Shown here one piece after another: positions 1 through 64,000 of a stretch of 64,000 nucleotides of DNA; the stretch's first letter is position 1, and every line of letters begins with the position of its first letter. The position numbers and the translations under genes are program-made. Below the pieces are notes generated by a model. That model did no database searches. It saw only the letters and a program-made list of their open reading frames with translations, and was not told the origin of the DNA. Where the stretch lies: the NCBI GenBank assembly GCA_008477525.1, contig SPDT01000004.1, forward strand, positions 4,340,001 to 4,404,000, in the 5' to 3' direction. The DNA is from Hypomyces perniciosus (Eukaryota > Ascomycota > Sordariomycetes > Hypocreales > Hypocreaceae).

Positions 1-88
1 CCAAGTCTCTCAGACCAGATCGAACGGCAGACGAAACCGACTCGAAGACCTGCTCAATGCGCGGATAGCGCCGTCTCCACGGACCTTT

Positions 89-1240
89 ATGAACCTACAG
101 CTGCCATCTCCAGCTGGTGGCACTCGGCCAGCTGGCAGTAGTAGTAGTAGTAGCGCCCACCATGCGAGGCGACCAACACCCGCAGCACCACAAAACCGAT
201 CAGCCTCCCAAGGGCCGTCACGAGCACAAACCTCCCAACAACACCCTTCTTCATGGCGTCGCCCTGCCTCGAGACCGCCGCCGCAGGACACGGCGGTTAT
301 TGACCTTACGGAGGAGCCTGACTCACCCGTTCAACGGCGGCGGATGCCTCCAGGACAGCAGCAGCAGCAGCAACAACATCAACATCAACACCTAAACCAG
401 CAAAATAATATTGGGAGAAATCCCCGGAGGACAAACTCGCAGCGCATATCCCCCCCGCAGCTGGCAAGGAGCGACAGCACCTTCATGGCCCCGCAAGCCA
501 GCTTCATCGATCTAACCGCCGACTCTCCCGAAGACGAAGGACGAGCCGTCCCAGACCACTGGCGCTCTGGACGACACCACAGCCACCAACATCACCACCA
601 TCATCATCATCGACACGTCCGTCCACGCTTAGGCACCGATCAGCTCATCCAGCTTGAGCTTCTCCAGCAACCAGACTTCGCTTCTGTTTTCGGTAGGACC
701 CTTGCAGGCTTTCTCAACGTGGATTTCATACGCGGTGGCATTCCCCCGCCACCGGGCTCTGAAGCCGCAGCGCGGGAGGATAGTCCTAAGCCGCCCATGG
801 AGCCTGCTCCGCCTACGAGAGACGGCTTCACCCGCAATACGTGTGCCGACGCCGACCAAGAACAGGTCGTGGTTTGTCCCGCATGCAACGAGGAGCTGGC
901 GTACGATCCTACAGGGTCAGCAACCCAGACGAAGAAGAGGAAGAGAGCACCTGGCGAGCATCACTTTTGGGCTCTCAAGAAGTGCGGCCATGTAGGTGGA
1001 CCAGCCGCACATTTATTCATTCACGAGTGGAGAGGTGCTGACTGCAAAAAAAAACAAAAGGTCTATTGTGCTGAATGCTTCGAGAACAGGAGGCCCACCA
1101 AGGCGTCTCCCAACGGTGCTGGGTTCCCTGTTCCTGCGGGAAGGATACCTTTCAACTCCCCCAACGAAATCAGATGTGCGGTCGAAGGCTGCGACACAAA
1201 AGTGGCAGCCAAGACGGAATGGATCGGCATCTACCTCTAG
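89..1240 (+). CDS. SIM- and RING-containing protein, SUMO-targeted ubiquitin ligase-like
   Basis: The likely role is an E3 ligase acting on SUMO-modified nuclear proteins, inferred from architecture. Two SUMO-interacting motifs are visible (AVIDLTEEP at residues 69-77, FIDLT at 139-143). They are followed by Gln- and His-rich tracts, a KKRKR basic patch near 282, and a C-terminal RING starting CPAC at 263. The raw frame reads 383 codons, but 992-1060 has donor GTAGGT, a GCTGAC branch point and an AAAG acceptor. Removing these 69 nt joins CGH to VYCAEC and restores the canonical C-x-H-x2-C-x2-C core, giving 360 residues. The frame stays open upstream of ATG 89 to the window edge (base 2), so the true start may lie outside and the gene may be 5' partial. 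Fission yeast Rfp1/Slx8-type proteins share this layout. The exact orthologue is uncertain. Confidence 0.8.
   Translation: MNLQLPSPAGGTRPAGSSSSSSAHHARRPTPAAPQNRSASQGPSRAQTSQQHPSSWRRPASRPPPQDTAVIDLTEEPDSPVQRRRMPPGQQQQQQQHQHQHLNQQNNIGRNPRRTNSQRISPPQLARSDSTFMAPQASFIDLTADSPEDEGRAVPDHWRSGRHHSHQHHHHHHHRHVRPRLGTDQLIQLELLQQPDFASVFGRTLAGFLNVDFIRGGIPPPPGSEAAAREDSPKPPMEPAPPTRDGFTRNTCADADQEQVVVCPACNEELAYDPTGSATQTKKRKRAPGEHHFWALKKCGHVGGPAAHLFIHEWRGADCKKKQKVYCAECFENRRPTKASPNGAGFPVPAGRIPFNSPNEIRCAVEGCDTKVAAKTEWIGIYL
992..1060 (+). other. Intron (69 nt, frame-preserving) inside the RING domain
   Basis: Donor GTAGGT, branch-point-like GCTGAC and acceptor AAAG. It has no in-frame stop, so an unspliced reading continues. 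Splicing is needed to build the RING zinc-binding core. Confidence 0.85.
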
Positions 1241-2025
1241 GCCCGCAAAGGGAGGCTCATCACCGTGAATTGGATGAGCACCTGTAGAGAGGGAGACTGG
1301 ACATAATGCATGACAACCCTGGTATGACTTTTGACAGCACACAACAGATGAAAGCTTTTTTGCATTGCAGGCGTTTAGGGGAACACGGCAAAGGGGAAGG
1401 GGACTGGTTAGGGAAAGGGTGGCTGGCTTTCATATAGATGTTAGGACTCGAGCATGACATGAAAGATACCACAAGGGGACTCGGGGCATGGAAAGGGGTC
1501 TGGATCCTTTTTTTTTTCACTTTTCATCTGTCTCTTATCGTTTTGCGTGGAAATGTGTCGCTGATGAGAGTATCTCATGTCGTCCATTTCCCCGTTCGTG
1601 TCGGAGGGTATAATACTTGGCTGGCATAAAGATCCTTGAACACCCTGTAAATCGAGATACAATATCTCTGATGCCAAGGAGGATCGAATTCAGTAGGCCA
1701 CTCTGGGGTGGAAAATACAGCCCAACCCAATCCAAAAAAAAAAAAAAAATACAAATCCTACTCGAAATGGGGAATGATTCTAGGAGCATACATGCACCTC
1801 CCAAAAGCCATGTTATGACCACTGAAAGATAGATGTGCCAAGCGAGTATCTTATTCTCGGTATAACCTCCAGCGAAAGAGACATGCAAACCACATATCCT
1901 ACATCATATCCTGATAAACTTCGTTTCGCTCTGTTTCCATACAATTGACAATTCCGTTGCTCATGAATCCACCAACTCCAAAAACCACCTTGTAATGCAC
2001 CATAAAATCCTGTAATGCTTGGGCA
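1241..2025. other. Intergenic region between convergent genes
   Basis: It holds the 3' flanks of the two converging genes. I see only homopolymer runs (T-run near 1509-1519, A-run near 1735-1749) and no convincing gene. Confidence 0.6.
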
Positions 2026-4050
2026 TCAAAACATAAGCTCCATAGCTGCCTCGTCAATCCAATCCCCGCCGTATTCCGTTTCCTGTGATGCGCTTGGGCA
2101 GGTGAATGCGTTCCCAGCTGGCGGGATATTCTCCTTATTTGCCTCCTTTAACGACATCTTGGGCTTCGCCTCTCTTGGGGGAGGGTTCTTCACAGTTGTT
2201 GTTGGAGGCTTGTTCCCCACTGATTGGACTATTGTCTTATTCATCTGCGCATGGGGTTTGTGTGTCTCTGGATGTGGTATTTTTTTCGTCGCCTGCATAG
2301 ATGAAGGCTTCTTAACATTTGTCTGCATTGGAGGCGTTCTCCTCATCTCGACTAGAGGGGTTCCTCCCATGTTCATTCCCCCTGGAGGGGCATGTTTCTT
2401 CGTTCCTATCGGAGGAGTTGACCTCATCACCGTTGGAGTGGCTTTCTTGTTCGTCCCAGACGGAGGTGTATGTCTCGGCCTGCCGTTTGGTCGTTGTTGG
2501 TTAATTGCATTGCTGACTTTGGCCTTCTCCCTTCTCTGCGCCGCCAGTTTCTCCTCTCGTGCTTTTCTTTCATCCTCCTGCTGTCTCAGCTTCGCCTGTT
2601 CAATGGCCTCCATTTGCATCATCTCTCCCCTTTGCCTCTCCTCGCGCTCCGCAGTGCGGCGACTCCGAAGCAGTGCCACCGCGAGCATCTCATTCGTACC
2701 CGAAGATGTGAAGAAACGTTTTCTCGGCACTGGTGATTCCGACGCAGTAGGGGGCGATGGTAGACTGGGCTCGGGTTGTGGAGGTTGAGCTTCTGTTTCT
2801 GGCATAGGATCAGGTGTGGAGGGTTTAGGCGTCATAAATTCTGTTTCCTCTTCAAGTTCACGAGCTTGTTGTGAGGATGTAGGAAAGAAATCGTCAAAGT
2901 TGAAGAGAATCGCTTGGGTGCTTAGAGGGGGCGGCTGTGCTTGCGCTGCAATTGGCGAGATTGGCGAGGGTGAACGTCGACGAGGAGGCGGCGGTGGGGA
3001 CATCGATCGTGTTGGCGGTTTTGGATCAGGGGGCTTCGCAGGATGGGGGTCAGATATGGGTGCTTCTCCCGAGCTTCTTGAGTTCAGGCCCAGATCTGTC
3101 TCATAGACTGTTGCTTTTCGAGCCGGTTGCTGGTGGTCTTCGTTTGCTGAATGCCCTCCCCCTGATTCCTGGCCCAGTGGTTGTTTGGGTGTGGAAATGG
3201 CTTCTAGCGCCAACATTTCCAGTTCAAGATCATCTTCTTCAGGTATCAGATCCAACTCCTGCAGCATTTTCGGTTCAGAGTTCTCTTTTGTGGGTTGTGG
3301 ATTCGGTGCCTCCGTCTCGTCAGGTAAAGGGTGCTCGTCGTCGCCATCATCGGGTATCAAATCTAGTTCTTGGTCTATGCTTGGCTCGGGATCGTCATGC
3401 AAAGGCTTTGGGTCATTGCCTGCATTGGTCTGTATGTTCTCGTCATGTAGAGGACTTCTATCGTCATTCTCAGACGTCATATCCAAATCTTGCAGCAGCT
3501 CCAATTCCAAAGCGTCTGCATCAGGCACTGCATCGCACTTCAAAGCGATATCGGAAGTCGGTCTGATCTCTTCATGTGAAGGGTTCTCTTGTTCATCTTG
3601 CTCCTCTTGAATCGGCGGCACCGGTGCTGGAGCCGGAGTATCCTTGTCGCCCACATCCCGCCCCCCAGCATCCCTCTTCTTCCCCGAGCCATTGCCCCTC
3701 ACAAACCTCGCGATTGTATCCTGACTCGGCCGCACCGAAACCAGCGGCATCCCCTTTCTCCTCTTCTCCTCTCTCTCCGCCAGCTCCTTCTCACGCTTTT
3801 TCTCCCTCGCCGCCTTAGCCCGCGCCGCAGTCCTTTCTTTTTCGAATTCCTTCTTTATTCGCTCTTGCTCCGCCCGATCTTGCTTGATGCGCTCGGCTTT
3901 GGACATGGGAGGCATGCGGTTTGCGGCTTTATATGCTTTGCGAACTTGTTTGGAGGTCATCGGGCGGGCTGCGGAGGGAGACCGGCCAGCGGCATCGGAT
4001 GCGAGGCCACCAGCTTGGGGGATAATAGTGAACGTCTTCTGGATCGGCAT
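2026..4050 (-). CDS. Uncharacterised conserved fungal coiled-coil protein
   Basis: I do not recognise a function. I chose the ATG at 4050 (MPIQKTF...) rather than the raw open-frame start at 4227, because the 59 upstream codons look like 5' leader. This gives 674 residues. The N-terminal part is a highly charged Lys/Glu/Arg helix with dense heptad-like spacing, probably a coiled coil. The middle is Pro/Glu/Asp-rich and disordered, with repeated acidic DLIPE-type motifs. A block around ILFNFDDFFP and a C-terminal block (NKENIPP, then SQETEYGGDW) look like short conserved linear motifs, from general familiarity with ascomycete hypothetical proteins. A basic, Pro/Thr-rich segment precedes the C terminus. 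There is no membrane segment or enzyme signature. A single uninterrupted exon is assumed. Confidence 0.7.
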   Translation of the reverse strand: MPIQKTFTIIPQAGGLASDAAGRSPSAARPMTSKQVRKAYKAANRMPPMSKAERIKQDRAEQERIKKEFEKERTAARAKAAREKKREKELAEREEKRRKGMPLVSVRPSQDTIARFVRGNGSGKKRDAGGRDVGDKDTPAPAPVPPIQEEQDEQENPSHEEIRPTSDIALKCDAVPDADALELELLQDLDMTSENDDRSPLHDENIQTNAGNDPKPLHDDPEPSIDQELDLIPDDGDDEHPLPDETEAPNPQPTKENSEPKMLQELDLIPEEDDLELEMLALEAISTPKQPLGQESGGGHSANEDHQQPARKATVYETDLGLNSRSSGEAPISDPHPAKPPDPKPPTRSMSPPPPPRRRSPSPISPIAAQAQPPPLSTQAILFNFDDFFPTSSQQARELEEETEFMTPKPSTPDPMPETEAQPPQPEPSLPSPPTASESPVPRKRFFTSSGTNEMLAVALLRSRRTAEREERQRGEMMQMEAIEQAKLRQQEDERKAREEKLAAQRREKAKVSNAINQQRPNGRPRHTPPSGTNKKATPTVMRSTPPIGTKKHAPPGGMNMGGTPLVEMRRTPPMQTNVKKPSSMQATKKIPHPETHKPHAQMNKTIVQSVGNKPPTTTVKNPPPREAKPKMSLKEANKENIPPAGNAFTCPSASQETEYGGDWIDEAAMELMF

Positions 4051-4361
4051 TGCGAGAGTGGCAATGGGAATACCGAGCAGATGCTCTGGATGGGTGTTGT
4101 GCCGGACATTGCTCGGTGGTTGGCGTTGTTGGTGTTTGTCGTGGGGTTCGGAGGACGCGATGGCTAAACAACAGAGGAGAGAGTGACGCGAGAGGGGAGC
4201 GCCATCATGTGACCATACACGTGACATTACCGAATCACTGCCTTGAGATTCGAAGTAAGACTCATGTCATGATTCATCTTTATGAGCTAGAAATAGCATT
4301 TTAAATGTGAATATATGTGGCTGCTCTGCCGTGCCATTGCTTAAAAATATCCAATACTAAC
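4051..4361. other. 5' leader/promoter of the coiled-coil gene and 3' flank of the reductase gene
   Basis: It contains a CACGTGAC sequence near 4217-4224, an E-box-like palindrome. Nothing else is evident. Confidence 0.4.
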
Positions 4362-5439
4362 TCACTTCTCCAGAGGCTCAACGGAAGGATCCCACGTGCA
4401 GGGACTATACTCAGTCGTCATAAGATCCTTCACCTCATCATCCGTCAGCTCAAAATCATATATCGCCGCATTCTCAACAATGCGCTCCGGTTTTGTACTC
4501 TTCACCAGCGGCCCATAGCCCTTCTGCAAGCTCCACCTCAGGAGGATCTGCGCCTCTGTCTTGCCATACTTTTGTGCCAGCGCCACAAGCTTGGGATCTC
4601 CAAATCGCCCGCCGCGTACGATAGGGCAGTAGGCCTGGAGGGCGATGTTCCTCTCACGACACCAGCTGACAATCTCGTCCCGTACAATCCATGGGTGAAA
4701 CTCCCACTGACCTACGGAGATGACGCCTCCTTTACCAGGTCCACCACGCTGAACTTCGAGTTCCTTGATGTACGCCTCCAGCTCATTGAGGTGGTGCACG
4801 CCGTAGTTAGATACGCCAATGGAGCGTACCTTGCCTGCCTCGACGCTCTCGACAAGGGCTTTCCACGCACCCTTGCGGTTCTCAATACCGCCGTAGGGCG
4901 CGTGGATAAGTACGAGATCGAGGTAGCCCAACTTGGTATCCTCAAGGGCAATGTCGACGAGCTTCAGCGTGTTTTCGTAGCTGAGAGGATACTGGCGCAT
5001 GGGGACTTTGGTGGTGAAGAAGACTTGTTCGCGGGGGATACCAGAGGCGGGAATGCCTGCCGCACAAGGGCCTTGGTTGCGGTATGCGGAGGCAGAATCG
5101 ATCTAGCGATTGATAGCTGTCAGAATGGGTACTTGGCGTGTTTGGTTCGAGTATGGGAAGAACCAACATGACGGTATCCGACTCTCAGGGCCTCTTTGCA
5201 CACTTCGGCGCCAATCTTACTGGGACTGGAGTAATCATCAGTAACTGCAGGTTATCGAAACGGGTTGACGATCGATCTATTGAGGTAATAACTCACGTTT
5301 GGTAAACCTAGCCTCATTGTCAGTATATTCAGCTTGAAGCCATGAGGACATTCGGTGCACGTACACCAAACCCAAGGAGTGGCAGCTCATAGCCAGAGTT
5401 GAGCTTCACGGTCGATTGCAATGTGAATTTGGATGCCAT
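4362..5439 (-). CDS. Aldo-keto reductase, four exons
   Basis: This is an NAD(P)H-dependent aldehyde/ketone reductase of the AKR superfamily; the substrate is unknown. Exons on the minus strand are 5439-5365, 5307-5297, 5225-5168 and 5102-4362, totalling 294 residues, which is normal for the family. Splicing rebuilds the family N terminus: LPLLGFG, then VYQTPSKIGAEVC, then VGYRH, then the catalytic Asp in IDSAS, Tyr in AYRN, Lys in TTKVP and His in LIHAPYG. The segment GKVRSIGVSNYG and the C-terminal NADP-binding region around LVKSTKPERI are also present. The 11 nt exon 2 is unusually small but is needed to complete the conserved GVYQTP motif. The expected active-site residues are all present, so the gene looks intact. 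Confidence 0.92.
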
Positions 5440-5891
5440 TCTGCGAAGCATGAGGCTGTGACTTGACGGGCAAATGTATGGTGAGAAGAGACAAGGATAT
5501 GTTGTGCAAGCCTAGAACTCCGGAAACATGACGCCATGAGCTCAATTGGAGATTATTAATACTACTGCTAACCTATAAGTCTAACCCCACCATTCAAACA
5601 TATTAATTCACAACTCATCCAAGAGCGGCGAAGTCATGATTCATCCACCATATTTCGGCGTTTAGACAACGCCAAGCTCGTTCATGTCCAGCATATATAC
5701 GAATTACGGAGTAACATCACTCATCAAAAGATCTGTCATCTTGAACTGGTTTGACGTTTCAATCCTATCAGAATTTCTTATCCTTAGTGTTGACCTCCTG
5801 CTGGGTAGGCAACCGCTATATTCCAACGCCACATGATGCTTCGCAACAACTTTAACCACGAGATAGTACCTATGACTTATTATAATTTTCT
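5440..5891. other. Intergenic region
   Basis: Promoter of the reductase gene and 3' flank of the Dom34 gene. One TACGGAGTA element is present near 5705. No gene is seen. Confidence 0.5.
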
Positions 5892-7224
5892 CTAGATAAC
5901 GCTATCAAGCATGTCCAAATCTTCCTCTTCATCTCTTCTCGCACCGTTACCCACTGGAGCCTGCTCCTCCTCTTCTTCCTCTTCATCAAGATCCAACATA
6001 GGGTAATTCAAAATGGCCGCAATATCACCCATCATCTTGAGCCGCTGCCCGCTCTCATGATCGCTACTTAATATCCTCGCTTCGCCTCCATCATTCTTAA
6101 CTTTATCAACCAACGCGACGTACTTTTTCCGCGTCGCCAAGTCCTGACTCCTGAAGAGCGAGTTGTTGATTAACAAGACCCCCCCGCCAGGGCCGACTGC
6201 TCCGTCTGCAACGGCCTTTTCGACGGCCTTTGTGCCGTACCATGCTCGTCCGTCGTCAAGTTTTAGTAGGCTGAAGAAGTTGTCCATGTATTGCGCCTCC
6301 TTTGCGTAGTTCATGTCTTTCATCTTGGCGAGGACTTCGGGGCTCTTGAGAACCTCGTTTAGACTGTGTATATGCCCTGAATTGGAGTGTATGACGGTCG
6401 CTTGCTTCGATACCGCGGTGAGCACTTTGTCTGACTTGTCGCGACCCTGTTTCGCAATGTATGCTTTGAAGTCTGTCGCAACGAACCCAGGACTGGCTAG
6501 TAGCAAAGGTCTTGATTCTGAAAAGTCGACTGCTCTTAGCATCGATTGCAACGTCTTCTCGAAGAACCGCCGTAGGCCGGCATCTTGATCGGAAGCGGTG
6601 TCGCGCTTCTTGGGCACCACACTCTCCACGCGAACCTTGAGGACGGTGCGGAACTGTGTGATTAGGCAGATATTTGCTAAGCCTTCTTGCATGACCACGG
6701 CGGCCATTGCGCCATTCTTATCATCTGACAGCGCTTGCGACAGGGTAGCTTTGGCGACGCTGTCCCAACCATCGGGTTTGACTACTGTAAAGGATCGGTT
6801 GACTTCGATGTCGAGGGTATGATGTGAGCCCATGGCCACATGGTCATTTTCAGCGGCGACAACGCCAGAGACGCGAAGGGAGGAGACTGCGGGATCGAAG
6901 AAGGTGGATTTGACGCGGACGGCGAGGTCTGTGTGGACTCGTTCAGCGGCTGGGACGCCTGTGCCAGGATTGATGTTGACGACTTTGCGGATGGCATGGG
7001 CGTGGACGAGGTCGCCGGGGACTATGAGGTTGTACGCATGCCACTGCATCGCATCGCATCACATGTTAGCAGAGTCATCATCTTGAAGGTGAGGACGGTT
7101 TGCGACAGAGAGAGATGGCGGGGCAGAACGATGCGAAACGTACCATATCCTCGGGGTCCTCTGGGAGGAGTGAGACCTGCTCATCCTCGAACTCTTTGGG
7201 TATGTGCCGCGAAACGAGCTTCAT
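5892..7224 (-). CDS. DOM34: Dom34/Pelota, ribosome-rescue eRF1 paralogue
   Basis: It acts with the Hbs1 GTPase in the cytoplasm to dissociate stalled ribosomes (no-go and non-stop decay), as known for the family. Exon 1 is 7224-7144 (27 codons beginning MKLVSRHIPK and ending PEDPEDM) and exon 2 is 7043-5892. The join gives PEDMWHAYNLI, the hallmark start of Pelota proteins, and a 410-residue product. The three eRF1-like domains are recognisable in order: an N-terminal Sm-like fold, a central domain (around VVMQEGLANICLIT), and a C-terminal domain ending near HESGQRLKMMGDIAAILNYP. There is no GGQ peptidyl-hydrolysis motif, as expected for Dom34 and unlike eRF1. The C-terminal tail is strongly acidic (a run of Asp/Glu). 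The intron has donor GTACGT and acceptor CAG. Confidence 0.96.
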
Positions 7225-8920
7225 CTTGACGATGAGCCCGAAAGCAGAACCAATGGGTTGGAGGCCTTGATAAAAGTGACTGATGTGAGTCGGCGCAAGA
7301 TAGGTAGATAGTAGATAGAGGATAGATGATAAAGTCTTGTGGCGAGCGCAGTATGGAGTAGTGGGGGTGGCGTTTGTTGCGTGGCGCGTGACTCCAATGG
7401 CGTGGCGGCTTTTTGTAATACTAGTACTACTAATACTACTAATACTACGGAGTAGCAACTGTATGAGTTGATGATTATTGGGGGGGAAGATGGTTTTTAT
7501 ATTATCGGTTGAGGCGATGCCGAATTCAAGGTTCATGTAGAATAAGATCTTTCTTCTTCTTCTTCGACGTACTTCATATATATATATATATAATTCTACA
7601 TTTTGCGACTCTAATCTTAACCTTGCTCAACCCCTTGCAGCCATTGCAACTTAACTCAATTTTGGAACATGCCCTAAATCCACTCCTTTCATGCTGGCCC
7701 TTGTCTCAGTAGTAACGAAGAAAAACGTTGGCATTCCCGAAAAAGGCCAAGACAAATCCATATTATTGGACATTGTGTTGATTTAGTTATGATGTTTCGC
7801 AGGAGATGCATACAGGGCTGGAATGTCAAAGGCGGGTCTGGGACATTCACATTCAAGACTTGGCCCCACGTGGGAGGTCATCGCCAAGTAAACTCAAGAG
7901 ATCTGGGAGAAAGAAATAAAATGAACAGAATATATACTATTTGTCAATAAAGACAGGACCTGTGAATCTTGATCTCGGCATCAAGCCAAGGCGGGACGGT
8001 GCGGATTAATGAAACGACCGGCATATCGTCATACTGGGCCGTATAGAGGGTGTCATTATTGCTTCATTGTGTAGAGAACTCGAACAAGCTTATCCGTCGA
8101 TCTGCGGGGGAATAACTCGATTAGGCACACGTTCTTTGTGCTGGTACGTTTGCGTTATCTGGCACTGTACGAAGTACATACGAAGTATTATCGTTCCATG
8201 ACGGAGTCGAGGCAAATTGCCGTCTTATGACACCAACTCTACCAGAAGCGGCGTTGTGGCGCTCGACAGTTGTGATACGTCATTGGCGATCTTCCCGCCC
8301 GTTTTGTGGTGACGTTGGCAGTCGATAAAGATACATACGAAGAAGAGATATTTCCCGCTTATCAATACTATTCCTAGAACTTGTATAGGTAGTATGTCGA
8401 CATACCTTACTTTGTAGACACACGGAAAAACTCCGTAGTACATACTTCGTAGGCAGATAGATATAAATGATTGGGTTCAGTTTACTACCTTTATCAGTTA
8501 AACGATACGAGACATGTCGCCTCGTGCACAGCCCTTTTTTATCAAATGGTACCTGGAAAAGTGGATGAATTACGCACGCACAGCCGCGTCATCGAATATT
8601 CTTCCACTCTTCCGCCTGGAGTACTCGTACATAGTAGTATAGTAGAATGCAGGGACATTTGACGATTTATGGAGCTGTCCTTACGGATTTTGGGCAAATT
8701 CTAACGGTGAGGAGAAAACATCCATGTCAGCAGGTTTCTGGGGGCACAGCAAAGTACAGAGATTGGTAGGCAATGTGTTACATTCAGCCTGCTTTGACTA
8801 CGAGTAGTAATACTGAGAAGCTGGGCGAAGGGCCAAGAGCCAAGAGCCCCAAGATGGTGTAGGTATCCATGCAGCCACCATTGCCGATGTGCTGTAATTG
8901 GGAGGGAATAACTATCTATG

Positions 8921-8954
8921 TACGGAGTACTCCGTACGAAGTATATACTTCGTA
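8921..8954. repeat. Two overlapping perfect palindromes
   Basis: A 16 bp palindrome (TACGGAGTACTCCGTA, 8921-8936) overlaps by two bases a 20 bp palindrome with arm TACGAAGTAT (8935-8954). Related half-elements occur at 8168-8189, 8431-8452, 9205-9222 and 9489-9543. Confidence 0.85.
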
Positions 8955-9488
8955 AACGGATGATGGAATCACGGCCTTTCGTACGATTACTATTAATGTG
9001 TGATGTCGTCAGAAAACAAAAATAGGGGATCAATAGTAATAGTACTAGGGCTAATACTATTGGCATCACTTCGTAGTAGTAGTACTAGTACTTCGTGCTA
9101 TGTATGAGATGCGATTACGGAGTTCAACCGCCCGCTGGAACTTCGGTCCGGAGCACCAAAGAATGTCAGTATTGTAGATACGCGTAACCAATGCTTATGC
9201 AGGTACTCCGTACGAAGTGCCTCAAGATCTGACCCGATAGGTAAGGTACCTAGGCAGAGGTTAAAAAACAAGGGTTACAACAAAGAAGAAGCTCACACAG
9301 CCACGAGCTTGTTTTTTTTTTTTTGTACTTTGCAGCAGTATTTGACCGGCTTAATTAATGCCCTCATCATGGCAAAATTCGTCAAAATGAAAAAACCCTC
9401 CCTTGTAGGGCGGGGCTGGGCAGCTGGGGAACGTGGACCTCTGGTGGATTCAACGTTGCCTTAGAGCCTCGGCATGTCTAGTGCTGAG

Positions 9489-9543
9489 TATGGAGTACGG
9501 AGTACGAAGTACATGCAGACATACTGTACAAAGTACTCCGTAC
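9489..9543. repeat. Cluster of GGAGTAC/GTACTCC half-elements
   Basis: Several copies of GGAGTAC, TACGAAGTAC and TACTCCGTAC lie in both orientations within 55 bp. They belong to the same motif family as 8921-8954. Confidence 0.7.
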
Positions 9544-10056
9544 CTGCTGCCCGTGCAACAGGTCCTACGTCGTCCATTCGTTCAGGTCTATTTAGCCAAA
9601 AAACTCTCTTCTTGCGCCATAGGCAGCAACAGCAACATCCTTGACCAAAAACGTCGCCTGATCTCATTATCCTTTCCTATTTCATACGGCATATTACCCT
9701 AAAGTGTAAGGCTTGCAGAGTATATATCTTTGCCTCCCTCCCGTTGCCTGCCTGTCTCGCTTGTATCGCGGTAAAATAACCCATAATATTAGCAGCGACA
9801 CATTGCTCCACTGTGCCGGCCACCTCCAAACACGAAACATCGCATTCGGCTTCGAGCGAGAGGATTGCAGCAGTTCGTTTTATCCGAGAAGCAAAAGAAA
9901 GGGGCAGCCTCATCCTTCACCTGGTCTGCTGGTCTGCTGGTCTCGGACGAACCGGAACATCAAGCTCGTGCGTTTTGTTGTTCGCAGTGGTGAAAGAAAA
10001 AGAAACGGCCCACTCGGAGACTTGACCACCCCCGTATTCCGTTCTGCGGTTGTCGC

Positions 10057-10098
10057 TGGTCACTGGTCACTGATCACTGGTTACTGGTTACTGATCAC
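10057..10098. repeat. Six tandem copies of a 7-mer, TGRTYAC
   Basis: The copies read TGGTCAC, TGGTCAC, TGATCAC, TGGTTAC, TGGTTAC and TGATCAC with no gaps. The array sits about 360 bp upstream of the WD40 start codon. TGATCAC/GTGATCA makes part of each unit near-palindromic. Confidence 0.9.
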
Positions 10099-10455
10099 TC
10101 GCTGTAGGAGAGCGGTAGTACTATTTTGGACGGTTGAAGGGTCAAAGGGCCAAAGTGTGTGTGGTGGACTCGTGACTCGCATTCGGAAACGGCTTTCGCA
10201 ACCTGCACTCGACTCCGTCCTTTGAGTACTTGGACCAGAATAGGCCAGTCTTACCAGCCTCTTTTTCAAACTCCCCGTCGGGGGGGTTTAGTCTTGGCCT
10301 CGGCCTCGGCCTCGAACGCCCTCTATTATCCCGACTTCGTTCCTTTTTTTTTCCTTCTGTTTTTGGTACAATCTGCATATTATCATCACCAGGAATTCGG
10401 ACTGCCGCGACTCTCCGCGGCGCTGCGGACCATCCAACTCTCTCGCCCTGGCAGC

Positions 10456-10503
10456 ATGGAACATGTCTCTCCAGCTATCCTCCTCGCCTGTCATGCTGGG
10501 TAA
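10456..10503 (+). promoter_or_regulatory. Out-of-frame uORF overlapping the WD40 start codon
   Basis: ATG at 10,456 opens a 15-codon frame ending TAA at 10,501-10,503. It overlaps the presumed main ATG at 10,463 in another frame. If transcribed, it would force leaky scanning or use of a downstream ATG such as 10,522. Confidence 0.55.
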
Positions 10504-13430
10504 CGGCCAATTGGCCTCCAAGATGGACTTTGCCAACGCAGCTTCCGGGTCTCCCGATTCCCGCACTCAAACTCCGCCGCCAGTCAGGAGGTCAACTACT
10601 CGTCTATCCCGAAACCTCGCCACTCAGAATGGAAAGGACAGGGAAACTAAGAGCTTGTCGAGGTCGCTGTCTACTACTCCGCCGGCGGCCACTGCTCTGG
10701 ACCCTCTGAGCACAGTATGCATCTCCTCCTTTGGTCGTGTCATGTTACACTGTCGAACTGACAAGTTGCTTGCAGCAAATCTTGCTGCGAACCAACATTG
10801 GTGGCGATACTTCCCTCGCACAACGTTTGCGCAACGCCACCCAGCCCGAGAGCCCGACTCCCGACGCTGTCCAACAGCAGAGCATCGACAACAGCCCTAC
10901 CAAAGTTGCGAATGGATTGGCAGACTTTCCGAAAGAGCGAAGGTATTCACGCAGCCGAGCATTCCCGCAAGGGTTGAACCCCCCCCCCACAGCCATGCTG
11001 ACATGTCGCAGGAAAGGAACATCATTTCTCAGTCGCCTGGCCATGCGTGGCGCATTCAAGAAGAACGATGACGACATGCCCGACTCCGACTCCGAACTGG
11101 GTGACCTGCGCACCGAAGGCAGCAGCGCAAAAGCTCCTACATCTGTGATCAGCGATGGCGGCGGCTACATCCCTTTGCACAAGGAACCGCCCCGTTATAT
11201 CCGAGTCAAATCGCACAACACCAAGCGTCGAGACTTTAATCGCCTCTTCCTAGCCCAAGAGCTCTTGGGGTCCAAGCCATCCAAGGAAAACGAGCCGTCG
11301 CAGGGCCGCGCGCCGGCAACAGCAGTAGGGACGAAGATTTTAAAAGCTGGCGACGCAATATGGGCGGCCGAATTCAGTGTCGATGGCCGCTATCTAGCTG
11401 TGGCGGGCAAGGACCAGGTGGTTCGGGTTTTCGCTGTCATTACAACGGATGAAGAGCGCAGGGCGCATGAAGAGGAAGAGGAGGCAGATAGGGAGTCGCA
11501 GGGAAAAGGAAAAGCAGAGAGGCTAAGTGCCCCCGTATTCCGCAGTAAACCGATTCGGGAATTTGAGGCGCATACAGGTGAGGTGCTGGCTTTGTGCTGG
11601 AGTAAGAACAATTTTCTCCTCTCAACATCGATGGACAAGACTGTTCGACTGTGGCATATCAGTAGGCAAGAGTGTCTTGCCGTCTTCAAGCACAGTGACC
11701 TCGTCACCTCGATTGCGTTTCACCCCACGGACGATCGGTTCTTCCTGGCGGGCTCGCTGGACGCCCAGCTCAGGTTATGGAGTATACCTGACAAGGTGGT
11801 TGCCTTTTCTGCGCCAACAAATGAGTTCATTACGGCTGTGGCCTTTTCTCCAGATGGAAAAACAGCCATTTGTGGTTTGCTGACCGGTATGTGCTTTTTC
11901 TTTGAGACCGAAGGGCTCAAGCTCCAGTTTCAGATCCATGTGCGATCGTCCAGGGGAAAGAACGCAAAGGGGAGCAAAATCACCGGCATTAAGACTGCAG
12001 TGATTCCCCCGAACAATGGCGATGTCAAGGTACTGATCAGCTCCAATGATTCACGCGTCCGAATTTACAGCCTCAAGACACGGATGCTGGAGGTCAAGTT
12101 CAAGGGCTTGGAGAATCAATGCAGCCAAATACACGCCCGCTTCAGTGACGACGGAGCCTACGTGATTTCTGGAAGCGAAGATCAAAGAGCATACATCTGG
12201 AACATGAACCCGCCCGAGGCCGAGATGAAAGATCGACAACCGTATGAGTGCTTCGACGCCCACCCAGAGGTTGTCACCACTGCACTCATGGCACCAATAC
12301 GGACGAAGCAGTTATTAGGTGCTTCAGGAGACCCCATTTACGACCTGTGTAATCCGCCTGCAGTCTTGCTGCGCAGCCTGGACGAGGCGACGATGAGCCA
12401 GTCAGAACTCTCAGAGGGAGGGACAGAAATTCACCATCCACCACCCAGCATAAAGAAACCGGAAGAGAGCCCTGCTTATATCGAGCGGTCAAAGCACCTC
12501 GACGGCAACATCATCGTCACCACAGACAGAACCGGCACTATCAAAGTCTTTCGACAGGATTGCGCGCATAAGAAGCGTCAGCAGTACATGTGGGAATTAA
12601 GCTCGAAATTCTCTAGCAAAGTGAATGGCTTGAGACGAAGCGGCAGCGTAATCACAAGAACAAGCGGAAGCCAATCCCGGCGCGCATCGTTGACATTTAA
12701 CGTACCTCAGACCCAGCATTCAGCAGACAGGATTATGAGCTGGCGGCGGGATGTTGATGAGGAGGGACGGCTTGAAACGCCACCAAGGAATGAACGCTCA
12801 GTTTCCCCAATGAAGGCTCTTCAGACGCCGGTCAACGTCTCAACGTCAAATCTCTCAGCCGAGATTCGGAAGCAGCCATACATGGCAGGCTCACCGGTTC
12901 GCTCTTATAACCCCACGAGTCCGACTAGCAGCGTTCGAACTCGGCGGTCAATGAGCACGATAAATCACGGGCCGACGCAGCCACCAACTCCGAGCTTTAG
13001 CCTGATCCCCGCGGCTGAGTCGGATGAGCAGGTCAAGGAAGGGAGCTTCTGGAATCTGAGTCGATGGAGAGGGGGCATCTCGGGATTGAGGCATTCGATG
13101 AATGCCAACCCTCCCACAGAGCCGAGCCACAGCAGCGACTCCACGGTTGCTACAGGCGGCCTTTCTCGAAACGGGAGTGTGGTCAAATCGGCTGAGAAGG
13201 CAGCTCCGCGGAGGAGCCTTGGACTTGCAACAGACCTAAGCAGGCTTAAGGTCGTAGACGAACATACCCGGAGGAAGTCTACGGGACTCACCACCATCCG
13301 GTCCCAATCCAATGCGAGGAGGGACAGGGTGATAGAGGAGGAAGAGCCACAACAAAAACAAGATCGGTTATCGCTCAAGAAGCGGACCGACTCGGGAGTT
13401 GGCAGGATGAGTGGAGACTTGGATGAATGA
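10463..13430 (+). CDS. WD40-repeat protein related to WDR44 / yeast Dgr2
   Basis: It is a probable scaffold. Animal WDR44 binds Rab11 and functions in recycling-endosome traffic; the fungal role is less defined, so function here is inferred. Exons are 10,463-10,714, 10,776-10,942 and 11,012-13,430, giving 945 residues. The second intron (10,943-11,011, 69 nt) preserves frame and includes a C-run followed by GCTGAC and GCAG; removing it gives KERRKGTSFLSRL. Features in order: a Ser/Thr/Pro-rich N terminus; the family block PPRYIRVKSHNTKRRDF and FLAQELLG; WD repeats starting at IWAAEFSVDGRYLAVAG, then LCWSKNNFLLSTSMDKTVRLW, SIAFHPTDDRFFLAGSLD and later repeats including YVISGSEDQRAYIW; and a long disordered, Ser/Arg-rich tail with many potential phosphosites. 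A charged Glu/Lys insertion lies between the first blades. The start codon is uncertain because of the overlapping upstream ATG. Confidence 0.9.
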
Positions 13431-14005
13431 TTGATGATAACACCCCGACATTTATGGCTTCAACATATGAGGATTGATGAACTTTGGAGGAGGGATTGGT
13501 TGCATTTTTTTCTCTTCTTTTTTGGAGAAGGTGTTGAGCGGTGGGTTCATGTCATGTATTATTAGCATATGCCTTTCTTTCCCCCTTTTGCATGATGGCA
13601 TACGGAGTTTTTTTTTTTTTTTTGGGGGGGGGGGGGGGGGGGAAATCGAACATGAATCTTTATGTGTGACGGGGGCATTTGAAAAAGGGGGCCATTTATG
13701 TCATGCACTTGGAAAACAGGACATGCTGAGGAGCTTCTGGCGCATTTTAGACAGGGAGTTGCTGAGTTCAAAGCGATGCTTTGCAATGGGGATGCATTCA
13801 ACATGATGCACACTGAATGGCGCATGAATGAATACTTTGGGAGTCTTGCTTGACTTGAACGATGTTTATTGGCTTCGGAATTGTGACAAACTCCACTACT
13901 GTTTTTCTCCCCTCAAATGAAGAGAGTCTTTGGCTGTTGGCCATGTATTTCCATGGTATCCTCTGTGACCCTTTTACCATTGCCGTATCATGATGTTTAT
14001 TCGAT
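13431..14005. other. Intergenic region between convergent genes
   Basis: 3' flanks of the WD40 and thioredoxin genes. The only notable content is the T-run/G-run tract at 13,608-13,642. Confidence 0.6.
13608..13642. repeat. Homopolymer junction T(16)G(19)
   Basis: Sixteen consecutive T directly followed by nineteen consecutive G, in the 3' region of the WD40 gene. Length is likely polymorphic and sequencing-sensitive. Confidence 0.9.
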
Positions 14006-14442
14006 TTAAAATTCCTCATTCGTCGATAGCTGCGCCCACACAACAACATTAGCGTCTTGTTCCATTCTTCTCCGCAATCGGACATACTCACAGGTTTCTC
14101 CTCCGCGGCCTTTGCCTTGGTCGCATACGTCTGCGCCAACTTCTGCAGCGCAGGCGGATTCGCACCGGCCAGAGTATCCGCCTTCTCGCCCTTCTCGAAG
14201 ATGAAGAAGGCCGGGATGCTGCGGATGCCTAGCTCGAAGGCGAGATCGGGCACCTCATCGGTATCGAAGCGCGCAAAGGCGTATTGCTCGGGGACGGAGA
14301 GGGTGGTGGCGTGTTTGTTGAAGAGAGGCGAGATGGCTTTGCAGGGGCCGCACCAGACGGCGTGGGCTTGGAGGGCGACGTAGGGGGTGGAGGCGATGAG
14401 GGCGTCGAATTGGGCTTTGGTTTTGATGTCGATGACGGACAT
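14006..14442 (-). CDS. Thioredoxin
   Basis: A small cytosolic dithiol-disulfide oxidoreductase. Exon 1 is 14,442-14,092 (117 codons) and exon 2 is 14,029-14,006, adding LSTNEEF and a stop, for 124 residues. The active site WCGPC is at residues 30-34 (AVWCGPCKAI), followed by the expected FARFDTDEVPDLAFELGIRSIPAFFIF, which contains the conserved cis-Pro segment. The intron (donor GTGAGT, branch GCTAAT, acceptor GCGCAG) is short. Ignoring it would give a false 214-residue frame with an unrelated tail. No signal peptide is seen, so a cytosolic or nuclear location is likely. It is slightly longer than classical thioredoxins because of a Lys/Ala/Glu-rich C terminus. Confidence 0.95.
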
Positions 14443-15302
14443 TTTGGGCGGTTTGGGGGTGTTGATATGTATTATTAGTGTTATGGTAGTAGTAGTAGTG
14501 GTATGTGGTTGAGAGGTTGAAGAGTGGAGAGGTTTGGAGGAGATGTAGTAATAATAGGTAGTTTAGTTATAATAGTGCGGGCTTTACGGAAAGGCGTGGA
14601 ATGGATCGAGGTTAAGGATTAAATAAATATGTGATGGAACTTGTAAAAGACTTGAGATGTATACAGAATTAGTAGTAAAACGTTGCAGAATTAAATACAC
14701 TGACTCGTCATGGATATATATATATGTGTGTGTGTGTGTTGTCGACAAGTACTATCACCAATCATCTCTCTGACAGCAATTACCAAAAGCTACCTCATGA
14801 TTTGGAAGCATCGACTGACAAATGCCATCATCGCGCCAATGCGATCAGTTTGCGATCCAAATTCCAAATTCCAAAAAAAAAGCCGAGGCATCGAACTGCA
14901 GCCGAAAGCGGGGCGCAAATTGCGTGCTTCTGCTGACAAAAAGAATCCTTATTGGATAAATGGATGACGCCGTTTCGGATGTCGCGAACGGATTGTACGG
15001 CAGGTCGGCGTTAATAATACGAGGGAGGTCGTATCCAGCATTTGTTAGTTACTTGAATCCTTAATAAAGCCCTGTGATCTCTTAGTGATCTTATATAATA
15101 CTACGAGTACTAATAATACATACGTTTCTTGATCCCAATTCTCCAATCATCCCATGATGGTTCAAGCCATGACTGCCAATTACCTTATGTGTCGATCATT
15201 CAGCCGCACTCCGGGACATCTACAGCAGCTTTCAAATCCAAGTGTAGGTAATATTAAAGCTGTGGAAGCACATCTTTACAAACTACTTCGTACCTGTAGA
15301 GA
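14443..15302. other. Intergenic region with TA/TG microsatellite
   Basis: Promoter of the thioredoxin gene and 3' flank of the DUF2278 gene. It carries a compound (TA)n(TG)n microsatellite at about 14,715-14,739 and AT-rich sequence. I see no gene. Confidence 0.6.
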
Positions 15303-15980
15303 TCATTCATCATCTCCAACTTGCCTCAAAACCTCCCCAAACAGCGGCCCATCAACTTGACCTCCATCATCTGTGCTCATCGCCTGTGACGCAAACGCAA
15401 TAAAAAATGCCTCCCAGTGGCCGTCCGCGTACTCAACAATAATCCCTCCGTCCTGATAAATCCCATTTGAGCTTCGAAAGCGGCCTGTGCTGCCCTGGTT
15501 CATGTGCACATCATGCACTCCATCCTTGCCTCCGTACTGTTGTCCGTACAAGTATACAGTGGCCTTGGCCTTGATGGCTTTCTGGAAGAATGGATCCAAG
15601 AAGTCGATGATGTCGTTTTGCTGCCCAGGTACATCGTGAGGCACGATCCGGCCTTGCTCAGCATCGATGACATCGCCACGCAGAAGATCTAGGGCTTTGC
15701 CATTGGGCGGACCGCGATCGCCGCGGGAGACGGCGTGCCAGCCCAACTCCAACGGGCCGAGGACATCCTGCAGAGGGTGTTTGAAGTCGTCGAATTGCCA
15801 GAACACAAGTCTCGAGTCCCTGTCAAGGGACTTGACGTTGATGGCAGAGGAGAGTCTCTTGGAGCTGACGCCATCTTCGAAGCGAAGCGAGCCGTGCGGG
15901 CTTTGGGAGTCTTGGTCGGATCGCTCCGCTGTGAAGCGGGTTGGGGTGGCTTTCCAGACGCCGTAGTCTTTGATGGGCAT
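15303..15980 (-). CDS. DUF2278 (YukJ-like) protein
   Basis: The biochemical function is unknown; the family occurs in bacteria and fungi. The single exon of 225 residues begins MPIKDYGVWKA. It contains the family's recognisable blocks: INVKS, LVFWQFDDFKHPL, GRIVPHDVPG with NDIIDFLDPFF near the middle, ATVYLYGQQYG, DVHMNQGS.GRF, IYQDGG, and DGHWEAFFIAFASQ near the C terminus. There is no signal peptide or membrane segment. The conserved His, Asp and Asn in the HDVPG, HMNQG and DGHWEAF motifs could be functional, which is only an inference. The gene appears intact and intronless. Confidence 0.88.
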   Translation of the reverse strand: MPIKDYGVWKATPTRFTAERSDQDSQSPHGSLRFEDGVSSKRLSSAINVKSLDRDSRLVFWQFDDFKHPLQDVLGPLELGWHAVSRGDRGPPNGKALDLLRGDVIDAEQGRIVPHDVPGQQNDIIDFLDPFFQKAIKAKATVYLYGQQYGGKDGVHDVHMNQGSTGRFRSSNGIYQDGGIIVEYADGHWEAFFIAFASQAMSTDDGGQVDGPLFGEVLRQVGDDE

Positions 15981-17115
15981 GATTAAAAATGCTTTTCTGA
16001 ACGAGTTACTTAAGAGGAAGAATATTGAATAGGTAGCTCAGGATACTGTCTGTTGTAGATGGGTTGAAGTCCTTGGTCTGAAGAAGGCTGAGGTAGGTGC
16101 AACATCGACTTCATTTATACTCGCAACTACTTCGTACCCACCAACCTCTGCTTCTTTCTTCACATTGCCTCATCATAAAGTTCAGTCACATATTCCAAAA
16201 TCTTACTTTCCTCCCTTCCTCAGTCCTCAGCCTCAGCCTCCGGCCTTGTGGCGTGAGGCATCTGCATCCTCTCAATCATTCCCCCAATAAATGTAGCCAT
16301 TCCCCAGGGATCGAGCAAATCGTAGCCAGAGCTGATTGACATGTGTCGAAACTAGTGGCAGTCCTCGGAATGAGGCGCAATAGTCTTTCCTGTTGCAGTC
16401 CAAGTTTGAAGGTTTGCTTCTTTCAGCTCCCGTCGTAGGGCTGAGCGTGGCTGTGGGTTGATTGGCTTACAAGGGACTGAGGTTGTTGATCACTAGACTA
16501 GACTATTGATACCGAAAGTGCTAATTGAAAGGCAATGGAGTTAGAATTCGTCGAATTCTAAGCTGCCAATGCTCATCTCGGTCATAGAGGCGGCGGCCTC
16601 ACGGGAGGATCCCAGCGGCCTCTGTCAGCTACAGCTTAATTCAGTCATCATCTTCTCAAATGCAGCACATTTCATGCTCTTGACAAATACTACCTGCCAT
16701 TCCGTTTTCATGAGCATTGGCTTTTAATTGTGATGTTCCTTGGCATATGATGAACACTTGTCCTACCGGAAGTTATCTAGGAGTAGGTATACTACAGAAC
16801 ACCGGTACGGAGTAAATGGTCTCACGGCGCTGACGACACCTTTGTCATGGAGAGATAGGCGAACATGAGTTGCAACATGAGTTTAATTGGCTAACTAGAT
16901 GTCATTTAAGCGTGTTGATTGCGAACTCGCTAGATGTCCAGCATCATCTTCAGCACAAGGAGAGTTCCTGTATTCCATGTGCTTCATACCCCGTCCCCCC
17001 CCCCTTGAGTAACTCCCACAATTCTTTAATTCTTTCTCGGGCTCATCTTTTTGGAACTCAAGTTGAGACTCCTGGGACATTTTTGACAGTACCGGCGGCT
17101 TCGCCAAGGGCGCCT
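15981..17115. other. Intergenic region
   Basis: About 1.1 kb with the DUF2278 promoter on the left and the 3' flank of the repeat-peptide gene on the right. TACGGAGTA-type elements occur near 16,131 and 16,804. I find no supported gene. Confidence 0.55.
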
Positions 17116-19322
17116 TTAGTCAAGGAGGGAGAAGAATGGCTTAAGAGTATCGACGATTTCGGCAATAGGACGATCGCTGACGGCAGGATTTCCTTCTGCT
17201 TCTCCTGCTTCTGCTTCTCCACCGCCAACTGGACCAGCAGCTGTGTCAACGGCATTTGTTGTTCTCTTAGCAGCATGGCCAGGCGAGCCTCCATCTGTAC
17301 CGGCGACATGACCAGCAACGCCAGCTCCTGCGTCAACCGTATCTTTAGGCACACCCGTGCCTGATCCAGAGGCACCGCCAACAGTATCAGTGGCTCCCAC
17401 AGCGGATGAAGGATCGACAGCTGTCACGTCGTCGACCGGGAGACCAGCGTCTGGGATGGCGATGCCAACGTCAACCGGCAATGGGCATTCAATTTCTGGT
17501 GTGTCGATGCTCTTCGACCGAGATTTATGGACTGGAGGATGGACAGGCGCTTTAGCGGACACATCACCATTGGGTGAAGAAGTGACAGCCATTTCAGCCA
17601 TACTGGTCATTTTGGCAGCGTGATCTTTCATCATCTTGCCAGCCCCCATGGTCATAGCACGCTTCATGTGTTTACCTTTCGCAGCACTGGTACTGTTAGC
17701 TAAAGAGGGAGAGCAATGGTGATATGGAGTAAACCTACTCCATCATCATCATCTTCGTCTTCATGGCCTCTTCCATTGTCATCGCATGAGAGCGCTTTGG
17801 GTGCTCAACGCTCATAGTACTATTGTTGTTAGCCATCAAGCCAAAGGTCTGGTGGCATGAAGCGAACTTACTCCATCATCATCTTCATAGCCTCCTCCAT
17901 GCTCATAGCATGAGAACGCTTGGGGTGCTCAACGCTCATAGCACTATTGTCGTTAGCCATCAAGTCAGAGCCCCGGTGACTTAAAGTGAGCTTACTTCGT
18001 CATCATCTGCATAGCCTCCTCCATATTCATAGCATGAGAACGCTTGGGGTGCTTAGCATTCATGGCACTAGTATTGTTAACCTTACGAGACATCTCAGCT
18101 CTGGCGACAATGGACTTACTCCATCATATTAACAGCTTCCTCCATTTTCATAGCTTGAGAACGCTTTGAGTGCTCGGCGCTCATGCCCCTATTATGGTTA
18201 GCCATAAGGAGCTCCGGTAACTATCCTAGCTGTAAACTTACTCCATCATCTTCATGGCATCCTCCATTGTCATAGAATGAGAACGCTTCGAGTGCTTAGT
18301 GCTCATAGCACTACCGTTGTTAGCCATAAAGAACTTTGATAACCATGTAATACAGTGCACTTACTCCATTACCATGTTCTTCATGGCTTCCTTCATTTCC
18401 GTAAAACGAGAACTGTCTGACCGCCCAGGGTCGTTCAAGGCCCTAGTGTTGTTAGCCAAGAGTCAGAGATGTCTCTGGTAGTAATAGTAGTAATAGTATT
18501 TATTAACTTACTTCATCATCATCAGGTAAGTCTCCATGCTCACAGGGTGTTTTTCGTTGACGTCACTAGTATTATTAGCTAAAGCGTCATAGATATCGTG
18601 ATTTGAAGTAAACGTACTCCATCATCTTCATAGCTTCCTCCATGTTCATAGCATGGGAGCGTTTTGAGTGATCACTCCTCATAACACTAGTACTGTTAGC
18701 CATGAAGTCAGAGCCCTGGTAGCTCTTCCTAGCTATAAACTTACTCCATCATCATCTTCATGGCCTCCTCCATTGTCATGGCATGAGAACGCTTTGTGTG
18801 AGCCCTCATAGAACTACTATTATTAACACTATACAAGACATCTTAGCTCTGGTGACAATGAACTTACTCAATAATTATCTTGACAGCTTCCTCCATTTTC
18901 ATCGCTTGAGACCGCTTTGAGCTCTCTCTCATCATACCACTGGCGTTGTTAGCACTATGTCAGATATGTTAGTCCTGGTGACAATAAACTTACTCCATCA
19001 TCATGGAGCCAGCCATGTCCATAGTATGGGAACGCTTTGAGTGCTCGCTGTTCATGCTCCTATTATGGTTAGCATTGAAAAGTTGAGCCATGTAATCATC
19101 TTAGCTGTGGACTTACTCTGTGTTCATACCAGCTGCAGACATGCTCATGTCACGCTTGTGCTGGTCCGAGAGCGACCCGGCCATGCTCATATCGATGTCA
19201 CTCGCACCGGCACTGGCAGTGTTCTTGGCGCAATTATCCATGGTGTTTGTAGCACCCATAGGCGCCGCCAAGGTGTTGCCAGCGACGGCGGCGAGGAGAA
19301 GGATGGCCGTGTTGGTCTTCAT
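17116..19322 (-). CDS. Secreted multi-repeat peptide precursor with kexin (Lys-Arg) sites, 13 exons
   Basis: Exons on the minus strand are 19322-19117, 19059-18994, 18939-18868, 18813-18745, 18686-18618, 18565-18512, 18442-18365, 18310-18242, 18188-18120, 18067-17996, 17943-17872, 17819-17739 and 17686-17116. All introns are phase 2 (52-69 nt), and the total is 516 codons with the stop, with no internal stop. The product starts with a clear signal peptide (MKTNTAILLLAAVAGNTLA). Exons 2-12 each encode one repeat: D-A-M-S-x-E-H-(S/P)-K-R, then SHAMxMEEAMKMMME. Lys-Arg occurs in exons 1-5 and 8-13; exons 6 and 7 have lost it. The last exon adds a basic repeat, then a Gly/Ala/Asp/Pro-rich acidic tail with one more Lys-Arg. 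The family role is inferred: Golgi Kex2 cleavage would release about 25-residue Met/Glu-rich peptides, as in fungal KEP or gigA/dikaritin-type precursors. No UstYa-like modifying enzyme was seen nearby. Exon acceptors were chosen for a consistent TAG/CAG just after GCTAAC. Confidence 0.82.
17739..19059 (-). repeat. Tandem exon-plus-intron repeat array (unit about 120-127 bp)
   Basis: Eleven successive units, each a 54-81 nt exon and a 52-69 nt intron, resemble one another in both exon and intron. Introns share GTAAGT donors and a GCTAAC/GTTAAC element 7-9 nt before the acceptor. The array grew by duplication of whole genomic units. Confidence 0.88.
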
Positions 19323-20333
19323 CGTCAAAATGGCTCGACAGGTTCCGTCTTAGAGATTATGTGGTTATTTGTTCAGTCTATTTGTTGTTATGCTTCTCAG
19401 AGTGCTGATGTGGTGGGGAAATGGATCTTGAGGAGTTGAACTGCGGACCATCTTATAGTTATCGCCTCGATAGTCCTTTGGGTGTGTATCTCGAGGAGTT
19501 CAAGGACATGTCAAGTGCTCTGCTCCGTAGGTCTATCGCGAAGCCATCTCGTGGAATGAGTGTGGACGGTGTGACGCCAATTGAGACTACCGCCCTGAAA
19601 ATGATCTAGCCAGCACTTGGTGTGAAGAGGTGCGGAGGATGTCATCTGGAATTCTGGGGGTTTCAGATATAAGCATGTTGGGGCGGAACGGGATGGTCGG
19701 GAAGATACCCGTGATCAGAGCACGGGTATGCGGAGATGTCGGCTTATGTGAAGGGCAGTATGAAAGCATTCCTTCTACAGTAATCCGTACATTTGAACTG
19801 AAGATACTGTAGTGACTTTTGCGCTGATCGGTTGTACAGGCATGCCTCAAAGAAAGGGTTTATGAGACTTGTGCCCTGAGACAGACTCATGCTTCCCCAC
19901 ACTTTAAGAGCCACGCATCCCTTGGCTCAACTTCAAAACTAGATATGGATAACAGAGAACTAGTTCGTCGGGATTCCTTGGTATCAGCGTCATCCGCCTT
20001 GGAAGCTGTCATTACAAGGTGTGGCTAGTTCTAAATTCCTTCGCACTTTGAGACAGAATGTGAAACTTACCTTTTGGGAGTCATGATGGCATCACTTCCC
20101 ATGAAGACATTCCGTAACATACAGAAGTTGCAGACATCTCCGTCTTTCGTGGAAAAGGAGTTCTCAGACTCTGAAGAGCATCACAGGTATGAAGAGAGTC
20201 AAGGGAGCACCGGTGACGCTCTAGAGAAAACATTCCTGCCCGGATGAGAGGAGGTGATTTCGGTATGCGGCATACAGAATGAGGAGATTCGACCAGTCAC
20301 AGATACTGCGGGTGATCTTTTTTGTCATGACCC
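19323..20333. other. Promoter region of the repeat-peptide gene and 3' flank of the MFS gene
   Basis: About 1 kb. I see no additional coding sequence, and in particular no HxxHC-type DUF3328 (UstYa) gene. Confidence 0.55.
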
Positions 20334-22167
20334 TCAGTTTGTACTACTGGGAAACCTAATAACATATAGCATTATGCAGGCAAGAGCAGACAATCCCCCG
20401 CTGAGAATAAACGGTAGTCCAACCCAAAGTCCACCAAGATATAGTCCCTCCTTGAACGACGAAGCCACAAGCGGACCCGCCATTAGGGAACCGACCGTCT
20501 CGAGTGAACTCATGCAGTTGAAGAGCATAGCATGGTTACCTTTTACGAAGGATGCCACTAGACTCTGTAGCATCACGTTGTAGGCATTTCCGAGATAGAA
20601 GATGACAAGTCCTATTTAACAGATTCAGCATTTTGTGTTGGTATGTAGTTGAAGGCTTGGGTAACTTACCAAATATCATGACGGGCGCACTACTAGACAG
20701 ACAAATGATGAATGCGCCTATCGCCACGAAGGCACAGCTTACCCGGGCGATGGTAAGATCTTTGGCGAGTGGCGAAATGGAGAGGCGCGATGACATGAAA
20801 TGACTGGCGGTTGGGAGGACAACCAGGAAGAGAAGAAGACAGATTCCCGTTTCTAGAGAGACGAGATATCCGGCCTTGAGATAGATTAGCTTGTATCATC
20901 AGTTCGAGTACCAAATGGGGCCGACCTACCTCGGACCAAGACCATCCATACTTGTGCCTTGCAAACTGATTCAGAATCCTCAACTGTTGCCACGAGAGTG
21001 TCATGGTCACCATTGTGAGCATCAGAACAAGAACATGGGAATTGCCGTGGCGGGCCAAGAACAGAGTGTTCTCCCTCAAACGGAGAACCCCCGCTTGAAT
21101 ACGACCTTGGAGGCCACTGTCCTCTGTCATGATCCTGGCGCGCACGTCCGCGGGCGGTTCTGCTTCCTCGACATCGTCGTCTGCCATATCTGGCCGCCGT
21201 TTGTGGCGAATTATCTCTGGTAGAAAGAATGAGAATATGGTAGATGCAACAGCGCTACCGAAGCTGAGCTGAAGTGGAAGCCAGACATCGTAGCGCATCA
21301 GATGTGAAGCGATGAGACTTGCTAGAAGTCGAATGAGGAGGCTGAGAGCCGCAAAGTAGGAAAATACAGTAGACCTGCAACCGAACTGTTAGAATCGATA
21401 CAGAAGATACCGGACGAAGTAAAAATGCTCTCACCGGTGTGATGGATGTGTCAAGTTGGATAGACCGGCATAAATCACGGCGCCTAGAACTGACGGACCG
21501 CCTCCGATCAAGGTGAACAACGGGGCTATCCATGTAAGTCGTACCGGGAAGATTTTGGGCCACCGACCTGTAGTGAGGTCAGAATTTCCCTTTCTTTTGT
21601 CATGGAAGTCGTGTGAAAGACTTGCAAACAGTGATGCTGAATCCACGAGCGAGTGTCATGCCAGCAGCACACAAAATCATGACCACCTTGTGCCCATAGC
21701 GATCTGCCACAAAGCCGTACGGTATGGCAGCAAGAAGACCTAAATGCGCTTAGAAAAGATCCCGGAGGCTGAAGTATGGAAAGAAATGGTGTTGACAAAC
21801 CTGGTATCAACGAAATCGTGACTTTCCACCCCAACAGCAAGGCCAGCTCGCTTTGAACAGCCTTGTCATCGCCGTATTGAGGCAAGGCGTCGGTTCCAGA
21901 ACTCTTATGAATATCTTTGCAGACGATGCTCTCGAGAATTTCGTTGATTGGAATGTGCTCCAATACGCTCCCCGCTTCAACAAAGGCTATGAAGATGGCG
22001 TAGAGCGCGACGTGAACCAGAGGGAGCCGCCAGATGCCACCTTCGCCGTTGTCACTGTCTCCGTTTTGCAAGAGAGAGGATTCTTCGTTTCTTAGTTCCG
22101 TATATAGAAGTTTGAGACGATTCTTTACGTATCTGATGTCCATGATTCTTTCGCCACTGCTGTACAT
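20334..22167 (-). CDS. Major facilitator superfamily transporter, six exons
   Basis: A plasma-membrane or vacuolar solute transporter; the substrate is unknown. Exons are 22167-21801, 21739-21647, 21567-21435, 21374-20930, 20874-20670 and 20611-20334, joining in one frame to 506 residues. The first membrane helix (WRLPLVHVALYAIFIAFV) follows a hydrophilic N terminus. The MFS motif A is clear after splicing, as GFVADRYGHKVVMI between helices 2 and 3. A charged central loop (about residues 260-300) separates the two halves. The C-terminal helices end in LSALACIMLYVIRFP. The boundary of exon 2 (donor GTGGAT) is the least certain. An alternative upstream first exon cannot be excluded, since the frame is open above the ATG at 22,167. 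The gene is on the same strand as, and about 1 kb upstream of, the repeat-peptide gene. Confidence 0.85.
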
Positions 22168-23491
22168 TGTTCCTGACTCTGCTGATTTGCAAAATGCAGC
22201 TTCTCCTCTCCTCTCCTTGACCCGACCAAGATCTGAGATGATGAGTTGTACATACTTGGTAGGTGGATATCTCAACGGAAATTAGTAGCCCGCATTGGTT
22301 GATTGCAGTGGGAATACCACGTAGATGTCTCGACCAACAGGACGGACATTTGGGCACAATTCTCGTCTTGGCCAACACATTATGACGGTGTTCAGGCCCG
22401 GGAGTCGAGTTCCGGTATATTGGGACCGACCGGGTAAGAAGCGAAGCCATTCCCGCTCGAATGAGGCTCTTCCAAGCCCCTCAACAAATTGAGATATCCA
22501 AGGAGGCGTCTGGTGTTTTTCAAGGTTAGCTGTTCATAATTGTAACGTATGATGAATATATGGATAATATGGAGCAGTTCCCGTTTTACATACCTCTCTC
22601 CTTTCAGGAGATGTTGACCCAACAGCGTGCCTCCTCCTTTTCATCTTGGGTATGCTCGCTGCAGCGGGCGGAACCTGGTGGTCCTCATCATGTTCGCCTC
22701 GGCATGTGAAGGAGTGATGGCAGACTGTTGAACAAGCTGGTTAAAATACAGACAATCCCAGTTTGGTGAGATCAATCTATATCGTTTGCGATCCCTCTCT
22801 TTTGGTCGCCCGCTTGCTCGGTTGAACTTGAAGGGCGACGAATCCACGGCCAGATGACGACTGATCATCCGGCTGTATACGGAGTAGCCTCAGATACAAG
22901 CCACCATCTGTATAGGCTGCTAAGCCCCAGGTAAGCGTCAGCAACCCGCGGCTAAATACGAAGCAACCATTTGGACTTGTCCTGCCTGTCCTCTATGCGG
23001 AGTACTCCGATCGCCGTATTGAAGCCTGAAGTCGCACAGCACTTCTCCGGAGATACGGAGTAATAATACATACCTACCAATAATTGCGACATCGGGTCAA
23101 TCGCAAGGGGGATCCACTGTTAGCGAGGGCATGCTGCTCTGTAGTGCATATGGCCAGGCAGGTTTAGTGGCCCAGAAGCCTAGAGGGCCCTAGACAAGGC
23201 CCCCCCGAACACCGAGAAGGCTCGTGCTCTTCATTCCTCTCGTCACCTGAGCCACCGGCCCGACTCTTCCACAATCCATCTACACAACATTACGAGTACA
23301 GAGTATATATTTGCCGACTGCGGTCGGCATCAATTCGCGGCATCGCGACATCTCCCCAACAAAAGCGCGTGCGACAACCCTCGATTATCGTCTCGTATCA
23401 CAGCAATCGCTCTCCCGCTTCTCCCGCGCTCTAAAGCCGTCTAGATAGTTCAACTATCACGGTTACGTTACGTTACGTTACGTTACGCACG
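22168..23491. other. Intergenic region between divergent MFS and NMNAT genes
   Basis: About 1.3 kb bidirectional promoter region. It contains TACGGAGTA-type elements (near 22,877, 23,001 and 23,053) and the TTACG array listed separately. No gene is found. Confidence 0.55.
23463..23487. repeat. Five tandem TTACG copies immediately upstream of the NMNAT start
   Basis: A perfect pentanucleotide array ending four bases before the ATG at 23,492, so presumably in the 5' leader. Confidence 0.9.
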
Positions 23492-24503
23492 ATGACGACA
23501 AACCCCGCGGCGCCGCTCCCTGTGTCGGCCATGACGCTCGACAACTACAACTTTCCGACTCATAGAATGCAGATGCAGCAATCGGATCCGGATCGCATTC
23601 CGCTCGTCCTTGTCGCCTGCGGAGTAAGCAGCTCCCGCCCGTCGTCTAAACGGAGTGATTGCCAACGCTAACGGCCTTTGTTTGTTGCGAACAGAGCTTC
23701 TCGCCCATCACGATACTTCATCTTCGCATGTTTGAGATCGCCAAGGATCACGCGCGTATGAACACGCAGTACGAGGTCGTCGGTGGATGGATTTCCCCCG
23801 TTAGTGATCACTACCTCAAGGCTGGACTTGCTCAATCACGGCATCGGTGAGCGCTGTTACCCCCCGTGCAGTCGAGATCCCAACAGCATCGGCTCATTTG
23901 TCATCCTCAGATAGAGTCCGAATGTGCGAGCTAGCCACACAAGAAACCCCGGACTGGATCATGGTTGATCCTTGGGAGGCGATCCAGCCTAAATACAGTC
24001 CGACCGCGGCTGTCCTCGATCGTAAGTCACCCCTTATCAGCTTGTCCGCAGCATTTGTTTACTAACGTGCTCCAGATTTCGACTACGAGATTAACCAAGT
24101 GCTCGGAGGCGTTTATAACGCGGATGGCGAGACCAAAAGACCCGTCAGGATCATGCTCCTGGCTGGTGCTGATCTCATTGGCACCATGTCCACGCCGAGC
24201 ATCTGGAACGAGAAGGATCTCGAGCACATTTTGGGCGATTTTGGTGCCTTCGTCATTGAGCGAAGTGGCACAGATTTGAAGCATGCTCTGGCCAATCTCA
24301 AGACATGGGAGAACAACATCATTGCTGTCCCACAGCTTATCTCCAATGATGTCAGCAGCACCAAGATCAGGCTCTTCTTGAAGCGAGATATGAGCGTCAA
24401 ATGGATGACGCCTTACTCCGTGATCAAGTACATTGAAGAGAACAGACTGTATGTTGATGAGTCAGACAGCAGGTCAAAGCAGAAGCAGCCGACGAAGAAC
24501 TGA
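23492..24503 (+). CDS. NMA1: Nicotinamide/nicotinate mononucleotide adenylyltransferase
   Basis: It joins NMN or NaMN with ATP to make NAD or deamido-NAD, the last step shared by the NAD synthesis and salvage routes; yeast Nma1/Nma2 are nuclear. Exons are 23,492-23,623, 23,695-23,846, 23,915-24,021 and 24,076-24,503, giving 272 residues. Splicing builds the signature VACGSFSPITILHLRMFE (nucleotidyltransferase G-S-F-x-P-x-T/H-x2-H), then EVVGGWISPVSDHY, HRVRMCELA and DWIMVDPWE. The ATP-side motif near the C terminus is NDVSSTKIR (ISSTxxR). The fourth exon carries RIMLLAGADLIGTMSTPSIW, typical of eukaryotic NMNATs. Every intron junction restores a known family motif, so the model is well supported. 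Confidence 0.95.
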
Positions 24504-25377
24504 GGAATCAACCTTGTCTGATCACAACAGACTGACTGGAATCGTTCACATAAAGTTCGAGGCTGTTTGTCGAGCCATTTATTTCAGGCGCGGATACCCA
24601 GAGGCGCTCAATGCCATGCATTGGTGTTGCGAGCGCGGCATACAGAACAAAAGAAAACTCCAGGAATTCGCCACATGCCAGACGGGATATGAGAGAGCGG
24701 CGGTCGACCATTACATTACGTTCGCTCAGGGGGTTGAATAGACTCTGAAACATGACGCCCCGGCCTAATTCGCCTTTAGAAGTGGAGGTTAGTGGAAGCT
24801 GTACATACATAGCAGGGACATCTTGGCAAGGAGGCTGAACCATGGGATAGACTGCTTGTAGCGGATTTCGGGGCTTTTCACAGAGGAGGCTACTATTGTC
24901 TACAGATACAGGATAGAAGACGAAACAAAGCGTACCGGCCCAGAGCTGGCTAAGCGTGTTTGACATTCCTTTAAGAAATACCACACAGCAGAAGCCAATA
25001 GGACAGTAATACGAGTCAGGGCTTTGATAGACTTGATGGATAAGTGATGAAGACTCGGAACTCGATCCATCATATCATTTAGGCATCTCTGCACTGCCAC
25101 CACAGAAGTGGGACAAGCCACACGCCACACTTATTAGCCACATTGCGGGGTCCGGGCCACTAACTGATAAGGATAAGGATAAGAATTGGTGGGACCAAAT
25201 TTTTTTGTGTGCTTCGTGGAGGGGCTCAAAAATTGTACCTCGACATTGATGCGATCGCATTCAACACCCACTTGACGAGTCTGTGTGTTCTTTTTACCTA
25301 TAGGTATAGTGGTTCGCTAATTACTCCTGTCTGCCAATCCCGCCATGGCCAACTAGCTGACCTATTGAGCAGTCAAA
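24504..25377. other. Intergenic region
   Basis: 3' flank of the NMNAT gene and promoter of the Rrb1 gene. No gene is recognised. A short AAGGAT repeat lies near 25,168. Confidence 0.5.
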
Positions 25378-26931
25378 ATGTCGAAACGCGCGGCCGACGG
25401 AAATGGCGATGCGCCTCTCAAGGGCGGCGATCGGCCCGAGCAGATGGACATTGATGTTGACAGAGACATGGGAGAGTTTGAGGACGAGTTTGAAGACGAA
25501 TTCGAAAGCGAAGACGAGATTATCGAGGCTGGTGTAGATGGACGACCCGATGCAGAGAGGGAGGCGGAGGAGAAAGAAAGTCAGTTGCCACCAATTACCA
25601 ATTGAGCGCGGCTCTGAAGCAGAGGAGCCATTGAACTTGAATCTCATGACTGACCAAAAGGACGAGCAGATGCCATGGAAGTTGATCAAGGAACCTTCAT
25701 CGTCGGACGGAGCAAGCTAGAACCCGGCCAGACTCTTGCGCCAGATCTCACCACATACGAAATGCTCCACAGTCTCAGCACTCCATGGCCATGCCTGTCC
25801 TTCGACATTGTCAAAGATTCTCTTGGAGACAACCGAAAAGCCTACCCTCACACCATGTACACCGTCGCCGGCACCCAGGCTGACTCGACCAAGGCCAACG
25901 ACAACCAGCTCATGGTCATCAAGTTCAGCGGACTGAGCAAAATGGATCGCGGAGACGAGGACTCTGAATCAGAGGATGATGATGACGAAGACGCGGATCC
26001 TATCTTGGAGAGCAAAGCAATTCCGCTCAACACCTGCACGAACCGTATCCGTGTGCATCAGATTCCCAGCCAAGAGCCTGGCAGGCCGCCGGTAACGCTC
26101 ACGGCCAGCATGACCGAGTCAACAAATGTGTTTATTCACGACGTCACCCCCCACCTGGCCTCATTCGACACTCCTGGTACAGTGATAACGGCGCAGCAAA
26201 ACAAGCCCATCTCTACTATCAGGGCACACAAGTCGGAGGGCTATGCTGTGGATTGGTCACCACTCGTGCCTGGTGGCAAGCTGCTGACTGGAGACAACGA
26301 CGGCCTGATTTACATGACGACACGCACAGATGGCGGTGGTTGGGTTACCGATAATAGACCATTTCAGGGTCACACTAGCAGTGTCGAAGAGATTCAGTGG
26401 TCGCCATCAGAGCAGTCTGTCTTCGCCTCCGCCTCAAGTGACGGAACCATTCGCATCTGGGACATTCGATCCAAGTCACGGAAACCGGCAATCACCGTTC
26501 AAGTCTCCGACTACGACGTCAACGTCATGTCGTGGTCACGGCAAACCGCCCATCTCCTTGCATCTGGTGCTGACGACGGCACCTGGGGTGTCTGGGATCT
26601 GCGTCAGTGGAAGGCCAACTCGCAGAAGCCCCAGCCACTGGCCAGCTTCAATTACCACAAGGAGCAGATCACCAGCGTGGAGTGGCACCCAACAGACGAC
26701 TCGATCGTGGCGGTGGCTGCTGGTGACAGCACGGTGACGCTGTGGGACTTGGCGGTTGAGTTGGATGACGAGGAGAGCAAGGACACAGGCGGTGTTAAAG
26801 ATGTTCCCCCACAGTTGCTGTTTGTGCACTATCTCAAGGATGTCAAGGAGTTGCACTGGCACCCGCAGATCGCGGGAAGCTTGGTTGCCACAGGAGAGGA
26901 GTTTAGCGTGTTCCGGACCATCAGCGTGTAG
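25378..26931 (+). CDS. RRB1: Ribosome assembly WD40 protein Rrb1/GRWD1
   Basis: A nucleolar chaperone that escorts ribosomal protein L3 during 60S subunit assembly, as known for yeast Rrb1 and human GRWD1. Exon 1 is 25,378-25,579 and exon 2 is 25,661-26,931 (intron donor GTCAGT, branch ATGACTGAC, acceptor AAAAG), giving 490 residues. The N terminus is acidic (EFEDEFEDEFESEDE), which suits binding of basic r-proteins. The conserved CAF1C/H4-binding-like block TYEMLHSLSTPWPCLSFDIV follows, then KFSGLSKM with an acidic loop. WD repeats include GYAVDWSP, GHTSSVEEIQWSP...RIWDIR, VMSWSR...WGVWDLRQW, SVEWHPTD...VTLWDLAVE and ELHWHPQIAGSLVATG at the C terminus. The gene is intact. Confidence 0.95.
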
Positions 26932-27084
26932 GGTGGTCGTTTTGACTCGGAATGTGTGCCCATTCATGAATGATCCTTTCTTTTCTGTATATACCCGCCA
27001 CGACTTGGATCTTTCCTGGGAGAGGGAGAACAATAGATGAGTTACGACAATGTGCGATTACCGGTTGACTTTATGTACAGAGAT

Positions 27085-27113
27085 TCATCATCATCATCAT
27101 CATCATCATCATA
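27085..27113. repeat. (CAT)n microsatellite
   Basis: About nine CAT trinucleotides in the short intergenic space between the convergent Rrb1 and permease genes. Confidence 0.9.
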
Positions 27114-27176
27114 CACCATTTCTACACTCTATGGCTAAATATCTACTGAAATATCTACAAAGTCTAGATGCTCCAT

Positions 27177-28833
27177 CTACTTTATCTCCTTGTCTAAATT
27201 TGCCGGCGACGCCTCCGAATCCGTCGCCGCATTATGATCTCCAACAGCCACTCCAACCGTTACTCCCTCACTATTCGCACCACCTCTTACCGGCGGTCCA
27301 GTGAAGTTCTTTCGCGCATACGCAAAATACCAAATAAATGCGATGGCCGCAAAGCCTGCAAACACGACCGACGCGTAATTCATCGTCGTAGCATCCACAG
27401 GCAGTGACACAGGCATACAGAAGATGACCACCGCAAAGACGATCCAGATGACGCAGATGACGTTGATAATGGGGCCGAGGGTATTCCCCAGGGGAAAGGG
27501 GGAGTTGCGGACGGCAGAACGGCGTTGGACGAGGTTGACGAGGACGGGAACTCCGTATGATGCGTTGAGGCAGATCGTTGCCACGCCGGTAAAGGAGTTG
27601 AAGGCGGCAGATGAGCCAAAGTAGATGCATCCGAGGAGACAGTCTACCACGGTGGAGAGAACGAGGGCCCAGATAGGTGCGTCGAGGGTCTTGTTGACCT
27701 GTCGCCAGAGTTTGTATCCAGGGATAGCGCCGTCTCTGGCGAATGCATATGTGCACCTCGACGCGGCAGTCAACGCGCCGATACCTGCAAACATGAGGAT
27801 TCCCAGAATGAGGAACAAGAGACCAAAGCCACCAGCCGCAGATCCAGTGACGGTCTTGAAGAGGAGGCCGATAGGTTGGGAGTTGGCGACGCTGAGGAGA
27901 GCCTGCACGTCTGGGAGGACGAAGAGCAGGGGGATGAGATAGATGACACCGGTGATGCCTGCGGCGACGACAGAGAGAACAATGGCTTTGGGGACTTCGC
28001 GCTCGGGGGATTGGACTTCCTCACACATGGCGGCGACCATACCGTAGCCTGTGAGTGTGTAGGCGGCTGATGAAGGACGTCAGTATGTGAGATGTTCAGA
28101 TATTTGAGATGGGATGCTTACCTTGGAGCAAACCAACGAAAAAGGACCAGCCGCTGGGCCATCCACTGGCAGAAGCATCATAGTGAGCGAAGACGAATTC
28201 GCCAGAGCGACGGCTCGGCGCCATGACAAGCAAGGTGACGAGAATAATGAGCACGCTGGCAGCGGTCCAGTATATGCAGATCTTGTTGATGAGATCCAGA
28301 TATCTCGACCCAAACGCATTCACCAGCGCGCACACCAGCATAACGGCCCAGAAACACAACACCGTCTGCCACTCGTTCGCCACAAAGTCCTCATTGAAGA
28401 TGCTGATCGCACTGAGAATGAGCTGCGCGCCCGAGAAATTGATGCTCAGCGTGACGGTCCAATTGCCCACGAGCGTGAGCCAACCGTCCACGAAGCTCAC
28501 GAGAGGCGCCCATTGCGGCGAGCTGAGCATGGCGGACCAGTAGTACACGCCGCCGGCTGTGGGGAACACGGCGCAGATCTCGGCCAGGGAGGCGGCGATG
28601 CAGACGGAGATGAGGGAGACGAAGATCCAGCCGTAGAGGACGGTGACGGACTGGCCGTTGGTGAGGGTGATGTAGAGGGTGGTGGAGAGGCCGAAGGGGA
28701 CGGCCATGATGGCGAAGGAGAGGCCGAGGATGGACATCATGGAGAGGTTGCGGGGAAGTTCGGCCTTGTAGCCCAGGGAGGCGAGGGCCTGGTCGGCGGT
28801 TTGGGAGACGATTGAAGCTCTGCGATCCTCCAT
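27177..28833 (-). CDS. APC-superfamily amino acid/choline/GABA-type permease
   Basis: A proton-coupled membrane transporter of the amino acid-polyamine-organocation superfamily, in the fungal GABA/choline/amino-acid permease group; the substrate is not predictable. Exons are 28,833-28,122 and 28,066-27,177 (intron donor GTAAGC, acceptor CATCAG), giving 533 residues with about 12 membrane segments. The N-terminal block runs ELPRNLSMMSILGLSFAIMA. AAGGVYYW-like AGGVYYWSAM follows helix 3. The sequence after the intron, AYTLTGYGMVAAMCEEV...PEREVPKAI, is the family signature, and SRCTYAFARDGAIPG marks the conserved cytoplasmic loop. The C-terminal tail is short and hydrophilic. The gene appears intact. 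Confidence 0.92.
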
Positions 28834-28983
28834 GGTGATGGTTTGTTGGTGTCTGACTTGAGATGAGTTGTGGTGGTGATGGGGTGGGCAATGGCCGAGA
28901 AGCCGGGCCGATTCAGACGTGAGTGAGAAGAATCAAGTATGGATATCGATTGGGGGATATCTATAATATCTTGCTGATACTCT

Positions 28984-28985
28984 GT

Positions 28986-29021
<36 letters not shown>
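28984..29021. repeat. (GTT)n microsatellite
   Basis: About twelve consecutive GTT units, about 150 bp upstream of the permease start codon. Confidence 0.9.
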
Positions 29022-29023
<2 letters not shown>

Positions 29024-29868
29024 ATTGTTGCCGTCGCTGACAACTTGGCGCAAAGTTGGCCGATGGCGATGATGTCGCCCAATTCCCAATTTACCGAATC
29101 TCGGAACGTCGCGTGCTCCCCAACTTTCACAAGTGGCGCTTCCGGAAATCAACAAGGGCGTCGTCAAAGAGCCGTTAGTGCAACGCCTCCCTCCAAATAC
29201 GGGGTAATACCAAAGGCTGTGATAAAAGAGAGAAGACCACCACAGCCCTCAATGTCCCCAAGCTTCCTCGGTCTGTCTGTCCCTTTATATCTAACGCTGA
29301 GAGAGACTGAGAGACAGACTGAGAGAGAAGGAGTGAGAGAGGGAGAGGATGATTTGATAAGAGGGAGGTCGGCAAGGGCCGACCAGCCATTAGTATGATA
29401 AGGACCTCTTGATTTATCAATGAGAGAGAGATAAGACTGACAGGAATGCCTGTGCTACTTCGTACCCGCGCGTGTTATCCTTGCAAGCTGAGGCAGACTA
29501 AACTGGATCAAGGTGTGGAATGCGGTAATTTGCGGGGAGACCGAGGCAGGACAATGGCCTCCAATGATGAGCCAAGCGGAGACTCCGCAGTTTCGTAATT
29601 CATCATTATCAAGGGCCTGCTAAGTTGCTAGGACTCGATAGATTGTCTCGGTTATCATGTGGCTTAAGGAGATGTTCCTGAATGCGGCCTGGTTTGATGG
29701 TGTTCCGTGTCCAAGTGAGGATCGTGCCGCGGAATTGGGCAAGATGAACAGATAAGGGCTTTAAAACCTGAGGTTCCTTTGCATGAGCAGATGGGATGAG
29801 ATATCGGAACTATCAGTCAGTAATTGGTAGGAGTAAAAAGTATCCGGGAGACTCAAGACTTACTCGTA

Positions 29869-29898
29869 CGGAGTACTTCGTAGGTACGAAGTACTCCG
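29869..29898. repeat. Perfect 14 bp inverted repeat with 2 nt loop
   Basis: The arm CGGAGTACTTCGTA is followed by GG and then its exact reverse complement. It combines both half-motifs of the palindrome family seen at 8921-8954. Confidence 0.9.
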
Positions 29899-30295
29899 GC
29901 CATTATTACCGGCCCGGTATACGTATCGACGTCTTTTCCGGATACGAGGTTAAATGCGGGCCGCCTCCGCTGGAGTTATGCTTGAGAACGGACCTTAAAT
30001 GGCATCAATGTTCCGCCAAAACGCGGCAACTCGACGCCTTCTTTGAGCTGCTGCTTAGCATACATAGCCTTTCATCGTGTATGTTATCAGTCAAGGGCAT
30101 CCTGTGGGGTTGCAGCATCATATCGCACAAGCCGTCGTCAATGTCGGTGCCAAGTGTAGGTAGATGTCATGATGGAACTGCATGCCTGTCTGTCAAGGTA
30201 TTATCTTGGCGCTCTCCCAAACACCTGGAACTAATCTATGTAAGTGCCCCTTTCTCGTGCGGGGTGTTCCCTATCGTCATGTCATGGAGTTTCCT

Positions 30296-31090
30296 TCAGT
30301 CAGAGAACTTTGCCCCAACGTCATGCATCGTCATCGCGACGTTTGACAGTGTGGTTGAGCATATGCTCGTCAGGCCCTTCTGCCTATTTGCCAGCTCGGC
30401 GAGCCTGTTGAGAATGCTAAACTCCAACTTCAACTTGACACTATAGACGAGCGGCTTCATTGCTGTCTGGATGTTGTAGACGCCTGCGTACTCGAGAGCG
30501 ATGATGGTGACATCCAGCAGGATAACGATTACATTGACGATTATTAGGTGTTTCATGATGCACCGCGCTGTTCCCTTGGTTCGAATGCTGTTCTCGAGCC
30601 TCCAAAGCTTGGCAGTCTCCCAAATATAGAGGCCTGATATAATAGACTCTTGGATAAAAAAGATGGTGAGCTCGACTCTTTCGAAGATGGCATACAACAG
30701 CAAATATGGTCCGGTGTCAGATGTGCCGATGCCGTACCGATGAATGTCAAGGGGATATACACGGCAGGAATCTGGCATATTGATAGGCCCTTGAGTAACA
30801 AACCGATGACAAGAAGGGGTATGCCGCAGGTGGCGACGTCACAGCCCCATTGTACGCAACGCCAAAAAGAATGATGGTGCTGGGCCTTGTTATTAGTGCA
30901 CATTTGACGTTCTCACCGAGAGGGGATTTAAGAACGGAGTTAATGCGTATGGCTGAGTCCAGATGTTGATGAAACAGGTAAAAGAAGCAAAGACTTCCAC
31001 GAAGGAATAGCGTTGCAGTAGTTCAGCCACCAGTACAGCTTTGTAGCTGACTCGTAGCATGTTCGTCATGCAAAGATGACTGACGAGGAC
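30296..31090 (-). pseudogene. Decayed DUF7703-like integral membrane protein
   Basis: The C-terminal part (30,778-30,296) reads ERVELTIFFIQESIISGLYIWETAKL, then a helix, then VYSVKLKLEFSILNRL, which resembles the conserved C terminus of a fungal multi-pass membrane family (DUF7703, from memory). Another frame just upstream (to 30,903) has ATCGIPLLVIGLLLKG, like an earlier helix, and a third (about 31,000-31,060) has YSFVEVFASFTCF, like the first helix. The two main parts sit in different frames with almost no space between them. The usual roughly 60-residue middle section (helices with a TGQSxVLYSRLHL-type motif) is absent. I infer an internal deletion and loss of function. A short, rearranged but expressed gene remains possible. 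Boundaries are approximate. Confidence 0.45.
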
Positions 31091-31201
31091 TGCCAACAGT
31101 GGGTTATAGTATGTGGATTCAACAGTCGTGATTGAGGATTGTGTCCATCGGTAATTGTGTAGGAACGAACGATTAAGACGCCCAGATTGCAGTGGTTCCA
31201 A

Positions 31202-32118
31202 GGGAGTCCGACTAGCTACCAGATAATAAGGTATTTCCCGAACTGAGTATCTGTAGAAACGGCCGATATCGTAAGGACTGGAACATGGACGGAAACCTTG
31301 AAGCTACTTGATGATCCATATGGCGCCTGCTGGCTGCGACTTGCGAATCATGGCTGCGAATTCCTTGTTGCTGACGATTTCTAGTCTGACCGGGCTGAAC
31401 AAACTAACAAGACGACACAAACGAACTTGGCCAATCGCTTAAGCTGCACTATTCAGGCAAGACAAAACCTCGGCAAATGGCTGCATCGTTGCAATGGTAC
31501 CTGATCGTTTCCCGAACCAACTGCGGAGAAAACGCCCCCCAAGACGCCAACATTGTGCGCCACGAGCGTAACGTCGGCCGGCCCTCCATCGCCATTTTGA
31601 ATCAAGCACTAGTCTTGTAGAGCGTTAGTGTTCTAAGACTGGCGGGTAATGAGGTACAAATCCGTGGCTAGGAGCTGGAAAAGGGGGTGGGCTTTTATCG
31701 GTTGAGGATGTCATAAGACTAATACCATGTTTTAAGTTTACTCTAGGAAAGGATCGCCAGCAACGTACTTCAAGAGATTGACACCCCGAGGGTGCTCAAA
31801 TGCTCGCGGGCGATCCAAAATGTTTCATCCGATGCCAAACAGTGGCAATCCACTACTTTTCTCCATATGACCGAGCTGCCGCAGCCATCGACTACAGCAC
31901 TCTTTCATACAAGACACGCCGTGGACTGACTATGGGTAAGTAAAGTCACATGCCATGGCCCGACTTGATGCTCGCAACCTGATTCCAGGACACACAGAAG
32001 ACCGATACTACATCGTAAGCGGACTGTTTGGAACCTGCATAAAGTCAAACTCCGAAATGATCTCTCATTGCGGAGTACTGCTCGCCTTCGATGTCGTGTA
32101 TGCTAGGAAAGACAGACT
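31202..32118. other. Intergenic region
   Basis: About 0.9 kb with no recognised gene or repeat. It contains the 3' flank of the RBR ligase gene. Confidence 0.5.
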
Positions 32119-34737
32119 TCAGTCATGCAGCCCAACATTCAGCCCAATACCGCCATGTTTCTCGTTCATATGGGTATAACAGGGGCCACTCTCGGCAAAT
32201 GTTGCCAGGCATTCCCAGCACATATGGACCTTGCATCCGCCACAGATCACATGGTTGCACCCCTCCGTCTTCTCTATCGACGTTCCGCATTTGGGGCAGT
32301 CTTGGATCTTGAGCTCCAGCTTGAGTTTCTGGTTCGCCTCATGACCACCGGAAACAATATCCTTGTGCTCAGCGCAGGTCATCCCCGGATGCAAACTATG
32401 GCACGCCATACACGTGGACGCCAGGCAGTTCGTACAAGTGTAGATGCCTACCGGAGGGCCGGACGTATTAGCGGCAGCGGCCCGAACTGCCCGGTATATT
32501 TGGCTGCAGTCCGGCGTGGGGCAGTATCGGAACTCGGTGGGGTGGCGCCGGACAAACGAAGCAAAGGAATCTTCTAGGATGTCCTCGAATGTAGCTGATG
32601 AAAGGAGTTCCTGAAGCTCCTCAAGCCCGAGAATAGTCCCGCATTGGTCTCCATCACCGACACAGCGGATTCGAAACTCGGCTGCAGGGACTGAGACGCC
32701 GGACTGACAGAAGTCGCCGAAGCATGCAGCGCAATAGACATGGCCGCATTTCGTGCGCACTGGGTCCTCGGCGTCAGTCCAGCAGACGGCACAAGTTTTG
32801 TCAGTACCGGCTCCAACAATGGGTATCGGTTCCGGACCAAGTCTTTGGGCCGAGATGATTGCTAGAGCAGACATGTAGTCGGCCTCGGATCCCGTAATGA
32901 TGATGCGTTTTGGCGTGGAAGCAATGTCGAAAGTGGCTTTGGCAACTCCAAGTCTCGTGGAAACGGCCTTGAAACCTCCAAGACAGCCCCATCGGAACTG
33001 TTGATGGCTAAGCGCAATGGAATAGACTTGAGAAGAGTCCTCCTTGGCTAGATGTATGAGTAGTTTTATCGCTTGCTGGCATTTTCTCTTCGATCCATAG
33101 ACTCTGAGTTGAGACTTCAATCCATCGCGCCCAATAACCACACCGAGATCCCTTTCAATTTGTTTGATCTTCTCCCAATGTCCTCCACCCTTCCTAAACC
33201 CCGAAGACCAGATGACTTCATCACCGTCTTTGACAACTTCGCCGGCGGTAATCTGTTCGAGTATTTGTTTGGCTTGACCAACGAGCTGGCTGTCCTCGCC
33301 CTCCACTTTCACGACTTGGTATCCCCGTAGAGGCGGATACACAGTAAAACTCAAATGCTTGTCCCTCCAAGCCGGTCTGTAAGCGTCGATTTGCTGTTGC
33401 ACTGCGTTGTAGATTTTCGCCGAGACCTTGAATTTCGCCGCAGTCACAAGTCGCATCGTCAGCTTCGTGGTGTCACTGAATGACAGCAGCTTGTTATCCA
33501 ACTCAGCCACTGCCAGTCTCGCATCGGACTCCTCGACAAAGCGGGCCTGGGCCTTGGCTCGCTTGCCCTCAGAATAACTGACTTCCCACCACTCTAATGG
33601 TCCGACTTGTAAAAGCATTGACCTGATGATCGCACTCGAGTGATCTACGTCAACCGTATAGCTGGGATCCCCGAGCTCAGTATGTCGAGGCTGACGAGAC
33701 TGCGGAATGTCGTGGCAGACATCCTTTTCTGTGGCCAAGCCCGGTACATCGGTCAACATCAACCTCCACGCCACAGTGTTATAAGAGTTCCTCTCTCTAG
33801 TTTGCACCCTAGCCTGCACCCTGCGGCCTAGGACTCTGTAGACACCAGCTGCAAACTTTTCGAATACTTTCTGGGCAATTTCCTCGAACCCAAAGTTCAG
33901 CCAGACTGTCCGCGTCGGCTTGTGCCATGAGGCATGGACCTTCCTACAATCGACGCGGCGGAGGGATGATCCTTGAGGCATGGAAACAGCTATAGGGATG
34001 GCTTCGAATCGAGGAGATATCCGTCTGTCTCTGAGTCTGCTGCACAACGTCTTGGCAAATAACGGATCCTCCACCCCTACATCGGCACTACAGTGTGTTG
34101 AGTCGGTTTGTGGGGCGATTCTCACACTGCCTATCGGTATGTCGATATCCAGTTTCGCCAAGAGGTCGACCACGGAGGAGGGCGTGCTATCTAACGGGAG
34201 CTTGTTGAGGCGAACGGCAGAGAAATCGGAGGGTAGAGAGACCTTAGATATTGTTGCGCCATCTGTGAAGTGCACCACCGCGCCGGCAATAACACGAATC
34301 CAGTTGTCTTGGGTTTGTGTCTTCTGGGGTGACTTCAAGTAACGGACTCGTTAGTCTCACAGAAAGCTACCCGCGAAGCAGGACGGGGAGGGGAGTAAGT
34401 CTTTTACATCATGCTGAAGTCTTTCCTCCGCTAAAGGTTCAGCTACCACTGCGTGCGCAAATAGACACTGATCTCCGTTTCGACAGGTCCCCTTCGCGAA
34501 GAAATGGCAGGGAATTTGAGATCTCGAATCGGAGTGAATCTGTCCGGTGTCTGGGGGATTCGGCGGCGTCCCACGGCCTATATGACCATCATGAGAAAAT
34601 TTGCAGCGATTACCTTGCAAACATCTTCCTATGGCATGAAAGCGACAAGGAATCGGGGCCTTTTCATCCTGCCTGTCTGGCTCAGGCGCAGGCGCATGCG
34701 AAGGCCTTCCGCTTCTGAATGATAACCGACTATACAT
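32119..34737 (-). CDS. CCCH zinc-finger RBR (RING1-IBR-RING2) E3 ubiquitin ligase
   Basis: A RING-HECT hybrid ligase that would form a ubiquitin thioester before substrate transfer. Exon 1 is 34,737-34,408 and exon 2 is 34,332-32,119 (branch ACTAAC, acceptor TTGAAG), giving 847 residues. The N terminus holds two C-x7-C-x5-C-x3-H fingers (PCRFHAIGRCLQGNRCKFSH and PCHFFAKGTCRNGDQCLFAH), suggesting RNA binding. The middle 500 residues have no clear domain by eye but may include KH- or RRM-like folds. RING1 begins near residue 624 (CAVCW...KCGHVYCAAC), the IBR at about 714-766, and RING2 near 789 (DCPKCGTSIEKTEGCNHVIC). The likely catalytic Cys is in EGCNH at about residue 802. All zinc ligands appear present. 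The donor GTAAAA is weak, so the join is good but not certain. Confidence 0.87.
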
Positions 34738-37721
34738 GGATGTACTGATCAGCTTGCTTGGCCACAGATAAAATACTGAGCAGTGATTTCTCGTTCAATT
34801 CCGGAGAATCGCATGTGTCTGAAGGCCCAAGTTGGTCATGTCATGCTCATTAGGCAGTTATTCTCTCCAAAGATGGGAGGGGTTCTTCTGCCTGACGAGG
34901 CATGACGACATGATGTGTGGCAGCACAGATGCAAGCATGCACCTCACGGCTACGAATCAGCTGCACGGCATCTATTTCTGACGAAGCTGTTTGCAAGACA
35001 GTGATGCCACGTTGATATTTTCTGCAGCTGCCATTTGCTCAAATACAAGATATCCGCTGATTGGTGGTGGCCCAGCAAGACGGCTTGTGAGGGCTCGGAG
35101 GGGATTACCTCTGTGTCTGGTATTGGAGAAAGGGCAGTAATGGCTCCATTTACTGGTGAAACGGTATTCGTAGATGATGCATGCAGTGATGCCAATGATT
35201 CGGCGAGGCTATGGTGAAACTGTCGTATATTAGCCACCTCCCATCATTCTTTTTTGTTCATGTTGACGTGAATGAAGTATCCCCACCGTGTGTCACCCGG
35301 ACCACTATCCGCACGAGGAATGACAAGAAATATGAAGCTGTATGGCTTACGAGTAGTGGTAGTAGTAGCAAGTGTCAAGCAGGAGAATATTTAATTCCCC
35401 TAGCCACTGCTCGGACCGAGCCGAGAATAGTAGCTAGATACAGCCAACGCAGCATCCGAATCAAACCATCGAACAAATGTATGAATCCTTCAGTCAAAAT
35501 TAGAGTTACTTACAGATCAAATAGGCAAATCTATGAGCCCCGATACCTAATTCTGACATGTAGGTTTATTTAAAGGTACTATTAATAGGGTAGGTACGGA
35601 GTAGAAAAGCATAAATTTAGGGATAAAATATTACATAGGCTTCGTAATATCTGTCAGCTGATGTCTTCCAATGAGCTACCAATTCTACTACTACTATACA
35701 TACTCGTACTATTAATATAATCTTACGAAATTGGCCATGACACCAAGTTGATGTTAGATATATTCTTCATACAAGGCTCTGAACACATTTTCGCCCTATC
35801 GAGGCAGCTTGCGTAAAACTGCATAATTCTTACGGCCAACAACCCGCAATTTTCACGAGTCCGCTGAGACTCAGCTGCCGTGACTTGTTGCTACCTTACT
35901 CATGGCCATGACCTCTTCCTAATACTCACTGACGATTCTCCAATTTTCGTCTCCTCATTTCGTATGCCAAATGTTTAATTAATTTGTGTCGATTATCCGG
36001 GGAAGCCTCTACTGGCCTTCCCATGACTTAAGCTCCTTAGACTCGGAGCCACTACGTGTTCAGCCTCGCATACCACCCGTTACTCAGTAATCGCGTCGAC
36101 GCTCTTGGTTCACCGAACATCTCTTGGTTTCTGGAATACAAAACCAGGAGTTCATGGGTGAGTAGATAATGGTAGGTACCAGGACTGGTAAGCTCTCAAG
36201 AGTGAGACAAATGGCTCCCCATTTTATAAAGTCGATTTTTAACACCGCCGCCACCAGTTCAGCCTTACGGGTGGATGGCTCAAACCCAACCACACCCACT
36301 TTTGCCGGCGATTGCTACTATTGTCCTACTCCGTACTATCTACTCGTAGGCATTCCATTTGGCCTTGATAACTTGGCACTTGGCATTACGCGGGCACTGA
36401 GGAGGTGGGAACACATCTGTGAGGCCTCCTTGGCACTTTGCGCGCCTGGAAGAGTCAATGTTGGAAGCTTGTCCCACACAACCCCCAATCTTGGAGACAT
36501 TTGACTCCGGTATGACGAGAGCTTGAGAAATTTCCTGTTTAACAATAGCAAGGTCATTAGCCTGTCTAGCTATGCATTGTTAAGTGTTGGTATCACCAGC
36601 CTTCTTCTGTGAGTCGTGGCTTATTCGTGTTAGTGTGCGGGCGTGTGCTTCTTGGCAATCCTACTACACCAAGGCCAAGCCTTTACCAGTCCCTGATCTC
36701 ACTAGTAATAGGAGCGCGTACATATTTCGGTGTTATCCACAAAAATGAAAAATTGCAATGCAAATTAGGAACTGGAATCGAAGCGTGTCGAGCGATACAG
36801 TGTATGTACGAAGTATGTATGGCGTGTGTTGGTGCTTGTTGTTCGAAAGCAGCCTGGTGAGGGGCGGATCCTACGCTCGGTTGGGCCCAGCCCGACAGAT
36901 AGCAGAAAAAATGATGAAAGGAAATGAGAAGCTTGTGGTCCAGATGCTTTCAATTGGTGAATGAAGTCTCACGATCGAAGCCTTTTGCTTCTGAATGTGT
37001 GGATTGCAATGGCAAACAATGAGCAACGAGCCTGGGAGAAAGGCGTCATGTAGAATCGTGAGGAGCTAGGCTACCCCTTTTATCTTAGTTTTTTATTCTA
37101 GAACATTTAGAAGCATCCATAACGGAGTCACCGAATAAGTGGGAATGCTGTGAGCCCAATACTACTCGAATGACGAATGCCGACATGACATGACCAACGC
37201 CCGATGATGAGGCACTTTGGCGCAACAGCCAACTCGGTGGAGCCTACATTCTCACATGCCTATTAACCATGCTGATTGTGAAATTATTGTCGTCGATATC
37301 GTTATTCACCATCACCGTCTAAAGCATCTGGTGACAGAGAAAACACCAGTGTTCTGGCGACAGTCTCCTATCGGAAATTTTCTTCATGCGCACCCGCCCA
37401 ACACCAAGCCTTGAAATCGCCTTAAAAGTCTTAGTCGCACAATTGCGAATCCTACCTCTTACTTGGCCAATCTCATGCCAGTCAAAGACTTGGCATCCGC
37501 TTAAGGTTGCGCAGCCGACATGTTGGCGTGAGTTTAATTCCAGATGGCGCAAGAGGATCCCTGTTTCACCAAATATGCTCTCCAAGGACCATTGGCAAGG
37601 GTCCTCGTTGACCATGAGCTTCAACATGAGGAATAAATATAAACATACGACCCTGTGTGCAGAATATAGAAGATGATTCAGCTGTCCAGAGAAGCACCTC
37701 TCATCACCACTGCCTATTATT
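34738..37721. other. Gene-poor region, partly AT-rich
   Basis: About 3 kb without a supported gene. Short open frames lack family features or codon structure. The central part (35,400-36,000) is AT-rich with microsatellite-like (ACT)n runs, possibly an old decayed insertion. TACGGAGTA elements occur near 35,594, 36,331 and 36,808. The right end must contain the promoter of the methionine-permease-like gene. Confidence 0.5.
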
Positions 37722-39510
37722 ATGGCCGACCAAAAGAAAGGTCTGGATCATCCAGACGCCACGAGAGAGGCTGGGCGGGAAGGCTTAGGCAACACGAGCG
37801 GCGATGACCAGCTCGACAGCGGTTCGAGCATCAATGGCCAGACATATGCCTATTCCGAGGACCGCAAGATCGGTATCGTCGGCGCCGTTTTTCTCATCTT
37901 GAACAAGATGATTGGTACAGGAAGTACGTGCAGCAGCCAGTCCCTCTCTCCAGCATCCATATTCATGATAATGGCTTACACGGTTTCAACGTTACAGTCT
38001 TCTCGACGCCATCAGGCGTTTTTGCTGCCACTGGCTCCGTCGGCATCAGCATCATGCTCTGGGTCATTGGTGGATTTCTCACCTTCTGCGGCCTGAGTGT
38101 CTTCCTGGAATTCGGCCTCGCCATCCCCCGCTCTGGTGGCGAGAAGAACTACCTTGAGCGTGTGTACCGTCGCCCTCGTTATCTAGCTACATGCGTCTTG
38201 GCTGCACAGATGATCCTTCTTGGCTTCTCATCCGGTAACGCACTCGCCTTTGGTCGGTATGTTCTCTTCGCTGCGGGGCGAGAATCGCCAGATGGATGGG
38301 AGGCGCGAGGAATCGGTATCGCTGCCGTGACGTTTTCCATTGCCCTGCACAGTCTGTTCCCGAAATGGGGAATTAGACTCTTCAACGTTCTCGGAGTCTT
38401 CAAAGTCATTATTCTCCTGTTCATTGTCTTCGCGGGCTTTGCTGCCCTGGCGGGCCGCCGCCTTGTGCCCGACCCGCATAACTTTGACAACGCGTTCGCC
38501 ATTGAGGATTACGGAGGTGGATCGGCCTTTGACTACTCAAACGCGCTCCTCAACGTTATCTACAGTTACAAGGGCTGGGAGAATGCCAACTACGTCGTCA
38601 GTGAGCTCAAGCATCCCAGAAAGACGCTTGCCGTTGCTGCTCCCCTAGCTGTCGGCGGAGTGACGATTCTCTACGTGCTCGCCAACGTGGCATACTTTGC
38701 TGCCATTCCAAAACCCCAGCTTGCCAAGGCAGAGGTCCTCGTCGCGGGTCTGTTCTTCCGCAATATTTTCGGAAACACTGCCGGAGCACGAAGCTTGCCC
38801 GTTTTTGTTTCACTGAGTAATTTGGGCAATGTCTTGGCTGTGAGCTTTGCGCATGCACGAGTTAACCAAGAGCTTGCCAAGGAGGGATTGCTTCCTTTCA
38901 GCAAGTTCTGGGCATCGAATAAGCCATTCAATGCGCCAGCTGCCTCGGTATGTAGAAGGATATCTCGAAGTCCTACTTGAAACTGACATGATGTGTGCAG
39001 CTCTTCATTCACTGGCTTGTGACCGTCATCATCCTCGTCGCCCCTCCTGCAGGTCCGGCATACAACTTCATTATCAACCTGTACGGCCAATTATCCCCAC
39101 AAGGTTGTTTGACTATCTTCGCTAACATTAAGAACAGCTACACGTACCCTGGCGCATGGATCAACGCCTTTGTCACAGCCGGTCTCATATACCTCCAGTA
39201 TACAAAGTCCGAAAATTGGAGTTCACCATGGCATACTTTCCTCCCAATCTCGATAATCTACTGCCTGGCCAACGTCTTCCTGGTTCTGGTGCCCTTCATC
39301 CCTCCAAATGGCGACTGGAATGCCGACGGCTACCCTTACTATTCATTCCCCGTCGTTGGTGTTGGTGTTCTCATTTTGGGTGTTGTTTACTGGGCCGTTT
39401 GGACAAGGGTCTTGCCTCGCCTTGGCGGATATAAGATCGAGTCGGAACGGATCTTCAACGAGAATGGCGATGAGGTTGTCCATTATCGTAAAGTGCCGGT
39501 TAATAAGTGA
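37722..39510 (+). CDS. Methionine permease-like amino acid transporter (LAT/APC family)
   Basis: A plasma-membrane amino acid transporter most like yeast Mup1-type high-affinity methionine permeases; substrate by homology only. Exons are 37,722-37,923, 37,998-38,947, 39,001-39,080 and 39,138-39,510, giving 534 residues. The third intron is 57 nt and frame-preserving (branch GCTAAC); removing it restores IINLYTYPGAWINAFV. The N-terminal hydrophilic region precedes KIGIVGAVFLILNKMIGTGIFSTP, where the GxG-type substrate-binding break of helix 1 is formed across the first intron. Other family blocks are EFGLAIPRSGGEKNYLE, NVIYSYKGWENANYVVSELKHPRKTL (helix 6) and AVSFAHARVNQELAKEGLLPFSKFW. About 12 membrane segments are visible. 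The gene is intact although it borders the mutated repeat region by less than 500 bp. Confidence 0.93.
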
Positions 39511-40365
39511 TCGATCGAATGGCTGGGTAGGAGCGCTTGCACGAACCACTGCATGATAATCCACATCTATAATGTTAGAAGGGTATTGGGCGTTGAGAAC
39601 CTATGCGCTTTGGAATGCAAATAGCATAGTGCATGCTGGGTGTCTGCAAGAAAGCTAGACATTGTAGATGGAATTAGTTTAATTATATTCAATTAATATC
39701 GACGTCAATCAAAATACATGAGGACCAAATTGTATGGTACCTAAATCCCCAACTGCTTATTTCTCGACACCCGAAGATAAAAGGGCTATAAGCTCTCTCA
39801 TTCTTGGCATGATAAAATTTTCTTTGGCTTCGTTACCAATTCGGTCATGCGTTCCTTTCTACGTGACACTGAATTTTCAGTGTAAAGCAGAGTCGTTTGG
39901 CTCGTTTAATATGTTTCAGGCCCAGGAACAGGAGTCAAAATGCTACTGACCTGTCAAGCTGGAGACAAGAAAACAGGGACTGAAAACCATATACAGTGCT
40001 ATAGCTAACTCTGATTGCCATGGATTACTCCCATTACTATAGATAACTATTATGTTGTTAATTTTTAAGATGTTATAGTTAAAAATAAATAAAAAGGCCT
40101 TTTTTAACTTTCCTAGAAATAGTATATTATTAAAGCAATAAAGTTCTTTAACCTTTAAGACTTTAATCCTATTTAATTACCTCTATAGCCTTCTCTTTTA
40201 GCTGATAAAACTATAATTAGACTAAATAAAGCTAATATTAAGCTATTTTAAGCTATTATTAAAATAATTATTTATTTAATAATCTATATTTAAGTAGATA
40301 CTAGCTTTCTAATCTAGTAGCTAGCAAAATAATTCCAAAACCTATATAAAGAGCATTTAAATGCA

Positions 40366-40627
40366 TGTTAGGAGACCGGAAGCTCCGGAGCTCTCATAAT
40401 ATCACATGGGCCGGAATGCATATATAAGAGCAACTATAGTCCCCGAAGATATAGAACTTTAGAGACCAGTAAACTACTACTGCTACACTTAACTATTAAT
40501 TTCTAGTTTATTACCTACTTATTAGCACCTATTTCTCCTTTAAATAATTACTCTTTAACCTCCTTTACTTTTCTTTAAAGTTATAGCCCCTCGCCTAATC
40601 CATCTACCTTAAAGAGGGTCTTTAATA
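40366..40627 (+). repeat. LTR family 1, copy F (262 bp)
   Basis: It starts TGTTAGGAGACCGG and ends TCTTTAATA (a mutated CTAACA end). It contains a TATATAAG box. An inverted copy of equal length lies at 62,340-62,601. No matching target duplication is seen on the flanks. Confidence 0.85.
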
Positions 40628-41915
40628 TACTAGTCTTTTTTATTATTTTTAATAAAGGTAAAAAGATTATTAAAGTTAAAGATACCTTTAGCGGTAAATA
40701 ATCAATTTACTTTTAGTAAATAGGCTGTATTTTAAATATAAAGACTTTTAAATAAAGTTATTTTTTTAAATTATTAATTAAGCCTTTTAAATAATACTTT
40801 ATTTATAAAAAAAGAATTTAATACTTGCATTCAGTAAATAAAAGATAAATAGCAAATACATTTAAAGAGGAAATATTTAAATACTTTTTTTAAAGGGAAA
40901 ACCTTTTTTTTAAACTTTTAAAGATTAAAGGTTTATTGCCTATAATTAACTTATTATATACTGCTAGTTTAAAATAACTTTATAAAGGCAATTAAAGTAA
41001 AGTATAAATTTAAGCTTTTTATTATAAAAGAAAGTTTAAGTAGAATTATAGACTTTTTTTTACTATTATTAAAGGGTAGTTTAAATTATCTTTTAATACT
41101 TTTTTTAAGCAGTTTATAAAATTACTTATATTACTTCCTGTTTAAAAAAAGATATTTAATAGCTATAAATTAACTATTTTAAAGATAAAGGCAGATTTGC
41201 TAAATTAATTATTTAAAATAAATTTCGTTAATAGCTTAAAGACAATAATCGCAATAGCTTAATTAAATACTATAAAGCAACATTATATATCTTTTATTTA
41301 TATTAAACTGTTAAATAAAATTTTTAATTATTCCTTTTTTAATTTAAGATTATTAAAAGTAAATTCTTTAAAATAACTCTTTTATAGCTTAAGATTTATA
41401 TATTTTTATAATATTCTTTTTATAATAAATAAATAAATACTTTACTATAAAATCTTTATAACCTAGCAGGAGTTAATTTATATTAATATACTTATTAAAA
41501 CTTTTATATATAGCTATATTAGTAATATAAATAGCTTTTAATAGGAATCTTGATTTTAAAGAAAATATAAAAAGACTAGATTTATGAATTAGCAGGGATT
41601 ATATTAAAATTATACTATTAATACTTTAAAGAATATAATAATTAAAGTATTTAAAGGTTTAAAAAAATAAAGAAACCTTTTTAATTTAATAATTTATTAA
41701 AAATATAATAGTCTTTACTATAAAACCTTTTATTAAACTTTTAATTATATAAAACATAATAGTAAATACTATTTTATTAAAAAGTATAATAACTTTATTT
41801 AATTATACTTTACTAGCAGAAATACTAAACCTGCAGTTTATTAACCCTAAAATATAATTACTATATAGATTTACCTATAAAATAATTAAAGAAAATACAG
41901 TTAAATAGCTACTAG
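40628..41915. other. Unassigned RIP-mutated sequence
   Basis: AT-rich with stops in all frames. It probably belongs to an older retrotransposon, but I could not assign a domain. Confidence 0.4.
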
Positions 41916-42323
41916 TTTGTTGGGGGTAACTGATATACCCAACGCACCAGCATTTTTTCTTGTTAGCTTACCCGAGAAAGGTTGGCTGCTTATTTAAGCA
42001 GCTACTAGATTAGGAAAGCACAGGAGTATAAAGATATACAGATAGACCTAGTTTAATAAACAACAACCTTCTTCCCCTTTTAACACATAACCCTACCTGT
42101 AAGAATACAGTCGCTGAGGCGTATAAAGGTAACTGTTGGTTACTTTTAGCTGCCGGCATTATGATTAAATGATCTGCAGTATCTTTTTAGCCCCTATATT
42201 ACTTAATCGCCGCTTTGTGGTTCTGTCAGGAGCGCGGTTCCCGCGCTTAATACCAGTTATTGTATGTGGGTGTGTGTGTGTGTTGTGTATGTGTTTTAGA
42301 GTGTTAATTCCCCCTCGATAAAA
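41916..42323 (+). repeat. LTR family 2, copy A (about 403 bp core)
   Basis: The core runs TGTTGGGGGTAACTG (41,918) to CCCCCTCGATA (42,320), with TT/AA extensions forming a terminal inverted repeat. Flanks ACTAG (41,911) and ACTGG (42,324) could be a target duplication altered by one G-to-A change, which would make it a solo LTR. Alternatively TGGTAACCG after the LTR is a primer-binding site and this is a 5' LTR. An internal GCTGCTTA/TAAGCAGC hairpin is present. Confidence 0.8.
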
Positions 42324-44960
42324 CTGGTAACCGAAATAGGGGGAAATCTCGGGGATTGCATCCTAGGAAGTAATCACTAAGGGCACTTCTATACTGCCAC
42401 CAAGACCTACCTTTACTTAACTACTAATAGAATTATAGGCTAGCTTTACCCAGTCTCTATATGAATATAAGACGATTAGCTGAGGGAAATAGCTTAAAAC
42501 CCCTTCTGCAACTATTTGATGTAGATTAGTATAATACTTGACTCTGAAAATGCAGGTTATCTGGTTGCAATTTCCGAAAAGATATTAAAATTAGTTAACT
42601 TAGGCGTAACGCGCTAAAATATAATAAAAAAGCAGAACCTTAAGAAACTACTAGTTAATAATACCTGCTAATTAAGAGCTGAGATTTTAAGGAAAATTAC
42701 TGAAAGATTAGTCGCTATAGTAAAAGTGAATATATAGGTAAAACAGTCAGTACTATATAACCTAAGCCCCTTTAAACTATTAATATACTATTATAACCTT
42801 TATTTTATTTATTAGCAGGTAAGTTAATAGGTAAAATAACTATAGGGGGCTAATAAGGGATATATTAATTATTTAATCTTTTAATATAGAGACTTTATTT
42901 TAGTTTTATTAATATTCTTAGCTAGGTTTTTTTTAACTTTAAATAAAAGTATTATTTTTACTGCTTTTATAATCTTTAGTATATAGGCTATCTTTACTTA
43001 TATTAAAGATATTTAAAGAAGATATAAGAATAATAATAACTTAATGTCTTGCAATTAGTATTAATATAGGAAGCTATCCCTAAAAGACTAGCTGATTTCT
43101 TTATTTTAGATAAATAAACGCAACCTTTTTTTTTTATAAAAAAACTCCCTATATTAGCAGAATATATCGCTATAGCTTTATTATTAAAGGAATATTTTCT
43201 TTTTTTAGTTAAAAGAAGAATACTCTTTTAAGGGCTAGTTATTTAAGTCGGACGACTTTAATCTGTAAGAGAAAGGGTATTCTTTTATTAAAGAACTATT
43301 TAATTAAGACTTTAATAATTTACTTTAATTTAAAGTAAAAGAGTCTGAATTAAACTAATAACCTCCTTTTACTAGGATATTAGACGCGATTCTGTCTTTA
43401 ACCCTTTAACTTAAGAATTATTTAATTATATACCTAACCTAATATTAATAATATCTATATCTATTATAATAGAATTTAGGGAAGGATTAGGCTTTTTAGT
43501 AGAGAAAGGGAAGTTATTATCTTAAAAGTTCCTTTTTTTTATTTAAGCCTTTAAGAATATCCAGGGTATAAAGCTACTAATAGGAATTAACTTTATAAGT
43601 AAATTTAATAGTAAGAATATATTTTAGTTCCTGAGAAACTATAAGTAAGAAATAAAAGATTAGGGAATTTTAATTAGGGATTAAGGGAGGTATTTAAAAC
43701 TGTTTATAAAAGTAAAGGAATAAAAGATGGTTTAGATTTTTATTAAGGAAAGTATTAGCTGGGATAAAATAAAGAAAAAACTTTTGCGATATTATAAATA
43801 ATAGGATAAAGATCGATTGGAATTATATATAGTATAACTTTGAAACCTTTATCGCTATAAACTTACAGGAATGCAGTCTGCAATAGATTAGTTGCTTTAA
43901 TATTAATATTTTTATTAAAAGTTTAATAAGAAAAATTAAAGGATAGCGATACTGTATTCCTATAATATCGCGAAAGTAATATTACTGGAGCTGCTTTAGC
44001 TAGTAATAGCTTTTAAAGGGATTGAGGAAATTAATAATTTTAAAGATTTAATATATATTAAAGTCTAGATATTTTTTTATAATAGAATACTAGTAGAGTT
44101 TAATATTTAAAGAGCCTATTTTTAAGAGTTTAATAAAAGATTATTTAAGATTAAGGATTTGTTAGATTTATTTAAGTTAAAGTTAAGCTTAAGGATAAAA
44201 AAGCGAAAGAAAAATAGCCTGAACCCGCGGAATTAACTATAACTTTACAGCTTAAAGATTAAATAAACGCTTTATCTAAAAAATTTAATAAACTAGTAAT
44301 TTAGCTTTTCTAGTAAAAGGAAATAGCAATTAATTTAAAAGAAAGAGAATATTATTGCGTTACTATTAGTGGCAATAAACTTAGATAAGGACCTTTTATT
44401 TCGATAATTGCTATTAATAATATTAATATAATAGACCCTTTATATAATAATATACTAAATACCTTCCTTATTAACTACTTAAAGGCGGTTATTAATATTA
44501 AATACTGCTGGTATTATAAGGATAAAGACTATTTTCCCTGGAACTGCATTAAGTTAGCCTATAATAAAGGCTATAGGTTTATAATATATAACCTAGCAGT
44601 AAAAATAATTTAGGTAGGCTTACGGAAAACCTTAGTCTTACCTTAACTTATTATATTAATTATAACTATTAGGATTTATATATGAAAAATACTAGCGCTT
44701 TAAGTAGAATTATTTAAAGCTTAGAATAAGGTTTCCTTAAGCCTGTTATTTGCGAAAAAGATAGAACCTGGCTTTTTTAACTAGGAATTAATTACCTATA
44801 AAGCTAAATTCTTTAGTATTGTCTATAATAAAGTAGTATATAAGGAGATATTTAAAATTTGGGTACTGTAAAGGTTAAATACAATTCTTGTAAAGGGATT
44901 AATAATAAATATTATATACTTTATAGGCAGAGATTAAATAATTACTGAAAAAAGGGATAA
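42324..44960 (+). mobile_element. Degraded Ty3/gypsy-type gag region
   Basis: This is plus-strand remnant sequence. At 44,506-44,547 the codons read C-W-Y-Y-K-D-K-D-Y-F-P-W-N-C, a zinc knuckle (CCHC) in which one Cys and the His appear mutated to Tyr, as RIP would do. The sequence is cut by the copia element at 44,961 and appears to resume at 52,517. Confidence 0.65.
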
Positions 44961-45226
44961 TGTGGCGGAGCGCGGCACAGCTATGTGGAGTATAGAGAGA
45001 TAGGAAACGAAGCTTGATTCTATGAAAGAGAATATGCCATAGTGGCCTCGCTATATATACATATAGCTAACATAAAGAAGAAGCTGTGTGCAGGCGCTTA
45101 CAGCGCCTGCATAGTCTGACACATCGCTTACGCGATGTGTATATCAGCTCATATCTGCTGACAAAGCAGATAAGAGCTCTTTAGCGCCGGCAAGCGGTAG
45201 GGCCCTAGCCTATTTAACCTAATACA
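44961..45226 (-). repeat. LTR family 3, copy D (266 bp, 3' LTR of the copia element)
   Basis: It starts TGTGGCGGAGCGCGG on the plus strand and ends CCTAATACA. It contains three consecutive hairpins (45,090-45,110, 45,119-45,140 and 45,152-45,172). Confidence 0.92.
45090..45172. other. Three tandem stem-loops inside LTR D
   Basis: Arms GCAGGCGCT (9 bp, loop TAC), ACACATCGC (9 bp, loop TTAC) and TATCTGCT (8 bp, loop GACAA) are each followed by the perfect complementary arm. The same series is present in LTR E at about 52,379-52,460. Confidence 0.88.
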
Positions 45227-45677
45227 CCCCCCAGTTAATAAGGCTATTCCCAGTACTTTATTGACTGCTATCTTAGTCTATTTATAGTGTTGTGACTGTC
45301 TGGCCGCGCTCCTAGAGCCTCTTTTACTTAATTAAAAGCTTTTTATTATAAATATGTATTAATATTCTGTTATAAAGGTAAAAGGAATATAAGCGCTATA
45401 GCTATTATTGTTCTGTGATAATAGGAAGTTAAATAATAAAGCTTTTAAGCAGGTAAATCAGTCCTAAACAGTTAGAATGGGTATATTAGCTGCCCCCTGG
45501 CCCTTATTCCTCGCTCTTCTTCTTTAGTTATTAACATTATTATTATCAATATTAACAACAACATTAACATTAACATCAACAGTAACATAGCCCCCGCTGT
45601 AAATATTACGCTTCCAACTAATTCCCTTCGCACTGCGTGTTTATTAGCTAACAGCAAAATCGCAGAAGAAGAATACT

Positions 45678-46082
45678 TTGTCGGTAAAGCGTGGTCGTGG
45701 TCGCCCCCTGAAAGTGGCTTGTTGCGGCGTTAGTTGCTTGGCTGGCCGAGCGGCCACGCCTATTGCTGCTCTTGCGCCTGCTCCTGCGCCTGCTCCTACT
45801 CCTGCGCTGGCTGGTCCCGGCCGGTCTAGGCGTGCTGCGGCTGTTGCCGCTCTTAACGTGCGCTTGGCTGCTGTTCGTAAAGCACGCTTTACTGCTAAGG
45901 CAGCTTTATCCTCGTCTTTATCGGCTCCTCCTCCTGCTGCTGCTATCCTGGCCCCTGCTCCTGTCACTACTGCTGCTACTCTTCCTGCTACTCCCGCCGC
46001 TGCCCCTGCTGCCGTGCCGTTATCCCCTCTTTATAAGGGTTATTTAAAGTCGGTAATTGCCGGCAAAGGAGACTTCTCCTAG
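45678..46082 (+). CDS. Ala/Pro-rich open frame with AT-hook-like motif in a GC-rich island
   Basis: This 134-codon frame starts MSVKRGRGRPLK (an AT-hook-like RGRP core), continues through Ala/Pro repeats with Arg/Lys clusters, and ends LYKGYLKSVIAGKGDFS. It lies antisense to the copia element, between the reverse transcriptase end and the 3' LTR. The surrounding kilobases are AT-rich and full of stops, while this island is GC-rich and stop-free on both strands. A minus-strand frame (45,967-45,644) is equally open. No function is known. It may be captured host sequence or an accessory frame of the element. Low complexity makes coding status uncertain. Confidence 0.35.
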   Translation: MSVKRGRGRPLKVACCGVSCLAGRAATPIAALAPAPAPAPTPALAGPGRSRRAAAVAALNVRLAAVRKARFTAKAALSSSLSAPPPAAAILAPAPVTTAATLPATPAAAPAAVPLSPLYKGYLKSVIAGKGDFS

Positions 46083-48325
46083 TGTATTTCTATTGCCTGC
46101 TCTTAGCAGTACGCTGCTTACTTTAATAGTAATTATTAATATACCCTTTAATAAGCTCCTTTTAGATTTGCCTGTATTGCTTTATTTAATTGTATACTTT
46201 ACAGTTATTTAATGCTTGCATTAATTGTATACTGGCTTTTTTAAGCTATAAGTAAAGAGGATAACAAGGTAAATATACTCTCTTTTCTTTATACGCTTAT
46301 AAGTTTATATAATTAGATAGCAACTTAATATAAAAAGGTATTACGCCTTTAATTTAACCTATTAAAGGAAGAGAATTTAGTTTACTTTAAAGAGGCTGCT
46401 GCTTTAGGCAGTAGCGATAATAATAATAATACCCTTTGCGTATAGGTGTATAAAGGCTAGAAAGCTTTTAGAGAATAGTTATTGCAGTAATAGGATATAC
46501 TTTTATAGCTGGCGGCCTATAGGCTAAAATTAATTGATTTCCTATATTTTTATATATTCTATTCTAATAATTATATATCTGTTAAGTTTAATAGTGCTTT
46601 AAAATGCTTAAAGCGCTATTATAGTAAAGCTTTAATAAGCCTGTTAATAGGTATAAAGTTAATAGAAAGATAAAAAACTGTAAATAATCCTTTTTAATAT
46701 TCCTGCTAAAATTATATATTTTATATATTAATATAATATAAGTAAATACTAATTTGTATATTTTTTTTAATTATAAAATATATAGTTAGTTAATTATTAT
46801 AATTAATATTTTAATTAGCGCTAGGCTTAAATTTTATTTTTTAGAAAAGGCTATATAAACCTATAGCCTTTTTCGCTATTTAAGTAAAGGCAAATAGCTT
46901 AGTTTCTATTATAGATATACTAATAGTGCTTTAGTGCATTGCATTTTATAGGATAAGGCCTAAGAAAAGTATAATAAAATACCCCTAAGATAATCTTTAA
47001 ATATTTATATTATTAGCGAAAAAAATATCGCTTAAAGCGGTTAAAATCTATATTTCTTTTTGCCCCTTATATTAAAAAGCTAAAAAATGCTATATATATA
47101 GATAATAGATTAGCTAGTTAATTACTTTAAGGTATTCTTTACTAAGGTTAGTTAGAAACTATAATAAAGCTGAGGCGCTATAAGCTATATTAGGCTTTAT
47201 TATAATAGCTGTATAGAGTATTAATCTTATTTTCTTTTAATATATTTTAATAATTGCTTTTAAAGCTTGCGATATACTTTTCCGGAGCTTTATAATAAGT
47301 ATTAGAATTATAAAAAGCTATATTCCTTTATTAAGCCTAAATTATTTTACAATTTTCTTAAAATAAATTTTATAAGAAAGGTATATCTTATACTTTATAT
47401 AGTTATAGGTAATTTTAATTTTTAAAAATTACTATATATTTCCTTTACTATAAAGTTTATATGTTACTTTTAAAGCATTTAATAGCTTAATATAAAAAGC
47501 TTTATTATTATAATAATATATAATTAAGATATTATCTATATAGAATATAATAAAGATCTTTTAAGCTTTATTATAAAAGAGACAGGGCTCTTTAAAGCTT
47601 AAAATTAACCTTTATTGCCTTAAAGTTAAAGATAATTTATTAAACTATAGCTTTAATAAATCCTTTAAGCTATATAAAGCTTTTATAAGCTTTAGATAGA
47701 TATTTAGCTGCTTAAAACCCTTAAGGAGCTTATATATAACTAGTTTTGAGTTTTTATCCTTTAAGGCATTAAAAAAAGCGTTTTTAATATTATACTGCTT
47801 TAACTTAAAGTTAAATTTTACTATAAAAGTAATAAATATATAGAAAAAACGCGCTATTAATATAGCTATATATATACTCTTTATAGTAAAGCACTTTTAT
47901 AAATTCCTATAAACTATAAAATAAGCTTTATAGTATTTTAAATTTCTGTTTTAATTGAATTTATAAGTAAAAACCTAATATACTAGTAGTGGCTTTATTG
48001 TTGCCTTTAAGTATAGTATATTTTGCTAGGTCCCTTTTACGCGCAGAGAGTTAATTTTATTATATGCAGTTTACTTAAATTTATCTTTAAGTGGGTATTT
48101 TATAAACTCCTTTTAGTCTTTTAGCAGTTTTATTAAATCCTTTTAGTAAATAATTAGCTTATTAAAAGCTATACTTTTTTAAAAGGAAGATTTATAGTTT
48201 ATTACTGTATTAAAAACAGTAAATACTATTTTTACGCTTTTTAATTTATTGCTTATCGGCTTTTATTAATTAAGCAGTAGTTAATATAGTATTAAATTAA
48301 AGAGTTTAGTAATTATTAAGTATAT

Positions 48326-48733
48326 TTTGTCGGGGGTAACTGATATACCCAACACACCAGCATTTTTTCTTATTAGCTTACCCGAGAAAGGTTGGCTGCT
48401 TATTTAAGCAGCTACTAGATTAGGAAAGTATAGGAGTATAAAGATATACAGATAGACCTAGTTTAATAAACAACAACCTTCTCCCCCCTTTAATATATAA
48501 CCCTACCTATAAGAACACAGTCGCTGAGGCGTATAAAGGTAACCGTTGGTTGCTTTTGGCTGCTGGCATTATGATTAAATGATCCGCAGTATCTTTTTAG
48601 CCCCTATATTACTTAATCGCCGCTTCGTGGTTCTGTTAGGAGCGCGGTTCCCGCGCTCGATACCAGTCGTTGTGTGTAGGTGTATATGTATATTGTGTAT
48701 GTGTTTTGGAGTGCCAATTCCCCCTCGACAAAA
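48326..48733 (+). repeat. LTR family 2, copy B, solo LTR inside the copia element
   Basis: The 403 bp core at 48,328-48,730 runs TGTCGGGGGTAACTG to CCCCCTCGACA. Flanks TATAT (48,321) and TATAC (48,734) fit a 5 bp target duplication differing by one C-to-T change. It splits the copia reverse transcriptase region. Confidence 0.85.
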
Positions 48734-51700
48734 TATACTAGGCTTATTATCCTTAAAAGCAGTGTCTAGGATACGCGTTTTAGTCCTATATACTAGGAGG
48801 TACTTGTTAGCCTTTCTTGCAGGTTATTTCCCTTAAAGTCTTAAGCTCCTATAAGTATTAGCTACTGCTCTACCGCTTAAGGGATTATTAGCTAGCATTT
48901 CCTTAAAAGTCTGCTCTTTTTTTATAAAAGTAGGCGAGTCTTTTATATACTAGTCTACTTCCAGCTTTAATAGACTATTCTCTTTTATTAGGTTATATAC
49001 CTTTAATGTATAAGGCTATTCTTTTATTATATCCCTCTCTATAAAGAAAGGTAAATTACTCGCTAAAGCATTACTTAAGGTTCCTATTAGCATGCTAATA
49101 TTATCTATAGAGATTGACTGTTCTAGGGTAGCCTTTAGTATTTAAAGACTAAAAGGTCTTTTTAAGTATATTAATAGCTTACTTAAAGCGTTTATTAAGC
49201 TGTCTTTAACGCTTTATATCTCTATTACCCTTAAAGGTATACTCTTTTCTTTTATATTACCTATAAAGGTATTCCTTATTGCAGGAATATATATAAAGAA
49301 GAGTTTAAATTCCAGTTTATTTTCTTTAACTTTATTATACAGTTTATTTAATTCAGCTATAAATAACTTATCCGCAATCTCTTTATTGCTATTAAAGAAG
49401 CTAGTTTTATTAAATTATATATTCCTTATAATAATTACCTTTATTAGGCAGGGTAACTAAATGTAATATATATTATTTATAGTATAGCTAATAAGATATC
49501 TAATTAGCCCCCTAGGCTTAGTCTTAAATTCTCTCTTTTTCTAGCCAGCCTTATAGTCTCTATTTAATATATAGGCGCAGCAGCTATATATATAAAGCCT
49601 ACTTTAATCTGGCTATAGGTTTGCAGAAGGCTCTTTTATTAAAAGGGGTATAAAGTCGCGGAACTATTACTTTAATTTATCGATAGGTAATATTATATTA
49701 AAGCTGTATATAGGATTTATATTAATAATATATACTGCAGCTTTTATGCTTTTAGGCTATAAGTTAGTTAGGAGACCTGCAGCTTTTAGCATTTTAATTG
49801 ATTTATTTATAACTTCCTATCCTGCTTATTTTAAAGCGCCGTTTAGCTTATATATATAAAAAGGGGCAAGCTTTAAGATAATACCCTCTATATTAGCCTA
49901 GATCTAGAAGTGTAATAAGCTCTTAACTGCAATTACAGCTTTTTTATTATTTTATTTAAAAAAGTATATAAAGATATTATATTATATCTTTACTATACTT
50001 ATAAAGTTAAACAGAGCATTAAAAACAGTTTCCTGTTCTTTATTTAGTAAAGGGTGTATATATAGCTATACAGTATATTCTTCTTTAAGCATTAAAAGCT
50101 AGTTATCCCTATTATAGCCTTTAAGATAGTCTTAAAGATCCTAATATACTTTAAAGAATAGTTTTAATGCTTATCTATTAAATAGTCTATAAAAGATAAC
50201 CTGTTTTATATGCGTAAGAGTATAAGCCTTATATTCTATATACATAGTTCCTTTAATATATATATTCCTTATATTCTTTATAAGCGCTTTAAGTGCTTTT
50301 AGGCCTAGATATCCTGATTATAGATGCCAAAGCTGTTTAAAGTTATATTATAGTATTAGGGGATTATATATTGGTCTTCTCCTGCTTTTTAACGCTATAT
50401 AAATGCTATAATTTATATTAAAAAGAATAAAAAAAGCTATTAAGCTGCTTAGTATAGTATATTTAAAGATAAGGGCAATATAAAGTAATAAAGGCTTATA
50501 TTAAAAAAATAGAAGATTATACTTATACTCTACTTTCCTTATAATAGTATTTAAACTGGCTATATTAGTATAAAGTATATTATTGTACTTTATTAACTAA
50601 ATCCCTGCTTTCTAAAGCTTTAATAAAGATATAATATAAATATAAAATCCTTTAACTATAGCTATATCCGAAAGCTTAATAAAGTGTATTATCTTTTAAT
50701 ATAAATTATAAAGAGTATCCTTTAGCAGATAATAACCTCTTTTAATTATTAGATAGCTAGCTCCTCCTACTTTAATATAGTCCTTTTCTATGCTTAAGAT
50801 AAAGGAGCCAGGAATAAAGTAATTCCTGTTATTTATTAAATAAATAGCACTATATATATTAAAGAGGGTACTTTAAAACAGGCAGTAAAGTGTATTCTAT
50901 ATATTAGTATATATTAATATATTTATTAAGTATACTGCAAAGCTTATATTTTCCTTATTAATTAGGTTTAGGGAGATTAAGGCAGCTATAATAGTTAAAG
51001 CTATTCCTCCTTATATTAAGGCAGTAAGGTTAATACCCCTTTTATTAAGCTTTTTGCAGGTAACCTGCTATTTGTCTTTTTGCAGGCGCGCGTAAATCTC
51101 TGCAGCCTGCTTAGGCATAAAAGCGTACTTCCCTTTCTTATTAAGCCTTCTAGCAAGTATAGCGTATACCTTACTATAGTCGTTTAGGGGCTAAGCGTGC
51201 CTTTTAGGTCTATAAAGGCACTCTTTACTAATAGGAGGCTTTAAGTGTATATTACTACTGCCTAATATATTATTAAAGCGGTTGCTAAGTATTATATAAA
51301 AGCTATAAATATAGTTTTCTATATTTTTTAAAATATTTAAAAAAAGCTGTTTAAGTTAATTAAAGAAGAAGATTTTATTTATTTTACTGCTCTCGATTAG
51401 GCTATTTATATAGTATAAGTGGTAGGCAGTAAAGCTTAAGGTAAAGTATACTTTAATAGCTTTAAAGAAAGCTGTTTAGGAAGCTATTCCTATAACCTTT
51501 AAAAGTTTATACTTTACTGCATTTATATAGATATACGCTTAATAGGTATACTATACTTTTAGCCTAATATTCCCATATTCTGCTTTATATAGTATATATT
51601 AATAGGATAAATGTATTTCTTTATATATTATATCTTTACAAGGAGCTAGTTAGTCTTTAAGCTTTTTAATAATTTAGCGAATAGTAAACTTAGCGTTAAA

Positions 51701-52247
51701 GTCCCTGTTATTATTATAAGCTACTCTAGTAATAGTAAAGGCTAAGGCTGCAGCTTTAAAGTCTATTAAGATTAAAGTATAGATATTAGAGTTAATTATC
51801 TTTTAGATCTAATTTAGGATTATATTACTTACCTTCCTCTTCTTTTTATTTAAAGTAATATTAAACTAGTGCTTTTAAAGTATACTATTATAGTAAATAG
51901 AGATATTTACTATAAAGGCATTAAAACTAAACTTTTATACTATATACTCTTTTACTTTTATTAAAGTAAATAGCCTAGTAGTAGGGAAATAGTTATTTAG
52001 TTAATTGGGGAGATTAAGATTAATCCTGTTTTAGACCCTAGTAGTAGTTATATAGTTAATTAGAATAGTAATCTATTTAATTTATTAGACTATTAATTCT
52101 AGCTTTATAAAAGCAATATCCTTTATGCTATTTATTATAAAAGATAGCTTTAGCAGTTTAAAAGTAAAGGTAAAGGGTATAAGGAGAGATATAATATCGA
52201 AGTAGAAGTTTCTAGTAACTCTAATAGTTACTATTTAGGCTTATAAC

Positions 52248-52511
52248 TATAGTAGAGCGCGGTATAGCTATATAGAGTATAGAGAGATAGGAAATAAAGC
52301 TTAATTATATGAAAGAGAATATACTGTAGTGGCTTCGCTATATATATATATAGTTAATATAAAGAAGAAGCTGTATGCAGGCGCTGTAAGCGCCTGTCTA
52401 GTCTGACACATCGCTTACGCGATATGTATGTCAGCTTGTATCTGCTGACAAAGCAGATAAGAGCTCCCTAGCGCCGGCAAGCGGTAGGGCCCCGGCCTAC
52501 TCAACCCAACA
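52248..52511 (-). repeat. LTR family 3, copy E (264 bp, 5' LTR of the copia element)
   Basis: It matches copy D with C-to-T/G-to-A changes and one 2 bp length difference near the end (CCCAACA). It is followed by GATAA, the target duplication. Confidence 0.92.
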
Positions 52512-52516
52512 GATAA

Positions 52517-55500
52517 TATATAAGTAGAAGGGGTTGAGAATTTTTCTATAAACCTAATTAAAATAGCCTCCCTGGAAGAACCTTTAGATGAATATAACCA
52601 GGCCAGCTTAACCGAGGAATTATTTAATTAGACTCTCCTCGCTAACTTTAACTGGCAGGGGATAAAAGCGTGTTTATATAATTAATAAGGCAGATAAGTA
52701 AGCTAAGGAGGAGCTGTTACTGCCTTAAGTGGAAAAATTAATTGAGAAAGAGTAACTGTATTTAGACCCTATACCTGTAACCTTAAAAGCTATACTGTTT
52801 AGATTGCGATGCAATAAGGAAGGCGGAACTGAGGGCGCTGAGAATAGGGAGGAATTACTAGGAGTAGAGCGAGCTAAAATAATAATCCAAGCAGCAATTC
52901 TAGATAACGCGATTAAACTTAAGACTAGCACTCTTTTAAATACTATTCTAGAACTCGCAAATACTTTAAAAGCAGACTTAATTGCAAAATTATAAAGGAT
53001 TATTAAAATATAGTTTTATAGGAAAATTAATTTAACTATCTTTAAATATACCTTATATCAAGTAATATTTATCTTTATATATAAATATCCTTTAAAGGAA
53101 AAACTATTAAGAAAACTAGATATAATAGCTGTATATATAGAACTGACTATATAAGTTATTTAGTTATTATAGGATTAACCTTTTAAAACTATAACCTTAT
53201 AACCTTTATTAGTAAAGGGATTATTAAATAAAGAGTTATTTAATTTTAAGGACCTAAACCTATTATTACCTTTAGAAATATACTTTTATAAGCTAGAGTA
53301 ACTATATATAGCTGTTAACTATAAGGCAAATTGGTTATAGAAGTCTATAACCTGGATTTATATAGTTTAAATAGAAAAGATCCTCTGCTATTTATAGGAC
53401 TTACTGCAGATATAGGTATATTTAAGAGAGCCTAATAGTATATTTATTAAAGCACTTATAGATTTAAGGTTAAAGGGAAATATTATCTTTTATTGGCTAG
53501 CTGTAAAATGTAATGTAATAATATACTTTTGCAAAGCAGTTAATACTATATTTAATAATAGGCAAGTAAATATATATAGTAAAACTGTTATTTGGGTATA
53601 TATAGGTAATGCCTAGATAGCAGTTAGATTTTATATTATATTTAATAATGTTTTAATGCCCTTTATCCTTAAGATACTATTTATTTAGGCTGCGCAGTTA
53701 ATATTTAATTATATACTAAAAAATAGGGATTTATATATAAAATACAGAATAAAAAACATTTAAATTATTACCTTAGCTGCTAAAGCTATTTATTAAGAAT
53801 ATAAAATAAAGGCATTATATAACCTAAGGCTAAAATAAATATTAACTTTATATTTAAATATAAAGTTAATAAAGTAGAAAAAAGCTTAGAAAACCTTTAT
53901 TTTACTTTTAAGGAAGAGGTTTTATATAGATTATTAGAGCGAGTTAGGGAGGATTTGATTTAGCTATTATTGGCTAATAAATTAAAAGATTAAATAAAAG
54001 TAATAAAGAAAGCGGTAAAGGAATTTAAAGGAGTAGAGGAATAAAAGAGAAAGTCTTAAAGGAAAGCGCAGAAGTATAAGCGGATTAAAACTAATACTAT
54101 ATATAAAAAAAAAGGCATAAAAATCTATCTAGTAGATAATGCTTTATTTAATGGTTTTATTCCTGCTAAGAGTTTTTATTAAAAATAGAAAAAGTAAGAT
54201 AAAGTTAAAGATAATTTAGACTTTAATACTTTATTTGCTAAATATATTATATTAAAGTTTTTATTAATTAAAGCTGGGTTAAAACTTATATTAGACTGCA
54301 TAGCAGTAATCTTGAAAATAGTAGAAGGGAAACTGATAATATAAGAAACTGCGATTTTAATGTAAATCTTAAAAAACAGGGAAATAGCATTTTCCTGGGA
54401 TTTTATAGAATATAGAAAGCTAGACTTTAAGATTGCCTTACTATAGACTATTTATATAGTAGAGTATAATGCTTAGCAGAGCAGTAGTATCTTAATCTTT
54501 AAAGGTATAGAGAAGAAAGTAGTTAACCTGCTATAAGTATATATTAAAAAAGGTCTTTTAAAGGAAAGCTATAGGCTATATAGAAACCTGTTTTTTTTAA
54601 TATAGAAAAAAGATAGTGGCTTTTACTTTATTAACTCTATTATATAGATAAATAAAGTAACTATTAAGGATACCTTTATTCCTTTAAATGCAGATTAATT
54701 TAGCAAGGACTTCGCGGGTTATATAATACTGTTATTATTAGACTTTTTCTTAAACTATAATTAAATCCCTTTTAATAAGAAAAGCCGAGATATAATTATA
54801 TTTATAAGCCTTATTAGCCTTTTAAGATACTATACTTTTTTAATAGGCGCTATAAACTTAGTAGCGCAATTTTAATATATTATTCTTTAAATACTATTTA
54901 ATTTTATACCTATAGTTTACTGACTATTTTTAGATAATATTGTAGTGTAAGGTTTAAAGTCTATATATAGCGGTAAAGAAGTAATATTTAGGGTTTGATG
55001 CTATATTTTAAAGTATCTGCAAAACCTAGATAAAACCCTAGTAAATATTAAATTATCAGGATATATAATTTTAGCAGTAAAATTAGTTTTTTATTAAAAA
55101 TCCGCTAAATTAATAAAGTACCTATATAGAATAAAAGGGCGCTAATTAACTATAGGTAAAATCATTAAAATCAAAGAATAAAAGAACTGTAAAACTATTA
55201 ATAAAGTTTAATCTTTCTTTAGTCTAGTTAGCTATTATAGATGCTGGATTAAATATTTTGTATAGATTATTAAGCCTTTAATAACCTTATTAAAGAAAGA
55301 CGCCCCTTAAAAGTAAACTAAAGAATAATAGCACGCTATAAATAAACTTAAAGAGTTTATTATTTCTGCCTTAATACTAGTAATATTAAATATAAATAAA
55401 AGATATAGGGAAATAATCTTTATAGTTAATGCTAGTATAATAAGCTAAAGGGCTATTTTAATATAGATTATAAAAGGGAAAAGATAACTAATTTAATATA

Positions 55501-57700
55501 AAAGTAAATATTAGCTTTTATTAGAAATAAAGTATAACACTATAAAGAAAAAATGCAAAGCTTTACTTTAAGCCTTTAAAAGGCTATATACTTATATCTA
55601 TAAGCTTCTATTTATACTGGAAATAAATATTAAAGTAGTTATTAATTAAATAAATAATAAAATTAATAATATCCCTAGCAGGTATATAACCTAATAAATT
55701 AATTATATCCTTCTTTTTAACTTTACTGTTAAGTATATCCTTAGGAAAGAAAATATTATAGTAAATGCTTTATTTTATAAATTAATAACTGCTATAGATA
55801 AGGCTAAAGCTAAGAAAAAAGGGGACTTAAAAGATTTTATAGATATATATTTAGGTATAATTTTATTTATACTGCTAGGGGAGGAGTATAGTAAAGAGTT
55901 TTAATAAATTATATAGTACTTTTAAATAATATAGAGATTATTTAATCTTTTAGCTGCAGACTTTTAGCGATTTAGGAATAAAGTAAAAAGGTTTATTATA
56001 AAAGATAGGAAATTATAGGTAAGACTAATAAAACACTGCCGCTAACCTATACTTATTTTTAATAGCCTAACCTTAAAGAAAACAGCTATTTAGCAATACT
56101 ATATTAAAATAGGCTATAAAGGCTAAAAGGTAACTTTCTGGTTCTTAAAGGAAAAATACTAATAGCCGCAGATATAGAACAATATATGCAAGGCAGTTAT
56201 ATTATACCCCTAGTATTAAGGCTTTAATCTATACTGCCTTAAAGAGCTAGCTATCATAATAAAATTAACTAGGCCTATAAAGAAAGTCCATTTCAATACC
56301 TAATATATCCTAAGTAACTATAGATATATTTACCTATTTAAAGGAAAATATAACTTTTATAAATAAATAAAAGTAAAACCTATATTTACTTTATTATTAA
56401 TAGTAATAATAAAGTTTATATTTAAATAAATATACTGATTTAGTATAATAATTTAAGCTATTATAGATAAAGGATTAGAAATAAAAAAGATACTCTTAAA
56501 AGTATTAATTAATTTAAAAGTTAAAATTATTTAGATATTAATATATAACCTTAAAGCTAATACTGCAGTAAAGGTTAGCTATTAGAGCTTAATATTAGTA
56601 TTAATAAAAATAGCCGGGCTTAATAAAAAGTAGTTCTAGAATTTAGATAAGGCGATTATAGCTAATAGATATATAGTAAAAAGCTTAATAGGGTACTCCG
56701 CGTTTTACCTATTATTTAGCTAAGAATTAATTTTTCCTTTAAAGGTAAAACTATTTATTTAGCGGCTAATTAACTAGGATAAAGTCTATATAATGGAAAA
56801 TTAATTAATAGCATGTATCTATATACTTAAAAGAAAAGAGGGAGATATTAAAATAGCCTAAGAGAGAGTAACTGCATTTCGTTAAATATTAGCTAAAAGG
56901 ATAAATATTAATAATCAGTATTTACTGCGGAAAGCAGCTAAACTACTCCTCTTTAATAACCTTATTTTACTCTATAATATAAAGCGCTAAAAGGACCTTT
57001 TAAAAAATGTAAAATTAAAGATATATTAGCTAGGCCTATTTAGGATTAAGTTTTAAGCGGATATAATAAAAGTATATAAACTGAAAACATTAAATAGGGT
57101 CCTATTTAATAAAATTTACTTAAGTAAATATTTAAAGAAGTTTATAAAAGATAAATTTAGCTAGTAGGTAGTTAAAGATAATAAAGAGACTTTTATAGAT
57201 TAAAACTTAAAGGCAGATAAAGATTTATTTGAAAATAAAGCGGTTAATAGAGTAATAATTAAGGTTATTAATAACTAAAAACTTAAAAAGCTTTACAGTA
57301 ACTCTTTAGCTATTAAAGGAATATATAGTTAATAAGATTAAATAGTCTAGCCAAGAACTAGGGTATATATTTATAAGTTAAAGGAAGAAGAGATATTTTA
57401 ACTAAAACGCAGTCCCCTATAATACTTTAAAGTAGCTATTCTTAAAATAAACTAAATAAGTCGGGACAACTACCTTTATATAAAGGATATATAGGGGAAG
57501 ATAAGCAGTAATATTCTTAAAAAACAGCTGCTAGGTATTATTTTTAAAGGGGAGGAGATAGCCGCTAATTAAAGTTTACTGCCCTGCCTATAAAAAATAT
57601 AACCTAAGTATATTATAAAAAAGAGAACTATAAGATTAAATAATTTATCAATTATATTTCCTTATTAACTGCTTATTTTTTAGTAATAAAAGTTAAAATA
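52517..57700 (+). mobile_element. Degraded Ty3/gypsy pol (RT, RNase H, integrase)
   Basis: Plus-strand remnant. A reverse transcriptase segment begins near 54,691 (FSKDFAGYIIL, then LLLDFFLNYN). Its catalytic box reads LFLDNIVV at 54,924-54,947, with the second Asp replaced by Asn. An RNase H segment is at about 55,380-55,600 (IIFIVNAS, later CKALL). Integrase-like sequence follows from about 55,950 to past 56,600. Stops in every frame show it is dead. It probably continues the gag at 42,324-44,960, being separated by the nested copia element. Confidence 0.75.
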
Positions 57701-60700
57701 AACTTTTAAACCTGCTAAATTGCCTAACTCTTTGCCTTTTTATTTCTTTTAAGATAAAGAAAGTCCTTTATAAAGTAAAGGGCTATTAAAGGATTAAAAT
57801 AATTAGAGATTACTGGCCTAATAGAAGTAAATGTTTAATCCTTTTTAAGGAAAGTAGTAGCTATACTTTAATTACTTTATTAAAGCTAATAATTAAAAAG
57901 ATGTCGCTAAATATAAAAAGAGGCCCTAGATTAAAGGCAATTTAAATAGTCCTTTTATTAAAAATTTAGGATAAAGATATAGTTGTAAAAAGGGAATAAG
58001 ATATATTCTTTAGCAGTTATAATAATAATAAACTAAATTTAAAGGCACCTTTAGTAAAACTAAAGATTATATTATTTATAAAACGATATAAATAAGGCCT
58101 TAATATACTTTATCCGCTTAAAAAAAGTATAAAAGAATTACCTATAAATATATGAAATCTCTGCTAGGATATAAATAGGCTTAAAAAGCTTTCCTTTAAT
58201 AGCGCATATAATGTTTTGAAGATATAACTGAAAGCCTTTAAAAGTATAGCGCTAAAAATATTCCTTAAGGGTATAACCTTTTATAAATAATAAAAGCAAT
58301 AAAGATAGTGTAAATAAAGGGGAGAAAGCAATTTCCGAATAGATTGGCAAGTTTAATTAACTGATATTAATACTACCTATAATCTAAATAGCAAAATACT
58401 CTTAAACCTAGATAGAGTTAAAACAAGGATACTAATTAAATGATACCTATTTACTAAAGCCTTATCTAGGGTAAATGGCTAAGCAGAGAGATAAAGCTAG
58501 GTTTAACCTTTCCAGGATAAAGAAATCTCGCTAGAGGTTTTCTCGCCTGTAACAGGTATATCGATAAAGTCGGCTATATTAGGTAACTGATAACAGGCTT
58601 TTCTAGCGGGATCCTTTATAATTAAATTATAGAGGCTACCTTAAAGGAATAGTAATTTATGTATAATAAAGAAACTACCCTGTATATTAAACTATATACC
58701 TGCACCTATAAAAAGATAAAAATAATATTATACTTTGCTTTTTTTTCTTTTCTTTATCTATTTAAATATAATCCTATTTTACTATAATTAAAATATTGCC
58801 TTTACTTTAAATCCTGCTTTAAAATTATTTAATTATACCCTTTTTCTTTCTTTATTATAATATCCTATTTAAAAAAAGACCTTTACCCTTTTACTTTATT
58901 TTTCCGGCCTATAAAAGATAAGCTAAGAACTCTACTCTTTTGCTATATTGGCTAAGTATTTTTAGGCTGCGCTAGGAACTTCTTTAAGCTAAATAAATAA
59001 AACTTTACTGTTAATCTTATTGTAAGTTAATATAGCTATTAACTATTATAGATTTACCTTTAACTTAATTAATATATTATTAGTTACCTATAACTATTAG
59101 TTAAAATAATAATTACTTTAAGCTATATTTACTATAAGAATCTTACACTAATGCCTAACTTTAAAGTAAATAAATAGTGTTTTTATATTAAAGATATCTA
59201 TAACTTTTTATATAACTTTTCCTATACAAAATAAACGTTAAACTTTACTTTAAAGGCAATACTTTATATAATAGTAAAAGGATTAGCGACTATTAAAGTG
59301 GCCTAAGCTAAGATAATAGTATTTATAGATACTTTTAAAGGTGCCCTTGCCTTTAATTAAATAATACTTTAAACTTTCAGTATTCTTAATAGACTATAGA
59401 ACTTCTAGTACTTTATTAAAGGATAATGAATTTTTATAGGGTTAATCTATTTCCTTAAATACTAGTGTATTTATATTTTTAATAAATATAAGTACCTCTA
59501 CTACTTTAACTTTTATAGATATAATTGTAAGCGCTAAGTGCAGCAGTTTTTTAATTTATAGGCCTATATAGTCGAGAAAGCCGGATTTCCCTATTTATTC
59601 AGCTTTTATATGGTCCTGTATATAGAATAACCTGGAGCTAATAAATATAGCTATTTAAGCCTATTCTGGATCTAGTAAATGCTTTATAGATTTATTAGCA
59701 TTAAATTAAGTTGACTGGCAGGACCTTTAAGCGGGATCCCTGTCTCCTTTAGCCTTAGAAAGCACAGAATAACTAACTTAAAGGGATTTAAACTTTTACT
59801 CTAGGATTAATGCTAGTACCTATACCTTAGGTATTCGGCTAAAAGCTATATAGATATTATTTAAGTTTTATATTAATCTTCAGCAGTAAATAAACTTATT
59901 ATTATAAATTCTAAAATAAATGTTAAAGATATTTTACCTTTTTTAATTAAGTATTATTTAATTAAATTAAATTAAGGCTAATAGGCTCCTCCTGGAATAA
60001 TTTATAAGAGGAATATAATAAAGATTAGTAGTTAATGCCTAGCTAACCTAGGAGTACCAATAAATAACCCTATAAAGGAGAATAGGTTAATCTATTATAA
60101 TAATAGTCTTTCTCGACAATTAGTTGCCTTTTTATCTCTAGGTATTTAAAAAAGATTCTAATAATAGCAGCCAGTACCTAAAATGCAATTTCCTATACTA
60201 ATAATACTTATACCTTTAGCTATATAGCTAAGCTAGTTATAGTAAAGGAAAAGAAAAGTATTCTCCCCTGCTCTATAAACAGTATTAATAGTAAAGAAAT
60301 AAGATAATACTGCTAGCTTAGTAATATAAGCAGTGTCTTTTGCAAAAATAGTAGTAGGATTAGCGACTAGGAGTAGGTTAATGTATTTCTTAGTAATACT
60401 ATAACCTATAGGACCCCTGCTAACTGTGCTAGCTATTGCTGATAATGCTGAAACCTTAGATGCAGAGTCGGTTTCCTTTAAAGAAAATAGTAGCTTTTCT
60501 AATGCGTTAGAGTATAACTAAGACTTAAAGGATAAAAGAGTTTTAGGAGTTATTACTAAACTTAACCGGCAAGCAACTAAGGATAATAAGAAGGCTTTTT
60601 TAAAACTGGGCAAAAGAGGGCAAGCTATAATAATAGCCTTTACAGCAGTAATAGGGAAAACTGTACTTTAGTATTCTTAAGTCCAGCGAATTACAGCCTT

Positions 60701-61134
60701 AGATATATACTGCAGCCTAACTTTATTTAGGCTAATAGATAAATCGGCTTAGGATAATATCTAAGAATGAGTTTATATACCTATATAAATAATAAAATAA
60801 CTGATATAAGATAAGCGGATAGTAGCTTAGAATGCCTGGCAATAAAGAGATTAATAAAAGGGGACTATTTAATTATAACAATTCTAATAGGAAGGGAATG
60901 ATTTAATATAGATTAGACAAGGAGGAATTAATAATATAAATGGCAGTAGTTCTGCTTTTAATTTTCTTTCCCTTTTTTTTTTTTTTTTCTTTCTTTTAAC
61001 AATACTTTTTCTGCTACTTTCTTATATTATTTACATTTTCTTTAAATATTATTATACTAATATTAGGGGGATTAATAGGAAAAGTGTTTTATTAAGATTC
61101 GCTACTTTTATTCGCGAATATCTATAGGGAGGGT
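57701..61134. other. RIP-mutated sequence between gypsy pol and LTR C
   Basis: About 3.4 kb with no recognised domain. A purine run (about 61,126-61,133, AGGGAGGG) abuts LTR C and could be a polypurine tract. A small inverted CCTGTAACAGG palindrome lies near 58,546. It may be the 3' noncoding part of the gypsy element or another insertion. Confidence 0.45.
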
Positions 61135-61541
61135 TTTATTAAGGGTAACTAATATATTTAACGCACTAGTATTTTTTCTTATTAACTTACCTAAAAAAGG
61201 TTGGCTGCTTATTTAAGCAGCTACTGGATTAGGAAAGTATAGGAGTATAAAGATATATAGATAGACCTAGTTTAATAAATAATAACCTTTTTCCCCTTTT
61301 AATATATAACCTTACCTGTAAGAATACAGTTACTGAGGCGTATAAAGGTAACTGTTAATTGCTTTTGGCTGCCGGCATTATAATTAAATAATCTGCAGTA
61401 TCTTTTTAGCCTCTATATTACTTAATTGCCGCTTTATGGTTCTGTCAGGAGCGCGGTTCCCGCGCTCGATACCAGTCGTTGTGTGTAGGTGTATATATAT
61501 ATTGTATATGTGTTTTGGAGTGCCAATTCCCCCTCGACAAA
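61135..61541 (+). repeat. LTR family 2, copy C (403 bp core)
   Basis: The core is 61,137-61,539. The first 15 bases are heavily mutated (TATTAAGGG for TGTCGGGGG), while the last half is nearly identical to copies A and B. There is no clear flanking duplication. The purine run on its left suggests it is a 3' LTR. Confidence 0.8.
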
Positions 61542-62339
61542 CTATTTTAATATATTATAACCTAAAAGCGCCGATTTATATAGAAATAGATGCATTAAAT
61601 TATATAATTAAAGCAGTATTAGCTTAATACTAGCGAGATACCTGGCACTTTATAGTATATATATTAAAAAAGCTAAATAGTTTTAAATTATATTATTATA
61701 CCTTTAATATTAAATTCTTTACTATTATAAAGGCTTTTTAAATATAAAGATTTTATTTAGCCTATATAAATATAGAGATTTAAGTTATAATAGACTATTT
61801 TAATTATTGCTATTTTATAAGTAAATAAAAGCTTTTATACTGGCAGGTAAAGGCTTTTAATAAGTTAGCTTTATTTAATTTTTATATTAAATATAGGCTA
61901 AGGAAGTTTAACCCTGCTAATGCTTTATTTTAATATTTTAATTTTTATAATTGTATTAAAATTAAAGAATTATAGTAAAGCCATATATTAATAATTTTAT
62001 AGTGTTTTTATAATATAAAAGCTAATAGCCTATATAAACTAAAAGGATTTATAATAGTATATTATAGTAATTAAAAATATATAAAGTTGCCTATAGATAG
62101 GAGTATTACTTTAGTATTACTTTAAGTTAAAGGATAGGGATTAAATGCTATTTAGTAAATAATTTACCTATAAAGTATAGTGGCTAAAGTTATAACTGCT
62201 AGTTTATAAGTTATATAGTAGATTACTACAAGTTTACTGCTAAAACTATAAAAGTCTTTATATTTAGCTATTTTATAAGTTTAATAAAGAGATTACTTTA
62301 TTTAACAGAAGGTTTAGAGTTAGAGGTTATTAACTGTAT
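61542..62339 (+). mobile_element. Second Ty3/gypsy RNase H remnant
   Basis: At about 61,571-61,626 the plus strand reads PIYIEIDALNYIIKAVLA, a clear RNase H start (Asp in EIDA), followed downstream by a KLNSFKLYYYTFNIKFF-type segment matching the family's thumb region. Its upstream part is absent, so LTR C or the element ending there appears to have been inserted into it. Confidence 0.7.
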
Positions 62340-62601
62340 TGTTAGAGACCCTCTTTGGGGCAGATAGATTAGGCGAGGGGCTGTAACCCTAGGGAATAGT
62401 AGAGGAGGTTAAAGAGCAATCACTTAAAGGAGAAATAGGTATTAATAAACAGGTAATAAGCCAGAAACTAATAGTTAAATATAGCAGCAGTAGTTTACTA
62501 GTCTCTAAAGTTCTATATCTTTAAAGATTACAGTTACTTTTATATATATATTCTAGCCTATATAATATTATAAAAACTCTAAAGCTTCTAGTCTTTTAAT
62601 A
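62340..62601 (-). repeat. LTR family 1, copy G (262 bp, inverted relative to F)
   Basis: It reads as the reverse complement of copy F with RIP-type differences, and its end TCTCTAACA is intact. A G-run to its right (about 62,606-62,612) fits a polypurine tract of a minus-strand element continuing to the right. Confidence 0.85.
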
Positions 62602-64000
62602 GGCTGCCCCCCCTTTTATAGTATTAACCTTAATACTAGCAAAGACCCTATATTTAACTAGCTTATTTTTAGCTTTTAATACCCTATTACTATACTAAAT
62701 AGTAACTATTTCCTATATAAATGCTTTTTTAAGCCTTAAACTTAAATACTTTAGTATATATTTAATAGCTTAAAAAGTTTCTAACCTTATAGTTTAAAAG
62801 TATACTTCTATACAATTAAACTTAAAGGGTAACAGAAAAATCCTATATAATAAGCTAACCTTTTACTATTAATATATAGATAATTTACTTTATTTTTCTT
62901 TTTTTAATTTACTATTATATATAAGTATACTATATATACTTTTACCCTACTTTTCTTTTTATTTATAACTTTAATTCCTATTTACTTTTCTTTTTTCCTT
63001 TTTTTCTTTCTTTTTATCTCTTTCCCTTTCTTGCCCTCTTTTTCCCTATAAGCACTTTCTCTATAAATATTCCTTCCTTTTACTTTTTATTACCAATTAA
63101 CCTATTATATAATAGCAGTTTTCTTTTTTTAGTTTAACCTACTACTATAAATTCTCTTTTTCCTTTTATAATAAATATCACTACTTTATAAATTTTCTAT
63201 AGTTAATTCTTTACTATAACTTTTTATTTAATATATTTATAGCCTAGTTTTAGAAAATAATAGCAATCTTGCAGTATTTAAAAACTTTAATATAGTAAGC
63301 CCATTTTTACTTACAGTTAATGCTATCGTAATTATATCTCTATTAAAACACCCTTTCCTTAAAATTACTATAGCTTTACTAATAAAACGCTATAAAGCCG
63401 CTAGCAATTTAACTTAATAGGTATTTTTATATAAATATAACTATTAGCTACTGTTAATTTACTATAAATGCCTTGCCCTATATTATTGTTATTTTAACCT
63501 TTTAATTAAAGAGAATATAAAGTTAAAAAAAAAACCTCTTTAATACTATAATAATAAATATAAGTTTTATATAATTAAAAAGTAAAACTTTCTATATTAA
63601 TTTATATTATATTAACTGCTTTTAAAAAATATTTTTATTATTTCTTAAATAATAAATTATATAATTTAATTGCCTATTAATTTATTAATACCGCTAAAGT
63701 ATTAATTTAATATTCTTAAAAGTCTTTAGTTAATAAAGTAAATACTTTAATATTACTTCTTTATTATATAATAGCAGTTAATAAAAACCTAGTCTATAAT
63801 AGCATTACTATTAATCTAATATAAAAAAAACTGTATATTAATGTAATAGAAGTTAAGCTTAGTAAAAAAGGAAAAAAAAGAAAAAGTTTACAGTAAATAA
63901 ACAGTATTACCGCTAAAACTTAAAGCGCTTAAACCTTTAAATTGCTCTTAATTAAACAAACTCTCTCGCTACTATTACTACTATTATATATACTTTTATT
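62602..64000. mobile_element. RIP-mutated sequence, probably interior of an element ending in LTR G
   Basis: AT-rich with no intact frame. If LTR G is a 3' LTR, this is the interior of a minus-strand element running off the window. I could not name a domain. Confidence 0.4.

Follow-up and report, generated by a model that had tools for sequence, protein, structure and literature searches.

A putative KEX2-processed repeat protein precursor of Hypomyces perniciosus encoded with one repeat per symmetric exon

A 64,000-nucleotide stretch of Hypomyces perniciosus DNA (the window) carries on its minus strand a gene, running from an ATG at 19322 to a stop codon ending at 17116, whose predicted product of 515 residues is best read as a KEX2-processed repeat protein (KEP), a precursor from which some ten peptides, rich in Met and mostly acidic, would be released; we put the probability of this reading at roughly 75%. 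Proteins of this kind are known in fungi. What appears to be new, within the searches made, is the arrangement of one repeat per symmetric exon with 12 phase-2 introns.

Gene model and chance control

The coding span (17116–19322) comprises 13 exons and 1548 nt including the stop, joined in a single open frame with no stop codon or frameshift across 515 codons and 12 junctions. A sequence-only reading had proposed these coordinates, a single frame of 515 codons in 13 exons, and eleven repeat exons between phase-2 introns; the coordinates proved correct, the rebuilt model gave the identical number of codons, and all 12 introns, which delimit 11 internal exons, are in phase 2. Exon 1 (19117–19322) encodes an apparent signal peptide (MKTNTAILLLAAVAGNTLAA, assigned by eye), a pro-region, the first Lys-Arg (19152–19157) and half a repeat, and is followed by intron 1 (19060–19116, phase 2). 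Spliced together, the model then gives Lys-Arg-bearing repeats in exons 2 (18994–19059), 3 (18868–18939), 4 (18745–18813), 5 (18618–18686), 8 (18242–18310), 9 (18120–18188), 10 (17996–18067), 11 (17872–17943) and 12 (17739–17819). Exons 6 (18512–18565) and 7 (18365–18442) contain degenerate repeats without Lys-Arg, their frame and splice signals being intact. Intron 12 (17687–17738, phase 2, donor GTAGGT) precedes exon 13 (17116–17686), which encodes a partial last repeat with Lys-Arg (17659–17664), a tail rich in A, G, P, S and T with a second Lys-Arg (17263–17268), and the stop. The internal exons, 2 to 12, measure 66, 72, 69, 69, 54, 78, 69, 69, 72, 72 and 81 nt, all 11 being multiples of 3, and the introns 52–69 nt, with 5 of the 12 being multiples of 3.

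The donor is GTAAGT in 9 of the 12 introns and GTACGT, GTAAGC or GTAGGT in the remainder. All 12 introns contain a branch-site-like motif, [CT]TAA[CT], which reads CTAAC in nine. The A of this motif precedes the 3' AG by exactly 9 nt throughout, a uniformity that in introns 3, 4 and 12 is partly of our own making, because their acceptor AGs were picked by hand (the next in-frame AG, matching the other introns), placing the intron ends at 18814, 18687 and 17687. Tandem AGs lie upstream of these three acceptors, at 18817, 18693 and 17693, respectively, and splicing at them would lengthen the protein in frame by 1, 2 and 2 residues.

As a control, introns of 45–75 nt with donors GT[AG]NG and acceptors obeying a 9-nt rule were chained in the real region and in 300 dinucleotide-preserving shuffles. 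The real region contains exactly 12 acceptors under the 9-nt rule and yielded a chain of 12 introns with 1548 coding nt; the shuffles yielded no intron in 297 cases and one intron in 3, with at most 309 coding nt. When the acceptor rule was loosened, the chain in the real region still had 12 introns (1551 nt), and the shuffles gave none in 293 cases and one in 7. With its well-formed model and strong internal support, the precursor is probably encoded by a functional gene, and its introns would be spliced in vivo.

Repeat units, constraint and predicted processing

Since the end of exon 1 and the start of exon 13 carry partial copies of the repeat, each with Lys-Arg, beside the 11 internal ones, the array consists of 13 copies split by 12 introns. 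Lys-Arg occurs 12 times in the precursor: once in exon 1, twice in exon 13, and once in each of nine internal exons. It had been read as present in most repeats, which agrees with its absence from exons 6 and 7 only. In the nine internal exons with Lys-Arg, the first residue of the pair is number 7 or 8 of 21–26, and thus the coding sequence of each mature peptide would begin in one exon and finish in the following one, as the sequence-only reading had proposed. The fragments between the first and the eleventh Lys-Arg are 21, 22, 23, 24, 67, 23, 23, 24, 24 and 27 residues long, Lys-Arg included.

Nine internal units, namely exons 2–5 and 8–12 (6 and 7 were omitted for want of Lys-Arg), were compared for traces of selection. 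Pooled, they gave a pN of 0.194, a pS of 0.485 and a dN/dS of 0.29 (codon bootstrap 0.16–0.49), values to be read with the caveats that the pairs are non-independent, that there are few silent sites (none in Met) and that conversion between units would bias the estimate. Identity among the nine units is 0.83 at the first codon position, 0.82 at the second and 0.63 at the third. The Lys, Arg and Ser of Lys-Arg-Ser are invariant, with silent changes at each of the three codons, and several nearby positions vary; three Met columns are likewise invariant, Met allowing no silent change. Comparison of the units in these respects demonstrates constraint on both the peptide and Lys-Arg.

These data bear on the idea that the locus is a decaying gene or an assembly curiosity, which we regard as very improbable. 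Exons 6 and 7 are degenerate, and no relatives were found in the protein database or in the organism's own genome, as decay might predict; against this stand 515 codons over 12 junctions free of stops and frameshifts and a dN/dS below 1. As for an assembly artefact, the units have diverged and are not collapsed copies.

The precursor also agrees, in the features compared, with published working definitions of KEPs. The pipeline of Le Marquer 2019 (PMC6339444) calls for at least four fragments after cutting at KR or RR and for repeats making up at least 15 percent of the protein, and Umemura 2020 (PMC7329392) for at least three tandem repeats of at least 8 residues between Kex2 sites, none exceeding 100 residues. 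Such cutting of the precursor, after removal of 20 residues, gives 13 fragments; cutting at KR together with the aligned repeats gives fragments of 21–27 and 67 residues; and the repeats account for about 35 percent of the protein (9 units at a nominal 20 residues). The region taken by eye as the signal peptide has a Lys, a hydrophobic stretch AILLLAAVAG (mean Kyte-Doolittle value 2.7) and a TLA/AP end. One match to the proprotein-convertase P-domain (P_proprotein, E 5.7e-16) was found in the organism's own genome, which likely encodes a kexin-like protease. The KEP-type architecture that had been proposed is thus borne out by the apparent signal peptide (by eye), by Lys-Arg between the repeats, by the constraint on Lys-Arg and by the genomic P-domain match; the precursor is predicted to work like, and by its testable features is, a KEP.

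We envisage the following sequence of steps: i) the transcript would be spliced 12 times, each phase-2 intron lying between two successive Lys-Arg positions, ii) the 515-residue precursor would enter the secretory pathway, iii) a kexin would cut after each Lys-Arg, with the basic pair then being trimmed off, and iv) ten peptides would be released, nine of 19–25 residues and one of 65 spanning both degenerate repeats, in addition to tail fragments. The peptides would be Met-rich, Cys-free and mostly acidic, typically of the form S-[HQ]-A-M-x-M-E-E-A-M and so on.

A different fate, in which the secreted protein stays whole as an intact Met-rich cell-surface repeat protein and Lys-Arg is structural, is unlikely. 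Two internal repeats do without Lys-Arg and keep the frame, and a predicted kexin site of the fungal repeat protein SspN was found not to be cleaved in culture (PMC6374014), both of which this alternative would accommodate; however, Lys-Arg is placed once per unit, and Lys-Arg-Ser has remained invariant in nine units despite silent changes, with several nearby positions variable, which is better explained by a processed KEP precursor.

The residues following the 12 Lys-Arg pairs are DM, SH (7 times), SQ (twice), AM and TT. In alpha-type pheromone precursors the Kex2 site is described as being followed by a STE13 signature, XA or XP (PMC6339444); as no such signature follows any of the 12 pairs, a pheromone precursor was rejected. 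The M-x-M that follows Lys-Arg-Ser-x-x is invariant in all nine aligned units, and Gln replaces His in two of them. The nine cores starting with SH or SQ are devoid of Cys, and seven are net acidic (K/R minus D/E). In these same nine (the first core, which starts with neither, was left out), helical amphipathicity in the best 11-residue window exceeded that of 500 shuffles of the core itself at 0.06 or below in six and was unremarkable in three. The amphipathic cores (6 of 9) are suggestive, though not proof, of surface-active peptides such as Rep1, and our tentative first guess at the role of the products is that they act outside the cell as amphipathic, surface-active peptides comparable to those of Rep1. 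Signalling, and the binding of metal or oxidants by the Met clusters, rank below it as rather doubtful possibilities. Binding of copper or oxidants was left as speculation, Gln standing in place of His in 2 of 9 units and no copper protein being among the Pfam matches shown.

The tail, which had been described as acidic, is so only mildly, with 24 D/E and 12 K/R in 173 residues. Its single-sequence structure model had a mean pLDDT of 52.6, and because this confidence was too low, the model was not used in a fold search.

Searches for relatives and comparison with known precursors

The precursor had no match in Pfam. No homologue of the whole precursor was found at E of 0.1 or below in a search of 5.8 billion proteins, in which scores were computed for the 7994 candidates with the most shared words, and none at E of 1 or below for residues 318–470 (the final repeats plus some of the tail), for which 1026 candidates were scored. 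The same database covers fungi: the DUF2278 (YukJ-like) protein encoded near the precursor gene (15306–16037, minus strand) matched many fungal proteins, the best named ones being hypocrealean, with identities of 68 percent to Paramyrothecium and 65 percent each to Stachybotrys and Clonostachys, all genera of the Hypocreales. Bacterial relatives of the DUF2278 protein stand lower in its match list. Since genes with short exons may be miscalled, failure to find the precursor in a protein database says little about whether relatives exist; the precursor gene itself could be miscalled by gene predictors because its exons are of 54–81 nt.

A search of the organism's own 44.0-Mb genome returned 13 matches, 11 of which fall at the precursor locus, and the other two (E 0.311 and 0.369) are not significant; with only the precursor locus significant, a gene family in this genome was discarded. 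A second gene of the same layout did not emerge there either from the pattern GTAAGT..CTAAC..GTAAGT, which occurs at 14 places, 5 within the precursor gene and 9 as scattered singles, as compared with 8 places for the reversed pattern; the pattern would not pick up genes whose donors or branch sites differ. The statement that the peptide family is not recognised accords with the searches of Pfam, the protein database and the own genome, in none of which the Met-rich peptide type had a relative.

Epichloe is also hypocrealean. GigA of Epichloe and the dikaritins resemble the precursor in being secreted repeat precursors with kexin sites, and the sequence-only reading had drawn this comparison; they differ in giving cyclic products, whereas the precursor's contig has no UstYa match and its array a single Tyr. 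A cyclised, UstYa-dependent precursor of the dikaritin type, as for ustiloxin or epichloecyclins, would share the precursor plan, and the genome does have UstYa-family genes (17 exon-level matches). However, in a six-frame search of the genome, none of the 17 matches lies on the precursor contig. Nor was UstYa (DUF3328) found in the window when 22 of its 64 ORFs of at least 120 aa were scanned, small exons being covered by the six-frame search only. The single Tyr of the repeat array is in degenerate exon 6, not in a repeated core, and a YXIX motif is described for ustiloxin-type KEPs (PMC7329392). With no UstYa match on the contig or in the scanned ORFs and with Tyr so scarce, the dikaritin interpretation was rejected as highly improbable, and the earlier comparison lacks support on the same two points.

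KEPs have been reported in nearly all fungi (PMC6339444). In the collection of Umemura 2020, 2560 of 7878 KEPs stand alone without a homologue (PMC7329392), and orphan status is therefore common among them. The precursor is like them in having an apparent signal peptide and tandem repeats parted by Lys-Arg, and in lacking a homologue, as many of them do; it is unlike them in having one repeat per exon and 12 phase-2 introns. The main texts of PMC6339444 and PMC7329392 use no word with the stem intron, exon or splic, and a match to the repeat in their supplementary lists is possible. No fungal precursor with one repeat per exon was recognised in searches of the open-licence literature, supplements being outside this scope, which does not imply absence from print.

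Two other systems share parts of the plan, as judged from their descriptions. The multipeptide precursor of honeybee apidaecin has several exons, each encoding one functional, distinct peptide, and undergoes dibasic processing (PMC3415428). It is thus likewise a multi-exon, dibasic-processed precursor with one peptide per exon; in contrast, it belongs to an insect, is antibacterial and devotes one exon to each peptide, whereas each Hypomyces peptide would span a splice junction. In Ustilago maydis, Rep1 and Hum3 contain amphipathic repeats parted by Kex2 sites, and the Rep1 peptides form surface fibrils (PMC4617103). The amphipathic repeats with Kex2 sites between them are the common feature, and the greater length of the Rep1 and Hum3 repeats (31–55 residues) is the difference.

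Growth of the array, splicing and surroundings

The introns also bear on the origin of the repeats. Introns 2–12, taken whole with their signals, have a mean identity of 65 percent. When the signals were removed, 15 of 66 pairs of intron interiors surpassed the highest identity among shuffled pairs, 64 percent (mean of shuffled pairs 51 percent), and the other 51 did not. The most similar interiors are those of introns 3 (18814–18867) and 9 (18068–18119), which are 83 percent identical; among the exons, identity is 79 percent between 3 and 9 and 86 percent between 10 and 11. The likeness of introns and exons 3 and 9 is perhaps a trace of block duplication or conversion within the array. Homology of the units, as judged from these alignments, is demonstrated in the exons and weaker in the introns. 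The pair identities of exons and introns together make it most likely that each duplication copied an exon along with an intron, and possibly more than one such unit at once. The array would have grown by duplication of exon-plus-intron units of about 120–130 nt, a route made workable by the symmetry (phase 2-2) of all internal units. A KEP assembled from such symmetric units illustrates how arrays of this kind can expand when exons and introns are duplicated together.

The same anatomy raises the question of whether splicing is part of the mechanism, with exon skipping or intron retention setting the number and identity of the peptides. Any skip of an internal exon would keep the frame because all 11 are symmetric (2-2), and in this respect the proposal that skipping would drop one unit in frame holds. 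If retained, 11 of the 12 introns present a stop codon at their first nucleotide and would end translation right at the unit boundary, and intron 5 stops at nt 28. The exonic donor end is GGA or GAA at 10 of the 12 introns, which differs from the usual consensus. Splicing control is thus possible, given symmetric exons and immediate stops on retention. On the other hand, duplication of intron-containing units gives the same anatomy without regulation, and the near-uniform splice signals argue for constitutive splicing. We consider it distinctly unlikely that splicing sets the number and mix of peptides, so that one gene would give a condition-dependent series of secreted products; the layout makes such control of the peptide repertoire directly testable in one gene.

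Elsewhere in the window, two adjoining ORFs of 231 and 251 aa (20693–22281, minus strand), neither of which had a Pfam hit with an E value of 5 or less, may be two exons of the same gene. Neither Rfam nor a tRNA scan gave a match in the window. Two amino acid permease genes, at 27177–28932 (minus strand) and 37808–39510 (plus strand), lie about 9 kb apart in opposite orientation. An AT-rich block with 26 percent GC occupies positions 40001–64000; its TpA/ApT and (CpA+TpG)/(ApC+GpT) ratios are 1.49 and 0.56, as against 0.65 and 1.29 in positions 1–16000, values that we take to be the signature of repeat-induced point mutation.
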